From positions 40,306,191 to 40,370,190 of the forward strand of contig NC_088302.1 of NCBI RefSeq assembly GCF_032854445.1: DNA of 64,000 nt. Reading direction: 5' to 3'. Source of the stretch: Liolophura sinensis (Eukaryota > Mollusca > Polyplacophora > Chitonida > Chitonidae). Positions within the stretch are counted from its first letter, which is position 1, and each line of letters starts with the position of its first letter. The notes beneath the pieces are model-generated. The model was not told the origin of the DNA. It was given only the letters and a program-made list of their open reading frames with translations, and made no database searches. The translations under genes were made by a program, and so were the position numbers. This document shows positions 1 through 64,000 of this stretch, piece after piece.

Positions 1-404
1 CTTTATGTTGTAGATGTTATGTTCTCTTAAGTATGATTGCATGAGTATGTAGATGAGTAGGATGCAAATCATCAGGTACATTGATATACTTAAGATGAGT
101 ATACATTTATATGTTGTGTTAACTAGTGTTATCTGGGCCCTGATCACAATTTTTTTTACTGGAGAGTTTTTTTGTAAACAGGAAGTTACTTTCTTCAAAC
201 AGGTAAAAATTAAAATTGGATTTTATTTATGAATGGGTTTTATTTTTGGGAAAGCTGACATGCAAAAAAAAACTTGGTATACATGTAGAATAGTGGTTAT
301 GCAGGTTTTTAGTTTTTGGAGGAGAGAAAGAAATTTAAGGAATGAATTATTTATTAGACTACTGTTTATTGCCACACCTGAGAATTTTTCACTTGTGTGA
401 TAGC

Positions 405-675
405 GGTTAGTTTTGTGCATAGAGGAATCTGAAAAGCAAGAAAACAGGACTGGTTGGCCCAGTGACAGTATAATGTGACTGGGTGGGGTGTCATGTCTGG
501 TGTCTTCAGCATGACACTTCAGTGGCAGCAGCATGCCAGCACTTTGGTGGCATGGACTCACCCTGCCCACAAGAAGACACTGTAAATTTGTATATGTATG
601 TACATACACCTAATAACACCTCATCATCAAATGACTGAAACATTGTTAAGTACGACATAAAACCCCAAGCATGTA
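405..675 (+). mobile_element. SINE-B copy, old, head missing
   Basis: It matches the body and tail of the better copy at 30237-30591: a shared ACAGGACTGGTTGGCC-type body, TGACTGGGTGGGGTGT, and a tail ending TTAAGTACGACATAAAACCCC. The tRNA-like head is not recognisable. Confidence 0.7.
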
Positions 676-1240
676 TATTCTATGGTGTATGTATATGTAT
701 ACAGTGCACATTGCTTTAGGTTATTTTTGTTTTAATAATTTGTCATTTACACAACAGCAGTCTAACCTAACAAACCTAAGAAAAGCCTAGATGCACATGT
801 ACTTGAAGGTTTAGTACTGTTTTATATCAACAGATCAGCTCATATCATGTTTAACGATGATCATATATACATGTAGGTAGTGTGCGAATAATGTGTTTTT
901 GACAGTGAAATTACTGGGCACATTGACCATGTATACAAGTTTGTCTTGATCTCTCCACACATTCAAGTTCAACATGATACTTCGGTGTTAATTAAGCATC
1001 ACAAAAATGTGTGATTAACAGATTTTCTGAACATTGTTCTTGCTTAACTGGTTTGTAAAGAAAAACAAAAAAGGATTATGTACAGCCGAGTTGAGTTTCC
1101 TCTGGGGATGCCCCCTTGCAGCCCAAACCAGTTCATGTATATTATCATCAGTGTTGACATTGAAGAGATCCTTGCCATGGTGCCTTTTTGTGGTGGTATA
1201 AATATTAAAGCCCCCATGGTAATTTGTTGATTTGTTGCAG

Positions 1241-1353
1241 TTTCGCTTGGCCTGGCTATCGCTCTGCCCATCTGTATCGCTGTTGTCATCCTCCTGCTGG
1301 CTGTAATACTGCGGTTGTTGCTCCGTAAACGTAAGAAGGGACTGCAGAAAGAG
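1241..1353 (+). CDS. Exon: transmembrane helix and stop-transfer
   Basis: The acceptor is TTTGTTGCAG and the donor GAG|GTAAGTT. After two bases that finish a split codon, the only frame open to the donor reads a run of Leu, Ile, Val and Ala, then RLLLRKRKKGLQKE. This is a typical single-pass helix with positive residues on the cytoplasmic side. The exon is entered in phase 1 and left in phase 0. The preceding ectodomain exons are not in the window, so the topology (outside N-terminus, SH3 domains in the cytoplasm) is inferred. Confidence 0.7.
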
Positions 1354-4300
1354 GTAAGTTAACCAATAGATCTTGTTCCATTTATGCACAGCTGGAAATG
1401 TCTTGCTGACTGTGGGCTCTAGCTAACATGCAAGGTTGTGGTGAATTATTTTCAAAACTGAATGAACTGAAAATTGCAATTTTTCAGCCATATTGTTGCA
1501 AAACATTTCAATCTGAAACTGTATACACTTGACATATTACAATGGTATATGATTAAGGAAAAAAACTTCTGACTTAAATACAGAAATTGAAGTGAGAGGC
1601 TCAAAAAATTCCTCTTTAAAAGTCAAACATGCATTACTTCTGTTGATGACTCAATGAACATCAAGGTACATGTGAGATTCTGCGTTTTAAAAGTGTGTGA
1701 AAGGTAGCAATGTCTGGTTGAACTTCAGTTTGATGCCAAGATGGTTAAGGTTTTAGGTTGAGATTATTATGTTATATTTTGTAGCTGTGTGCTAGGTTGG
1801 ATAAGGTTTTAGATTGAGGTTGTGATGTTACATTTTCTAGTTTAGTGCTAGGTTGGATAAGGTTTTAGATTAAGATTATGGTGTTACACTTTGTAGCTCA
1901 GTGCTAGGTTGGGTAAGGTTTTAGATTGAGATTATGATGTTACATTTTGTAACTCTGTGCTAGGTTGGATAAGGTTTTATTATGATGTTATGATGTTGTT
2001 ATTTGTAGTTCTGTGCTAGGTTGGATGAGGTTTTAGATTGACATTATGATGTTGTTATTTGTAGTTCTGTGCTAGGTTGGATAAGGTTTTAGATTGAGGT
2101 TATGATGTTACATTTTGTAGTTCAGTGCTAGGTTGGGTAAGGTTTTAGATCGAGGTTATGATGTTACGTTTTGTAACTCTGCTAGGTTGTATGAGGTTTT
2201 AGATTGACATTATGATGTTGCATTTTGTAGTTCAGTGCTAGGTTGGATAAGGTTTTAGATTGAGATTATGATGTTACATTTTGTAACTCAGTGCTAGGTT
2301 GGATGAGGTTTTAGATTGAGGTTATGATGTTACATTTTGTAACTCTGTGCTAGGTTGGGTAAGGTTTTAGATTGAGGTTATGATGTTGCATTTTGTAACT
2401 CTGCTAGGTTGGATGAGGTTTTAGATTGAGGTTATGATGTTACATTTTGTAACTCTGCTAGGTTGGATGAGGTTTTAGATTGAGGTTATGATGTTGCATT
2501 TTGTAGTTCAGTGCTAGGTTGGATAAGGTTTTAGATTGAGGTTATGATGTTACATTTTGTAACTCTGTGCTAGGTTGGGTAAGGTTTTAGATTGAGGTTA
2601 TGATGTTACATTTTGTAACTCTGTGCTAGGTTGGATAAGGTTTTAGATTGACATGATGTTGTTATTTGTAGTTCAGTGCTAGGTTGGGCGAGGTTTTAGA
2701 TTGAGGTTATGATGTTACATTTTGTAGTTCATTGCTAGGCCGGATAAGGTTTTAGATTGACATTATGATGTTGTTATTTGTAGTTCTGTGCTAGGTTGGA
2801 TAAGGTTTTAGATTGAGGTTATGATGTTACATTTTGTAGTTCATTGCTAGGCCGGATAAGGTTTTAGATTGACATTATGGTGTTGTATTTTGTAGTTTAG
2901 TGCTAGGTTGGAGGAGGTTTTAGATTGACATTATGATGTTGTTATTTGTAGTTCTGTGCTAGGTTGGGCGAGGTTTTAGATTGAGGTTATGATGTTGTTA
3001 TTTGTAGTTCTGTGCTAGGTTGGGCGAGGTTTTAGATCGACATTATGATGTTGTTATTTGTAGTTCTGTGCTAGGTTGGATGAGGTTTTAGATTGAGGTT
3101 ATGATATTGTATTTTGTAGTTCAGTGCTAGGTTGGGCGAGGTTTTAGATCGACATTATGATGTTGTATTTTGTAGTTTAGTGCTAGGTTAGATAAGGTTT
3201 TAGATTGAGGTTAGGATATTACATTTTGTAGTTCTGTGCTAGGTTGGGCGAGGTTTTAGATTGACATTGTGATGTTACATTTTGTAGCTCTGTGCTAGGT
3301 TGGGCGAGGTTTTAGATTGACATGATGATGTTGTATTTTGTAGTTTAGTGCTGGGTTGGATGAGGTTTTAGATTGAGGTTATGATATTACATTTTGTAGT
3401 TCTGTGCTAGGTTGGGCGAGGTTTTAGATTGACATGATGATGTTGTATTTTGTAGTTTAGTGCTAGGTTGGATGAGGTTTTAGATTGAGGTTATGATATT
3501 ACATTTTGTAGTTCTGTGCTAGGTTGGGCGAGATTTTAGATCGACATTATGATGTTGTTATTTGTAGTTCTGTGCTAGGTTGGATGAGGTTTTAGATTGA
3601 GGTTATGATATTGTATTTTGTAGTTTAGTGCTAGGTTGGATGAGGTTTTAGATCGACATTATGATGTTGTTATTTGTAGTTCTGTGCTAGGTTGGATGAG
3701 GTTTTAGATTGAGGTTATGATATTGTATTTTGTAGTTTAGTGCTAGGTTGGATGAGGTTTTAGATTGACATTATGATGTTGTTATTTGTAGTTCAGTGCT
3801 AGGTTGGATAAGGTTTTAGATTGAGGTTATGATGTTACATTTTGTAGTTCATTGCTAGGCTGGATAAGGTTTTAGATAGACATTATGGTGTTGTATTTTG
3901 TAGTTTAGTGCTAGGTTGGATGAGGTTTTAGATTGACATTATGATGTTGTTATTTGTAGTTCTGTGCTAGGTTGGATAAGGTTTTAGATTGAGGTTATGA
4001 TGTTACATTTTGTAGTTCATTGCTAGGCTGGATAAGGTTTTAGATAGACATTATGGTGTTGTATTTTGTAGTTTAGTGCTAGGTTGGATGAGGTTTTAGA
4101 TTGACATTATGATGTTGTTATTTGTAGTTCTGTGCTAGGTTGGGCGAGGTTTTAGATCGACATTATGATTTTGTATTTTGTATTTCAGTGCTAGGTTGGA
4201 TGAGGTTTTAGATTGACATTATGATTTTGTATTTTGTAACTCTGTGCTAGGTTGGATGAGGTTTTAGATTGACATTATGATTTTGTATTTTGTAACTCTG

Positions 4301-7300
4301 TGCTAGATTGAGCGAGGTTTTATATTTGGGTCATGACTCAGTGCAAGGGCGAGCTATTTCAGATGTGTAGTTTCCTGTTAGCTACAATGCAAGGTTTTGT
4401 TGAGATCCAGCATTTAACCTTGAATAAATACGGAAGCTTTTACGTGTATCTTACAAAAATGTTCATTTTGAACAGTGGGCATTCTTTGTGGAGTTAGATT
4501 ATATGTAATATATGCAATATATGCAATAAATCAAAGTAGTTAGTCTTTACTGCCCTGAAATCAAGCCAGCTGTTGATGTTCATAGACAAAAAGATTTGTT
4601 TGTACTTGTACCTCTGATGCAAAGCACATGTACATCTGGTCCCGTTTCTTCAAAACTGTTTTTAGACATAATGCTAGATTTAACTTAAAGATATGTTTTC
4701 AGTTTTGTACTTGACTAAAAAACAATTTGCAAAACAGTGTATTAAATGTGAATTACATGTAAATTTGATGCTGTTGTACTTTGCATCAGAAGTGCATTGG
4801 CAACTGATTTGGGCTTAAATCTTATATAAATATAAAATATGGCTTAATACCAGTATTAGTTAATACACTTTCAAAGAACTGGACCCTGGTATTAAGATAC
4901 AAGGTATTAAATCTTCTTTTCATGTATCATTGTTCCAGTATCATTGTAGCTTTATAATGTTTTTATTGCATTAGATAATTGTACATGTATCCTATTTTCC
5001 ACTTAAAAAATTTTATTTATTTTTTTTATGGAACAAATTTGTTTTTGATTTATCCATGCATAACCATCTTTGATGTTTGATGATCATTATCAGGTGATCT
5101 GTTTAACAGAAATCACGATATGACAGCTGTATGTGACCTCTGACCTGTCATGTTCATGACATCCTCCTCACTCACACAGATACCCCAACATGCTCATATG
5201 ATGCTAATCTTCACTCGGCCTGTATCAGAACATTGTTGATTTCACTTATCAGTTTATGCGTACATGCTTAAAGACTTCTTGTGCATACATATTTGAATAG
5301 ATTTAACTAACTAAAGGTCATCTGTTAATGTTTACATTAGTAAACTTTGTATGACATGTGAATTTGACCATTTGATTCTGGTGTATACTGGTTATGTGTA
5401 TAAGTGTGTAAATATTGATACATATGGGTGAAGTCCGTGTGATATTGATTTTAGATCTTAGATATCGTATTGGTGGAATCTGTTATATTTAAGAATCAGG
5501 GTCATATCAATGTGGAGATTATCACTGATGGAAACTGTTCAAGCCCAGCTCATGCTGGCTTCCTCTCCGGCCGTACATGGGAAGGTCTGCCAGCAGCCTG
5601 CGGATGCTTGTGGGTTTCCCCCGGGCTCTGCCCGGTTTCCTCCCACCATATTGCTTCCGCCGTAGTATAAGTGAAATATTCTTGAGTACAGCGTAAAACA
5701 CCAATCAATCAAATCATTCAGTAGTGAGCTGGCCCTGGTCTAGTGATTAGAACCACTTTCACATGAGGTGTGAGTTCAAACCCAACCTTGGGCCAGGAAT
5801 TTGTACATTACCTAACTCTCAAAGGTAGTGGGGCCTTCATGACAATACACATTTGAGAATGCTCAAGTGACTGTGTACGCAGTGTAGTCTTCCACCAATA
5901 TGGTGCACGTCAACATTAACGTGCCAAAGGCGCTCTGGTTTTCTCCATCATTAAAACTGATGGCCACTGTGTAAGTAAAATGTTGTTGAGTATGCTGTTA
6001 AACAGTGGTCAAAAAAAAATAAACTGTATTTGTTACTGTATTTTGTTTGTCAGAGGGCAGAAAATGACAAAGAGCTATGGATGAACACGACTTTAGAGTT
6101 ACCCCCCTTGCCTCCCTCCCCTGTCAGTTTGGAGAATGGACACATCATTCCTCTCTCACAAGCAGATCCACAAAAAAATGGTAGGAAATATGTATTTTAC
6201 TCAAATATCTGTTACTTCAGAAAACCTCAAAAGAAAGAGAAGATATACTGTAGTCAAGTTTAATGGTGGGGGAAATTTCATCTACACTGACACAGTAAAA
6301 TAACATTGGCTCAGACGGGGAAAGCATCGGCTTGCTGCAGCTGTCAAGTCTTTGACTAATGAGATGGCATATTCTAATCCTGTTGCTCAGAAGATTTGTG
6401 TGGTACGTGTACTTGCTAAGGATGGTTGTTTACTCTAGTCTGATTTCTCTTTCCTCGAACCTTTAGCCCAAATGCATGATAAAAGTGAAAAATCTTACAC
6501 CAATCAAATAAATAAATAATAATCTCAGCGTTCTACTTTTTCAGCTGGTAGTTCGGAGTATGAAGTAATCCACGAGTTTGATGCGAGACTGGACAGTCAG
6601 TTGTCATTAACAATGGGGCAGTCACTAAGAGTGGTCGAAAAGGCCGACAATGGTTGGTGGAGAGGTTGTCATGGCAACAAATCAGGCTGGTTTCCTGGGG
6701 AGTATGTGAAACCTTTGAATGAAAAAAATGACCCAGGTATGAATTTCAGGGTCAAATTTTGTGTGATGTGGTGTACGTGACAGATAGTGATTGCTAAAAC
6801 AATATGACACAGAACTGACAATGTGCCCAAAAATTTTGTAGATATTTTTGTAAATATTAGGAAATCCTGTATGTACAGTTCAATATCAGGTACATGTATC
6901 AACATTTCAATATCAGGTACATGTATCAACAGTTCAATATCAGGTACATGTATCAACAGTCAATATCAGGTACATGTATCACAGTTCAATATCAGGTACA
7001 TGTATCAACAGTCAATATCAGGTACATGTATCAACAGTCAATATCAGGTACATGTATCAACAGTTCAATATCAGGGACATGTATCAACAGTTCAATATCT
7101 TTCAGATGTGAATTAGTGTAATATTTTGAATATTAATGTAGATATATGTGCGTTTCAATAGGAGGTCATGAAAATTCAATGTTTATGTGTGAATTAGTGT
7201 AATATTTTGAATACCTTGTATTCAGTCTTTTGAGCCACCTTTGCAACAAACATTTTTAAACATTCTGAGAGAACTATAGAGTGAAGAGAAAAAATTTGCA

Positions 7301-10300
7301 CAGTTTTATTAAGCTTACGTCTTTAGTGACACAAATAATCATTTTAAGTGTCATGTTCGTAATAAGTGTATGCATAAATTCCACTGGAAGATATGCTTTA
7401 GTGGTTGAAAGATTTACAGTGTGTGTATTTTAAAAGACAAGGCAGCACCTGGCTAAAACATATTTCAGTCGAAAGTAGTATTCTCAAGCTTTTTAAAAAG
7501 TATCATACTTTATTATTTCAATGAGATTTCAGTGAATAACATGTAGAACAGAATTTCAATATTACACAAATGGCTGGTGTGAATTGAGGCAGACATCATG
7601 AGAATTTTATCCAAAACCTGTTGCTATCAGATTGCGCAACCTTAGTTGTGATTTAGCCCTGTGATTTTTGAGATCATCTACAACAACTTAGTGGGTTTCC
7701 CCACAGTAACAGACAGTAACAGTCTCTGCCCAAACGGCATTCATCTCCCTAGTAGATCCAACTTAGACATGCTGTTCAAATTATTAAAATACCTTTTTGA
7801 TCATTCATGTTACTGTTTAGTCATCAGTTTCATTAGGAAAAATTCATTAGGGATGCCGAAGGTTGACAAGAATGAGAAGATGGCATCTCACTGGAAAATG
7901 CTTAAAATTAATTAAATCTTATGATATAAGTTTATGAGAATTATTGATGAATTCTCCTTTGTCTTTCTTTCATGCAAGGGATGATTTTTTTCTTTTTTTT
8001 TTATAATATACCGCAGAGTTATTGAAACGCTATGTTCATGTCGAGGTGATGACTAGGTCAGCACTGCTCTCATCTTAGAAGCCACCACTACAAAACTGAA
8101 GCATAAACTTCAGTGTCAGTTGAATGCCTAGATCAGCCTCAGTGGTGCTTAGATTTATTTCCATTTGTTCCAGAATTGAGCATGAATCTGGTTGTACAAG
8201 CATCCTGTTGTAATTTTGTAAACATATAATAGGGGTCAAAATCATCAGCACAACCCCTCTGAAGACTATGACCTGAACCAGGAATATCCCGGCTGTGCAT
8301 CTGCAGGCCACTTAAACTGTTAATGATATAGCAGGCTTACTGTATCAACTGTGTCCAGACGAAGTTTCACTAAACTTTTACAGGGTTGAAAAAAATCTAA
8401 AAAAGGATTTAAAGCAGCTTTATTATACTTTAAACAATAGTTTATCAGTGGACATAAGCATTAGTCAGGTGCTGTCTTTCACTTTAATAGGGGATCATGA
8501 ATATTCATCCTGTACTTTGACTTTCTAGAAATATTGGAGATTTCCAAGATTTCTGAAGTATCTGATGTCGACCAGAGCTTCACACCGTCTAATTCAGTCA
8601 AGCCAGCCGTCAGTTCCTTTCTCATCCGAAAGAAAGGTCAGGAAGATAAGTCCCCCGCTGAACTCCTGAAGGAGAGCAAAGGTCAAGGTTACAGTACAGA
8701 TCAGAATGCCAATGGAGTTATCCCTAATGGGAACATACAGCCAGCTGAAAAGGACACGCAGGAGGATATGAAACAGGTGCAGATTGTATGAACTATTAAC
8801 AGACACACATAAGTAATAAATAAATTTATAAAAATAAATCAAATAAATAAATAAATACATGTATATGTATGCATTACTTGTGTATATAGTAGTTTCTGGT
8901 TTTGATTGGCTGCATGCATGACCAAAGATTGCCTTAGCTTCTGCCACTAGCCTATCACCAATATGGTTGTGAGTTCAAAACCAGGTACAGCTCTTTCCGG
9001 CTACAGGCTTTTGTTCGTAGGTGTGTTGGTTATTTAGACAGGTGTGATGTTTTTTTCAAACTTTGAACAGTTTTCTGAACCAGAGACTTGACTGTCATTA
9101 TTGCATGAGCCAAATGCTCTTCAGTATGGTGTAAAGCACTTTTCAAGCAAATAAGCAATCTTCATACCCTGCTGTTGCTGGGTCAGCTACCTTGTTGTTT
9201 CAGGGATATCTGTTGCTAAAAATTTGAGTTTTAATAGTTTACTGTTTGGGACCCCTAATGTTTTGATCCATCACCTGTACACACCATTCTCTTGAGGACA
9301 GAGGATTCAAGTTTTTACCGAGTGTCTTAAGTATACGATATTTTGTATACAACATAAATTACATCACTAATTATTAAATAACAAGCCTACTTAGAGGCAT
9401 TTATGGCCGACAAATACATGTATATGCAACGCATTGCTTTCTCTGAAGTCTGCGCTGTACATGACTGCTCTGTACAGCTGTAGTGGTGTTTCAGAATTGG
9501 GAAACGAACTGGAGATCTTTGGCTTGTAAGCAGGTAAATTTCCCAGGGTTTCATGTTGGATACAAATTACGCATAAATATTTGACATTGCTGCGTGTGAT
9601 GTTTCTCAGCCTTATATACAACAAAAGGTGCTTTAAAAAACCTATATTGTATATGTATATATGTGTATGTAATGAGTCATATCAGTAAGTCACAGAAGCC
9701 CTGCAATTTATAAAATTCAAACCACTGATGTATGAAAACTCAAAACCAGTGATTTTTGGTACCAGTATCTGTTAGCACTATTCCAATTTAGTTTTTGCTG
9801 TTACTTTGGAATAGCCCAATTAATTACCTTTCACAAAATACCAGCCTCGTCTGTACAAATGCCACGCTCAAAATTGGTGAAAAAGTTACAAAGATTATAA
9901 AGCAAGTCACATTATAACTTTAGAATCATTTTAACAATTTAAATACTACAGGTACGAGTCTGGCATTTAATGCTTGAAACTTGATCGTGCGAATAATACA
10001 TTGCCTACAGTCTACATTCGATGTTGTTACATTGAACTGGCAATTGCATGAATGTCGTAAAATGACACACTGACCATGGCGCCACCATGGACAGACTGTC
10101 GGCAAACTGTTGGCCGACCCTTCACGAGCCCTGCGAGGATGCTAAGCAGAGGATGACTGCATGTTTGATCAGGGTCCGACCAGGCTCGATGTATAGTGGG
10201 CGTATGATACACAGACCATCTGACCACAATGGGCGTAGGATTTATGGTTAGAAATCTGGCTGTACTGTATGTCCTTATAAAAGATACATTTGATCTATAT

Positions 10301-13300
10301 GTGTTTCTTGTCACAGGAGAGCAAAGATGCTGCATTAAATTCCCTCGAAATTGGATCCTCAGTGGATGTTAACCTGTCAGATTTTCACGGTAAGAGTCTT
10401 CTTACAATCTGTGCGCTACCTGATTCCTCAACCTTTTTGCATTTTATTTGCACTTTCAGTGCCATTTTCAGTGCAATTTATGTGCAATTTCATTTTTGAG
10501 ACAACTACATTGGTTGGATTAGGAAATTTCAGGGATTTGCCAAAAGTATCATTTTATCACTCTACACTTAATATTTCCTTGAGAATATGCTCAGATAAAC
10601 ACCTTGCAAACATGGGAAAAAGTTGAAGGATTAAAAGTATACCTGTGAGCAGATCCAAGACTTGGTTGGAAATAATTTACTAGTCTACCATTCTTTTGAT
10701 ATGTATTAATATACGGGTGTCTTGTAATTTACTTTGTTTCTTAAATAAAATGAATTATGATCTAACCCCCATATACTTTGGCTGTGAGGTGTTTGCATAC
10801 AACCATTACATACATGTACCAGTCATGAATTTGACAACAATTGTAGTAAGGTCTTATGTCAGCTAGAGATAAGAGGAAATGACTAAAATGTGTTTTACAT
10901 GTAACTCGTCATGTTTACAGAGGAAGCAAACCTAAGCATGGATGAGAAGTACCGTGTCTGTTACCAATGGCAACCAGACCCATCAAATCCGAACCGAGTC
11001 AGTCTCAATGTGAATGACATTGTGACACGGCTTGAGGACATTGACGTGGGCTGGGTGCGGGTAAGGAAGGATGCCACAGGGGAGGAAGGGGTTGTGCCAC
11101 ACACCTACCTGGGAAGTTTGGAGGTGAGAACCTGTGGTTTTAAAGGCAAGATGCTGAATTTTATGGTGAAAAGAAAAGTCGCACTTATTAGAACAGTGTT
11201 GTGTGTTAGTTGTGTTGGGCTGTGCCTTCTGGTAATTTGATATGATGTCTTTTGGTATTTTGATGTTTTTAATTACACTATTTTTTGTGTTGTACAATAT
11301 ATTATAAAGTCTCAGTATTTTAAAATGTTTTGCAATAGTGTTACTGTACATGTGTCGTTCCATATTTTAATGCTCCTTAACTAGTTTGATTTAATTTGAT
11401 TGTTGATTAAGCTGTACTCAAGAATTCCTCACTTGTATGCTGGTGTCACAAGCTTTATTGGTGGTGAAAAGCAGGGTGCCTCAGGGTCAACCACCTTCCT
11501 CTTGGCATAGACCTGTTTTGAACTTTCCCACAGTTGTGTACTGTTGTGTATTGTTGTGTACTTGATATACACAAGTACTGGGCATGTTAATGTTAAAACT
11601 AAGATAACATGATAGTATGTGTATTTTTTATATGTATATCAAAGAAAAATATAATGCACAAAGCAATTTTATATTTTTTCTTTCAATATTAAGTAACATG
11701 TTATCTCAACAATTAGGGTAAGTATTCGTTACCAATTGTGGTTTCAGTTTCCACCAGATTTTCACATATAGGGACCAACCACTTTGTTTTCACGCTCTTG
11801 GATTGTTGCCCTAAAATGTGAAATTCTGGTGGAAATTGAAGACACAATTGATAATGAATACTTTGCCCAAATTGTTGAGTTAACATGTTCTTTAATACCG
11901 AGAGAAGACAGTATAAAGTTGCTTTCAGCATTTATATTTTCCTTGAGCACAGATGTGATGAGTATATATTCAGTTTTTTGTTTATACATGTATATCTCCT
12001 GACTGTTGACAATAGGACCCAGTGGTAGAGGCCTCACATAGGATCCAGGATCAGCTCCAAGTAAACAGACTGAGCTCTGGCCAGGAGCATCTCATGGGAA
12101 TAGGTAACAGTGATACTTCATGTTGTATGATATGAAGTTTTCTAGGCTGATTCTTTTGTCAATTGTTATAATTAATGATGGGCTTTGAGTATGACATTGG
12201 TAGTAATGGTACTAGATATTGGTTTCTGGGCTTGCATTGTCGTCCTGATTTAACCTTTGTGCTTACCCTGTGTATCTTGTAAGGTGAAATGGGGCTTAAA
12301 ATCACTGTGGTACTATCTCAGGTGCGTCAGAAGCAATTTGAAAGTCCCGACACAAAGGATGAGGGTCCAGGGGCTGTCTAGTCCCCAGAAACTAATTAAG
12401 ATGTTAGACAGCTGGAGATGCCCTGAAATCATTTTACAGAGTTTCCATTCTTCCCGTGGATCCATTGTAGCGCACATGTATGTGCATGGGCCTTCAGTTT
12501 GTTGGTCGCCATTAAATTGCTTTGACTTGATTTATTGTTTTTTTGTACCCAGTGCACTTTTGAAAATGACATGTTGCACAGGATCCATGAGATATCAACC
12601 AACCTCTCATATCCCCATTTTGTTTTTACCCCAGAGCACCGTGCCATCTACCCATACATTGCTCAGCATGCAGAGGATCTGAGTTTTGAGGAAGGGGAGA
12701 TAATCGTGGTTCTGAATGCCCTGGAAAATGGCTGGTGGCATGGCCTGAAGGGAGAAGAAGCTGGCTGGTTTCCAGGTTCCTATGTGGAGGTATGCATGTT
12801 AGGGACTAGTTTATTTGAAAAAGTACTAAAGTTTTTTGCGCTTAAGATCTATATTTCTTGCCTGACCAATGACATCACATGCGAGAATCCAGTATCTTCT
12901 TGTACTGAGTTGGCCGGTTGGTTGCTATGGGAGGTTTTTCCTGTACCTAGCCAATTATGGCATTTTCCTTCAGTCTGTGATCAGTTTCCCCCAACCATAA
13001 ATCTTCTGCTGTCAAGTTCTGTTGGTGTTTCAACCAATCTGATGTCAACTAATTAAAGAGTGGTCTACAGGATGTAAATCATAGGAGTGCAAACCTCCTA
13101 CGTCAAGTTTGACAACCAGTAGGATCTGTATATAAGTTTTGTATGTATAAGAAATTCCTTTGTAGCTCGCCTGTACAAAGTAAAGGGGCGGGGGGGGGGG
13201 GAGGTCAGTGTCAGTGAAGCTTTTTTTTAGCTCCTGTATAATGGGCTCTCATACATGGATTGAAGGTTAAGCGTTTTTTTTAGCTCCTGTTTAATGGGCT

Positions 13301-16300
13301 CTCATACAAGGATTGAAGGTTAAGCTTTTTTTAACTCTTGTATACTGGGCTATCTTACATGGATTGAAGGGTAGGCTTTTTTTTTTGCTCTCTAGTCTAG
13401 GGTATGGTGTGTACATTGTAAACGCACATTTTTGGATGGCAGGTTAGGCTTTGTTTTTACCTATTGTATATTGGGCTATCACACATGGATTGAAATTTTG
13501 GCTTTTGTTTCCTCCCTTGTTTAAGGTATGGTGTGTAAATGCACACTCTTAGATGGCAGGTTAAGCTTTTTTCTTAGCTCCTGTATAATGGCAATCATAC
13601 GTGGATCCCCAGCATACAGCGATAGAAAGTTATGTTCTGTTTGGGTTTTTTTTTTTTCATTTGTGTACATCTACAAATGGCCTACTGATGGAAGGCTGAA
13701 CTTTTTTATTGGCGTTAGTTTTATAGGATTTGTGAATGTTTTTTAATGATTCAGTTGATACACTTTCAGTTCAAGAATTCAGCAGTTACATAAACTGCAG
13801 TTTGTTTTCTGTAGTACACACTCTCTAGAAATTAAGCCTCCATGCAGGGCAATAATTTCTTGTATACAGGGTTTCTGTGACTTTAATGCTTATGAGATTT
13901 ATGGACTTTGCCAGATTTACCATTCTTGTAATTCACGGATTTATACAAGCCTTTCTTGTAGGGTTACAGTTTCTTATGCAGCCCCTTATCTAGATAATCT
14001 TTTTGTCTCCCTAGCTACTTTACCAGATTTGAAGAGTGTAAGAATTTACTGTGGTGTATACCAATTTATCTAGTTTACACTGTATCTGTAGAAAGCTTCC
14101 CACATCTGTATTAGTACTAGGGCCTATGACACTGACCGATGCATGTGCCTTCCTATGCTATGACGTAATGTTTAAACCATTAACGCAGACAGTGATTGTT
14201 GTCAGCTGAGTATTTGCTCAGCCAATCAGAGGGCTGCAGCTGCCACCCGTAGTACATGGATAGCCAATCATGGGAAGCGATTTGCATATCAAAGACCACT
14301 CCAGCCAATTGGTTTTCGAATACCTCACAATGAATTTTTTTTTACTACCATAGCTCAACATTTCCTCAGCCATTCACAGAATTGGAATTGTTCACGGATT
14401 GCCGCATGCAATTCACAATTTGCATATCAAAGATCACTGCCTAAGTTTTGTGCCTGAACTCCCCCCAATGATGTCTTTACCACCACCACACTTTACAACT
14501 TTCATTTTTATTCTGATTCCACTGTCTTGTTGACTGCTATACCAGGCAAGCTGGTGGGATTGTCAGAATGCCTTGTGATTTTTTGTTTCATGCATAAAAC
14601 TGACAGCCATTATATAAGTGAACATTTCTTGAGTATAGTGACAATGAGCTACAATGCAAATAAACATATCCTCACTGACTTGCATGTAACTGTTTCAGGG
14701 GGATATTGTACACACAAACCTGAGGACTGACACATTCGAGACAGTACATCTTTGCGATTTAGTAAAATTTTGTGAGAAGATTCATATTGTGGCACCTCAG
14801 ATAAAGCTTGAAAAGCGCTTATATAAGTTTTGCATGTTTATTGTAGGATATAAAGTGGCTGAATTTTCATGTTTTTTCAATTTTCAAATTACCGGTACTT
14901 GGTAAAAAAGCATTTGACATGTGAAGCAAAGGACAACATGTTAATTTGAAGCTAGTCTTTAGTATCGGTCTAAAATATCAAATATCCCTGTGTTTCAGTT
15001 GAAGGAAAGTGGTGGAAATACACCCCCTGGTGGAATATATGACAAGGGAGGTAACTTCCTGAGTGATCAAATATCAAGTGGACCAGGAAGTCAGATATCG
15101 TCTCAGAATTCCTCTCAGTCTGACTTAGTGAGACATTTAAGTGAAACGTTACTGAGACGGAAAGATTCCACAGGGGACACCGTTTCAACTGCATCTGCGT
15201 CTACATTAGGCTCAGACGAAACACGACCAAAACCTGTGAGGAAGGCTCCAGCACCTCCTGGTGGCACAAAGTCTACTAAGAAGAAATTTTTGCGCAGGCC
15301 AAGTAGACCTGCTCCACCTCCACCAGCCCCACCTACAGAGTCAGGAAAGGGAGATAATCCAAGCTCTGCATCTGATTCTGGAGACACAGTAATAATGCGC
15401 ACCGGTGACAGAGACTCTTGTGTTTCTTCAGAGAATAGATTCTCTGTGGACAGTTCAGTTGGACAGAACTCAGACTCTCCCGGGGAAAAGCCCCCATTAC
15501 CCAAACGCTTTGTCACACCGAAAATGGTGAAAATTCCCAAGAGGAAGTTGAAGCTACAAAACTCCACAATGTTACCGACACCTCCAGAGAGACCTGTGCC
15601 TCCCAGGCCATCCCCTGTGGAAGGAAAGAATAAGAAAAGTTACAAGAAAAAGTCATCAAAAAAATCTAAGAAGACTGAACCTAAATATCGGGGATCTGTG
15701 AGTAAACTGAGTAAGGCAGATATTTCTGGCCCTCTTCCTGTGGAAGAAAAGATAAGTGTGAAAACAGCAGACCCTGTGAGCCAGGCTTGTGAATCTGTGG
15801 TAGATTTGAATGGAAGCAAAGACGATGTGTTCAGAGATAATGAGGAAGTTTTGCCCAGAATTAACTCTCCAAGTCCATTGTCGTACAAAAAACAGCGTAT
15901 GGAGAAGACTCAGTCTCACGTTCCTCCACCTGTAGCTCCCAAGCCTAAACACGTGTCCCTAAACAGATTGTCACAAAATTCTTACCGACACTCTGGTTCA
16001 GACGTGGACAGGTCCCCCAGGAGCAGGAGTAACTCACCCATAATAAATGGTCAACTACCAGTCATCAGGGTGTCTGAGCCAGAAGTGCAGCATCCCGTGC
16101 CAAAACCACGACGACGCAACTCATCAGAGAACGAGATAAACTCCGAGGGAAATATACCTATCGAGATCGTGGATACAAGGTGGGTGGGGATAATGTCTTA
16201 GGTGATACATGTGACTTGCGTATAGAGATAGGTGAGCAGGAATACATACATATATGTCGTCTCCAGAGATAACTCACCTTTTAGAGCTTGTCGATAGTGA

Positions 16301-17463
16301 GTGAGTGACTATATATTATCTGGTGATAGCTTTCATGTGGGTGAGTAGGGGTAATGTCTCGGTGGATAACTCATCTATATAGATCGTGGATACTGTACAA
16401 TGTAGGCGAGTGGGGATATATGTGTATAGAGTCAGGGGATAACCTATTGAGATTGTGTATAGCAGGTGAGTGGGGATATTGTGCCAGGGGATAACTCACT
16501 TATAGAGATTGTAGATATTCTAGGTGAGTGAGGCTATGGACTCCGGGGGTTCATTATAACTCATTATAATTGTGGATATTCTGAGGTGGTTGGGAGGGGG
16601 GAGGGGGGATGTGTAGAGCTCCTGACAAAAATTGCGTATATCATAGTCTTGGAGGGTGGGGGCAACATACCTATTGAAATTGTGGATAGTCTGTAGTCTT
16701 TGGTGATAGCAAAACCACATAGATTGTGAAGATTGTTCGTTACATACCTATAGTGATTGATAAGAAAAAGTTTAGTTATAGCCTAAGTATCATATTTGAG
16801 CTTTGATTCTGTTTTGGACACCTGCATCAATTACTTGTGCTACAGATTTGAATAAATACAAAAATGCAGAATACTAATGAAGTCCTGGCAAAATATCAGT
16901 GTCTTTGACGGGAAGCTAAATAAGTTTTCATTCTGTTTATTAATCTTATCTCTGCCACAGGTTGAGGCAGAAGAAGAAATCACTGAAGAAGGCTGTGCGT
17001 AATTACACAGGGAACAAAGGAGAGCTGAGTTTTGAACAAGGCAGCTTTATTAAACAGATTAATGAGGTATAGTATTAATGAGTTTTTTTATTTTTTTTGT
17101 TTATTTTTTTAAAGAAAACCTAAGATAGCTGTACCATCAACTCACCACTAACTAAGGAATTATACAGAATGGAGTTACTTTAAAGAACCATGTATATCTA
17201 TCATATCAATGTGTTGGTCATTTTGTCTTTATCAGAGTTGAAAACACATTTTGAAGAGCGAGTGATATGAATACTCATTAATTATATGACCAGCTTGTTA
17301 TCTCCTAAGCACCATTGTTGAAAGGGCTTTACCCGGTTACTGTGAATTGCAGGTAGCTGATCGCCCTGGCTGGTATATGGGGATGTTGGCGGATGGCACA
17401 GTAGGCCAATTCCATGAGAGCAATGTGGAAGATCCAACACTACACAAGCACAGCTTGGCCTGA
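1241..17463 (+). CDS. Multi-SH3 protein with putative transmembrane segment (3' part of gene, 11 exons)
   Basis: Exons are 1241-1353, 6054-6180, 6545-6736, 8529-8776, 10317-10389, 10921-11123, 12016-12103, 12635-12789, 14999-16179, 16961-17066 and 17353-17463. All have AG/GT borders and matching phases, giving about 864 residues. In order there is a hydrophobic segment (residues 2-23 or 27) followed by RKRKK, SH3-1 (about 84-139), a linker, SH3-2 (about 256-318), SH3-3 (349-399), a proline/serine/lysine-rich linker (400-792) and a divergent SH3-4 (about 802-855). PxxP sites include 476-486, 499-511, 563-569, 597-605, 707-716 and 765-772. SH3 domains bind proline-rich ligands, so an adaptor or scaffold role is likely, with possible self-binding. 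The 5' end is outside the window. The SH3 part is secure; adding exon 1241-1353 across a 4.7 kb intron is inferred from phase and juxtamembrane charge. I do not recognise the orthologue. Confidence 0.88.
1738..4330. repeat. 56-bp minisatellite, about 46 units, intronic
   Basis: The unit contains GTGCTAGGTTGGATAAGG and TTTTAGATTGAGGTTATG. Unit variants (TTACATTTTGTA, TTGTTATTTGTA, TTGTATTTTGTA) occur in ordered blocks. The early part (to about 2700) is mostly a single unit type; later parts show dimers and trimers. It lies in the intron after the transmembrane exon. Confidence 0.95.
5534..5716 (+). mobile_element. SINE-A copy, 5'-truncated
   Basis: It carries AGCTCATGCTGGCTTCC, GGGAAGGTCTGCCAGCA and CCCCCGGGCTCTGCCCGG, and ends GCGTAAAACACCAATCAATC, like the copies with target-site duplications at 23468, 31963, 46003 and 48457. 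Confidence 0.85.
5725..6018 (+). mobile_element. SINE-C: different tRNA-derived SINE, ends at splice acceptor
   Basis: The tRNA-like head has CTGGTCTAGTGATTAG (A-box-like) and GTGAGTTCAAACCC (B-box-like). The body differs from SINE-A (GTCAACATTAACGTGCC). It ends in an A-rich tail just before the acceptor at 6053, so part of the acceptor region may derive from the element. Confidence 0.65.
6054..6180 (+). CDS. Exon: juxtamembrane proline motif
   Basis: The acceptor TTTGTTTGTCAG leads into the frame RAENDKELWMNTTLELPPLPPSP, and the donor is ATG|GTAGGA. It is entered in phase 0 and left in phase 1. The PPLPPSP stretch is a possible SH3 ligand close to the membrane. A SINE-like element ends about 35 bases upstream of the acceptor. 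Confidence 0.8.
6470..6520 (+). mobile_element. SINE-A tail fragment
   Basis: It holds only the end of the element (AAAAGTGAAAAATCTTACAC, then CAATCAAATAAATAAATAAT), 25 bases before the SH3-1 exon acceptor. Confidence 0.5.
6545..6736 (+). CDS. Exon: SH3 domain 1 (complete)
   Basis: One exon encodes an entire SH3 domain. It shows an ALYDY-like start (VIHEFDA), an acidic RT loop (LDSQLSLTMGQ), the WW pair of the specificity pocket (DNGWWRG) and the terminal GWFPGEYVKPL with the conserved Pro and Tyr. All ligand-contact positions look intact. Phase 1 on both sides makes it a symmetrical exon, easily shuffled or skipped. Confidence 0.93.
6869..7100. repeat. 25-27-bp minisatellite, about 9 units, intronic
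   Basis: The unit is CAATATCAGGTACATGTATC plus AACAGT(T). Each unit carries the palindrome TACATGTA. Because the unit is short and stop-free, spurious open frames appear on both strands. Confidence 0.92.
7101..8528. other. Intron sequence without recognised features
   Basis: AT-rich intron between SH3-1 and the linker exon. I see no conserved reading frame or repeat with other copies in the window. Confidence 0.5.
8529..8776 (+). CDS. Exon: hydrophilic linker
   Basis: The acceptor TTGACTTTCTAG and donor CAG|GTGCAG bound a frame of 82 full codons rich in Ser, Lys, Gln and Asp, with no domain that I recognise. It separates SH3-1 from SH3-2. Phases 1 and 0 match the neighbours. The frame reads into a stop 13 bases past the donor, which supports the splice. 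Confidence 0.82.
8945..9165 (+). mobile_element. Degenerate tRNA-derived SINE
   Basis: CTATCACCAATATGGTTGTG and GAGTTCAAAACCAGG resemble the B-box region of SINE-A. CTTCAGTATGGTGTAAAGCA near its end resembles the SINE-A end. It is heavily diverged. Confidence 0.4.
9760..10275 (+). mobile_element. Dispersed repeat D/C composite, copy 1
   Basis: The first part (to about 10000) matches copies at 26890, 44380 and 52030 (TTTTTGCTGTTACTTTGGAA, AATTACCTTTCACAAAATA). The second part (about 10040-10275) matches 44600-44805 (GTTTGATCAGG, GACCAGGCTCGA, GATACACAGACCATCTGACC), ending in GGCTGTACTGTATG. Confidence 0.75.
10317..10389 (+). CDS. Exon: short linker
   Basis: The acceptor TTTCTTGTCACAG and donor CACG|GTAAGAG bound 24 codons (ESKDAALNSLEIGSSVDVNL...). 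Phases 0 and 1 fit the flanking exons. It follows directly after a dispersed repeat copy (about 9760-10275). Confidence 0.78.
10921..11123 (+). CDS. Exon: SH3 domain 2
   Basis: Sixty-seven codons give an atypical SH3. CYQWQPD stands at the ALYDY position, followed by a long RT loop (SNPNRVSLNVNDIV), VGWVRVRKD with a single Trp, and GVVPHTYLGSLE with the conserved Pro and Tyr. The donor is GAG|GTGAGA. Phases 1 and 0. Confidence 0.88.
11633..11952. repeat. Long foldback (inverted repeat), arms about 148 bp
   Basis: The left arm, about 11633-11780, pairs with the right arm, about 11800-11952, around a spacer of about 19 bases. Examples are AACATGTTATCTCAACAATT against the reverse complement AACATGTTAACTCAACAATT, and TTTCCACCAGATTTTCACAT against TTTCCACCAGAATTTCACAT. 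Arms look roughly 75-80% matched by eye. It is probably a foldback or MITE-type DNA element within the intron. Confidence 0.85.
12016..12103 (+). CDS. Exon: linker between SH3-2 and SH3-3
   Basis: The acceptor CTGTTGACAATAG and donor ATAG|GTAACA bound 29 codons (DPVVEASHRIQDQLQVNRLS...), which look amphipathic or helical. Phases 0 and 1. The exon starts about 60 bases after a 320-bp foldback repeat in the preceding intron. Confidence 0.8.
12635..12789 (+). CDS. Exon: SH3 domain 3
   Basis: The acceptor TTTTGTTTTTACCCCAG leads into a near-canonical SH3: AIYPYIA, AEDLSFEEGEII, ENGWWHG and AGWFPGSYVE, with all conserved aromatic positions and the Pro present. The donor is GAG|GTATGC. Phases 1 and 0. 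Confidence 0.93.
12790..14998. other. Intron, mostly unique sequence
   Basis: Apart from the tandem array at 13216-13610 and a SINE-A-like tail scrap near 14600-14650, I see no coding exon. Two similar pieces (TTTGCATATCAAAGACCACT near 14281 and its relative near 14420) suggest a short local duplication. Confidence 0.5.
13216..13610. repeat. Degenerate 50-70-bp tandem repeat, intronic
   Basis: About seven units begin AGCTTTTTTT and contain AGCTCCTGTATAATGGGC and CATGGATTGAAGGTTA. A G-run (13187-13201) precedes it. An unlike middle unit with GGTATGGTGTGTA occurs twice, so the array has two unit types. Confidence 0.75.
14999..16179 (+). CDS. Large exon: proline/serine/lysine-rich disordered region
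   Basis: This exon has 393 codons of low-complexity, probably disordered sequence. SH3-ligand motifs include APAPPGG, RPAPPPPAPP, KPPLPKR (class II), RPVPPRPSP, PPPVAPKPK and PVPKPRRR. A lysine-rich block lies near residues 609-624 and there are Ser-rich stretches suited to phosphorylation. The acceptor is TGTGTTTCAG; the donor ACAAG|GTGGGT is in phase 2. Reading through the donor meets a stop after six codons. The opposite-strand open frames over it are composition shadows. Confidence 0.9.
16961..17066 (+). CDS. Exon: first half of SH3 domain 4
   Basis: The acceptor TTATCTCTGCCACAG is followed by one base completing a split Arg codon, then LRQKKKSLKKAVRNYTGNKG and ELSFEQGSF. The ELSFEQG turn is SH3-like. 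The donor is GAG|GTATAG. Phases 2 and 0. Confidence 0.85.
17353..17463 (+). CDS. Exon: end of SH3 domain 4 and C-terminus
   Basis: The acceptor TGTGAATTGCAG is followed by VADRPGWYMGMLADGTVGQ, FHESNVEDPTLHKHSLA and TGA at 17461-17463. The end of the SH3 fold is recognisable, but the usual Pro and Tyr of the ALFPxNYV end are His and Asn, so canonical PxxP binding is doubtful. Confidence 0.86.
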   Translation, partial: VADRPGWYMGMLADGTVGQFHESNVEDPTLHKHSLA

Positions 17464-17584
17464 TACCCGTGTAACTCACCGAAAATCATAGTGTGGTGGA
17501 CTTCAAGTGATGAACGGAATGGAGAATGCTAGGGCAAATGGCCACCAGTATGTACTGTGCTGGGATCTGTGGTCACCAGAATTT

Positions 17585-17975
17585 AGTGTGTGTTGGGAAC
17601 AGTGAACAAGGAGTGTGCTGGCACCAAAGATCCCATCATCATGCTTCGGTAACAGTATCAGAGATCACCAATATGGAGTGTGCTGGCACCAGTGATCATG
17701 AGTGTGAAGTGTGTTTACACCAGAGATCATCAGCATGGAATGTGTTGATACAGAGATCACCAGTGCAGAGTGTGTTTATGCTAGTGATCACTAGTATGGA
17801 GTGTTTTTACACCAGAGATCATCAGCATGGAGTGTGTTGGCACCAGAGCTCACCATTTTTGAGTGTGCTGACACTAGAAATCATTAGCCTGGAGTGTACT
17901 GGGATCAGTAATCACCAATATGGAGTGTGTTTACACCAGAGATCATGGGCATGGAGTGGGTTGAAGACAGTAATC
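17585..17975. repeat. About 32-bp degenerate minisatellite after the SH3 stop codon
   Basis: Units read like ATCACCAGCATGGAGTGTGT and TGGCACCAGAG. They vary much in sequence. A 153-codon open frame across it is a by-product. It would lie in the 3' UTR if polyadenylation is at 18700 or later. Confidence 0.8.
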
Positions 17976-18029
17976 ACTGTTTTATGATATGTGATAACAA
18001 CCATGACAACTGCAGATTATTCTGCCAGG

Positions 18030-18690
18030 AAACTAGTGAGGAGACTTCTTTTTGTCACTGAACAATAGTGGGAAATTCCTACACTCATTGAGTAATAGTG
18101 TGGAGTTCCTGCACTTAGTGAGCAATAGTGGGAGATCCTGTAATCACTGAGTGACAGTGAGAAATGCCTGCACTCACTGAGCAACAGTTGGAGATTTATA
18201 CACTCACTGAGCAATAGTCCGAAATTCCTGCACTCACTGAGCAATGGTGTGGAATTCCTGCACCCACTGAGCAATAGTGGGTGATCCTGTAATCACTGAG
18301 CAACAGTGAGAGATCCTGTAATCACTGAGCAACAGTGAGAGATCCTGTAATCACTGAGTAATAGTGGGAGATCCTGTAATCACTGAGCAACAGTGGGAGA
18401 TCCTGTAACCACTGAGCAACAGTGGGAGACCCTGTAATCACTGAGCAATAGTGGGAGATCCTGTAATCACTGAGCAATAGTGGGAGATCCTGTAATCACT
18501 GAGTAATAGTGGGAGATCCTGTAATCACTGAGCAACAGTGGGAGATCCTGTAATCACTGAGCAACAGTGGGAGATCCTGTAATCACTGTGCAACAGTGGG
18601 AGATCCTGTAATCACTGAGTAATAGTGGGAGATTCATACACTCACTGAACAGTGATTGGAAATTCCTGCACTCACTGAGCAATAGTGGAA
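18030..18690. repeat. 29-bp minisatellite, about 22 units
   Basis: The unit is GAGCAACAGTGGGAGATCCT then GTAATCACT. It is homogeneous in the centre and diverged at the edges (GAAATTCCTGCACTCACT), as expected for turnover from the middle. It is probably in the 3' UTR of the SH3 gene. Confidence 0.93.
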
Positions 18691-18699
18691 AATTCCATT

Positions 18700-18705
18700 A
18701 ATAAA
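18700..18705 (+). terminator. Candidate polyadenylation signal of the SH3 gene
   Basis: AATAAA is followed within 15-35 bases by a TG/T-rich stretch (GTTACATGTTGCTAATTTG). It lies 1.24 kb after the stop codon, just past two tandem arrays that would be part of the 3' UTR if this site is used. Other AATAAA sites at about 19615, 20572 and 20877 are alternatives. Confidence 0.4.
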
Positions 18706-18739
18706 ACGGAAAGTTACATGTTGCTAATTTGTTCCTGTG

Positions 18740-21265
18740 ACAAAATTTCTCTTGACCAACATTCACCGGAAAAGTGCTGGACTGACCTTTAACTTCACAG
18801 ATTTTACTGGACAGTAAATCGCCTCTTGGGATTTCTGTGGTCATGGTCAGCAATATGCAAATGCTGACCTGACTAGTGGACTAATGCAAAATAATCATGC
18901 GTATTAAAATGGCCAATAGTTTCGCACATTTCATTGACCAGTCGTACTTAATCAGTGGAGATTAACCGATTACACACTGCACATATATACATATAGTTCT
19001 ATTGTCTTGGTAGTAATTTAATTATTATTCAGCATCCTTGACACCAAAATATTCATGTATTTCACTGCTTTTCATTTACTTGTCACAAGGAGTATCATCA
19101 GTGCAAACCCAAGACATGGTGTACTTGTTTCCTCGGTGGAAATACATTACCAAAATTTTTTTAACCACATACACAACAAAAGTTTTTGGCCTATTAAATG
19201 TATTATGGCCTTGTGACAAACACCGAGTTAGTGATTGTCAATAGCAATAATAGCTGAGCTCAGGTACATCTGAACAACATAGATTTTACTTGTACTTGAC
19301 CCGCGCAGGTTTCTCAATAGTTAGGATTTTAGTATAAATGGGTACATGTACATGACTTCTCTATGTTTTTGTACTTAAGTGTGCTAAGAATTACTTCTTT
19401 TGTGCATTTCTCCACAAAGTTTGATACCTGTGTAAAGGCTTTTTTAGTATTATTTTATAAATGTTTATCCCTTTATAAACACTTTTGGTACAATGCATCT
19501 TGCAGAATGTGTAGAATAAGTATTATAACATGGGTAATGTCTGTCTCTAGTTTTGCTTGTTGTCCCGTTCTTGTGATATTACATGCCTAAGAATCCTTAT
19601 GGATATTTTAGTTGCAATAAATTGGTCTTTTGCTAACTGATCTGGAAAAATGCTTATTTGCATTTTTAATGCCAACAGTTTCTTTTTCAGCCTTGCATTT
19701 TGCTCACTTAATTAATAGTTGAGATAATAATCTCTTGGAGAATTAAAATTGTGCAAATTCTTTCCAAAAGATTAAAGTGTTGCAAATCCCATCTGGAAGA
19801 TAAAATATTGAAATTTTTCTGCGAGTTAAAGAAGTTTATCAAATGAATACAACATGCAATTATAAGAAATTAAATCCCAAGCTGTGTTCACCTTTCAATA
19901 GGAAGACTGTTATTATTATGACAGAAACGGATGGATAGCATTCAATGTTTGAAAACATGGTACAAATGCATAAAGCTTCAATCTTTGGAATATTTTTTGC
20001 CATTTTATGGCGGTCATTTTGCAACAGCACTTATGCCCACCTGCAATAATATATTTGACCGTATGTTTTCGTTGATCATTTTCGCAATAGGGACTGTTTC
20101 TGAAAATCATTTTATAACATTTTTTTATAACATTTTAAAAAGTGTCTAACCCTGAAACATTTTAAATAACAAGTTTTGTTTATTTCCTTTGCTTTTAATA
20201 TTCTCCACAATTCTGTCCTGTGCTGCTATAACTTTTATGTTTTTGCTATTTAAATTTATAGCTTTGCTGTTTTCCATTGCATTCAGTTGCATGTACACCT
20301 AGTTTTTTTATGTGATACTAATGCTGTTTTACATACATGTATGGTTTGTCTTTTAACATAATATCATAATTTATTGCAAACATCTGGCTGATTTTAATAT
20401 AATTTAACATTTCTGATTCAATACTCACCTACTATTGTTGTTACTGGTAGTGAAATTCTTGTTGCCAGTAATATCCTAATCAGATTAATTTATAGGACTA
20501 TATATCTTATATCAGCATTGTAATGATAATGCCTACCTATGTTTATCAAGTGTGCCATGCATGTACATGTAATAAAACAGTATTTTGTACTAATAGCTCT
20601 TCATTAGTGTATATTAATTATATTTTTGGACACAGAGAAAAGCTTTGCGTGTTCACTAATCATGACTGAGAATAAAGGTTCAGCACATTGACCATGTATT
20701 GTGTAACATGAAGGCTTCAAAGCCTGCCTCAGAACAATATTGTGATTTGCATAAAGGTGCTATCAATTTATATTCATTTCAGATATTAAAATATGTCTAT
20801 AGGTTGATTCTTGACAAAAATAGTGAAATGTCATTAAGACTGTAAGTGTCAACAGAAATATGTTGAAGACTTTTGAAATAAAGAAACATGTGCCTTAAAG
20901 ATTTGAAATATTTAGCTGAGATGTCAGTTCTGTGAATGAATTATGATAATGACATTTAATATTATTGTGGATGTTTTTATATATAATTATATATCTACAA
21001 TTGTTTAAGGCCATCATTAAAAATGTGCTGAATAAATTTGCTAAAGAAAATGTCAAAAAATATTTATTTGTTTTGTTTTTTTAATTGTTAAATATACACA
21101 TATATCTCTATGTACATGTAGTATAGACACCTGTACACATAAATCCAAATTACACGCCCACACCATCTCAGTGTGTCTGTAAGAGCTGTAACTGACAGTG
21201 TTGGATGTTTGCTTCCATACACTTTTCACCATGAGGAGCAGAAGATTGTCTTTATGTCAATATAT
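18740..21265. other. AT-rich gene-free stretch
   Basis: I see no exon with convincing splice sites, no repeat copy and no promoter signature. Several AATAAA motifs (about 19615, 20572, 20877) could serve the upstream gene. Confidence 0.5.
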
Positions 21266-21269
21266 GACA

Positions 21270-21395
21270 GCAACCTGTAGATGATTGTGGGTGTCCCCTT
21301 GGCTCTGCCTGGTTTCTTCCCACCATGATGCTGGTGGCCATCCTGTAAGTGAAATATTAAACATAAATATTATGACAGTAAACACCAATCAAATA
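21270..21395 (+). mobile_element. SINE-A 3' fragment
   Basis: CTTGGCTCTGCCTGGTTTCT, then CCCACCATGATGCTGG and AAACACCAATCAAATAAAT match the SINE-A right half. Confidence 0.7.
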
Positions 21396-21496
21396 AATAC
21401 ACAAATTCAGTCACAAGAACACATCAAATGTGGTTTGAATCTGGGCATTAGACTGGGAACTAGCAGTCTTCAAAAGCCACCAAGCCACCATGACCG

Positions 21497-21600
21497 CTTT
21501 GGTAGCCAAGTGGTTAGAGTGTCCACCTTGGAGTCATTAAGTCTCGGGATCAAACCTGGGTCGTGTCATACCAAACTTCATATACAGTAAATGCCAAAAA
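21497..21600 (+). mobile_element. SINE-B head fragment
   Basis: The tRNA-like head has GGTAGCCAAGTGGTTAGAGT (A-box-like) and GGGATCAAACCTGGGTCGTG with TCATACCAAA, matching the head of the SINE-B copy at 30237. Confidence 0.65.
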
Positions 21601-22009
21601 AGGACCTAAATCACCTCCTATAGCACCATGGTTGAAGCAGAATTATGTAAAAAAAAATGCGGTGGAAGTAAAATACAATTTATTATATATCAGTGGTTTA
21701 GGAGTACTGTCTTGTCATCTTATTTATTAAACATTTACATGAAAACAATGCAAAGGGACAATGTTTCGGGGAACACCAATGAAATAAATTACCTGGTAAA
21801 CAAATAAACATCATAAGAAGCAATCATGAATTACTGGCCAATGTCTACCTGAGCATCACAAATGTGTTAGGTCCGAGCTGGCTCCATGTTATACTCATTC
21901 TGTTTTATATAGTTCAAAAGACCATAGCTGTTGGCGAATAAGGACCCCCACCCCCCACCCATACCCTGTTAGAACCATGCAACTTCACGCTGGCGTAACT
22001 GTGGTCTGA

Positions 22010-22140
22010 CATCGGGAGGTTTCTCTATTACCATGGTGAGTTCGGGGGTTTCCCGACCCCAGTTCCTCAGGGCATAAATCTTACCGCCGTCGTGAAGTAT
22101 TCTTGACAATAGTGTAAAACACCAATCCAATAAACGAATA
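22010..22140 (+). mobile_element. Degenerate SINE-A 3' part
   Basis: It contains TTTCCCGACCCCAGTTCCTC, CGCCGTCGTGAAGTATTCTT and GTGTAAAACACCAATCCAAT. Confidence 0.6.
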
Positions 22141-22504
22141 AATCACACAGGTGTGATAAACAAATAATTAAACTTAGCCCCCAAGCTCGGAGGAAACACC
22201 CACCGAAATGACACTCGCATAATGTCCGGCCCGTGCAGTCTTGGTCTAGTATTAAAAAAAAAAAATCACGTATTTTTGAGGGTGGGCATTTTTGTAGAGT
22301 GGTTTACATTATTTATTTGTGAAATATACTTCTTCCTCAAACAAGCCCTACATAAATCCATCTATCCTGCTATGTTTGGTGGCATTTGAAATTACTACCG
22401 AAATAACCATTCTGCTGCGTTTATGCCTATGGGTTTCATGTTGGTAACTTTGCATAATTAGGTTTGTCATATACCACCGACTCCCGCAATCCTGGTCAAA
22501 AGCT

Positions 22505-22575
22505 GTGAAGTGACGTCATAAAGCTCTGACGTTTTACGTCACGTTGCTAACGTCAACATTACGGTAGAAGTAAGA
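22505..22575 (+). promoter_or_regulatory. CRE-like cluster upstream of the kinase-like gene
   Basis: A perfect CRE palindrome TGACGTCA lies at 22511-22518. TGACGTTT follows at 22527-22534, TTACGTCA at 22534-22541 and AACGTCA at about 22549-22555. All lie within 65 bases before the ATG at 22576. CREB/ATF-family bZIP proteins bind such sites. No TATA box is evident. The role is inferred from motif density and position. Confidence 0.55.
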
Positions 22576-22737
22576 ATGGCATCAAAACGTGCACGTCAAC
22601 GTTCTACGGAAGCGAATATGTTGAATAGTGAATACCCAAGAGAAACGAAGACAACAAATGGAGCCAGACAGCGACAGAGGAAGGTGGGCCGAAATGGCGG
22701 TGGTGACAATTTTGGGCAGGAAGATCCAAAGGAAGTG
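22576..22737 (+). CDS. Kinase-like gene exon 1 (start)
   Basis: The ATG follows the CRE-like cluster. It encodes 54 residues (MASKRARQRSTEANMLNSEY...), strongly basic. The donor is GAAGTG|GTGAGC, phase 0. An alternative donor AAG|GTGGGC lies near 22684, but the chosen one joins the next open frame perfectly. Confidence 0.7.
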
Positions 22738-25112
22738 GTGAGCTGTTGGAAGGTTAGAAAGCATTTGAAACAAGATATATGCGTACTCTTTACGTCGTAT
22801 CACCTGCATGCACTTTGTGTGGTGCAGTTTTAGATATATTGTACCCTTTTTATAAAGCTAGGCCTATATATGGGTTATTCCAGCGCAGTGAAACAATGTT
22901 CATTGTATACTGGTACTTAATTTCCTGAGGACAAATGTAGATTTTATGGATGTCCTTTAGCCGTGTATACCTTCTGTTCCGGTTCTGTTAGTTTACTAAT
23001 AGCCTCCTTGCGGATATTTGTACTACAGAACTATCTAATTCGGATCAGCACGGTAGTTGAAACAAGCACAATATAAATCTACCATGTTAAGCTAGGAGAA
23101 TTAATCTATTTTTTATAACAATTCGTATAATTACATGTGCATGTATTTGCATCAGTCGTGCGTGGAAAACGTCATCATATGTAATTTGTTCAGTCAAGTG
23201 GGCTAGCTAAGTACTTGAAACAAGAAACTACAGAAACTCCATTTCAAGTCTTGTACAAGTTAACGAAAGACAGAAACAGCTCATTTAATCGTTGATGTTA
23301 TTGTCGTGCGTTTTACATGTGGAAAATGCAGAAGGCTTGATCCAGTCAACAAATGTTTAACTTGAACACAAATGCTTCTTTATGGTTGCTTGGTCCATCA
23401 TTTTTGGTGATGATAAATTTTAACAAACAAAACTTGATTATATATATGCGCAAACATCCAGTTTTGTGGTTAGCGCGCTAGCTCAGCGCAATGACCCAGA
23501 GCCTCTCACCAATACAGTCGCTGTGAGTTCAAGTCCAGCTCATGCTGGCTGCCTTTCCGATCATACGTGGGAAGGTCTGTCAGCAAACTGCTGATGGATG
23601 TGGATTTCCCCCGGGCTGTGCCCGGTTTCCTCCCGCCATAATGCTGGCCTCCGTGGTATAAGTGAATTATCCTTGAGTACGGCGTAAAACACCATTCGAA
23701 GAAATAATAAATAAATAAATCCAGTTTTGTTACATCTCAAGGCTTTAAGTCAACAGGCTTTTCTATACTTATGTGGTTACTTTGAGATCGAACAAACGTC
23801 TGTCCCGATTGATAATTAGATCCTAGGATGCAATTTTACGGATTTTCTTTTACGTTTGGTGAAACGCTCCGTGAAATCAGTGAATACCTACACATTTGTT
23901 CAGAGTGTGTGAAAGCTAGTTTTTTTTTTTTTTGCTTCTTCGTGAGAAACTGTTCATGTTGAGCACTCATGTTTTACGTATCGGTGTAAATTTTGAGGTT
24001 TTACATAAGAATGAACTCATTTCCTGATTTCAGGTTAGAACTGCAAGTGAGAATCAACATATCCGTCATGTACCGGAAGCGACGCAACCCATGAGAAAGG
24101 GACGAAAACGTCCACGAAACTCCTCTGACACGACTTCACGTAGTCAGCCACTTGCCAAGAGAGGTCCTGGAGCCAAGCCTGTTGAAGAACGGGCAAAGAA
24201 AGTTCCGACAACGAAGCATGGTCTTGGAAGTTCGTCTGCCATTGCTGATGCGACCAGACGAGACAAACTTGGCCCCGGCACCAAACCTCGGGCAAGACTT
24301 GAGACCATTGAGAAGCCACCGATAACTACAAGTTTTCTTGAAACCACCGTTCCTTACGTAAACCCTGAGAAACTCAGTCTACAGAGAAGGAAGGAGGGCA
24401 GGTGAAGGTATTCGGGGAAGGAGAGTACGGGTACGTGGTTAGAGGCGAGTACAACCCGGCAGGTGCTGAAATTGCCGACGTGGTAGTCAAATACGTCAAG
24501 AATGGCAAATCGGACCTGGAAGAAATCACACACGAAGCCCGCATGCTGGCGTATCTGTCCGACACAGGGTGTGTGCCGAAAGTTTACGGTCTCCTGAGGG
24601 CAAAGACCAAGAAAAACGAACCTGCCATTGTGCAGGAGTGTGTAGGTGACGGACTGAGCTTAAGAGACGTTCTAAAACTGAAAGCCGCTCAGTCTACTTG
24701 GGTGAAACTCTGTCTGCAGTCTGCTGAAGCACTTCAGAAAATTCACGCCAAGGGCGCTCTGCTCAACGACATCAAACCGGACAATATGATGGTGGATTGT
24801 TCCCGCGTGGGAAACAATGTCCGGTTCATCGACATGGGAATGGCTTCTCACACGTACGGTATCTGCTACCAGTGTGATCCATCAATGGACTTGAGCCGTC
24901 ATCTGGCACCGGAAGTGAAGAGAGGCGGTCTGACCTCTGAACTATCCGATATTTACAGTCTTGGCAAGGTCATCGAAGACATTGGACACAGGGCCAGGAA
25001 CGCTCAGTTATACGTCATCGGGCAATTGATGACGTTTGAACATCCCACTCAAAGATGCAGCTTAGAGTCTGTGATAAAACTTCTCAAAGACTTTGCCAGT
25101 CGGTTGGCTTAA
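22576..25112 (+). CDS. Divergent protein kinase-like gene, two exons, frame broken before the kinase domain
   Basis: Exon 1 is 22576-22737 and exon 2 is 24034-25112, joined in phase 0. The N-terminal 54 plus about 120 residues are basic and low-complexity with GPG[AT]KP repeats, suggesting a nuclear or disordered tail. The kinase domain (about 236 residues in the second frame) has a glycine loop GEGEYG, Lys in DVVVKYV, Glu in THEARML, a catalytic loop LLNDIKPDN (HRD changed to LND, with Asp, Lys and Asn kept), DMG for DFG, APEV, and SDIYSLG in helix F. The key catalytic residues are present, so activity is possible. The upstream frame stops at 24403-24405, while the kinase frame is open only from 24369. 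This is a one-base indel, an assembly error, or an unseen splice. I do not recognise the family. Confidence 0.75.
23468..23718 (+). mobile_element. SINE-A, full copy with 12-bp target-site duplication
   Basis: It is flanked by ATCCAGTTTTGT at 23456-23467 and 23719-23730. The tRNA-like head has TTAGCGCGCTAG (A-box-like) and GTGAGTTCAAGTCC (B-box-like). The body carries TTTCCCCCGGGCTGTGCCCG and it ends in (AAAT)n. It lies in the kinase gene intron. Confidence 0.92.
24034..25112 (+). CDS. Kinase-like gene exon 2 (kinase domain, frame change inside)
   Basis: The acceptor CTGATTTCAG leads into 123 codons of basic sequence to a TGA at 24403. The kinase domain continues in another frame, open from 24369, to TAA at 25110-25112. 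In the kinase frame (counting from 24402) Lys30, Glu45, Asp123, Lys125, Asn128, Asp144, Ala-Pro-Glu 169-171 and Asp183 match the expected kinase positions. At about 245 residues the domain is short but includes both lobes. GC content is higher than in the surroundings, as for coding sequence. Confidence 0.75.
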
Positions 25113-25887
25113 ATTATTTCAAATTATGAACAAAGCAATACAGGTATCCATGTATATAAAAAAAAATCCGTTTCATGCAAATTAACCTTAACCAAATGCA
25201 TTGGATTCAATAATGCGCAAGAATTTTAAAACATTTTGTTTATGGACTATCCCCAATCTCTTTCACATTGAAAAAGTCAGAGGCTTTTTCTGTACTTCAC
25301 TGTTATGTAAATTACCAGCATATGCCGTCCTTTACCATATGTGTGCACGGCAAGGTAGCAAATATCCAGCTTAGCAGATATATGCTATATAGGCGTGTAA
25401 TATGACGATATTGTACGGGCCTAGCTATTGTGACATCAGGCTAACAACCCATAATTCAAGATGGTAAACAACATCTTCGAATACATATGATACAGCGTTA
25501 TACTCAGCCCTAGCTTCCTTCTGGGTGTATTTCACAGTACAGAATGTGACACAGCGGTCCCTATAGATTTTCAGCCTGTACGCTTGATAAAGTAGCGAAT
25601 TCAAGAATTTGAAAATCTGCTTGCCTGCTCATCATCAGATGTGTAGTATACATAATGAAAGGTGAGATTTTGATTATCTTTGGCAGCTCGTTTTTGCCAA
25701 TGTGGCTAACAATAAACATCAAGATTATAGTCTTAATATCATTGCTATACCTGTGAATATTGTATAAATACTGGTAAACTTCTAGTTACAAACGTGAGTA
25801 TTCATTTAACCATAAACATGCTCACAGTGAAAAGATTGTTATTCAATCCATAAGATTGATTTTCTGTATGGATATTTTTTTTTTTAG

Positions 25888-25893
25888 AATAAA
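25888..25893 (+). terminator. Candidate polyadenylation signal of the kinase-like gene
   Basis: AATAAA lies 776 bases after the stop, followed by a T/G-rich stretch (TTGATGTATTTGCGTGTATT). Nearer, weaker variants are not compelling. Confidence 0.3.
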
Positions 25894-26484
25894 ACTTATC
25901 TGTAACCTCATTTGATGTATTTGCGTGTATTTTATTTATGTGAGTTTGTATTACTTTTTAATATAAACACGAGTTGGCGGACAGATTGCGAATTATGTAA
26001 GAGCAATAACGCAAGTCGGATTGTATTAATTTTGAATGACGTTGGACTCTGTAGTCAAGAATTTATTCAGAATTATACAGTGGCAGTAAGGTTTATGGGA
26101 AAGGAATCCAGAGTTTTTGGAGTAAACACCTGCAAATTATCACCAACCTATTCCACCGAGCTTTCTGTCACAGAAAGTTCAGTAAAAAAGTTCTGTGTAA
26201 TTCGTAGACTATCACTCTGAAGTTAAAATTCACAAGTTTGGCGAGAACGTTCTCATTAAAACCATGCAGGTAGAATAAACTGAAATCAAATCCTTCCATT
26301 TCCGTTGCGAAAATGTTATGGCCTGAGTTTTAATGGGATTGTCTCTATACACGTATATCCTAATTTGAAAAGCAGCTGGTGGAATGTGATAAGCCACCCG
26401 GGTTTAACAAAGCCACCATCAACTAGCACGAGTTGACCTGGAGCCTGTGTCCTCTCAGCTAAGGGACGGCTTGGCTGGAGCAAG

Positions 26485-26830
26485 AACACTATTTATTTAT
26501 CTGATTTTTATTTTACGCCGTGCTCAAGAATATTTCACTTATACGCCGGCGGCCAGCATTATGGTGAGAGGAAACCGGGCATAGCCGGAGAAAAATTTAT
26601 CTGATTAATGTTTTACATCGCAATCAAGAATATTTCGCTTATTCGACGGTGGCTAGCGTTATGGTGGGAGGAAACCGGGCAGAGCTCGGCGGAAACCTAC
26701 GACCATCCGCAGGTTGCTGGAACCTGCTTCCCACGTAAGGCCGGAGAAGAAGCCAGCATGAGCTGGACATGAACTCACCGCGGCCGCATTGGTGGCATCG
26801 CGCCGCGCTGGCGTCCAAAATCTCCATGGC
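26485..26830 (-). mobile_element. Two SINE-A copies on the minus strand, one truncated
   Basis: The first piece (about 26485-26585) and the second (about 26600-26830) both start with reverse-complement tail sequence (GTTTTACATCGCAATCAAGA, then ATATTTCGCTTATTCGACGG). Both contain GGAAACCGGGCA. Only the second reaches the tRNA-like head (TGAACTCACCGCGGCCGCAT). Confidence 0.8.
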
Positions 26831-26889
26831 CACAGCAGGCTTTAGTAGTACTGAATGACTGATTGTGATTTAAAGATGCTATATATATA

Positions 26890-27305
26890 TATCAGAGATT
26901 TTTGACCAAAATTCAATCAGTACAAATCCAAACGCATTTTTGCTGTTATATTAGAATAGAGCAAATAATTACCTTTCGCAAAATATCAACCGCCACTGAG
27001 CGCATGTTACCATTCAAAGTCGGCAACAAAGTTCCTAAAATTTATTAAGCGGATTGCGTTATATAACCTTTTTAAACTTTAGTTTATTTATTTATTTGAT
27101 TGGAGGTTTAGGCCGTACTGAAGACTATTTCACTTATACGACGGCAGCTCAAACATCAGAATCATTTTAACACTATAAATAGTGTATATATAATAATGAA
27201 GTCTGATATTTAAAAAATGCAGTAATTTGAACTATTCTAGGGGTAAATACAGAAAATTTGATTTCATTAGCAAATATGGATTATTTTCCAAAAAACTCTC
27301 AGTAT
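26890..27305 (+). mobile_element. Dispersed repeat D, copy 2, with a nested SINE
   Basis: It matches 52030-52335 (AATAATTACCTTTCGCAAAA, GTTACCATTCAAAGTCGG, GAAAATTTGATTTCATTAGC, then AAACTCTC). It is interrupted at 27082-27148 by a SINE-A piece. The ends (AGAGATTTTTGACCAAAAT against CCAAAAAACTCTCAG) look like imperfect terminal inverted repeats. Confidence 0.72.
27082..27148 (-). mobile_element. SINE-A tail fragment nested in repeat D
   Basis: TTTATTTATTTATTTGATTG, then GGCCGTACTGAAGACTATTT and CACTTATACGACGGCAGC is the SINE-A end on the minus strand. The flanking D sequence resumes at AGAATCATTTTAACACTATA. Confidence 0.75.
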
Positions 27306-27319
27306 ATACATGTTTTCCC

Positions 27320-27475
27320 TTTACTCGACAGTACATTGTGGAGAACTGTTGCATGTGAAAGCCCTGCCTGCAGATTTGCCAACGGTACCCCAGTGGCTGT
27401 TCGGTAAACCACCGACCTTCGCTGGGTACACTGGCTAACCTCCTGACTTAACGCTACAGCACGTGTACACGTGAT
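27320..27475 (-). mobile_element. tRNA-like SINE head fragment, minus strand
   Basis: On the minus strand AGGAGGTTAGCCAGTGTACC and AAGGTCGGTGGTTTACCG resemble the SINE head region. There is no clear tail. The 75-codon open frame here is not taken as a gene. Confidence 0.35.
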
Positions 27476-28344
27476 CTCATAGGTACAATATGCTAATAGA
27501 CAGTTCTGAGCCACATCTAGCCACACTGGTACCTGTTACAAACGCTCCGACGTACAAGCTCATCCAAACCAGCACAAACTCATTTGGCAAAGGCCAGCAG
27601 TCTTTAGAGAGGAGCCTTTAGATCTAATGAGATTAACGCTAGACTTGAACCAGTGTATTGGTTTTTTTGCATGTCAGAGTTATCCCCCCTGATGCGCCTG
27701 GTGCGCCAGCACATGGGCTTGCCGATGTTGATCCTGGCAAATGTGTATTTGAGCATTATTACTGATCTCATTCCAAAGCTGAACCACGTATATTCCAGGG
27801 GTTACGTCTGTGATGTTAAAGGTGTTATGTCAGATAATAACTTATTCTTGTAAAATCTGTGCGCATCTGCATAGGCGTACAGAAATATGCTAGATCCTGT
27901 CGTTTCTTTGATTGAAGGGTAGGACTATCCTGATGTCACGGTGGCATTTGTCAAAAGTGCCAACCTGTACTTGACTGTATCAATATCCCTATTTTACACA
28001 GCATAACAACCAGCCGATCCAAATAGTCCTTAGAACATATAGAGTATACAAACCTTATCAAGACTATGCACTAATTAAATCCTTTCTAATTATGTGGCAT
28101 CTTGTAAGATTCTTGACGAGCATGAGGAAATCGCCAAATTTTGAACGTAATCATGTAATGACACAGACTACGACACAAAACCAGCCTTGTGCATCTCTCT
28201 TCTGCATCCCATCAACATTTTCGGAAATGTCTGACGACAACTGTTTAATTATATAAAATATGATATTTTCAAAAAACACAGGTGGGGTACACTAGGTTAA
28301 CACATGAGTGTTGTTTTACTTGATAATTTATACATGTACATGTA

Positions 28345-28480
28345 TGTAAGAAATACAAAGAGGTATGCATGTTTTAGGCCATGCCATTGTCTTTATACAA
28401 AGAGATATGCATGTTTTAGTCCATGCCATTGTCTTTATACAAAGATATGCATGTTTTAGTCCATGTTATTGTCTTCAAAC
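28345..28480. repeat. About 37-bp tandem repeat, 3 units
   Basis: ATACAAAGA(GAT)ATGCATGTTTTAG, then (GT)CCATG(CC)ATTGTCTTT is repeated three times. Confidence 0.8.
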
Positions 28481-28683
28481 ACAAGAAGATTAATCTTAAT
28501 TACTGGTGGTTTTATATATGTTGTATATATTGATAACAGTTTATTTTTAGCCCATTATTATTGGGCTATAATATGTTTAGTATAAACCAAGACATGGTAG
28601 AAAACAAAATTTACCGATATCTGACATCAGGAAACCCTTAAATTTGAAATGCCATATTTGCATGTATTCTACAGTGTATTTCT

Positions 28684-28862
28684 CAGCCCATGCTGGCTTC
28701 CTCTCCGGCTGTACATGGGAAGGTCTGCCAGCAACCTGTGGATGGTCGTGGATTTCCCCCCAACTCTTCTCGGTTTCCTCCCACCATAATGCTGGCTGCC
28801 ATCGTATATGTGAAATGTTCTTGAGTATGGCGTAAAACACCAATCAAATAAATCAAATAAAT
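28684..28862 (+). mobile_element. SINE-A, 5'-truncated, with diverged target-site duplication
   Basis: The flanks ACAGTGTATTTCT (28671-28683) and ACCGTGTACTTCT (28863-28875) match at 11 of 13 positions. The element starts at CAGCCCATGCTGGCTTCCTC and ends CAATCAAATAAATCAAATAA. Confidence 0.85.
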
Positions 28863-28875
28863 ACCGTGTACTTCT

Positions 28876-30000
28876 ATGTCGTACTTTATAGGACTAACTG
28901 TTATAATGATATTATAATGATCTTATGATAATGTCACCATGTCGCAATGTTTGGTGAAAAAACATGAAAGAATAAGTTCTGCTGGGGGCAGGTGAACAGT
29001 TAACGTGGGGGTGGTGACGAGAAACATTTAATTAAGTATGGAAGGCCTTTGTGTAATCTACAGGAGTGTAACAGTGAAAAATTCAGCTTGAGCATAAATG
29101 GTCTCTGTGAACAGCTGGCCTGTGAAAAAGTTCCAGTCTGATTTCAGAGTGTGTACGGGCTTAGTTTGATCACGCTCAAAAAGCGTCTAAAAAGTCTATA
29201 TCTCAGTATTAATACCGGTTTGCATGTCAAACAAGGCATAACAGAAATTCACTAAAAAATTAAGGCTATTATAAATTGTGGTGTTGTGCTTTCAATCACA
29301 CTAGCATAATTTAAGACTAAGAAAGTGTTGATGTCGCACTGTAGGCCTTGAATGGGTACACAGATATATAATAGTCTTAGTGAACCATCAATCTTTTCCA
29401 CATGCTATACTGTGTCTGTAAGTACGTAGAAACATTACACATCGGTCCTTGACCTGGTTGTATATAGAAAAAATAAAGAAATGTTCACATCTCAGTCTGA
29501 AATCCATCTACACTGTGGCATGAGAAGCATCCATGCCAGTGTTTTCATTTTTCTTACAGTATGACAGAAACTTCAGACACCCAGATTTGTTCCACCAGTA
29601 GCGTGAGCGGCTAGTTTGTCATGAAATACAGCTTAGTAATCCAGTCTGTGGGCAGGCTTCACCTGTGTGATCAACATGTGGCTAGCATTCTCTTTCATAA
29701 ACAATTGTTATCCCATCTACATCAGCAGAATTATCATGCAATATTTTAGCACATTTTTGTTTTCTCTTTTGCCTTTAAACATTTTTGGTTATTTGCTCCC
29801 ATTGTAATAGCAAACATAATATTTGTGGGACTTTCATATTTATGAAATTGTTTTTTGTCTATGTTTTTGTCGACATAAATATTATTGTGCCCAAACAATA
29901 TCTGCCTTTGTCTTCTTGCCATGTCATTGCTCAGTATTGAATTGTTTGACAAAGAATTATAAGCAAGAAGTCTCCCTGAAAAGTTTTCTTCATAAGATTG
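28876..30000. other. Gene-free stretch, no recognised feature
   Basis: AT-rich sequence. Short open frames on both strands near 29750-30000 have no splice or domain support. Confidence 0.5.
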
Positions 30001-30119
30001 TCTAACTGCAAGGTTTTTAAAAAACGAAATCCTAATTGATCCCTTTTTATATGTTTTCTCTGCACTAGTTGTAAGTCAGCACTTCTCCCCCATGACCTTG
30101 ATTGCTCCCCAACTGTGTT

Positions 30120-30890
30120 TTCAGACCATTACTACTATTAGCATTACCATTGTTTTCCAGGAATATTTTATTTGTATTTCCCCTGACTAATACATTTGTT
30201 CCAGACATTTGTCTACATTCGTTTCCCATACTGTTACAGACCACTTCAATGAGCTAATGGTTAAAGCGTCGGCCTTTAAAGTCGGGAGATGCGAGATCAA
30301 ACCCTGGTTGGGTCATACCAAAGATTTCAAAAATGGTACTTGTTGCTGCCTTGCTTGGCGCTCAGCACTGAGAGGTTATAACAAGGAAACAGGGCTGGTT
30401 GGCCTGATGTCGGTATAATCTGACTGGGTAGGGTGTGTCTTCGGCATGATACTTCAGCGGTGGCAGCACTTTGTTGGCATGGACTCCTTCTGCCACAAGA
30501 AGATACAGTATATGTGCAAACATCTAGTGACTCTTCATCATCATATAACTGAAAAATTATTAAGTACGACGTTAAACCCCAAGAATACATACATACTGTT
30601 AAAACTGTCTTCCCCAGATTAGTACAGTGGTTTTCCATAGACTGTTACAATAATTTCCCTAAAGTAAAACAGTTATTGTGTTTCCCTAAACTGATAAACT
30701 GGTTTCCCTGACCTCTTATGATGGTTTCTGCAACCTGTTACACTATTATACTTTCAGCAGAATATTTCAGTAGTTTCACTAGACTGTTACATTGGTTTCA
30801 TTAAACTGTTACAGTGGTTTCCCAGACTGTTACAGTGGTTTCCCAGACTGTTACAGTGGTTTCCCAGATTGTTACAAAGGCATCCCTGTT
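30120..30890. repeat. About 22-bp minisatellite, old left part and homogeneous right end, split by a SINE
   Basis: Units are like CTGTTACAGTGGTTTCCCAGA. They are near-identical at 30780-30870 but strongly diverged from about 30595 and before 30237. The SINE-B copy at 30237-30591 sits inside. Confidence 0.75.
30237..30591 (+). mobile_element. SINE-B, full copy (355 bp) with 10-bp target-site duplication
   Basis: It is flanked by CATACTGTTA at 30227-30236 and 30592-30601. The tRNA-like head has GAGCTAATGGTTAAAGCGTC (A-box-like) and GAGATCAAACCCTGGTTGGG (B-box-like). The body has TGACTGGGTAGGGTGT and the end TACGACGTTAAACCCCAAG, with a short ATAC tail. Confidence 0.9.
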
Positions 30891-31962
30891 GTATTACAGG
30901 AGTTTGTTGAACCATAGGCCTTGTTTTTTTTTCACACATTTTATAATGCCCATTAGTCTGAACATGTACCTTCATTTTTTAGATAGTAGTAATTTTTCAA
31001 AATTCATGTCTAAGATTTTTACTTTAAACCACGAAATAGATACAATGATCTGACTCAGAAATTCTGTGATTATGACAATCTTACAGAATTACAATCAAAT
31101 GAAACATAAAAAAGTGTGCAAATTGTGCATTTCACTTAATGAGTTTAAAAGCGCAATAAAATCAAAATTTTAAGTCCAAATGCCAAACTTCGTTGGATTT
31201 TTTTGATACGTTTTTCAGGCCTCATGGCCATTCCAGTTGTTGGAAGAATCCTTCTGTGGTACTGTGATACCCTGTATCTAACCCTAGTGTGTGTGTTTAT
31301 TTGAACACTGTCAGTTTAAAGAATCTAAATGGTGATTTGTGCACGTGAAAACCCCAGAAAGTGTAGTACTTGTAGATGTATAGATGAAGTGTACATGTTT
31401 CCTAACTGTAGGCACACCCTGAAAGGCTATCTAAATGGACCTGTAGCTGTTTAGCACTTTCACTGTAAGTATTGATAGCGAGGGGTGTAAATTGGCCAAA
31501 ATCTCCTATTTCCTGTCCCATACCGAACCACAGGATTCCCGGATTTAAACATTCATCTTAATGGGTGTAGACTAGTGGCCTGAAGTGTGGTAGCTCTTTA
31601 TACTACTTAGCCAGAAATTAAGGAAGAGCCTTTTGAATTATTGTATGAAAAACGTTCTTATATTTCATATTTTTTATTTTAATGCAATCTGCACATGGAC
31701 TGCATTATCATATAAAATTAGTCTTGATTTTGCTTGTCATTCGTTAATGTCAGTTGGGTCCTGCACATGGTATACCAACACTACACCTACTTAAACACTC
31801 ACACAAGCAATGATAATTAATTGTCACATAGTCTATCCATAATATCTAGGCTTAATTTTGACTCAAGATTTCAACATTTCATTTGTCATCATCAGGAGTA
31901 GATGATGGCAAAATAAAAGTCCTGAAATGTTGAAGTATATGGTTTCTTCATATTAATAATTA

Positions 31963-32187
31963 GTGGATTATCATACCAGCGCAGCACCTCTCACCAATGG
32001 GGTTGCTATGTGTTCAAGTCTAGCTCATGCTGGCTTCCTCTCCATCCATACATGGAAAGGTCTGCCAGCAACCTGCGGATGGTCATGGGTTTTCCCCAGG
32101 CTTTGCCCAGTTTCCTCCCACCTTGATGTTGGTCATCGTATATAGATGAAAATTCTTGAGTACGGTGTAAAACACCAATCAAATAAA
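31963..32187 (+). mobile_element. SINE-A with 12-bp target-site duplication
   Basis: It is flanked by TATTAATAATTA at 31951-31962 and 32188-32199. It contains TCTCACCAATGGGGTTGCTA, AGCTCATGCTGGCTTCC and TACGGTGTAAAACACCAATC. The head is shortened. Confidence 0.9.
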
Positions 32188-32449
32188 TATTAATAATTAC
32201 CTGAGTTACCCTATGTAAACGAGTATTTTAGGATACGTTGTTATAAAGCCTTACAGGAGTGATATAGATGACATTTTCACCTTAGTAACACAGGTGTACA
32301 CATGAAGTCATTGGGATATCCATAAAACACCAATCAAATAAATAAATCAATGGGATGTCTTTCTATCAGGATGAGGGCAATAAAAGAACTTGATTATAAA
32401 CTGTAATTTATGGAATAAAATCCAGAATCTAGAATTGCACAATTCAACA

Positions 32450-32565
32450 GCTGGGTTTTCCTGGGCTCTGCCCAGTTTCTCCCATTATAATGCTGGCTGC
32501 CACCGTAAAAGTGAAATAGTCCTAAAACCTGGCATAAAATACCAATTAAATAAATAATTAAATAA
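32450..32565 (+). mobile_element. SINE-A 3' fragment
   Basis: TGGGCTCTGCCCAGTTTCTC, ATAATGCTGGCTGCCACCG and AATACCAATTAAATAAATAA match the right half. A further tail scrap (ATAAAACACCAATCAAATAA) lies at 32320-32345. Confidence 0.75.
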
Positions 32566-33196
32566 ATAAGAACCGCAGATGTTTATTGATGATTGTTATG
32601 TAATGTTCTGAGGCCTACACTACAAAGATGTTTTTAATAAATAGATACATTATTACAATTTACCAGGCCTGTTGATTCATTGTGTCAAGATATCAAGTTT
32701 GATTTAAATTATGTTTCTCCTGTTAAAAATGTAAGAAGATATTTTTGTCTGTATATCAGAATATTGTTACTATTTATTTCATTTGATATACTGATATAAA
32801 TTACATACATTGTAGTCACTGGGACAGCTACATCCTTCACTTTTCACTGTTATCATGGTAGGCACATGCAGCAATCTTGTAAAACCATTCTGAAGGAATA
32901 TATTCTGTATAAATTGTTGGAAGAACTTGAAGTATTAAGAAATGATCCGTTTACATGATATATATCAGAATAAACATAGTTTAACCTGAGCTTACTTTAA
33001 TATTTCTGCGTTTATATGTATATCTTGCACGATTTGTGGTACAGAAATATTGACTGATTTTATAACTGGGATGCTTTCTGTGCAAATTTATAGTGCTCAA
33101 AAATTAATTATAGGCCTATGAAATTTGCTTTCAGGCTGATGAGGTTCTTATTTTAGGATACATTGTTAAACATGACTGATTTTGCTCTTGTTTCAG

Positions 33197-33332
33197 AAGA
33201 GAAGAATGCATCATGATTCATGTTCTGCCTCCACCCTGTCCGCCAGGCCTCCACTGCGGAGGGAGTATCGAGTAACCGGTAAATCCAGCCTCACTCTCAC
33301 CGATGATGCTTCTGTCACATCACTTCACAAAG
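33197..33332 (+). CDS. Orphan coding-type exon, gene unknown
   Basis: A strong acceptor TTGCTCTTGTTTCAG and a fair donor AAAG|GTGGGTC bound an open frame (KRRMHHDSCSASTLSARPPL...) of 45 codons plus one base, entered in phase 0 and left in phase 1. The stretch is GC-rich against AT-rich flanks. It is basic and Ser-rich with no domain that I know. I find no partner exon nearby, so it may belong to a gene with very long introns or be a chance hit. Confidence 0.35.
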
Positions 33333-34369
33333 GTGGGTCAGCGTATACACCCTCATCCAAATTTGGTCTTTAAAAATGTTCATTTCCTGGAAAAATACTG
33401 CTGTGACTAATATTTCAGAAGTCAGCTACACATACTCCTAAAACTGTGTGGGTGTTGTATTAAAGTGTTTATCAGTATTTTAAAGACTTTATACAATAAC
33501 ACCCTGAGGGGAAGGATTAAATGGTAGTACATAAAGGGTGGGGGTTGGGGGGTAACCAGTTTTACTTTCCCAGTCTGTTGACAAGAAGAAGGCCATATTA
33601 TATTACAATGTCCTGTTTCTGAGGAATAAGATAGACTTGTTGAACGATATGTGCACTAAAACCATGTGTATTATTTTGAACATTTTTAGATGTTTATATC
33701 TACGGTTCTTTTATACCTGAACCTAAAAATTTACTTGCTTCCACAAACTGGAAACTTTATTCTGCAAGCACAAAGTTTTATAATATGCATTTCTACATTA
33801 TTAATTTTTGGGACTCAAACTTTCAACAGGAAGATAACTTTGAACTTGGAAGTGTTTATAGAAGGTAATTGTGACTGTATTGACATTATATATATATAAT
33901 AGGCTTGTGTACAGCAAATATTGATCAAACTTACTGATTAGGGCTAGGTTGTTCTAGTATATCTAGGAAAGGAATGGACAGTATTACAGGGCCGTTTATC
34001 AGAAATACAAATTACATTTAATCGGAAAATGGTTTTTTTTATCACATGTTGTAAAAATTGATCAATTTAAAGTGTATAACGTGTTGATCATTTAACCATC
34101 TTCTTGTGGCTGTGGGAATGCCGTTCATTTTCATTCTAAGTTTTGTCACAGTGTGCTGGGAAAAAAATTTACTGTAAGTCAGCTGAATTTTAATGTTAAA
34201 CTGCATATAGCGGTGATTTCTATTCTGGATGAATTTAATTTGGTGATGCAAATTATTGGTTTTCTGTGAATAGGTGTTTTACATGCATATATGCTGATAT
34301 ATATGGTTAGCCATCGGCCCAGGTTCTGTGTTTCATTGATGGTAACTATTGTCTACAACAGATACAGTG

Positions 34370-34950
34370 TATAAATAGGAACCAGCGAGACAGTCAGGTG
34401 ATAGCCATTTTAACCACCACCTCCCACATGGAAAACACCAGATCTACAAAATCATAGGACGAATTTTCCAAAAAGGGTGTTCCTTTTGCTAATAAACATG
34501 CAGTAAGGGCGATTGCCCTACACACACACATATATATATATATATATGATTTGCCTGGTAGGTTCTTTTGGCTCAGTCCAAACCTTTGTGATTGACCTAC
34601 CACCCCTCGGGATGAGAGTGGACTTTGCCTGGATGTATGGAGGGACGTCTGATAGGGTGGTATAATACAGGCAGCAGGCACATGCTTATCGACTGTTTTA
34701 CTTTTTCCGATCATTAAAAACTTTGTCTGGATTACTCAACTTTCGTACACAACAAGTTCTGATTGAGCCTCTTTTTGACTGTGTGTGGACTTACATGTGT
34801 GTAAGGCAGATGTGAATCAAGGATTTCGGGTGTAGAAATTAGTTACATCTTTTTCCACCTGTGTGTGGTTTAGTTTGAATTAATTTGATGATAACCTGGG
34901 ATTAACTTTCTGGTGGATTGGTTTAATTACTGACTCTTTCTGGTTAAAAG
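34370..34950 (+). promoter_or_regulatory. Candidate TATA promoter and non-coding first exon
   Basis: TATAAATA at 34370-34377 could set a start near 34400. A consensus donor TTAAAAG|GTAAGC lies at 34950/34951. The span has no long plus-strand frame, so it would be a 5' UTR exon. The next good acceptor with a plausible start codon is at 41775. The link is inference. A (CA)n(TA)n tract (about 34519-34549) lies inside. Confidence 0.3.
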
Positions 34951-36160
34951 GTAAGCTCAAATTGTTTTTTTTTTGTATGTTTTTGTGAATTTTTAACAAA
35001 ATAATTTATTTGTTGATGAGAAAATTGTTTGCTCTGACACTAATTTATTTTAAGAATAGATGCGCAAAGTATGTCAAAATAATGTTGAACTTCATCAAAT
35101 GGAAGCTAATTGAAAGCTATGTCTAAATGTTTGCCTATTTTTATATTTTATTTTTGTTTACACCTACTATACTCAAGAGTTTTTGACTTGATGACCATGG
35201 AGTTTATGAGTATTTGCCAAGATCTTTAATTAGTATATGTTGAAATGACCACATTTCTAATACTTAAGAATTATTTTCAAATAAAATAATATATAAATAT
35301 AATAATATAATGAAATAAATAATTTTAAAATATTTTCAAATTCGTTTTCCAGGGATTGAAAATTGTTGTATTTCATTCTGGACGTTTCATCACTATAGAT
35401 GCATTGCTGACTGCTCCTTTACAGCTGTTGTTATAAAGCCATGTGTATCTCGAGCTAGCACTACATGCTTCATCACTCTCTTATCACATGACTGAAGTTT
35501 ACTATACGGGTATCCCACTCAATGTATTACTGGACTCAAAAGTATCCCTGGACTCAAAAGTATCCCCATGCATCTGGACCAAAGCTCAGCAGTAGTATCC
35601 CTCCTGGTTAGCTTGGCTCAATTTCTCTGTGCTCCACCATCATATATCAGGCTTACTGTATTCTCTCATCATTTTATATGGTGTTGCTGTATGTTTTTAT
35701 TTCTAGTCTGAAACTCGTTTCCTGGGGCTCTCCCAGTGTAGCCAAAGCTACTTTCATCATTTGTTGACTCAAAAGATCATACACTGCCTCATCATCTGGG
35801 ACTCAGTATCCCCTGTCACTCGACTCAATTGCCTTGTATCACCATTATCAATAGATTCTGTCACTATTTTTATTTAGAGTGAAATAAATCTAATGAAATG
35901 TTTTGATGCAGAAACACATTATTCCAGAAAAAAATTCATCCTACCTTCCCAAAAAAGCCCCTTATATTTAATGTAATGAAACAACTAATTGTTTTACCCC
36001 AATCACTAAAGGAAAGGTAAAATCCTCTAAGGTATTTATTACTAAATAATTTATTACTAAATTCACTACATCGTATCCAGTTGACTCAAGCTCAGTTTTT
36101 TATTGGCTACATGTAAATGGATGCCTCAGTTGTTACTTTCTCCAGAGAACTCTTTTTATA
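34951..36160. other. AT-rich stretch, no gene seen
   Basis: It contains a two-unit repeat of GGACTCAAAAGTATCCC at 35532-35570 and otherwise nothing recognised. Confidence 0.45.
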
Positions 36161-36164
36161 TTCA

Positions 36165-36478
36165 TAGGAATAGCAAATGATAGGTTAGAGAAATGTGCAT
36201 AGGAATATCAAATGATAGATTAAAGAAATGTGCATAGGAATATCAAATGATAGGTTAAAGAAATGTGCATAGGAATATCAAATGATAGGTTAGAGAAATG
36301 TGCATAGGAATATCAAATGATAGGTTAAAGAAATGTGCATAGGAATATCAAATGATAGGTTAAAGAAATGTGCACAGGAATATCAAATGATAGGTTAAAG
36401 AAATGTGCATAGGAATATCAAATGATAGGTTAAAGAAACGTGCATAGGAATATCAAATGATAGGTTAAAGAAATGTGT
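36165..36478. repeat. 35-bp minisatellite, 9 units
   Basis: The unit is AGGAATATCAAATGATAGGT plus TAAAGAAATGTGCAT. It is very homogeneous, with only single-base variants (TTAGAG for TTAAAG, CACAGG for CATAGG), suggesting recent expansion. Confidence 0.95.
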
Positions 36479-36479
36479 T

Positions 36480-38300
36480 GGTCGTTACTCGTATGACAAG
36501 TAGATTTTTACTGTTAAAATACTGTTTAATGAAGTGTAATTTTTTGTACCACCAGATCAACTACGCCCAGATGTATTATACTTAAATTTATACGTGCATG
36601 TAATGTGTTAGGGGAGCTTTGAGTTCGAACTCTTTTATCGCTGAAGGTAAAAAAACAATCCACTGTATCATATGATCTGCCAAAAATGTCATTTTTTAAC
36701 CCCATGTACTTTAACATGAGCGTTTTACAAAAAGCACTTCTGTAAAATAGATGAACAATGGAGAAAATTGAAAAGGTGAAGGTTTGTGAACTGGAAGTTC
36801 CTAAAGAAAAGAGTTGTTATTTGTTTCTCTGGAACAAGGTGAGACAGATGATCCTATATGAAGTTAGCATAGGACCTTTGTGTAAATGCTGTCTACATTA
36901 AAATCAAAGTGAAACATGAAAGTTAAAACTCTAAAATGCAAAATTAATATTTCCATCCAATGGAATGGAAAACCATTTAAAAGAATTTAAACTGAAGAGC
37001 CAGGAATACATCCTTGATTTTTGCCAAGTACCTCACACCTTCTTGATGAGATCTGCATTTGAACACGCCACTTCATTGGTGAAGGGCCTGATAGTTGTGG
37101 GGAGTCACATTCCACAGAATACATCCAACCACATCCAACCCATCCCAGGAAGACTATTGAGTAACACATAGTTGTATCATGTGGTAATATCTGACATTTC
37201 CACGAACATCTTTGTTGACCCCCTAAGGATTCAGGCCTCTACTTTAAGTCATCCCTCACCGGATCTAGTTGACACTGCGCTGTGCATGAGCGCTGTGCCA
37301 TCCCGTCAAGAATTTCCTGACCACTAATTGAGGATTTGGTAAATTTGATCTCTGATGAGTTCCTGTGATACTTTAGGTCATCGTGATTAATATGTCTGGT
37401 TTTACTATTAGAACAGACAAGTTGCCTGTGCATTTTATTCACTAAACAAAATAAGAACAAAATCAAAAAAAAAAAAAATTCATGGAGACTATAATCCACG
37501 TGAAATGGCCCTATAAATGCCTACATGTACTTTATTTAAAGTTGTTTCATTTATCTTGATTGTCATAAGAGTTGAAAATTATAAAAGGGAATACTTCTAA
37601 ATGCAAGTTCTAAATAAGTTCTAAATGCATCCCTTAGTGTCTGTTTTAAAATTTTGAAACTAAAAAAAGGTACAGTAGTCAGTAGTTGGTCATATAAAGG
37701 TTTGAACATACAGTGCACTTGTAATCCAAGTCTTAAATGATGTATAAATCAACAAAAACTCCATGAATAAAAAGACATCAAAAGAAAGCAGTCTAATTTC
37801 CCACATCTGGTTGTGTGGTTTCTCCCACCCTGACTATGTAAATGTAGTTAACAAGTCCCCTGTGATGTTTACCTGATGGTCTTACCTGTGTAATAGTGTT
37901 GGCAGTGTAAAGGGTATCCCGGTCATCAGTCTCCCTCTTCCCCCCCCCCCCCCCCATTCCAAATCGCCAGCAGTAGGCCAGACACAGAATTTGTGAGGCA
38001 ACCTATGTTTGGTCATCTCACACCAAGTGTAATAAATTTAACACAATGCCCCAGAGGATGATCACCCGGGAGAAGGGTAGCTATGGCATATTTACCTTGT
38101 TAGAAAGTGTACAGCTAGAGTCCGTAGGCATTCCAGGGCGTGTGGTGATATACTAGACAGACCTGGGAGTAAGCCATGGGCAAATAGACTAGTACAGGTC
38201 ACTTTCGGCTGCTACATACCAGTTTAGCATGATAGTGACATGGTGTCTATTTCCATACCATCACTCCTCCCTTACCAATTTGAATCTGTTCATGACCCGT
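36480..38300. other. Gene-free stretch with a poly-C run
   Basis: There is a run of about 16 C at 37940-37955 and nothing else recognised. The minus-strand open frame over 37239-37499 includes a poly-A-derived Phe run and has no support. Confidence 0.45.
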
Positions 38301-38309
38301 CATCTTGTC

Positions 38310-39290
38310 TCTTTCTATGCAAAAGCTTCATTACACACTCACCTGTGTGACCTATTGTCCCTGTGTCCTACCTTCATCACACACTCACCTGTCTCTGTTT
38401 CCCATCTTCATCACACACTTACCTGTCTCATGCACCTGTCTCCGTGTCGTGGCTTCATCACATGCTCACTTGTTTCTGTGTCATACCTTTGTCACACACT
38501 CACCTGTCTGTGTGTCAAACCTTCATCACACACACACACAGACATGTCTCTGTGTCATACATGTGTACCTTCATCACACACACACACTTGTTGCTGTGTC
38601 AAACCTTCATCACACACTCACTTGTTGCTGTGTCATACCTTCATCACACACACACTTGTTGCTGTGTCAAACCTTCATCACACACTCACTTGTTGCTGTG
38701 TCAAACCTTCATCACACACTCACTTGTTGCTGTGTCAAACCTTCATCACACACTCACTTGTTGCTGTTTCAAACCTTCATCACACACTCACTTGTTGCTG
38801 TGTCAAACCTTCATCACACACTCACTTGTTGCTGTGTCAAACCTTCATCACACACTCACTTGTTGCTGTGTCAAACCTTCATCACACACTCACTTGTTGC
38901 TGTGTCAAACCTTCATCACACACACACTTGTTGCTGTGTCAAACCTTCATCACACACTCACTTGTTGCTGTGTCAAACCTTCATCACACACTCACTTGTT
39001 GCTGTGTCAAACCTTCATCACACACTCACTTGTTGCTGTGTCATACCTTCATCACACACACACTTGTTGCTGTGTCAAACCTTCATCACACACACACTTG
39101 TTGCTGTGTCATACCTTCATCACACACACACTTGTTGCTGTGTCATACCTTCATCACACACTCACCTGTCTCTGTTTTGCATCTTCATCATACACTTACC
39201 TGTCATCAACATTACGCACCTGTCACACATTACGCAACATTACGCACCTGTCACACACACACACTTGTTGCTGTGTCATACCTTCATCAC
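38310..39290. repeat. 34-bp minisatellite, first block (about 28 units)
   Basis: The unit is CTTGTTGCTGTGTCAAACCT plus TCATCACACACTCA, with CA-expanded variants. The period of 34 is one more than 33, so each unit shifts the frame. All three plus frames stay open for over 300 codons without meaning a gene. Confidence 0.95.
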
Positions 39291-39312
39291 ACAGAGAGTG
39301 CACATGCACTCT

Positions 39313-39375
39313 AAGGATGCCTTCGTCTTCATATATCTGAAAAATTGTTAAGTATGACCTTAAATCCCAAGCACT
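39313..39375 (+). mobile_element. SINE-B tail fragment between minisatellite blocks
   Basis: TTCATATATCTGAAAAATTG then TTAAGTATGACCTTAAATCC matches the end of SINE-B. It separates the two blocks of the 34-bp array. Confidence 0.6.
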
Positions 39376-39399
39376 CACTCACTCGCTCACACTGCCTGT

Positions 39400-41045
39400 C
39401 CTTGTGTCATACCCTCGTTACACGCTCACCTGTCTCTGTACCATACTTTCATCACACTCTCCCCTGTCTCAGTGCTATGCCTTCATCACACTTCATAACT
39501 TCATCATGCACTCACCTGTCTCTGTACCATACTTTCATCACACACTCCCCTGTCTCTGTACCATACTTTCATCACATACTCACCTGTCTCGGTGCTATGC
39601 CTTCACACACTCCCCTGTCTCTGTACCATCCTTTCATCACACACTCACCTGTCTGTGTTGTACACTCATCACACACTCACCTGTCTGTCTCTGTACCATA
39701 CCTTCATCACACACTCCCCTGTCTCAGTGCTATGCCTTCATCACATACTCACCTGTGTGCCATACTTTCATCCCACACTCACCTGTCTCTTTACCTTGCG
39801 TTCATCACACACGCGCCAGCTCCTGTGCGATACTTTCATCACACTCTCCCCTGTCTGTACTATACTTTCATCACACACTCCCCTGTTTCTGTACCATACC
39901 TTCATTACATGCTCTCCTGTCTCTGTGTCATACCTGCATCACATGCTCCCCTGTCTGTGTCACACTTTCATCACATGCTCCCCTGTCTCTGTACCATACC
40001 TTCATCACACACTCCCCTGTCTCTGTACCATACCTTCATCACACACTCACCTGTCTCTGTACCATACCTTCATCACACACTCCCCTGTCTCTGTACCATA
40101 CCTTCGTCACATTCTCCCCTGTTTCTGTACCATACCTTCATCACATGCTCCCCTGTCTGTGTCACACTTTCATCACACTCTCCCCTCTCTGTACCATACT
40201 TTCATCACGCACTCCCCTGTCTCTGTACCATACTTTCATCACACACTCACCTGTCTCTGTACCATACTTTCATCACACACTCACCTGTTTCTGTACCATA
40301 CCTGCATCACATGCTCTCCTGTCTCTGTACCATACTTTCATCACACACTCACCTGTCTCTGTACCATACTTTCATCACACACTCACCTGTCTCTGTACCA
40401 TACTTTCATCACACATTCACCTGTCTCTGTACCATACCTGCACCACATGCTCACCTGTCTGTGTCACACTTTCATCACACACTCCCCTGTCTCTGTACCA
40501 TACTTTCATCACACACTCACCTGTCTCTGTACCATACCTTCATCACATGCTCCCCTGTCTGTGTCACACTTTCATCACACACTCCCCTGTCTCTGTACCA
40601 TACTTTCATCACACACTCCCTTGTCCCTGTAGCATACCTTCATCACATGCTCTCCTGTCTCTGTGTCACACTTTCATCACACACTCCCCTGTCTCTGTAC
40701 CATACTTTCATCACATGCTCTCCTGTCTCTGTACCATACCTTCATCACATTCTCCCCTGTCTGTGTGACACTTTCATCACATGCTCTCCTGTCTCTGTAC
40801 CATACCTTCATCCCATGCTCCCCTGTCTGTGTCACACTTTCATCACATGCTCCCCTGTCTGTGTCACACTTTCATCACACACTCCCCTGTCTCTGTGCCA
40901 TACCTTCATCACATGCTCTCCTGTCTCTGTGTCACACTTTCATCACATGCTCCCCTGTCTGTGTCACACTTTCATCACATGCTCCCCTGTCTCAGTACCA
41001 TACCTTCATTACACACTCACCTCTCTCTGTGCCATACATGTACCT
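39400..41045. repeat. 34-bp minisatellite, second block (about 48 units)
   Basis: The unit is ACCTGTCTCTGTACCATACT plus TTCATCACACACTC, clearly related to the first block (shared TTCATCACACACTC) but with its own variants (ATGCTCCCCTGTCTGTGTCA). It gives stop-free frames of up to 607 codons in all three frames. Confidence 0.95.
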
Positions 41046-41501
41046 ATCTCTCTGATCTACATTCATCTCATACTCACCATACCTTTGTCATGCAGTCATG
41101 GGTTTGCATTTTCTGTGCACACATCCATCTTTACTCCTTTAACAAAAGGTATTATGTATGTCCAGTAGGTTGTGCAAAACTGTTGTGTGGCTTTATTAAT
41201 TTTTGTTGATATTGTATACCTGAATTTCCACTTCATACCCATGGCCTGTGCAATATAATATAATACTGTTTTGTGTCTCTGTCCATGTAGGTCACTTGTG
41301 CTCAAGTACATGTTCATGTACAAAGAACCTCTTCTGGTTCCACCAATCAGAGAATGTACAGTGATTACATAACGCCTCTGATGTATACTTAGTGATCAGA
41401 TTGCTTGCACCCCCGTTTTCTCCAGAGGTGATATTAAATTCCCCTGGCCTCTGACAGCATGCGCCATCTGTATGACATAACCGGGTTGCCCAGAGTGGGT
41501 G

Positions 41502-41564
41502 TATATAGACAATAGACACCATCAGGGGGTAAGATCAGCTTGAGGCCACAAACATCACCACGTG
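41502..41564 (+). promoter_or_regulatory. Candidate second promoter (TATA-like and E-box)
   Basis: TATATAG at 41502-41508 is followed by a GC-richer unique stretch with an E-box CACGTG at 41559-41564 and AGATCAAAG (TCF/LEF-like) at 41702-41710. It lies 280-340 bases before the signal-peptide ATG. It would give an unspliced 5' UTR as an alternative to the 34.4 kb start. This rests on motifs only. Confidence 0.3.
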
Positions 41565-41845
41565 CTCGCTCCGCGCTTTTCATCACAAATGGTTTGTCTG
41601 ACATTTCTTCAGTCTCTCTAATCAGTAAGGCTTAGAGCGGGCCTAGCTGTTCTCTTCACTTGTGGAGAGGAGAGCGATTCGTACTGCTTTTTAGAGAATC
41701 AAGATCAAAGATGTTTCAGAGGCTTGATCCACCCGCTGAATTACTCTCCCGGCTCTTCTGTGTTTGTTTCAACAGGGGCTAACTCTCAAGCTCTTGTGTG
41801 GAGGTATACAGACAAAGTTTGGGTCAGCAGGATAGGGTGTGTGTC

Positions 41846-41955
41846 ATGATGGCAGTCCGTCTGTCTGTTTGTCTGGCTGTTTTAGTCATCATATGTGCAC
41901 CTTTGACAAGCATAGCCCGCAGACGGTCCAGAAATCTCAGGCCAGGAGCAAAAGG
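41846..41955 (+). CDS. First coding exon of a secreted or membrane protein (signal peptide)
   Basis: A tandem ATGATG starts MMAVRLSVCLAVLVIICAPL, then TSIARRRSRNLRPGAKG, to a consensus donor GG|GTAAGT. This is a classical signal peptide with likely cleavage near TSIA, then a basic Arg-rich stretch. An acceptor TGTTTGTTTCAACAG at 41775 gives a 70-base 5' UTR part with no upstream ATG. It ends in phase 2. No following exon could be recognised up to 64000, so the gene has a long first coding intron. The basic motif right after the signal peptide occurs in several secreted matrix-binding factors, but the family cannot be named. Confidence 0.6.
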
Positions 41956-42349
41956 GTAAGTTGTGAACTATTATCGTAAGTCTTACTAAACCATGTTAAG
42001 TATACTACAGATACATTGAGTGTATCTTGAAAGTCTGATTATCAGAGCCACTATATAAACTACTGGCATGACTGGTATAGCCATAATAAGTTTAAGAACA
42101 ACGTTTTGTATTGTTTGGATTTGGCAGAATCATGTTGTGATTGCGTTGTTATCAGGTCCACTGATTTAAATGAATTCATGAATTATAATGCGAGCCAATG
42201 AATACCTGGAATGTGAGTGTGGATTGAGACTCTGATTTAGTGCATATTTATTGTCAGTAGGCTTGTTATGTACATAACAAAAGGCAGTGGTTGTCCAGGG
42301 TTGGTGGGGGGTGGGGCTGGGAGTGGGGTTGTTGTTGTGGGGACTGCTT

Positions 42350-42412
42350 GTACTGGTGAAATATTTTTGAGTACAGCATCCTTAATCCCTTAACCCCAAT
42401 CAAACAAATTAG
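42350..42412 (+). mobile_element. SINE-A-like tail fragment
   Basis: GGTGAAATATTTTTGAGTAC then AACCCCAATCAAACAAAT resembles the SINE-A end. It follows a G-rich tract (42302-42340). Confidence 0.5.
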
Positions 42413-42518
42413 TACAATATACATGTAGGTGAAGAATAATGGGAAGATGACATACTTTTTAATCCTCTGAGCAGGTCTACAATCATGATGTTACAGTGTA
42501 TCGGTTTTTACTGTAATG

Positions 42519-42724
42519 TCATACTGTCGTAAATGTGACGTCATCGTCGTCATGTCATACTGCCGTAAATGTGGCATCATCAACATGTCATACTGCTGTA
42601 AATGTGACATCATCATGATGTCATACTGCTGTAAATGTGACATCATCACGATGTCATACTGTTGTAAATGTGACCTCATCATCATCATCATGTCAAACTG
42701 CTGTAAATGTGACATCATCATGAT
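42519..42724. repeat. 33-bp minisatellite with CRE-like units, 6 units
   Basis: The unit is TACTGCTGTAAATGTGACAT plus CATCATGATGTCA. The first unit has the full CRE palindrome TGACGTCA (42536-42543); later units have TGACATCA or TGACCTCA. The 33-base period keeps frames open on both strands, so it is not coding. Confidence 0.93.
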
Positions 42725-42729
42725 GAGCT

Positions 42730-44010
42730 AGGAAAGGAACATTTTACGTCAATAAAATAATGTCAAGGCCCTACTGCCAGGCATTTAATAGTGACCTATT
42801 CTAAATGTACCACCTTTACACATACATTTGCTCAGGCTACACCATATACATGTTGGAGGCACTTAGGTCTGTGTTTTTCTGGATGTTACATGTAGAAGGT
42901 ATTCGTTATTCACATTCGTGTCTGTAGACAGTGCTTTCCAGTGTTTTCTTTAATTTACACCTGTTCTTTTAAATGTTCCATGGTAAGTCTATATTTGTCA
43001 TGTCAATCATTAGCATATGTGGTGTACATTGGTGTAGCATACATTTGATCTGTTACAAAAGCTTTCAGGCTCATGGGTGATGGAATTGGAGAGAGCCTAG
43101 AGTGTAAAGAACCACGCCCTACCTGATGAGCCCACTGGCATAAGGCCACATCCATTAGCCAGCTCATGAACTTTTAGCCACATGCTAACATGTATTGTCT
43201 AATGTACCCATGTGAACAAGGTTAGAACTCTGATACACCTAGAGTAGCATACCTGTGTAGAGAGTTTGTGTGAGGGTGTTTGCCAGAGTGTTTCCTGGAA
43301 ACGCTATCTATGCTCTCTGGTTTCTGTCACACATGCCATACCTGATACTGTTGTTTGTGTCAGATAATACTGCAGTTGATAAATAACACAGGTGATGAGT
43401 GCAGAACATCCAGGGTGAATTAGGGAATGATTGTTTTGTACCCTTGGCAGTAAGTGCCTACTCCTGTCCTGCTGTGGCTTAGGCTGGTGAGTGACCAATT
43501 GTCATGATGCTAGACTGCATGGCGCTAATTTTGGTATAACCCTACACATTATGTATCGGGTGCATGTTTTCTTCCAAGATTGTATTTGACCGATCCAAAA
43601 TATATAAAGCAATAGTGATACACATAAAATTTGTTAATGGAGTAAAATGTTTGATAGTTTACAGAAGTCTGCTTTAAAGGATCTTTGGCCATTGTTGACA
43701 GTACTGTGAGGGGAAAACTGATGGTTATAATACATTTTGTCTAGAAAAGTTCCTGGCCGCTCATGGCAAAAATAACATTATGGATTTTTATGCCAGATCT
43801 TTAGGCTGATACATGTAACAAGCCTGGATGACATTACATCATTACAATAAGGGGACATTATAGTAAGGTTTGACTTACTATGCTTGACCTATGTATCTGT
43901 CATGGTCCCATTCAAGATCTTAGGTCTGTACCAGGCCAGGTCCTGTCATGCTGTCTTTATTTCCTTATCCCATCCAGTCCATTCTATATCCTCTGGCCAT
44001 TTTCTAGTAT
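42730..44010. other. Unique sequence, no gene seen
   Basis: No splice-bounded coding exon was recognised. The sequence is unique-looking and moderately GC-rich in places, so regulatory elements of the signal-peptide gene could lie here. Confidence 0.4.
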
Positions 44011-44012
44011 AC

Positions 44013-44805
44013 AGTATAGCTGGGTCCTAACCTTCAATCCTACACCCATTGTGGCCAGAGGATACGCTGACGGTCAGCCCGTGGTCAGTATACAACAGGC
44101 CGACTATGCACCTTCATACGCGTACCGTGACACGATCCCCCGACTGTGGTACAGAAACCCTCGGCATACTGTCGGCTCATGATCATAAAATGTTTTAATG
44201 CGGACTGATTTCCTTATGAACACCATGATAGCCCTAGGCCTATATTTACTTTTGTATTCTAAATCTTGCTAGCTGTAAAATGTATTACATATTGTGAGAA
44301 TATTCCTCTCCCTATCAATGTATAAATTATAACAATACACCAAAGAAATTCAAAAATTCTTTTTGATCCAGGTGAAAATATCTCTTAGCACAATTTCAAT
44401 CCAGTTTTTGCTCGTACTTCAGAATAGCCCAAATAATTATCTTTCATAAAATATCAGCCTTGTCTGTGCAAATGTTACATAAAAAATCGGTAATTAAGTT
44501 CCAAAAATTTATAGACCAAGTCGCATAATAACTTTAGAATTATTTTAACAAATTAAGCAGTACAGGTACAAGTCTGGTATTTATGGCTTGAAACTCATCA
44601 GCTTGACTGTGACATCACTATGCACAGTCTGCTGGCTGATCGTGGGTCGACCCTACATGGGCCCTACATGGATGGTAAGTAGGGGATGACGGCCTGTTTG
44701 ATCAGAACCCGACCAGGCTCGACTTATAGTGGATGTATGATACACAGACCATCTGACCACAGTGAGCGTTGGATTGATGGTTCGGATCTGGCTGTACTGT
44801 ATGTC
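44013..44805. mobile_element. Inverted-repeat composite DNA element (repeat C ends, repeat D inside)
   Basis: The left end (about 44013-44180) is the inverse of the right end (about 44600-44805): ATACAGTATAGCTGGGTCCT against reverse-complement ATACAGTACAGCCAGATCCG. Both continue with CCCATTGTGGCCAGA against CTCACTGTGGTCAGA. Between them 44380-44600 is repeat D. It looks like a non-autonomous element of about 790 bp with long imperfect TIRs. No transposase is visible. Confidence 0.65.
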
Positions 44806-44814
44806 TTCCGGTCC

Positions 44815-45500
44815 CATCATGTCCACTATGTCTTTTTGTCCCATCCTGTCCACTCTCTACCCTCTGCACCCATCCTGTCCACTCTCTACCCTCTGCACCC
44901 ATCTTGTCCACTCTATACCTTCTGCACCCATCCTGTCCACTCTATACCTTCTGCACCCATTCTGTCCACTCTATACCTTCTGCACCCATCTTGTCTATTC
45001 TATACCTTCTGCACCCAACCTGTCCACTCTATACCTTCAGCCACCATCCTGTCCACTCTATACCTTCTGCACCCATCTTGTCCACTCTATACCTTCTGCA
45101 CCCATCCTGTCCACTCTATACCTTCAGCCACCATCCTGTCCACTCTATAACATCTGCACCCATCCTGTCCACTCTATACCTTCTGCACCCATCTTGTCCA
45201 TTCTATACCTTCTGCACCCATCTTGTCCATTCTATACCCTCTGCACCCAACCTGTCCACTCTATACCTTCTGCACCCATCATGTCCACTCTATACCTTCT
45301 GCACTCAACCTGTCCATTCTATACCTTCTGCATCCAACCTGTCCACTCTATACCTTCTGCACCCATCCTGTCCACTCTATACCTTCTGCACCCATCCTGT
45401 CCACTCTATACCCTCTGCACCCATCTTGTCCACTCTATACCCTCTGCACCCATCCTGTCCACTCTATACCTTCTGCACCCATCTGTCCACTGTATATCTG
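44815..45500. repeat. 30-bp minisatellite, about 23 units
   Basis: The unit is CATCCTGTCCACTCTATACC plus TTCTGCACCC. The 30-base period gives 10-residue repeats, open in all three plus frames. It starts right at the end of the 44 kb element. Confidence 0.95.
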
Positions 45501-45539
45501 CTGGTTTCATTATGTCCACTTCTGCCAGTTTCCTCCACA

Positions 45540-45990
45540 ATAATGCCCACAGTCCCATCAAGTCTTGTGGTTCCATAATGCCCACTCTGTGTCTTCTGGT
45601 CTCATAATGCCCATTCTGTGTCTTCTGGTCTCATAATGCCCACTCTGTGTCTTCTGTCTCACAATGCCCACTCTGTGTCTTCTGGTCTCATAATGCCCAC
45701 TCTGTGTCTTCTGGTCTCATAATGCCCACTCTGTGTCTTCTGGTCTCATAATGCCCACTCTGTGTCTTCTGGTCTCATAATGCCCACTCTGTGTCTTCTG
45801 GTCTCATAATGCCCACTCTGTGTCTTCTGGTCTCATAATGCCCACTCTGTATCTTCTGGTCTCATAATGCCACTCTGTGTCTTCTGGTCTCATAATGCCC
45901 ACTCTGTATCTTCTGGTCTCATCATTCCCACTCTATATCTTCTGGTCCCATAATGCCGACTCTGTATGTTCATTCTGTATTTTCTGGTCT
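45540..45990. repeat. 29-bp minisatellite, about 14 units
   Basis: The unit is CTCATAATGCCCACTCTGTG plus TCTTCTGGT. It is very homogeneous and shares CCACTCT with the preceding array. Confidence 0.95.
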
Positions 45991-46002
45991 TATAATGCAC
46001 AC

Positions 46003-46263
46003 ATGGCTCAGTTGGTAAGCGCACTAGTGCAGGGTAATGACCCAGGAGCCTCTCACCAATGCGGTCATTGTGAGTTCAAGTCCAGCTCATGCTGGCTTCC
46101 TTTCCAGCCATAAGTGGGAAGGTCTGCAGCAACCTGCGGATGGTCTTGGGTTTCCCTCGGGCTCTGCCCGGTTTCCTCCCACCATAATGCTTGCCACTGT
46201 CATATAAGTGAAATATTCTTGAGTACGGCATAAAACACCAATCAAATAGAAAAATAAATAAAT
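46003..46263 (+). mobile_element. SINE-A reference copy (261 bp) with 11-bp target-site duplication
   Basis: It is flanked by ATAATGCACAC at 45992-46002 and 46264-46274, both from the minisatellite unit that it split. The head ATGGCTCAGTTGGTAAGCGC is strongly tRNA-like (A box); GTGAGTTCAAGTCC is the B box. The body has TTTCCCTCGGGCTCTGCCCG and the end AAAACACCAATCAAAT with an (AAAT)n tail. Confidence 0.95.
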
Positions 46264-46274
46264 ATAATGCACAC

Positions 46275-47765
46275 TCTATATATTTTGGTCCTTTCATGTC
46301 CACTCTTTGTCTCCTGGTCCTAAAATGCCCACACTATATCTACTGGTCCCATCATCTTTATATCCTTTGGTCCCATCACGTCCATTTTATATCTCCTGGT
46401 CCTGTAATGCCCAATCTATATCCTCTGGTCCCTATCATGTCCATTCTATGTCTTCTGGTCCTATAATGCCCACTCTGTATATTCAGATCCTGTCATGTCC
46501 ATTCTATGTCTTCTGGTCCTATAAAGTCCACTCTGTGTCTTCTGGTCCCATCATGACCATTCTATGTCTTCTGGTCCTATAATGCCCACTCTGTATATTC
46601 AGATCCTGTCATGTCCATTCTATGTCTTCTGGTCCTATAAAGTCCACTCTGTGTCTTCTGGTCCCATCATGACCATTCTATGTCTTCTGGTCCTATAATG
46701 CCCAATCTGTATATTCTGGTCCCATCATGTCCATTCTATGTCTTCTGGTCCTATAATGCCCACTCTGTAGATTTAGATCCTGTCATGTCCACTCTGTGTC
46801 TTCTGGTCCTATAATGCCCAATCTATATATTCTGGTCCCATCATGACCATTCTATGTCTTCTGGTCCTATAATGCCCAATCTGTATATTCTGGTCCCATC
46901 ATGTCCATTCTATGTCTTCTGGTCCTTTAATGCCCACTCTGTATATTCAGATCCTGCCATGTCCATTCTATGTCTTCTGGCCCTATAATCTCCACTCTGT
47001 GTCTTCTGGTCCCATCATGACCATTCTATGTCTTCTGGTCCTATAATGCCCAATCTGTATATTCAGATCCTGTCATGTCCATTCTATGTCTTCTGGTCCT
47101 ATAATGCCCACTCTGTAGATTTAGATCCTGTCATGTCCATTCTATGTCTTCTGGTCCTATGATGCCCACTCTGTATATTCTGGTCCCATCATGACCATTC
47201 TATGTCTTCTGGTCCTGTAATGCCCAATCTATATATTCTGGTCCCATCATGTCCATTCTATGTCCCCTGGTCCTATAATGCCCAATCTGTATATTCTGGT
47301 CCCATCATGTCCATTCTATGTTTTCTGGTACTGTAATGCCCACTCTGTATATTCAGATCCTGTCATGTCCATTCTATGTCTCCTGGTCCTGTAATGCCCA
47401 ATCTATATATTCTGGTCCCATCATGTCCATTCTATGTCCCCTGGTCCTATAATGCCCAATATATATATTCTGGTCCCATCATGTCCATTCTATGTCTTCT
47501 GGTCCTGTAATGCCCACTCTGTATCTACTGGTCCCATCATGTCCATTCTATATACTCTGATCCCATCATGCCTACTCTATATATTCTGGTCCCATCATGT
47601 CCATTCTGTATCTTCTGGTCCCGTAATGGCCACTATATATATTCTGATCCCATCATGTCCATTCTATATCTTCTGTTTCTATAATGCCCACTCTATATCT
47701 TCTGGTCCCATCATGTCCATTCTATGTTTTCTTGTTCCATCATGTCTCCCTGAGGCCTTTCAAGA
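46275..47765. repeat. 29/58-bp minisatellite with dimeric unit, about 25 dimers
   Basis: Alternating half-units are CCTATAATGCCCACTCTGTA-type and CCCATCATGTCCATTCTATG-type, each ending TCTTCTGGT or ATTCAGAT. It is the continuation of the array split by the SINE, with a different unit order. Confidence 0.92.
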
Positions 47766-48456
47766 TCCCATCATGTCGTCTTGAGATCCCAACTAGCCCA
47801 GGTCTTTCCTTTCCTGGTTCTGTCAAGTATCTTTCTGACATTTGCATCTTGCACAATGTCTGCAGACATTTATATAACTATATTATAGCTCAATGATAAA
47901 TAGTGTCTGTGAAGTGCAATTAAAACTGAATGGTATTGGATGGTACTCTTTTGTTACTGTGGGGTGATTTACACCAGGGCAGTGCCCTGTTCTAGATACC
48001 CACATTGTTGCTCTGTTATGTTGACAAAAGTCTTTTGCAGTAAGGCAATGAAAGCCCTCTCTCTTACATAAACCCTGGCTCCCCAAATAGCTGGAAGAGG
48101 TCTGACAAGCTATTTTACTGGGTCTATAGAAATCTTCAACGGGGTGTAATGGTCATGGAAGACTGAATTAGAGTGGAAGAATGGGCCTGATTGTTCAACA
48201 CCACCAGCCTGCTCAAGCTGTGTAAAACCACATCTTTCTCTTCTTAGTGCTTGTGAACTTCATCATTGCTTTACAAACGCAACTGTACAGAAACAGTGAT
48301 GTATTTAGAAAGAAAATAACAAAAGAGTACAGTGCTTGGGCACACTTGTTTTTAGGCAGACAGTGTTCCCCACTGAGATACATCAAGGGGCTGTGAATTG
48401 AGAAAGGGTGAAGAGTTAAAAGTATAGAAGGTCTGAGATGGGTTGAGAGATTACAG

Positions 48457-48670
48457 CACCAATGCAGTCGCTGTGAGTTCAAGTCCAGCTCATGCTGGCT
48501 TCCCCTCTGGCCATACATGGGAAGGTCTGCCAGCAACCTGTGGATGGTCGTGGTTTTCCCCCGGACTCTGCCCAGTTTCCACCCACCATCATGCTGGCTG
48601 CCGTCGTATAACTGAAATATTCTTGAGTATGGCGTAAAACACCAATCAAATAAATAAATAAATAAATAAA
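48457..48670 (+). mobile_element. SINE-A, 5'-truncated, 13-bp target-site duplication
   Basis: It is flanked by TGAGAGATTACAG at 48444-48456 and 48671-48683. It begins CACCAATGCAGTCGCTGTGA, so the A-box end is lost, and ends in a pure (AAAT)n tail. The perfect duplication implies a young insertion. Confidence 0.95.
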
Positions 48671-48689
48671 TGAGAGATTACAGAAGAAC

Positions 48690-50160
48690 TGAGGAAGGAG
48701 AGATGGGTTGAGACTTATGTAGACCTGGTTAGAAATGCTGGGTGGGCTATTGGAGACATGGTTAGAAAAGGCTGGGATTGCTAATGGTTAGACAGAGCTG
48801 GGTTGGTTACAGGAGACATGGTTAAAAAAAAACTGTGTGGGCTACTGGTGCGGTGGGCTTTTGGAGACATGGTTAGAAAATGCTGGTTGGGCAAAAGAAG
48901 GCACGGTTAAACAAGGCTGGGTAATCTGTAGGAGGCTTGTTTAGAAAAGGCTGGGTATGCTATAGGAGACATGGTTAGAAAAAGCTGGGTGGGCTATTGG
49001 AGACATGGTTAGAAAATGCTGCGTGGGATATTGGAGACATGGTTAGAAAACGCTGGGTGGGCAAAAGAAGGCATTGTTAGAAAAAGCTGGGTAGACTGTT
49101 GGAGACATGGTTAGAAAACGCTGGGTGGGATATTGGAGACATGGTTAGAAAACGCTGGGTGGGCAAAAGAAGGCATTGTTAGAAAATGCTGGGTGGGCTG
49201 TTGGAGACATGGTTAGAAAACGCTGGGTGGGATATTGGAGACATGGTTAGAAAACGCGGGGTGGGCAAAAGAAGGCATTGCTAGAAAAGGGTTGCAGTAG
49301 AAGACATTGTTAAATAAAGCTGGGTGATCTAAAAGATTCATGGTTAGAAAAATCTGGGAGGACTGTAAGAAGCTTGCTTAGAAAAACGCAGGTGGGTTAC
49401 AGGAGGCTTGACAAGAAAAAGCTGGCTGGGCTATTGGAGACATGGTTAGAAAATGCTGGGTGGGCAAAAGAAGTCATTGTTAGAAAAAGCTGGGTGGACA
49501 AAAGAAGGCACGTTTAGAAAAAGCAGGGTGGAATAAAGAAGGCATTGTTAGAAAAAGCTCGGTAGGATGTAGAAGACACGGTTAAATAAAGCTGGGTATG
49601 CTGTAAGATTCATGCTTAGAAAAACTAGGTGAGCTACAGGAGGCATGCTTTAACAAAACTGTGTGGGCTAAAGGTTGGGTGAGCTATAGGAGACATGGTT
49701 AGAAAAGGTTGGGTGAGCTATAGGAGACATGGTTAGAAAAGGTTGGGTGGGCTATTGGAGACATGGTTAGAAAAGGTTGGGTGAGCTATAGGAGACATGG
49801 TTGGAAAAGGTTGGGTGGGCTATAGGAGGCTTGCTTTACAAGAGGCTTACTTGAAAAAGCTAGTTAGGCTGTATGAGGCATGCTTTAAAAAAATGGGTGG
49901 GCTATTTGAGACGGAAAAGGCTGGGTGGGACTATAGGAGGCTTGCTCAGAAAAGGCTGGGTGGGCTATAGGAGACAGAAAAGGCTGGATGGGTTATAGGA
50001 GACATGGTGAGAAAAAGTTGGGTGGACTATAGGAGGCTTGCTCAGAAAAGGCTGGGTGGGCTATAGGAGACAGAAAAGGCTGGATGGGTTATTGGAGACA
50101 TGGTGAGAAAATGTTGGGTGGACTATAGGAGGCTTGCTGAGAAAACCTGCACTGGCTTGG
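48690..50160. repeat. 34-bp minisatellite, about 40 units, heterogeneous
   Basis: The unit is GGTTAGAAAACGCTGGGTGG plus GATATTGGAGACAT with many variants (CTATAGGAGGCTTGC, GCAAAAGAAGGCATTG). Local higher-order blocks of three units repeat between 49010 and 49270. Confidence 0.93.
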
Positions 50161-50164
50161 GCAG

Positions 50165-51420
50165 GAAAACTAGATCTTGCTTAAGTGTACTCTCACAGAT
50201 TTTGTGGGGCAAAAGATTGGTAAACTTTTGGTTTTATGGAAAGGTTGAATGGTGTTTGAGGAAAAGTCTAAGTGATGTATGCTGGCTCAGTTATTTATAC
50301 AGTTGATATTGCTGCAGCTGATTGGCTGATGTTTAGACATTGCAGGGTTTGACCCACCCCCCCAGTGGTTTGTATGCAGCTGTAAATGGTAAAAGGTGAT
50401 GCCTTTACTCCAACACTACACAGGTCTGCCATGGTATAGGTGAAAAGGTCTTGATTAAGAAAATAAAAACCAGTTGAATAAGAAATTAAGGTACAGTTAT
50501 ACCCTTGAGCATTAATGCATTTTTGTGGTAAAACAAGATGCCAGAATGGAAATTACTGGAATTAATATTAGTATATCTGTAAGCTTTTGTAAATACAAGA
50601 ATCAAAATTGTTTGCTCTGTTTGCAGTTCTGATATGTGTAAGGCTAAGCTTGAGGTGCTGGTGCAGTTGAATGTTAAATCTCTCGCTAACCCTCGCAGTT
50701 TAAGGTCAGCGTTATCCCACCCGTGTGTGTCATGCAGTGGGTGCATGAATACCCCAGTGTGACAAACTATGTTTTTCTTTGTAAATACTATATGTAATAC
50801 CTCCCATTATGTGCCACAGCTTCTGTATTTCATGGGCTTTGCTCCAACTACATGTTATTTTTGTAAATGGAAAATCATCCAGAAAATTCTGAGCCATTCA
50901 TATAAACAAGGTGTTTCTGTAGCCGTGTTACGTAAACAATTTACAGCATAAAGATTAGAGAGTTCAGAACAAAGGTCAAACAGCCTTTGCTCAATGGGAA
51001 GTTAATTCTGGAGATAGTTGTCATCAATCCTGTGGAGTGATGTATCCAGTCTTATTACACCCACCCCTGGCGTTAAAATCACATAGTGCTATACAAAGCT
51101 CAAGACTTGCATCTTTACCCTGATGTCCTTACAGTTGTGGGGACTTCAGGTTTGGGGTGAGAGCCATAAATGTTTGTATGATTTGCCTCTGCTGCAGCTT
51201 TATGCTGTGAACTTATGACACCTGTTTTTTTCCTTCGCGTTTATCCTTTAGGCTTTTCGTCGAGTCTTAACAGTTATGCTGAATTTTGTTATAAACTGAT
51301 TGTATTTCACTTCAGAAACTGAAGTTGATTTTATCAGAGGTCTGTTTTGGTGACTTTAGATGTGCATGTACCATCAGTGCAGTGTCAGATTTTCATGGTT
51401 TGTTTTAGCTTGGAATTATG
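50165..51420. other. Mostly unique sequence, no gene seen
   Basis: No convincing exon or repeat was found. ORF-sized stretches near 50486-50746 (minus) lack splice support. Confidence 0.45.
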
Positions 51421-51424
51421 GCAA

Positions 51425-51600
51425 ACTTAAATTTATTTATTTATTTGATTGGTGTTTTATGCCGTACTCAAGAATATTTCACTTATATAATGGCGGACAG
51501 CATTATGGTGGAAGGAAACCAGGCAGAGCCCAGAGGAAACTCACAACCATCTGCAGGTTGCTTGCAGATCTTTCCATGTGTGGCCACAAACTTAAATAAA
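51425..51600 (-). mobile_element. SINE-A copy, minus strand
   Basis: TTATTTATTTGATTGGTGTT, then TTATGCCGTACTCAAGAATA and GGAAACCAGGCAGAGCCC is the element inverted. The head is missing. Confidence 0.88.
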
Positions 51601-52029
51601 TGGCCCTGTCGTACTTTAGTAGCAATTGATATATAATTCTTCAAGGATGTTTTTTGTCCACCTACATTGTGTACATTACTCTGTCAAAAGTTGACATTTT
51701 GTTTCCACTAGGACTTAGGTTGATACATGTAATCCGGTATATATACATGTACATATGGAAATCAACAAAGATATAAATGATTGTCAAATTCCTCTGTATA
51801 TTATGTATTGCTTTATTTGAAATATGGTAATTTTGAGGAAATTGGAAGCATCAGTGTCTGTTTTCATTGTTTATGAGACTTATCTCAAATAAACAGGTAT
51901 AATTATGTAGGAAATGTATGTTACTGCCTAGGTCTAACCAGTGAGGTGTTTCAGTGTCTGACATGTTTGCGACACCCTATTCTGAGGAAAACAAATGAAA
52001 AATGTTTTACTGTTAAATGACTTTTTTGG

Positions 52030-52335
52030 CCAATATTTCATCAGTGCAAATGCCAATGAGTTTTTGTTATTATTTTGGAATAGCATAACTAATTACCTTT
52101 CACAAAATATCAGCATTGTCAGTGCATGTGTTACCATTCAAAATCAGTTATAAAGTTTCTATAATGTATAAAGTAGGTTGTAACATACAACTTGCTCAAA
52201 TTTTAGAATCATATTTAACACTATAAATACTACATGTGTGAGTCTGAAAGGCTGTCATTTGAGTTTTTCTTGGTAAATACAGAAATTTTGATTTGATTAG
52301 CAAATATGGATTTTTTCACAAAACTCTCTGGTATA
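52030..52335 (+). mobile_element. Dispersed repeat D, copy 4
   Basis: It contains AATTACCTTTCACAAAATAT, GTTACCATTCAAAATCAG and AAATTTTGATTTGATTAGCA, ending AAAACTCTCTGGTAT, collinear with 26890-27305. No reading frame. Confidence 0.75.
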
Positions 52336-52369
52336 GGCTCTTCAACATGGGAGAGATTGGGAAATTGAG

Positions 52370-52600
52370 AGCAGCGCAATGATCCAGGAGCCTCTCAGCA
52401 ATGCTGTCACTGTGAGTTCAAGTCCAGCTCATGTTGGCTTCCTTTACGGCCGTACGTAGAAAGGTCTGCCACCAACATGCAGATGGTCGTGGGTTTCTCC
52501 CAGGCTCGGTTTGGTTTTCTTCCACCATAATGCTGTCCGCCATTGTATAAGTGAAACATTCTTGAGTACGGTGTAAAACACCAATCAAATAAATAAATAA
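52370..52600 (+). mobile_element. SINE-A copy
   Basis: GCGCAATGATCCAGGAGCCT, GTGAGTTCAAGTCCAGCTCA and GTGTAAAACACCAATCAAAT then (AAAT)n. The duplication is not clear. Confidence 0.9.
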
Positions 52601-52609
52601 GATAGAGAA

Positions 52610-54565
52610 ATTCGGGGAGGAAAGGGAGACATCCTGAAAGTCTGGCTATAAAATCTATGTACAGGTATGTTGATATACAGTATGAACATGGTTCCAGACG
52701 AGGGTTAGCGCATTAGACACATGAACTATAACAAGACAGGTATGTTACCTGTGACGAGTCTGCAGACATTGTGTAACTATTACCCAGGGTTGATATAAAC
52801 CTCTAGTTGACCCCCTCAGGGCAGGGAACGAGAAGTAAAGTGTGTTGACACAAGTCCACTTCAAAGTCGGGGCAGATCTCTTCAAACACTCGGGTTACGC
52901 CCAGGCCACTGAAGTTTGTTTGTAATATAGTGTAATGTTGGGTAAGATAGAGGTCAGCATATATAACGGCTGCCTCACCGTGCCAAAATCATCGCTAAAT
53001 CAATATTAATTGTAACCCACTTGCCATTGAAAACTAACCCTGTTCAAACACAATTAACTCTCGTTTAAAGCCCATCGCAAACAAATCCCTCTGTCATTTT
53101 GAAGCCCGGAGTAAACATCTGTTGTATAAAATCAAATATTTGGTAACGCCTCTGTTCTTTTAGACTAAATTTGTTGTTGTACTTCTATTTAAAGATAATT
53201 TGTACTAAAAACTCCTGTAATTCTGTTAACAAGATAATGTTTAATACTCTGAAGATCGTCAGTGACATGAAAGGCTGCTATAACTATTTTCATTTAACTC
53301 GTTCAGCTGTTGGTCTTTTATAGCAAAGTGGGCATTCATTGTAATTTCATGGGCTTGGTGTATAGACACAGTAGGGCTAAATTGTTGGTACATCTACATG
53401 TATGGTTAGTAAAGTGACAGCACTTGACAATCACACCTTGAGTTTCCTGAACCAATACTACCGTCCACCTCCCCCCACCCCCCCACCCCCAGCAAATCAA
53501 GAACTGGTTCCATTCTTGCTAGTTTTATGGTGTTCATAGGCTGCACGGCTTTATGAAATGCTTGTTGCTTTACTGCATATGATCATAAATACCATAGCAA
53601 CCAGTGTTGAAAATACCGTACATGTATAACTTTCTAATACCACACTAAAATACACATACTGCAAGAAAAATGGGTCTGGAATATTGCTTGGTATTAACAT
53701 CCAGTTTGTGAAATCCTCAATGTTTCCATTATGAAAGAAGTACAAAAGTACATTTCACATGTGGAGTTTTGTGAAGTTCACTTTAACATTGTCCAGTTTT
53801 TGCTGTCAAAGTTTCGCACTGGTCTATGCATATCTTATATATGTTATCTACCACCCATGTTGTGGTTTCATTCTGTCAGACCTTTCTCTGGAGTATAGAC
53901 TCAAATCTTAATTTATCTTGCTTTCCAGAGCCCTTACCTGTGGGTGACTTAGTATTTACCAAACCTGAGAATCTTGCTGGGCTCAAAAGTCGTTTTTGCG
54001 CGTGCACGTCTCTGAGTTGTTTTTCAATCAGCTGTGTTAGATTTGTAACGGATCATGCAAACGGAGAAACTATGCGAGGCGCTATGTGTTGTGCGTATCA
54101 AGGCATCTTGACAACAAAAGGCCTTTGTTGAAGTCTGGTTCCTATTACAACTGCAGTCTATTGTTCACTACACGTCTAAAATTGACATCAATTCCTACTG
54201 TTCAAACTGTATCGGATGTCACCAGCACACAAAGAGTCTAAATCCTGCCTAAATGCCTTATGCTATTTCCATCTTGTCCAACCATTTGTTATGTAAGTTA
54301 AGTCCCTGTGTTCCTTTTCCTTTGTGGATCTGGATTTTCGTTGACGGTTTCTCGTGTGTGTTTACAGATGTGTAGGATTACCCAATTCCTTTGTCAGCGA
54401 GTGATAGCACATACATGTACATCCGCATAGGGACTGGACAAATCCTCTTTATAGAAGCGCTAACTGTTGTCTTAACCTTTCATCAAAGAAACTTCATTCA
54501 TTTTAAGAGGTTATCTTGAATCAGCGAAGGAAACGTAAAAATGATGCCAAAATCAGACAAAAGAT
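52610..54565. other. Unique stretch, possible regulatory DNA
   Basis: The 52680-53200 part is unique, not repeat-derived, with homeodomain-type cores (ATTAATTG). A C-rich tract lies at 53467-53491. The 101-codon frame at 53826 has no splice or domain support. Confidence 0.35.
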
Positions 54566-54569
54566 TTGC

Positions 54570-55027
54570 AAATATGATCTTTAATATTTTTTTGGATTTT
54601 TTTTCAAGAGAAAATGGTATTTGAAAATATTTTTATATGGTGGGTATTTGGGACCACCTTTTGGTATTTATCGTTGTTGCATAATAATGTTCTCTATAAG
54701 GATTTGATGCTTGTCTCATAAATTTATTTGAATGTAAATTTGTTGTTTATATCCAAACATATGCATTTAACCTACATTATGATAATATTTATGAACCTAT
54801 TAAAATATAAATATGATCCAAATTGAGGTTTAACACATTTGTTAGCTGAAAAGAACAAATTCTAGTGCACAAATATTTCTTAAACCTTTGTTACATCCTC
54901 ATTGATGACATTATTAAACAAAGACTATAAATATCAAACCGTGGTATACCCACCATACAAAAATTATTATCAAGTGTCTTTTTCTCCTTAAGGAAAAATC
55001 AGAAAAAATATTGAAGACCACATTTAG
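54570..55027. mobile_element. MITE-like repeat E, copy 1, with TIRs of about 75 bp
   Basis: The left end (TTTAATATTTTTTTGGATTT to TATGGTGGGTAT at 54646) is the imperfect inverse of the right end (ATACCCACCATAC at 54946 to TATTGAAGACCA at 55020). The interior matches 63158-63462 (TTTATATCCAAACATATGCA, AAATATAAATATGATCC). About 450 bp, no coding. Confidence 0.75.
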
Positions 55028-55569
55028 GAATAACTTCCTACACTCTTTCATCCGAACTTTATGTCATTTTTATGTTTTCTCCAGCTTTAAAGAAAAATTC
55101 TATCTTCTCTGTTTAAGCATTATTATAATAAATGTTCCCCGAAAATATACCACATGTAAAACAATAAAATATTTATTTAACTGGGAATATTTGGGACAGG
55201 CTCTTTAACATGTACAGATGTAGGTATCTTGTACCTGACTGAATTGAAGCCTGAAGAATTACTGGTGAGAGACGAACTGTCTGTGGAAAGATCAGTTTTT
55301 TAGCTGAACTGAATTAGGCACTGAAAGCGATGAACTTTTTTTAACTTTCAGGATTTATTTAAGCACAGACTTGCAGTAGTATATATAAATTGAATTTTTT
55401 CCACAGATTTCTTCCCTTGATCTAAAAGATGCTATCATTTGCTCTTTTTTTAGCAAATACTTTCAGATGACCCTACAATATTTTAACCACACCCTTTTAG
55501 AGCTTAAAATGATCGGCAATCAAGTCCTATGTTCTGTATTCTGTTATTTTAGCAAATGCTTTTAGATGA

Positions 55570-55685
55570 ACCTAAAATATCTGAAATACAACAATAACAA
55601 CAATATAACAACAATAACAACAATATAACAACAATAACAACAATATAACAACAATATAACAACAATAACAACAATATAACAACTG
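55570..55685. repeat. (ACAACAATAACAACAATATA)-type short tandem repeat
   Basis: About five units of roughly 20 bp built from AACAACAAT. Confidence 0.92.
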
Positions 55686-55689
55686 TAGT

Positions 55690-58360
55690 TCACCTGAATC
55701 TAACTTGTGAAAATACATTTAGACTAAAATGATACTTTTGTTGTCAACTCAAGTTTTTCTGATAATTAGGAAATTAATCACACTTCACAAAAAACTTTTT
55801 AAAAAAGTGTCCCTTTAAGGTGGATGAATGAAAAAGGAATCAAACAAAATGTGTTGCTTGAGAAAAGCTAAATTTTTAATACATGAAAGTTTGACAGATG
55901 GAAACCACCTTTTGAACTCCAGATGCCCATATAAAATCTTGAGAATGTACCATTGTTTTGATTTTTTTAATTTAACGCCTTCACTTGAATATAGCCTTGA
56001 TGTGTTTGAAGGAATAGTGTTCTGTGACCTGGCAGAACTTACATCTGAACACCATGTTGTTGGGATGTGTGAGAAAGAAGGGTGTTACGATTGTGGATAG
56101 GTTGCATGCTTACTTCACATAACACACAACATGTCACCAGTCATAGAGTAATGGTTCTCAGGTGGGAACCACTACAGCTGCTCTTTATTATAACTTATTT
56201 ATTTCCAATCATATAATCAGACCATATGTTGTATTATTTCCAACATAATGACACGTGTGGATTTTTGTAAGAGGGGGATTTACCTAGTTTTATATTTTCT
56301 GCGTGAACATTTTGTGGTACATAATGTATGTGGCATGATTCTGGCATTTTAAGAAAGGGTGAGAATGTGAAAAACAGAAGACTAAAATATTAAGAGATGT
56401 ATTCATATAATTGTACTTATAGAAACTTTTACCAAACAACCATTAGGATAGTATTCTAACTAACTGACACTTAAAGAAAGTTATGGATTTATTCTATCCA
56501 TGACAATTACAGGACAACAGTGTAGCTTGGAGCAACCTTGATCTTAACATTTAGGTTTTAATGGAGTCAATTAGTGATGAGAATTGTCATGAAATCATTC
56601 AATAAAATCTTGTGTTTACCTGTTGTATGTCGTAAGGCATTGGCAAGATATGGTTTTCAGTCCCATTCTCCATATTTATCAGTGAATTTTCTGGATTTCC
56701 TGACTCTCCTTCTTCGTTTACCTTGGTGACAGTAAGTGGTCAGAAGTGCTGTCTTGTGTGGTCTTGCATGAAGTATCTTGGGATAGTTTATCAGCTTCTT
56801 CATGTATTTCACAGATGCACTGCAGAGTTCACCAGTGACTCGATTGCAGTTGTCAATTGCTGGTTTACTCCTGACATTCTCATTTCCTCTACTTACACAT
56901 ATAAAACAAAAACAAAAGTTTCTTAATATTATTAAACTGATCACCATTGTGTAAGTGGAGCATTCTTGAGTGTGGTGTTTAATTAGCAACAATTAATGAA
57001 ATGGAGAAATTGGAAATGATAACCCATGAGAACAATATTTATGGTATTCAACTTTCACTGTGCAATATTGTGTTTATTTATTTATATTTGACTTTCTTTA
57101 TTTGAATAGATTAAGCAATGTTTTTAGCTGTATGACTTCACAGGCTCTTACATGTATGTATGCTGTGTGATGTACATGTGCCAATAGTAAAAGCCGACCA
57201 AACATGTATTATGATACCATTCTGGTGAGCCCAGATTGGAATGTCTGCAAACAACATGTTTTTTTTCTGGGGATGAAACATCTAAATGTAAGAACAAAAG
57301 TCGTATCTATCATGTAAAATAACAGTTTTATCAGTGAAGGAGATCCTCACATTTCATCTTTATGTCAGGTGTGGCTATAGACAAATCAAATGAATTTTAA
57401 CTTATGCATGGTTGTGGGTTTTCTCCCTGCTCTGACCACTTTTCTTCGCACCATAATGCTGGTCGGCATTGTATAAGTTAAATATTACTGAGTATGGCGT
57501 AAAACACAATCAAATAAATCAGTACTTGTATATTAGCACGCATGTCTAGCACTCAAAGAACTATAGACCAGTTTATGCAAGTAAATGAAAAGCATATATA
57601 AAACAAATGTTCATATTTACCAGTGTTTCCTGTGTGCTCAGCACATGCTTTAGACATTTTTAATTTGTATCGTTATTTATCTTATAGCATCTTGCTGAAG
57701 GAGCATGTGTTTAGAAGACATGTATGCATGTCTGGAATTGCAGTTGGGAATATTTACAAGAACTTCCCGAGTTCATAGCAGACACAATTAAATATACATG
57801 TCTGATCTGTAAACTATGGAGTAAGCCGGAAAAGCGAGGCTGCAATATCTGCCATTGCCCAAAGAGACAGACAAAACAGGAACTAGCATCGGAAGAATAA
57901 CATGGCGGAAAGCTTATTGTTTACTTAGCATTTCCAATAAGGCTACACAGAAAGCCCTGTTGACGCCCTCTGACAGTGAGCTAATGGTTGGTAAATGTCA
58001 CACCAATTGTCACTCCACTGCCAACACTACAGCGTGGAAGTAATTACTCACAAGTGCTCAACCGGACTGTTAAAACATGTGATTAGGAAATTTAACCCAT
58101 CTTGTGAAACTTACTTGCCAATTAATTAATGAAAACCAGGTAAAACAGATGGTTTCTTGTTTTTTGCATTTCCTAGTTACCGGTTATTTTATGTTTTACC
58201 AGAGCTGGGAATAAGTGGCCACTTTCTACAGCATATGTCATAACTTGAATGGAATGGAAATATCCAGTGAAAAATCCAATTATAAAGCGAAGTGTGACAA
58301 TTTAATTGAATTGAAATTTTAAAAAAAGTGTATCTGTCAAAGAGTTATTATAAAGCTTAA
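55690..58360. other. Mostly unique AT-rich stretch with SINE-A scraps
   Basis: A SINE-A tail piece is at about 56940-56990 and a 3' part at about 57400-57525 (ATAATGCTGGTCGGCATTGT, GGCGTAAAACACAATCAAAT). A minus-strand frame at 56657-56992 ends in a basic stretch and has a donor-like AAG|GTAAAC, but no clear acceptor, so it is not called a gene. Confidence 0.45.
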
Positions 58361-58365
58361 AGCAC

Positions 58366-58433
58366 AGCTCAACCCAACAGAAGCTCAACCCAACAGAAGC
58401 TCAACCCAACAGAAGCTCAACCCAACAGAAGCA
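58366..58433. repeat. 16-bp tandem repeat, 4 units
   Basis: AGCTCAACCCAACAGA is repeated four times with no variation. Confidence 0.93.
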
Positions 58434-58563
58434 AAAGATGTGACGAAGCATGAATCAACTGCTGTGCTGATACAATCAGTGTCGGTTTGGTGCACTGTGC
58501 AACTTTGTGTTACAATATAAAAGATTTTTCTGATGTGGAGAAATGATAGAATGAAAAAAAAGA

Positions 58564-58565
<2 letters not shown>

Positions 58566-58624
<59 letters not shown>
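58566..58624. repeat. (TA)n microsatellite, about 29 dinucleotides
   Basis: An uninterrupted TA run directly before the minisatellite at 58627. Confidence 0.97.
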
Positions 58625-58626
<2 letters not shown>

Positions 58627-58628
<2 letters not shown>

Positions 58629-59250
58629 GAATCCTGTATTAGGTGGGGTGTCATGAGTCCTGTATTAGGTGGGGTCATTCATGTGTCAGTGTCATGGAAT
58701 CCTGTATTAGGTGGGGTCATTCATGTGTCAGTGTCATGGAATCCTGTATTAGGTGGAGTGTTATGGAATCCTGTATTAGGTGGGGTCATTCATGTGTCAG
58801 TGTCATGGAATCCTGTATTAGGTGGGGTGTTATGGAATCCTGTATTAGGTGGGGTCATTCATGTGTCATTGTCATGGCATCCTGTATTAGGTGGGGTCAT
58901 TGATGTCTCAGTGTCATGGAATCCTGTATTAGGTGGAGTGTTATGGAATCCTGTATTAGGTGGGGTCATTGATGTCTCAGGGTCATGGAATCCTGTATTA
59001 GGTGGAGTGTTATGGAATCCTGTATTAGGTGGAGTGTTATGGAATCCTGTATTAGGTGGAGTGTTATGGAATCCTGTATTAGGTGGAGTGTTATGGCATC
59101 CTGTATTAGGTGGGGTCATTCATGTCTCAGTGTCATGGAATCCTGTATTAGGTGGGGTGTTATGGAATCCTGTATTAGGTGGGGTGTTATGGAATCCTGT
59201 ATTAGGTGGGGTCATTCATGTCTCACTATTGTGGAGTCATTTATTAGGTT
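58627..59250. repeat. 27/41-bp minisatellite, about 20 units
   Basis: The core ATCCTGTATTAGGTGG is followed either by GGTGTTATGGA or by GGTCATTCATGTGTCAGTGT plus CATGGA. Mixed unit lengths keep frames open on both strands (246 and 86 codons), which are not taken as genes. Confidence 0.95.
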
Positions 59251-59629
59251 CGCTGTCATGGAATGTGTTTTGACATCTGGGTTGGAGTGTTTATATTTTG
59301 TTGTCATGGAATAGTGTTATGTATGGTTGTTCATCTTTCATTATAATTGTGTCATTTATAAGACAGGGATGATCAGAATTCCATTATCATTAAGCTATGC
59401 GTGTTTGTCTGTTCATCTTTTATGATTACTGAACTACATGTATGCGTTAGCATTGGGCTAGCCACATCTAATTGTTGGTGCATCATTTGTGTCGAGTTGT
59501 TCACATGTCTAACTACAAACTGAATCAGGCATTAGTTTCATAATTTCGCTATAATTATTGAGTCATGTATTAGGCGTTGTTGTTCCTATATCAATATGGA
59601 TCAATGTATCAGATTGGATGGATGTCTCT

Positions 59630-59860
59630 ATGGTCGAGGTGGTTAGCATGCAATGACCAAGGAGCCTTTCACCATTGTGGTCAGGGTGTGAGTTCAAGTC
59701 CGGCTCCTGCTGGCTTCTTGTTCGGTCATACATGGGGCGGTCTTCCAGCAACCTGCAGATGGTCATGGGTTTCCCCAGGCTCTGCCCAGTTTCCACTCAC
59801 CACAATGCTGGATGCATAATGTGAAATGACCTTGATACAAAAAATCAATCAAATATGAAA
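59630..59860 (+). mobile_element. SINE-A copy, diverged
   Basis: GTCGAGGTGGTTAGCATGCA (A-box-like), GTGTGAGTTCAAGTCCGGCT (B-box-like), CCCCAGGCTCTGCCCAGTTT and a short end AAAAATCAATCAAATA. Confidence 0.82.
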
Positions 59861-60070
59861 TACATATGTGTATAATATAAATTTAATAGATTGGACTATA
59901 TTCTTGCCTCGTATAACAATCATGGAAGAGCACGTAATAGGTAAAGGAATCGTGTATTAGTTTGGTAGTTTAGGTGGTTATAATCACAATCTTATCAATG
60001 AATCACCCACCTATGTTTTATTTCAGCTGTTCAGAATCTCTTTGTGATAAAGTCATGTATTAAATTAGTC

Positions 60071-60370
60071 TGAGTTGGTCGTAAAATACGAGTGATCGTA
60101 TCTCAGTATGATATAGTCATGTTATACACGTAAAATACGAGTGATCGTATCTCAGTATGATATAGTCATGTTATACACATATCAAGTTGAGGTGTTAGGA
60201 TAGGAGTTGGTCGTAAAATACGAGTGATCGTATCTCAGTATGATATAGTCATGTTATACACATATCAAGTTGAGCTGTTAGGATAGGAGTTGGTCGTGAA
60301 ATACGAGTGATCGTATCTCAGTATGATATAGTCATGTTATACACATATCAAGTTGAGGTGTTAGGATAGA
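60071..60370. repeat. 83-bp tandem repeat, 4 units (first shortened)
   Basis: The unit includes TCGTAAAATACGAGTGATCG, TATCTCAGTATGATATAGTC and AAGTTGAGGTGTTAGGATAG. Each unit holds the small inverted repeat ATACGA-GTGA-TCGTAT. Confidence 0.93.
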
Positions 60371-60379
60371 ATTCTGCAT

Positions 60380-62930
60380 CAGTTGGTTCGTCCAGACTAT
60401 GTTCACAAGACTTTGTTCTTAAGCAAGCTGTTGAAAGAGACTTTTATAGCTGTACATGTATTTTGCGTCATCAGTGTGGTATTTTCTGATGTGTTTTTAA
60501 GGCACTCAGACTTTGTTGTGAAGTGTTTACCGGAGTCTGCAGGGCCGTATTATGGCTATTTTATCACTTGGAGATAATTGGATAAACATTTGATATTCTG
60601 GCCGAGTGATGGCTGTTTTCCTTTAGCACTGAATCTTGTTGTACAAGCCTTGGCTCCAACAGAGTCTGGAATTTCCAGAAATGATACTATTGTGTCAGCC
60701 AGATCAGAGTAACACACAGCTGGTTGTGAAGGCGTATCCTGAGCTCTAGCCTTTATCAGAACGTTTGTTTTCATCAGCTAATGGGCTGAGAAATGTTAAT
60801 GTTAATTAGTAACTTAGCATGTAAATACAGCACCTGTCTTGTAATGGAAGCCTGTGATTGCATAATTACAGGTATACAGGTATGCTCTTAAAGCACGGGT
60901 TTCAGATGTAGAGGGCATCTGAGGGTCATGTTGATGTTTGCAAATTCACTAATAGGTGTAAATCAGTCTCACTTAGGTCTGGGAAGGCTTTTTGGAGATG
61001 AATTAGGATCAAGGGAAGCCAAATTCTGCCACAACAAAGTCTGACTGTTACGCCCTGCTGCCTTCAGAAAAGATTCACAGGGTGTGTCAGGCCATGAATT
61101 AGGCAGAGCTAAGGGCCTGTTTGTCAGGTAGTATGGCCACAAACCTGATAGGTTACAAAGAGTTATAGTGTTGTCATAGGAATGTGTTCTGCATGGGGCC
61201 CATGGATGTGTTAAGCGTTGTGATGAAGCTGTAGTGTTGTGTATTTTTTGTCTTCTTTTTTCCTTTTTTTTGGGGGGGGAGAGAAATTCTTTATGATAAT
61301 GTACTAATTGCTAGTTAATTAGGAGGCGTGGATTTAGAACAAATTGAAATGTTATCTGTGTAAGCAGTTCTTCCCAAATTATCCTGGCCAAAAAGATATG
61401 TGACTTTTATGCCACACTCGCATAATTTCACTTCCTAATTGTTGAATAAATTATCTTAGTAAAAGTAAGGCTGTGTACCAAATTCTGGCGTTACATTTTT
61501 TTTTTCGGATTTTTTGTTTAAAGCTATGCAATTTGAATTTATTTTATTCAGTGTCTTAAAATTTTCCTAAAGATCATTTATAAATGGACTTCATACCATC
61601 ATACCAAGACTTTTGAACTTTTTATCTTGAAAATAAAATATTTGAACAGAAAGAAAAGGAAATTTAATGTAAGTTCCTGTACATAGACGGATGGAAAATG
61701 CTTTGACATGCGGCATATCATCTCCAAACCATTGGAAGTTAGGTAATGTTGTTTATTTAGGACAGTTTCCAACGAGTGCCGCATACCTCTGGTTTCTTTT
61801 TCGGGCGATCACGAACCTGAGAAATAAACAAACCCACTATGATTATCATTCTTCGGAGGTGCTTATGTCATAACACGGTCTGGGGTGTCTGCCACAAAAA
61901 TGGAATCGTCCCGGCAGATGTGTACTGTTTGAAAGTGGATCGGCAAGTTCTTATGTTATGGCTGTAATAGTTTACATTTAGCCTGGTGTTTACTATAAAA
62001 CGGCTCATGGAAAAGCTGTAGCGAAAGTCTATAACCGCACATGAAACCGTTGGTGGATGATCAGAAGTCTGCAATGCCTGGAAATCATGGACATAGAGAA
62101 CTCCAAATGGCACATGTAGTTTACAGAAAATGTACATAAACATTGCTGGAATATATGATATATAATTTTTGTGAAGTTGTATTGGGGTTATGGGGTAGCT
62201 GTACTAATACCACATGTTAGGGCTTACCCTGGCCTTAATTCACAATAAACTTGAGCTTTGGGTGTACATACCTGACAATATTCAGATCTACAGTCAGCAC
62301 ATGTGCTGTAATTCAACCTTTTCACATGTTTGCAAGGTGTTTGCTCATTATTCTGTGTAGACTGATAAAATTATTCTTTTTGTGAAGCACTGAAACTGGG
62401 CAATCCAACCAGTGTAGTTTTGTCTCCAAAATAAAATACAAAATGGGCATAGGTTACACTAAAAGTTGCTTTTTCATATGCTAAATGTTTGAGGAATTAG
62501 GGTGGGTGGATATGTGACGTTACATGTATATGCTGTGAATGTGAGGGTTCAAATTTTCCTGATGGCACTTTCTGGGAAATGTGAGAATTGTTTTAATCAC
62601 AACATTCAGTCACTCACTCTAGTAAAATGAGGCATGCAAACTGACATCTAGATTCAGTATACATATAGTTTCCTGTGGAGTAGTCCAAGACTGCTATGGA
62701 GGTAATCCACAATTGTCTTGTACTAATACTCTTTCTTCTGTATTGCTCTGAGGAATGTACATGAAACTTGAATGCACTTTTTTGAGGAGCGAATAAATGC
62801 AAAAGGATAAAAATTAAGTCAGTGTTCTCTGATGTTCAGATGAACAAGGTACTTGTACAGGTGCCTATCAATATGAATGATAGAATTTTTAGAAGGTATA
62901 AAATTGTCCACGATACATTCTTGACTTCTT
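60380..62930. other. Unique stretch, possible conserved non-coding DNA at 60380-61200
   Basis: 60380-61200 is non-repetitive and has balanced composition compared with its neighbours, with homeodomain-like sites such as GTTAATTAGTAAC (60801-60813). No exon was recognised. 61250-62930 is AT-rich with nothing supported. Confidence 0.3.
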
Positions 62931-62935
62931 CTCTT

Positions 62936-63080
62936 AGAGAAGAAGACAAATGAAAGAGCATGAAAAGTTATTTGTTATAAAATGACTCATCAGGTAACAA
63001 ATAACTTTTCATGCTCTTTCATTTTTCTTCTCTTAGAGAAGAAGACAAATGAAAAAGCATGAAAAGTTATTTGTTATAAA
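62936..63080. repeat. Nested inverted and direct repeats
   Basis: A left arm at 62939-62978 (agaagaagacaaatgaaaga-type) is inverted at 62995-63032 with one mismatch in about 37 bases and a 17-base loop. It is then repeated directly at about 63037-63079. The junction CTTCTTCTCTTAGAGAAGAAG is itself palindromic. Confidence 0.93.
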
Positions 63081-63470
63081 AGGTCTTCATTATTTTTTTG
63101 GGATATATTTCTTTAAAGAGAAAAGAACATTTGGAAATAATTTTTGCCAGTGTGCTGGTATTTGGGACCAGATTTTGATATATGTCGTCTTTGCATATAA
63201 TAAAATTCCTAATAAGAATATAATGCATGTCTAATAAATTTATTTGAAAGTAATTTTTCTTTTGTTTATATCCAAACACATTGGTTTAATCTGAAATATT
63301 TATGAAGATATTGAAAATATAAATATGATTAAAATTCTGGTTGAATACATTTATTTGGTTTTGAGCACAAATAAATTTATTAAGCATATATGACGTCTTA
63401 AATATGCTAGTATGGTACATTATAATTCAAAGGCAATAGTTACCAATATGTGGTCCCAAATAACTATGGT
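63081..63470. mobile_element. MITE-like repeat E, copy 2
   Basis: It is collinear with 54570-55027 (GGTATTTGGGACCA, TTTATATCCAAACACATTGG). GTATTTGGGACCA at 63158 is inverted as TGGTCCCAAATA at 63451. The far right TIR part of copy 1 is absent. Confidence 0.72.
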
Positions 63471-64000
63471 TACTATACAGTGTTGTGTAGTTTCAACCAA
63501 CATTACCAAGGTTGTAATTACAAGAAAATATACATTGGAAAATCTTGCCAGTGTGATGTGGTAGACCTACGGTGCCGTAATAAGTTACATTTTTTTTTGG
63601 CTTGTATAGTGAACTGAATGGGGAAAGCTTAACCATTGATCACAATAATTATGGTCCATTGTATAACCATTGATATGTATTCTTCAGCTCCTCTATCATA
63701 ATAAGTTATAAATAAATTACTCCGAACATTTCAGTATCGTTAAATTTTCAAATTACTATAAACTCCTTCATGCAGAGACTTTTAAAAATGGTGTGGTGCA
63801 ATTAATTTTTCAAAATTTGGCATTACCTTATTTATCAAATAATTTTTATCATTGTTATTTTTTATTCTAATTTTTTTTTCTTTTAAAGAACATAGTAACT
63901 TTAAGGTTTTAAACAGCCAAAGTTGGAAATGACAGACTTTAGGAGTACATATGTACTGGAGTTACATGTAGAGTAGATTTGTAGGTATATCAGTGCTGGT
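63471..64000. other. AT-rich end of window, no feature seen
   Basis: No coding or repeat signal was recognised. Confidence 0.5.

Follow-up and report, generated by a model that had tools for sequence, protein, structure and literature searches.

A candidate single-pass membrane scaffold with a mucin-like ectodomain and four SH3 domains in the chiton Liolophura sinensis

Membrane-linked SH3 proteins and the chiton locus

SH3 adaptors usually reach the membrane via receptors, lipids or phosphotyrosine, and the animal SH3 adaptors known to us are cytosolic and do not combine four SH3 domains with a stalk and a transmembrane (TM) segment. Pex13 and TANGO1 are membrane proteins with an SH3 domain, however, they belong to other compartments and have one SH3 each. 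Yeast Fus1 has a single TM, an S/T-rich, O-glycosylated N-terminal ectodomain without a cleaved signal, and one C-terminal cytoplasmic SH3. In the yeast Sho1 system (PMC8533825), the O-glycosylated single-pass sensors Msb2, Hkr1 and Opy2 cooperate with an SH3 protein that is itself in the membrane. Sho1 spans the membrane four times and does not carry the glycosylated head, which sits on a different protein; in the chiton, head and SH3 would share one chain. Tks4 (SH3PXD2B) is described in PMC3160312 as a four-SH3 scaffold directed to the membrane, as the chiton protein would be, but it has an N-terminal PX domain and no TM.

The window analyzed is 64,000 nt of the forward strand of NC_088302.1 (40,306,191 to 40,370,190). 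Ten exons on its + strand, between 1241 and 17463, form an in-frame chain with GT/AG borders and matching phases that ends in a stop codon at 17461-17463. An earlier note had observed that one in-frame chain encodes a TM segment together with four SH3 domains, and this is confirmed, including the phase compatibility of the TM and SH3 exons and the order TM, SH3, SH3, SH3, Pro-rich, SH3, to which a linker of about 120 residues between SH3-1 and SH3-2 has to be added. The length given there, about 864 residues, is corrected to 835 from the TM to the stop. With an upstream stalk exon located 3993 to 4671 bp 5' of window base 1 the model has 1061 residues, and the gene starts beyond the window, about 4.7 kb 5' of base 1 (Table 1). 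The exon chain and its phases, the SH3 domains, a single TM-like segment and the composition of the ectodomain are established by computation. We infer that all exons share one transcript.

Table 1. Coding exons of the gene model. Positions are those of the window except in the first row, where L002 is the numbering of the upstream stretch.
Feature	Position	Strand	Evidence
Coding exon 1: ATG, mucin-like ectodomain, 226 residues	L002:5330-6008 = G000:C8:40301520-40302198	+	phase-1 GTAAGT donor
Coding exon 2: TM segment (protein residues 227-254), basic stop-transfer RKRKK	1241-1353	+	splice sites, phases, hydropathy, genome search
Juxtamembrane exon, PPLPPSP motif	6054-6180	+	phase 0 to 1, GT/AG
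SH3-1	6545-6736	+	Pfam SH3_1, 39.5 bits
SH3-1/SH3-2 linker, first part	8529-8776	+	phase 1 to 0, GT/AG
SH3-1/SH3-2 linker, second part	10317-10389	+	phase 0 to 1, GT/AG
SH3-2, divergent	10921-11123	+	Pfam SH3_1, 28.4 bits
SH3-3, canonical	12637-12789	+	Pfam SH3_1, 54.1 bits
Pro/Ser/basic-rich linker, 393 residues	14999-16179	+	in-frame exon chain; consensus SH3 ligand motifs
SH3-4, first half	16961-17066	+	Pfam SH3_2, 27.7 bits with both halves joined
SH3-4, second half, C-terminus and stop	17353-17463	+	in-frame exon chain; Pfam SH3_2 on joined halves

The best explanation, which we hold with reasonable but far from firm confidence, is that a single gene encodes a plasma-membrane scaffold that crosses the membrane once, with a mucin-like stalk outside and an SH3 array inside. 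How would such a protein work? The 226-residue N-terminal ectodomain would lie outside the cell and the TM would be a signal-anchor of type III orientation (N-terminus out, C-terminus in) fixed by its stop-transfer, leaving about 800 cytoplasmic residues with SH3-1, SH3-2, SH3-3, the long Pro/Ser/basic linker and SH3-4. The function is most likely that of a membrane-fixed counterpart of soluble multi-SH3 adaptors. SH3-1 and SH3-3, whose pockets are intact, may bring proline-rich partners to the membrane, probably actin or endocytic regulators, and the linker may be bound by other SH3 proteins or by the protein's own domains. The stalk may set the scaffold in the glycocalyx, or may sense crowding or tension there.

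The nearest known design appears to be that of Fus1, here with four SH3 domains in an animal. The likeness is one of design features (single TM, S/T-rich ectodomain, cytoplasmic SH3); Fus1 is fungal, about half as long, has a role in mating-cell fusion and carries a single C-terminal SH3 where the chiton protein has four. Among the matches listed in a search of open-access literature (titles and starts of abstracts) there was no protein of TM/multi-SH3 architecture; an unnamed homologue may well be deposited in protein databases. Whether the protein represents an undescribed animal class of receptor-cum-scaffold, with a mucin-type sensor and a four-SH3 array in one chain as an independent counterpart of Fus1 and Msb2-Sho1, and is to our knowledge the earliest example in animals of a single-pass surface protein whose cytoplasmic part has several SH3 domains, is nearly an even question that tilts slightly toward no. 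If true, the protein would couple the cell surface directly to proline-rich regulators of the cytoskeleton. Conservation in molluscs would make it the representative of a new kind of surface scaffold, and the re-evolution in animals of the mucin-SH3 coupling of yeast osmosensing and mating would become testable.

The transmembrane exon

The proposal of a single-pass membrane protein with four SH3 domains is supported by the phases, by the rarity of the TM-exon candidate and by the in-phase upstream exon, whose mucin-like sequence is typical of the cell exterior. The TM exon (tgcag/TTTCGC ... AAAGAG/gtaagt) is entered at phase 1 and left at phase 0, and codes for a hydrophobic stretch of 28 residues and then the basic cluster. 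Hydropathy reaches 3.27 over 19 residues (KD19) and the next-best segment elsewhere 0.82, while the net charge is 0 before the run and +4 after it, so that by hydropathy and charge the protein has one TM-length segment with an inner basic flank, as single-pass membrane proteins have. When the genome was searched at the DNA level, this exon matched only itself. It was also the only spliceable TM-like exon with a basic tail found under 5 settings in 104 kb on both strands (none on the reverse), in a scan of exons of 75-300 bases with settings picked after the exon was known.

Codon usage was scored plainly per codon and on synonymous choice only, each against a null distribution. The TM exon fails both tests (plain -0.047 versus a 95% null of 0.062; synonymous-only 0.057 versus 0.085), and its antisense frame scores higher (plain 0.213, above the 99% null of 0.197; synonymous-only 0.082). 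The antisense ORF is 135 aa long and contains two good acceptor-like sites (3.6 and 2.9), therefore its splice signals are compatible with an antisense terminal exon. The ORF has no Met and no donor over threshold, and despite these sites and the higher codon scores we consider an antisense gene over the TM exon unlikely.

The codon results would also fit two genes or products: a soluble four-SH3 adaptor with its own promoter, starting at the Met of WMNTTLEL in the juxtamembrane exon or at a different ATG, plus either a membrane protein unrelated to it or an antisense exon at the position of the TM exon. Such an internal Met is available, animal multi-SH3 adaptors are normally soluble, and the long intron 1354-6053 is more than half satellite (46 copies). 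However, the TM exon does not look terminal, since its donor scores higher (5.2) than any other in the gene and its end phase suits the exon that follows. The juxtamembrane exon opens at a strong acceptor (2.93, where the acceptors of the gene range from 1.21, for the SH3-3 exon, to 3.14), and, read backwards from that acceptor, its frame reaches a stop before any Met. We consider two genes to be quite unlikely and retain a single gene for a membrane scaffold.

The ectodomain and its topology

The upstream ORF has 226 codons from the ATG to the donor, whose phase fits the phase-1 TM exon. It lies in a stop-free run of 232 codons; the longest run in 200 mononucleotide shuffles of the 40 kb upstream was 171. 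Ser, Thr and Pro make up 44% of the stalk, as expected of the ectodomain of a membrane mucin, and there are five N-glycosylation sequons and no cysteine. The sense frame has a plain codon score of 0.158, above the 99% null (0.032), and a synonymous-only score of 0.032, just below the 95% null of 0.034; stop-broken antisense frames are also high, at 0.045 plain (6 stops) and 0.075 synonymous (14 stops). No Pfam domain exceeded the cut-off in the three + frames of the 40 kb upstream, and no recognised folded ectodomain (Ig, FN3, EGF, LRR and the like) was found over the Pfam cut-off. Below it, the stalk and TM matched fungal Psg1 (E 0.009) and SKG6 (E 0.047). The ectodomain is mucin-like, not a folded receptor head, and is probably O- and N-glycosylated. 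It had been suggested that an upstream ectodomain could make the protein a receptor. An ectodomain is present, but a classical ligand-binding receptor is not supported because this is a Cys-free S/T/P stalk without a recognised domain.

Since neither a Pfam ectodomain nor a convincing signal-peptide exon was found upstream, the most likely topology is that of a type III signal-anchor protein. With L002:5330 as the start, the first 40 residues have a hydropathy of at most 1.04 over 8 residues, and the protein, like Fus1, has an S/T-rich ectodomain without a signal peptide followed by a TM. A 226-residue ectodomain without a signal peptide is uncommon, and a signal exon may have been overlooked upstream. 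The same scaffold could then be of type I, with an upstream signal-peptide exon spliced into the stalk exon, for example at the strong acceptor at L002:5692, and with the ATG at L002:5330 not the start. Good acceptors do exist inside the stalk ORF (3.07 at L002:5692 and 2.14 at 5571, within the range of the gene's own), signal peptides are generally the rule for ectodomains this long, and a short same-frame ATG frame, MFLLWL, ends at a TAA just before the ATG (L002:5300-5320). However, the open, S/T-rich part of the ORF extends back as far as the ATG, and a stop closes the frame before it. Signal-peptide-like first exons in the 35.4 kb upstream numbered 1 on the forward strand versus 6 on the reverse control strand, which gives no hint that a signal peptide was missed; the lone forward candidate, about 22.6 kb upstream, was set aside. 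The type I version is judged unlikely, though it deserves more weight than two genes do, and type III remains the preferred topology.

SH3 domains, linker and related genes

All four SH3 domains exceed a Pfam cut-off (SH3_1, PF00018, 22.9 bits; SH3_2, PF07653, 21.8 bits), with SH3-4 doing so for SH3_2 and falling just under for SH3_1 (22.6 bits). The pocket of SH3-4 is degenerate, with Pro and Tyr replaced (QFHESNV, versus FPGEYV, VPHTYL and FPGSYV in the other three). Among solved structures SH3-1 is best matched by p47phox, Grb2 and Nck2, SH3-2 by sorting nexin-9 (SNX9; E 0.00011), SH3-3 by p47phox first and also by myosin-IB, and SH3-4 first by Grb2/Pacsin. AlphaFold2, given just the SH3-2 exon as a single sequence, produced an uninformative model (mean pLDDT 46.8). 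Nck, Grb2, p47phox and Pacsin thus resemble single chiton domains most closely, however, they are generally known as soluble, share no domain order with the chiton protein and have SH2, PX or F-BAR domains that were not found in the chiton gene.

The earlier note had proposed that PxxP ligands in the linker allow self-association or autoinhibition. The ligands are present: the whole protein has 18 PxxP motifs, and the linker holds the consensus SH3 ligands RKAPAPP, RPAPPPP, PPLPKR, PTPPER and RPVPPRP. These five class I/II motifs compare with a mean of 2.2 in shuffles of the same composition, which is not significant (P=0.074), so linker ligands may cause autoinhibition, but the motif counts do not argue for it.

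Tks4 has the order SH3, SH3, SH3, Pro-rich, SH3, with a proline-rich linker, which is the order of the chiton protein, and SH3-1 and SH3-3 match p47phox first. Both would fit a member of the PX-SH3 scaffolds in which the PX was swapped for a TM anchor, a reading compatible with the membrane readings above. However, no PX was found in the exons or in the three + frames of the 40 kb upstream, where a PX split over short exons could escape; SH3-2 and SH3-4 match other families first, and for SH3-1 the scores of Grb2 and p47phox are nearly equal (best-domain bits 35.5 and 36.6). As to one-to-one orthology with Tks proteins, the best matches among solved structures differ from one of the four domains to the next. 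Tks4 and p47phox were rejected as identities because no N-terminal PX was found, and the SH3 matches are mixed; kinship with Tks4 through a swapped anchor is improbable. A genome search gave at least 20 PX and at least 64 SH3_1 matches, and among the matches listed no PX lay within 1 Mb of an SH3 on the same contig; PX-SH3 genes were not recovered as pairs, therefore this search is silent on their absence.

A genome search with the region from the juxtamembrane exon to SH3-3 gave 25 matches, 6 in the gene itself and 19 elsewhere. The best of the latter (44% over 57 residues) is the second SH3 of a Nck-like gene on C12, where the locus reads as an ORF of three SH3 domains and the beginning of an SH2. 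A cluster of matches on C6 is a multi-SH3 ORF, which we take to resemble SH3D19.

Gene model and the candidate upstream stalk exon

The best-supported account of this polyplacophoran gene, and one that is rather probable, is that it encodes an SH3 scaffold fixed in the membrane and topped by a mucin-like head. The window is 40306191-40370190 of contig C8, + strand. The ten coding exons in the window share a single frame that gives 835 residues and a stop codon, and in these residues the only Pfam models over the cut-off are SH3 models, on four stretches. The earlier note had proposed a transmembrane (TM) segment, three SH3 domains, a proline-rich linker and a fourth SH3 domain, and this order matches the exon model.

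Window base 1 lies within an intron of the gene, and the gene start was sought in the 40 kb 5' of the window (L002). A single conspicuous long ORF is found there on the + strand, 4.0 to 4.7 kb before the window. From its ATG it runs for 226 codons plus one base to a GTAAGT donor, and the leftover base fits the TM exon, which is entered in phase 1. The stop-free run is 232 codons, versus a maximum of 171 in 200 mononucleotide shuffles of the same 40 kb, and an in-frame TAA closes it 9 bases before the ATG. Immediately before this ORF, in the same frame, is an ATG-led MFLLWL followed by TAA; if this TAA were polymorphic, or an error of the assembly, the ORF would start elsewhere. Joining this exon to the window exons gives a 1061-residue protein in which the stalk directly abuts the N-terminal side of the TM segment. 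The 226 stalk residues include 44 Ser, 32 Thr, 24 Pro and 5 Lys/Arg, with no cysteine and five N-x-S/T sites; the predicted make-up is that of a mucin-like stalk. For this exon the sense frame is backed by the plain codon score, at 0.158 per codon against a 99% null of 0.032. In the synonymous-only test it is borderline (0.032; 95% null 0.034), and the antisense frames, which are interrupted by stops, reach high values too (0.045 in the plain and 0.075 in the synonymous test).

The TM exon sequence occurs once in the genome (632 contigs, 609,464,459 bases) by DNA search. It was the only spliceable exon with a TM-like segment and basic tail in 104 kb, both strands, at five threshold settings picked with this exon already known; a shorter alternative donor was also returned in two settings, and the reverse strand gave none. 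Its donor is the highest in the gene (score 5.2). In both codon tests its sense frame falls under the 95% level of non-coding sequence and is outscored by the antisense frame, which once exceeds the 99% level; one possible reason for the weak sense scores is the small, hydrophilic training set (1974 codons). The antisense ORF has acceptor-like sites but lacks a Met, and none of its donors passes the threshold.

Coordinates of the features
Feature	Position	Strand	Flanks
MFLLWL reading frame	L002:5300-5320		
Stalk ORF	L002:5321-6016	+	
Stalk coding exon	L002:5330-6008	+	GTAAGT after
TM coding exon	window 1241-1353	+	AG before, GT after
Coding exon	window 6054-6180	+	AG before, GT after
Coding exon	window 6545-6736	+	AG before, GT after
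Coding exon	window 8529-8776	+	AG before, GT after
Coding exon	window 10317-10389	+	AG before, GT after
Coding exon	window 10921-11123	+	AG before, GT after
Coding exon	window 12637-12789	+	AG before, GT after
Coding exon	window 14999-16179	+	AG before, GT after
Coding exon	window 16961-17066	+	AG before, GT after
Last coding exon	window 17353-17463	+	AG before; stop at end
Satellite	window 1748-4326		
Apparent decayed exon-end copies	window 16180-16700		
Kinase ORF	window 24369-25112	+	
Minisatellite array	window 38356-41037		
Long ORF, probably spurious	window 39315-41168		
Minisatellite array	window 44840-47732		
Minisatellite array	window 48852-50145		
Minisatellite array	window 58629-59264		
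Nck-like gene	L006:738-1826	-	
812-aa open frame	L007:5496-7934	+	

Predicted membrane topology

The TM segment is the sole strongly hydrophobic one (hydropathy 3.27 over 19 residues; runner-up 0.82). The net charge is 0 before it and +4 after it, and by the positive-inside rule the SH3 side should be cytoplasmic. The protein does not begin with a signal peptide, as the best 8-residue hydropathy in the first 40 residues is 1.04, and the simplest reading is a predicted type III signal-anchor protein, a topology found in Fus1, glycophorin C and neuregulin. It is possible that a signal-peptide exon further upstream was missed in the model, as usable acceptors exist inside the stalk ORF, but signal-like first exons in the 35.4 kb upstream number one on the forward strand and six on the control strand. 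In the three + frames of the upstream 40 kb no Pfam domain exceeds the cut-off, the sole match under it being Gliadin (E 0.094). The only matches to the stalk plus TM are two fungal families well short of the cut-off, Psg1 at E 0.009 and SKG6 at E 0.047, and two weaker families.

SH3 domains, linker and known systems

The single-domain Pfam scores are 39.5, 28.4 and 54.1 bits for SH3-1, SH3-2 and SH3-3 with SH3_1, and 27.7 bits for SH3-4 with SH3_2. The usual pocket-residue rules were applied to an alignment of the four domains. SH3-1 and SH3-3 retain the aromatic, WW and P..Y residues; SH3-2 retains one W and P..Y, and its RT loop contains few acidic residues; in SH3-4 the pocket P and Y are gone. 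The best solved-structure relatives are p47phox, Grb2 and Nck2 for SH3-1, sorting nexin-9 (E 0.00011) for SH3-2 and p47phox, myosin-IB and Gas7 for SH3-3, with weak matches to Grb2 and Pacsin for SH3-4. Since these relatives vary between domains, the protein is assignable to no one adaptor family. Of the 393 linker residues, 51 are Pro, 67 Lys/Arg and 43 Asp/Glu. The linker contains 5 consensus class I or II SH3 ligands where shuffles predict 2.2 (P=0.074), which makes specific self-ligands no more than possible.

In its way of working the chiton protein would resemble Fus1, or Msb2 and Sho1 fused in a single chain. Yeast Sho1 has a C-terminal SH3 domain and four membrane spans, and it forms complexes with Hkr1, Msb2 and Opy2, which are O-glycosylated and span the membrane once (PMC8533825). 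The protein does not fit a PX-SH3 scaffold: SH3PXD2B carries a PX at its N-terminus and four SH3 domains after it (PMC3160312), and here no PX domain was found in the exons or in three + frames of the upstream 40 kb. No animal protein of this design was listed by searches of the open-access literature, one of which covered 12 of its 348 results. This comparison with the literature bears on whether the design is new, and homologues of the family may well be deposited in animal protein databases.

Other features of the window and genome

A satellite of period 56 (46 copies) occupies over half of the intron that follows the TM exon. By eye, the intron after the proline-rich exon apparently contains the end of that exon and its donor in several decayed copies, with words like GAGATCGTGGATAC and AGGTGGGTGGGG; these could be an alternative donor source. 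Further along, an uninterrupted 247-aa ORF matches the kinase-domain model PK_Tyr_Ser-Thr at 65.6 bits and is possibly an intronless kinase gene; it has LNDIKPDN where HRDLKPxN is usual. The large minisatellite arrays have marked strand skew and give rise to long ORFs (617 aa in the one listed) that are probably spurious. Elsewhere in the genome, the Nck-like gene has a 362-aa frame with three SH3 domains and, by eye, an SH2 start, and the 812-aa frame, which encodes several SH3 domains as well as stretches rich in proline, resembles SH3D19.
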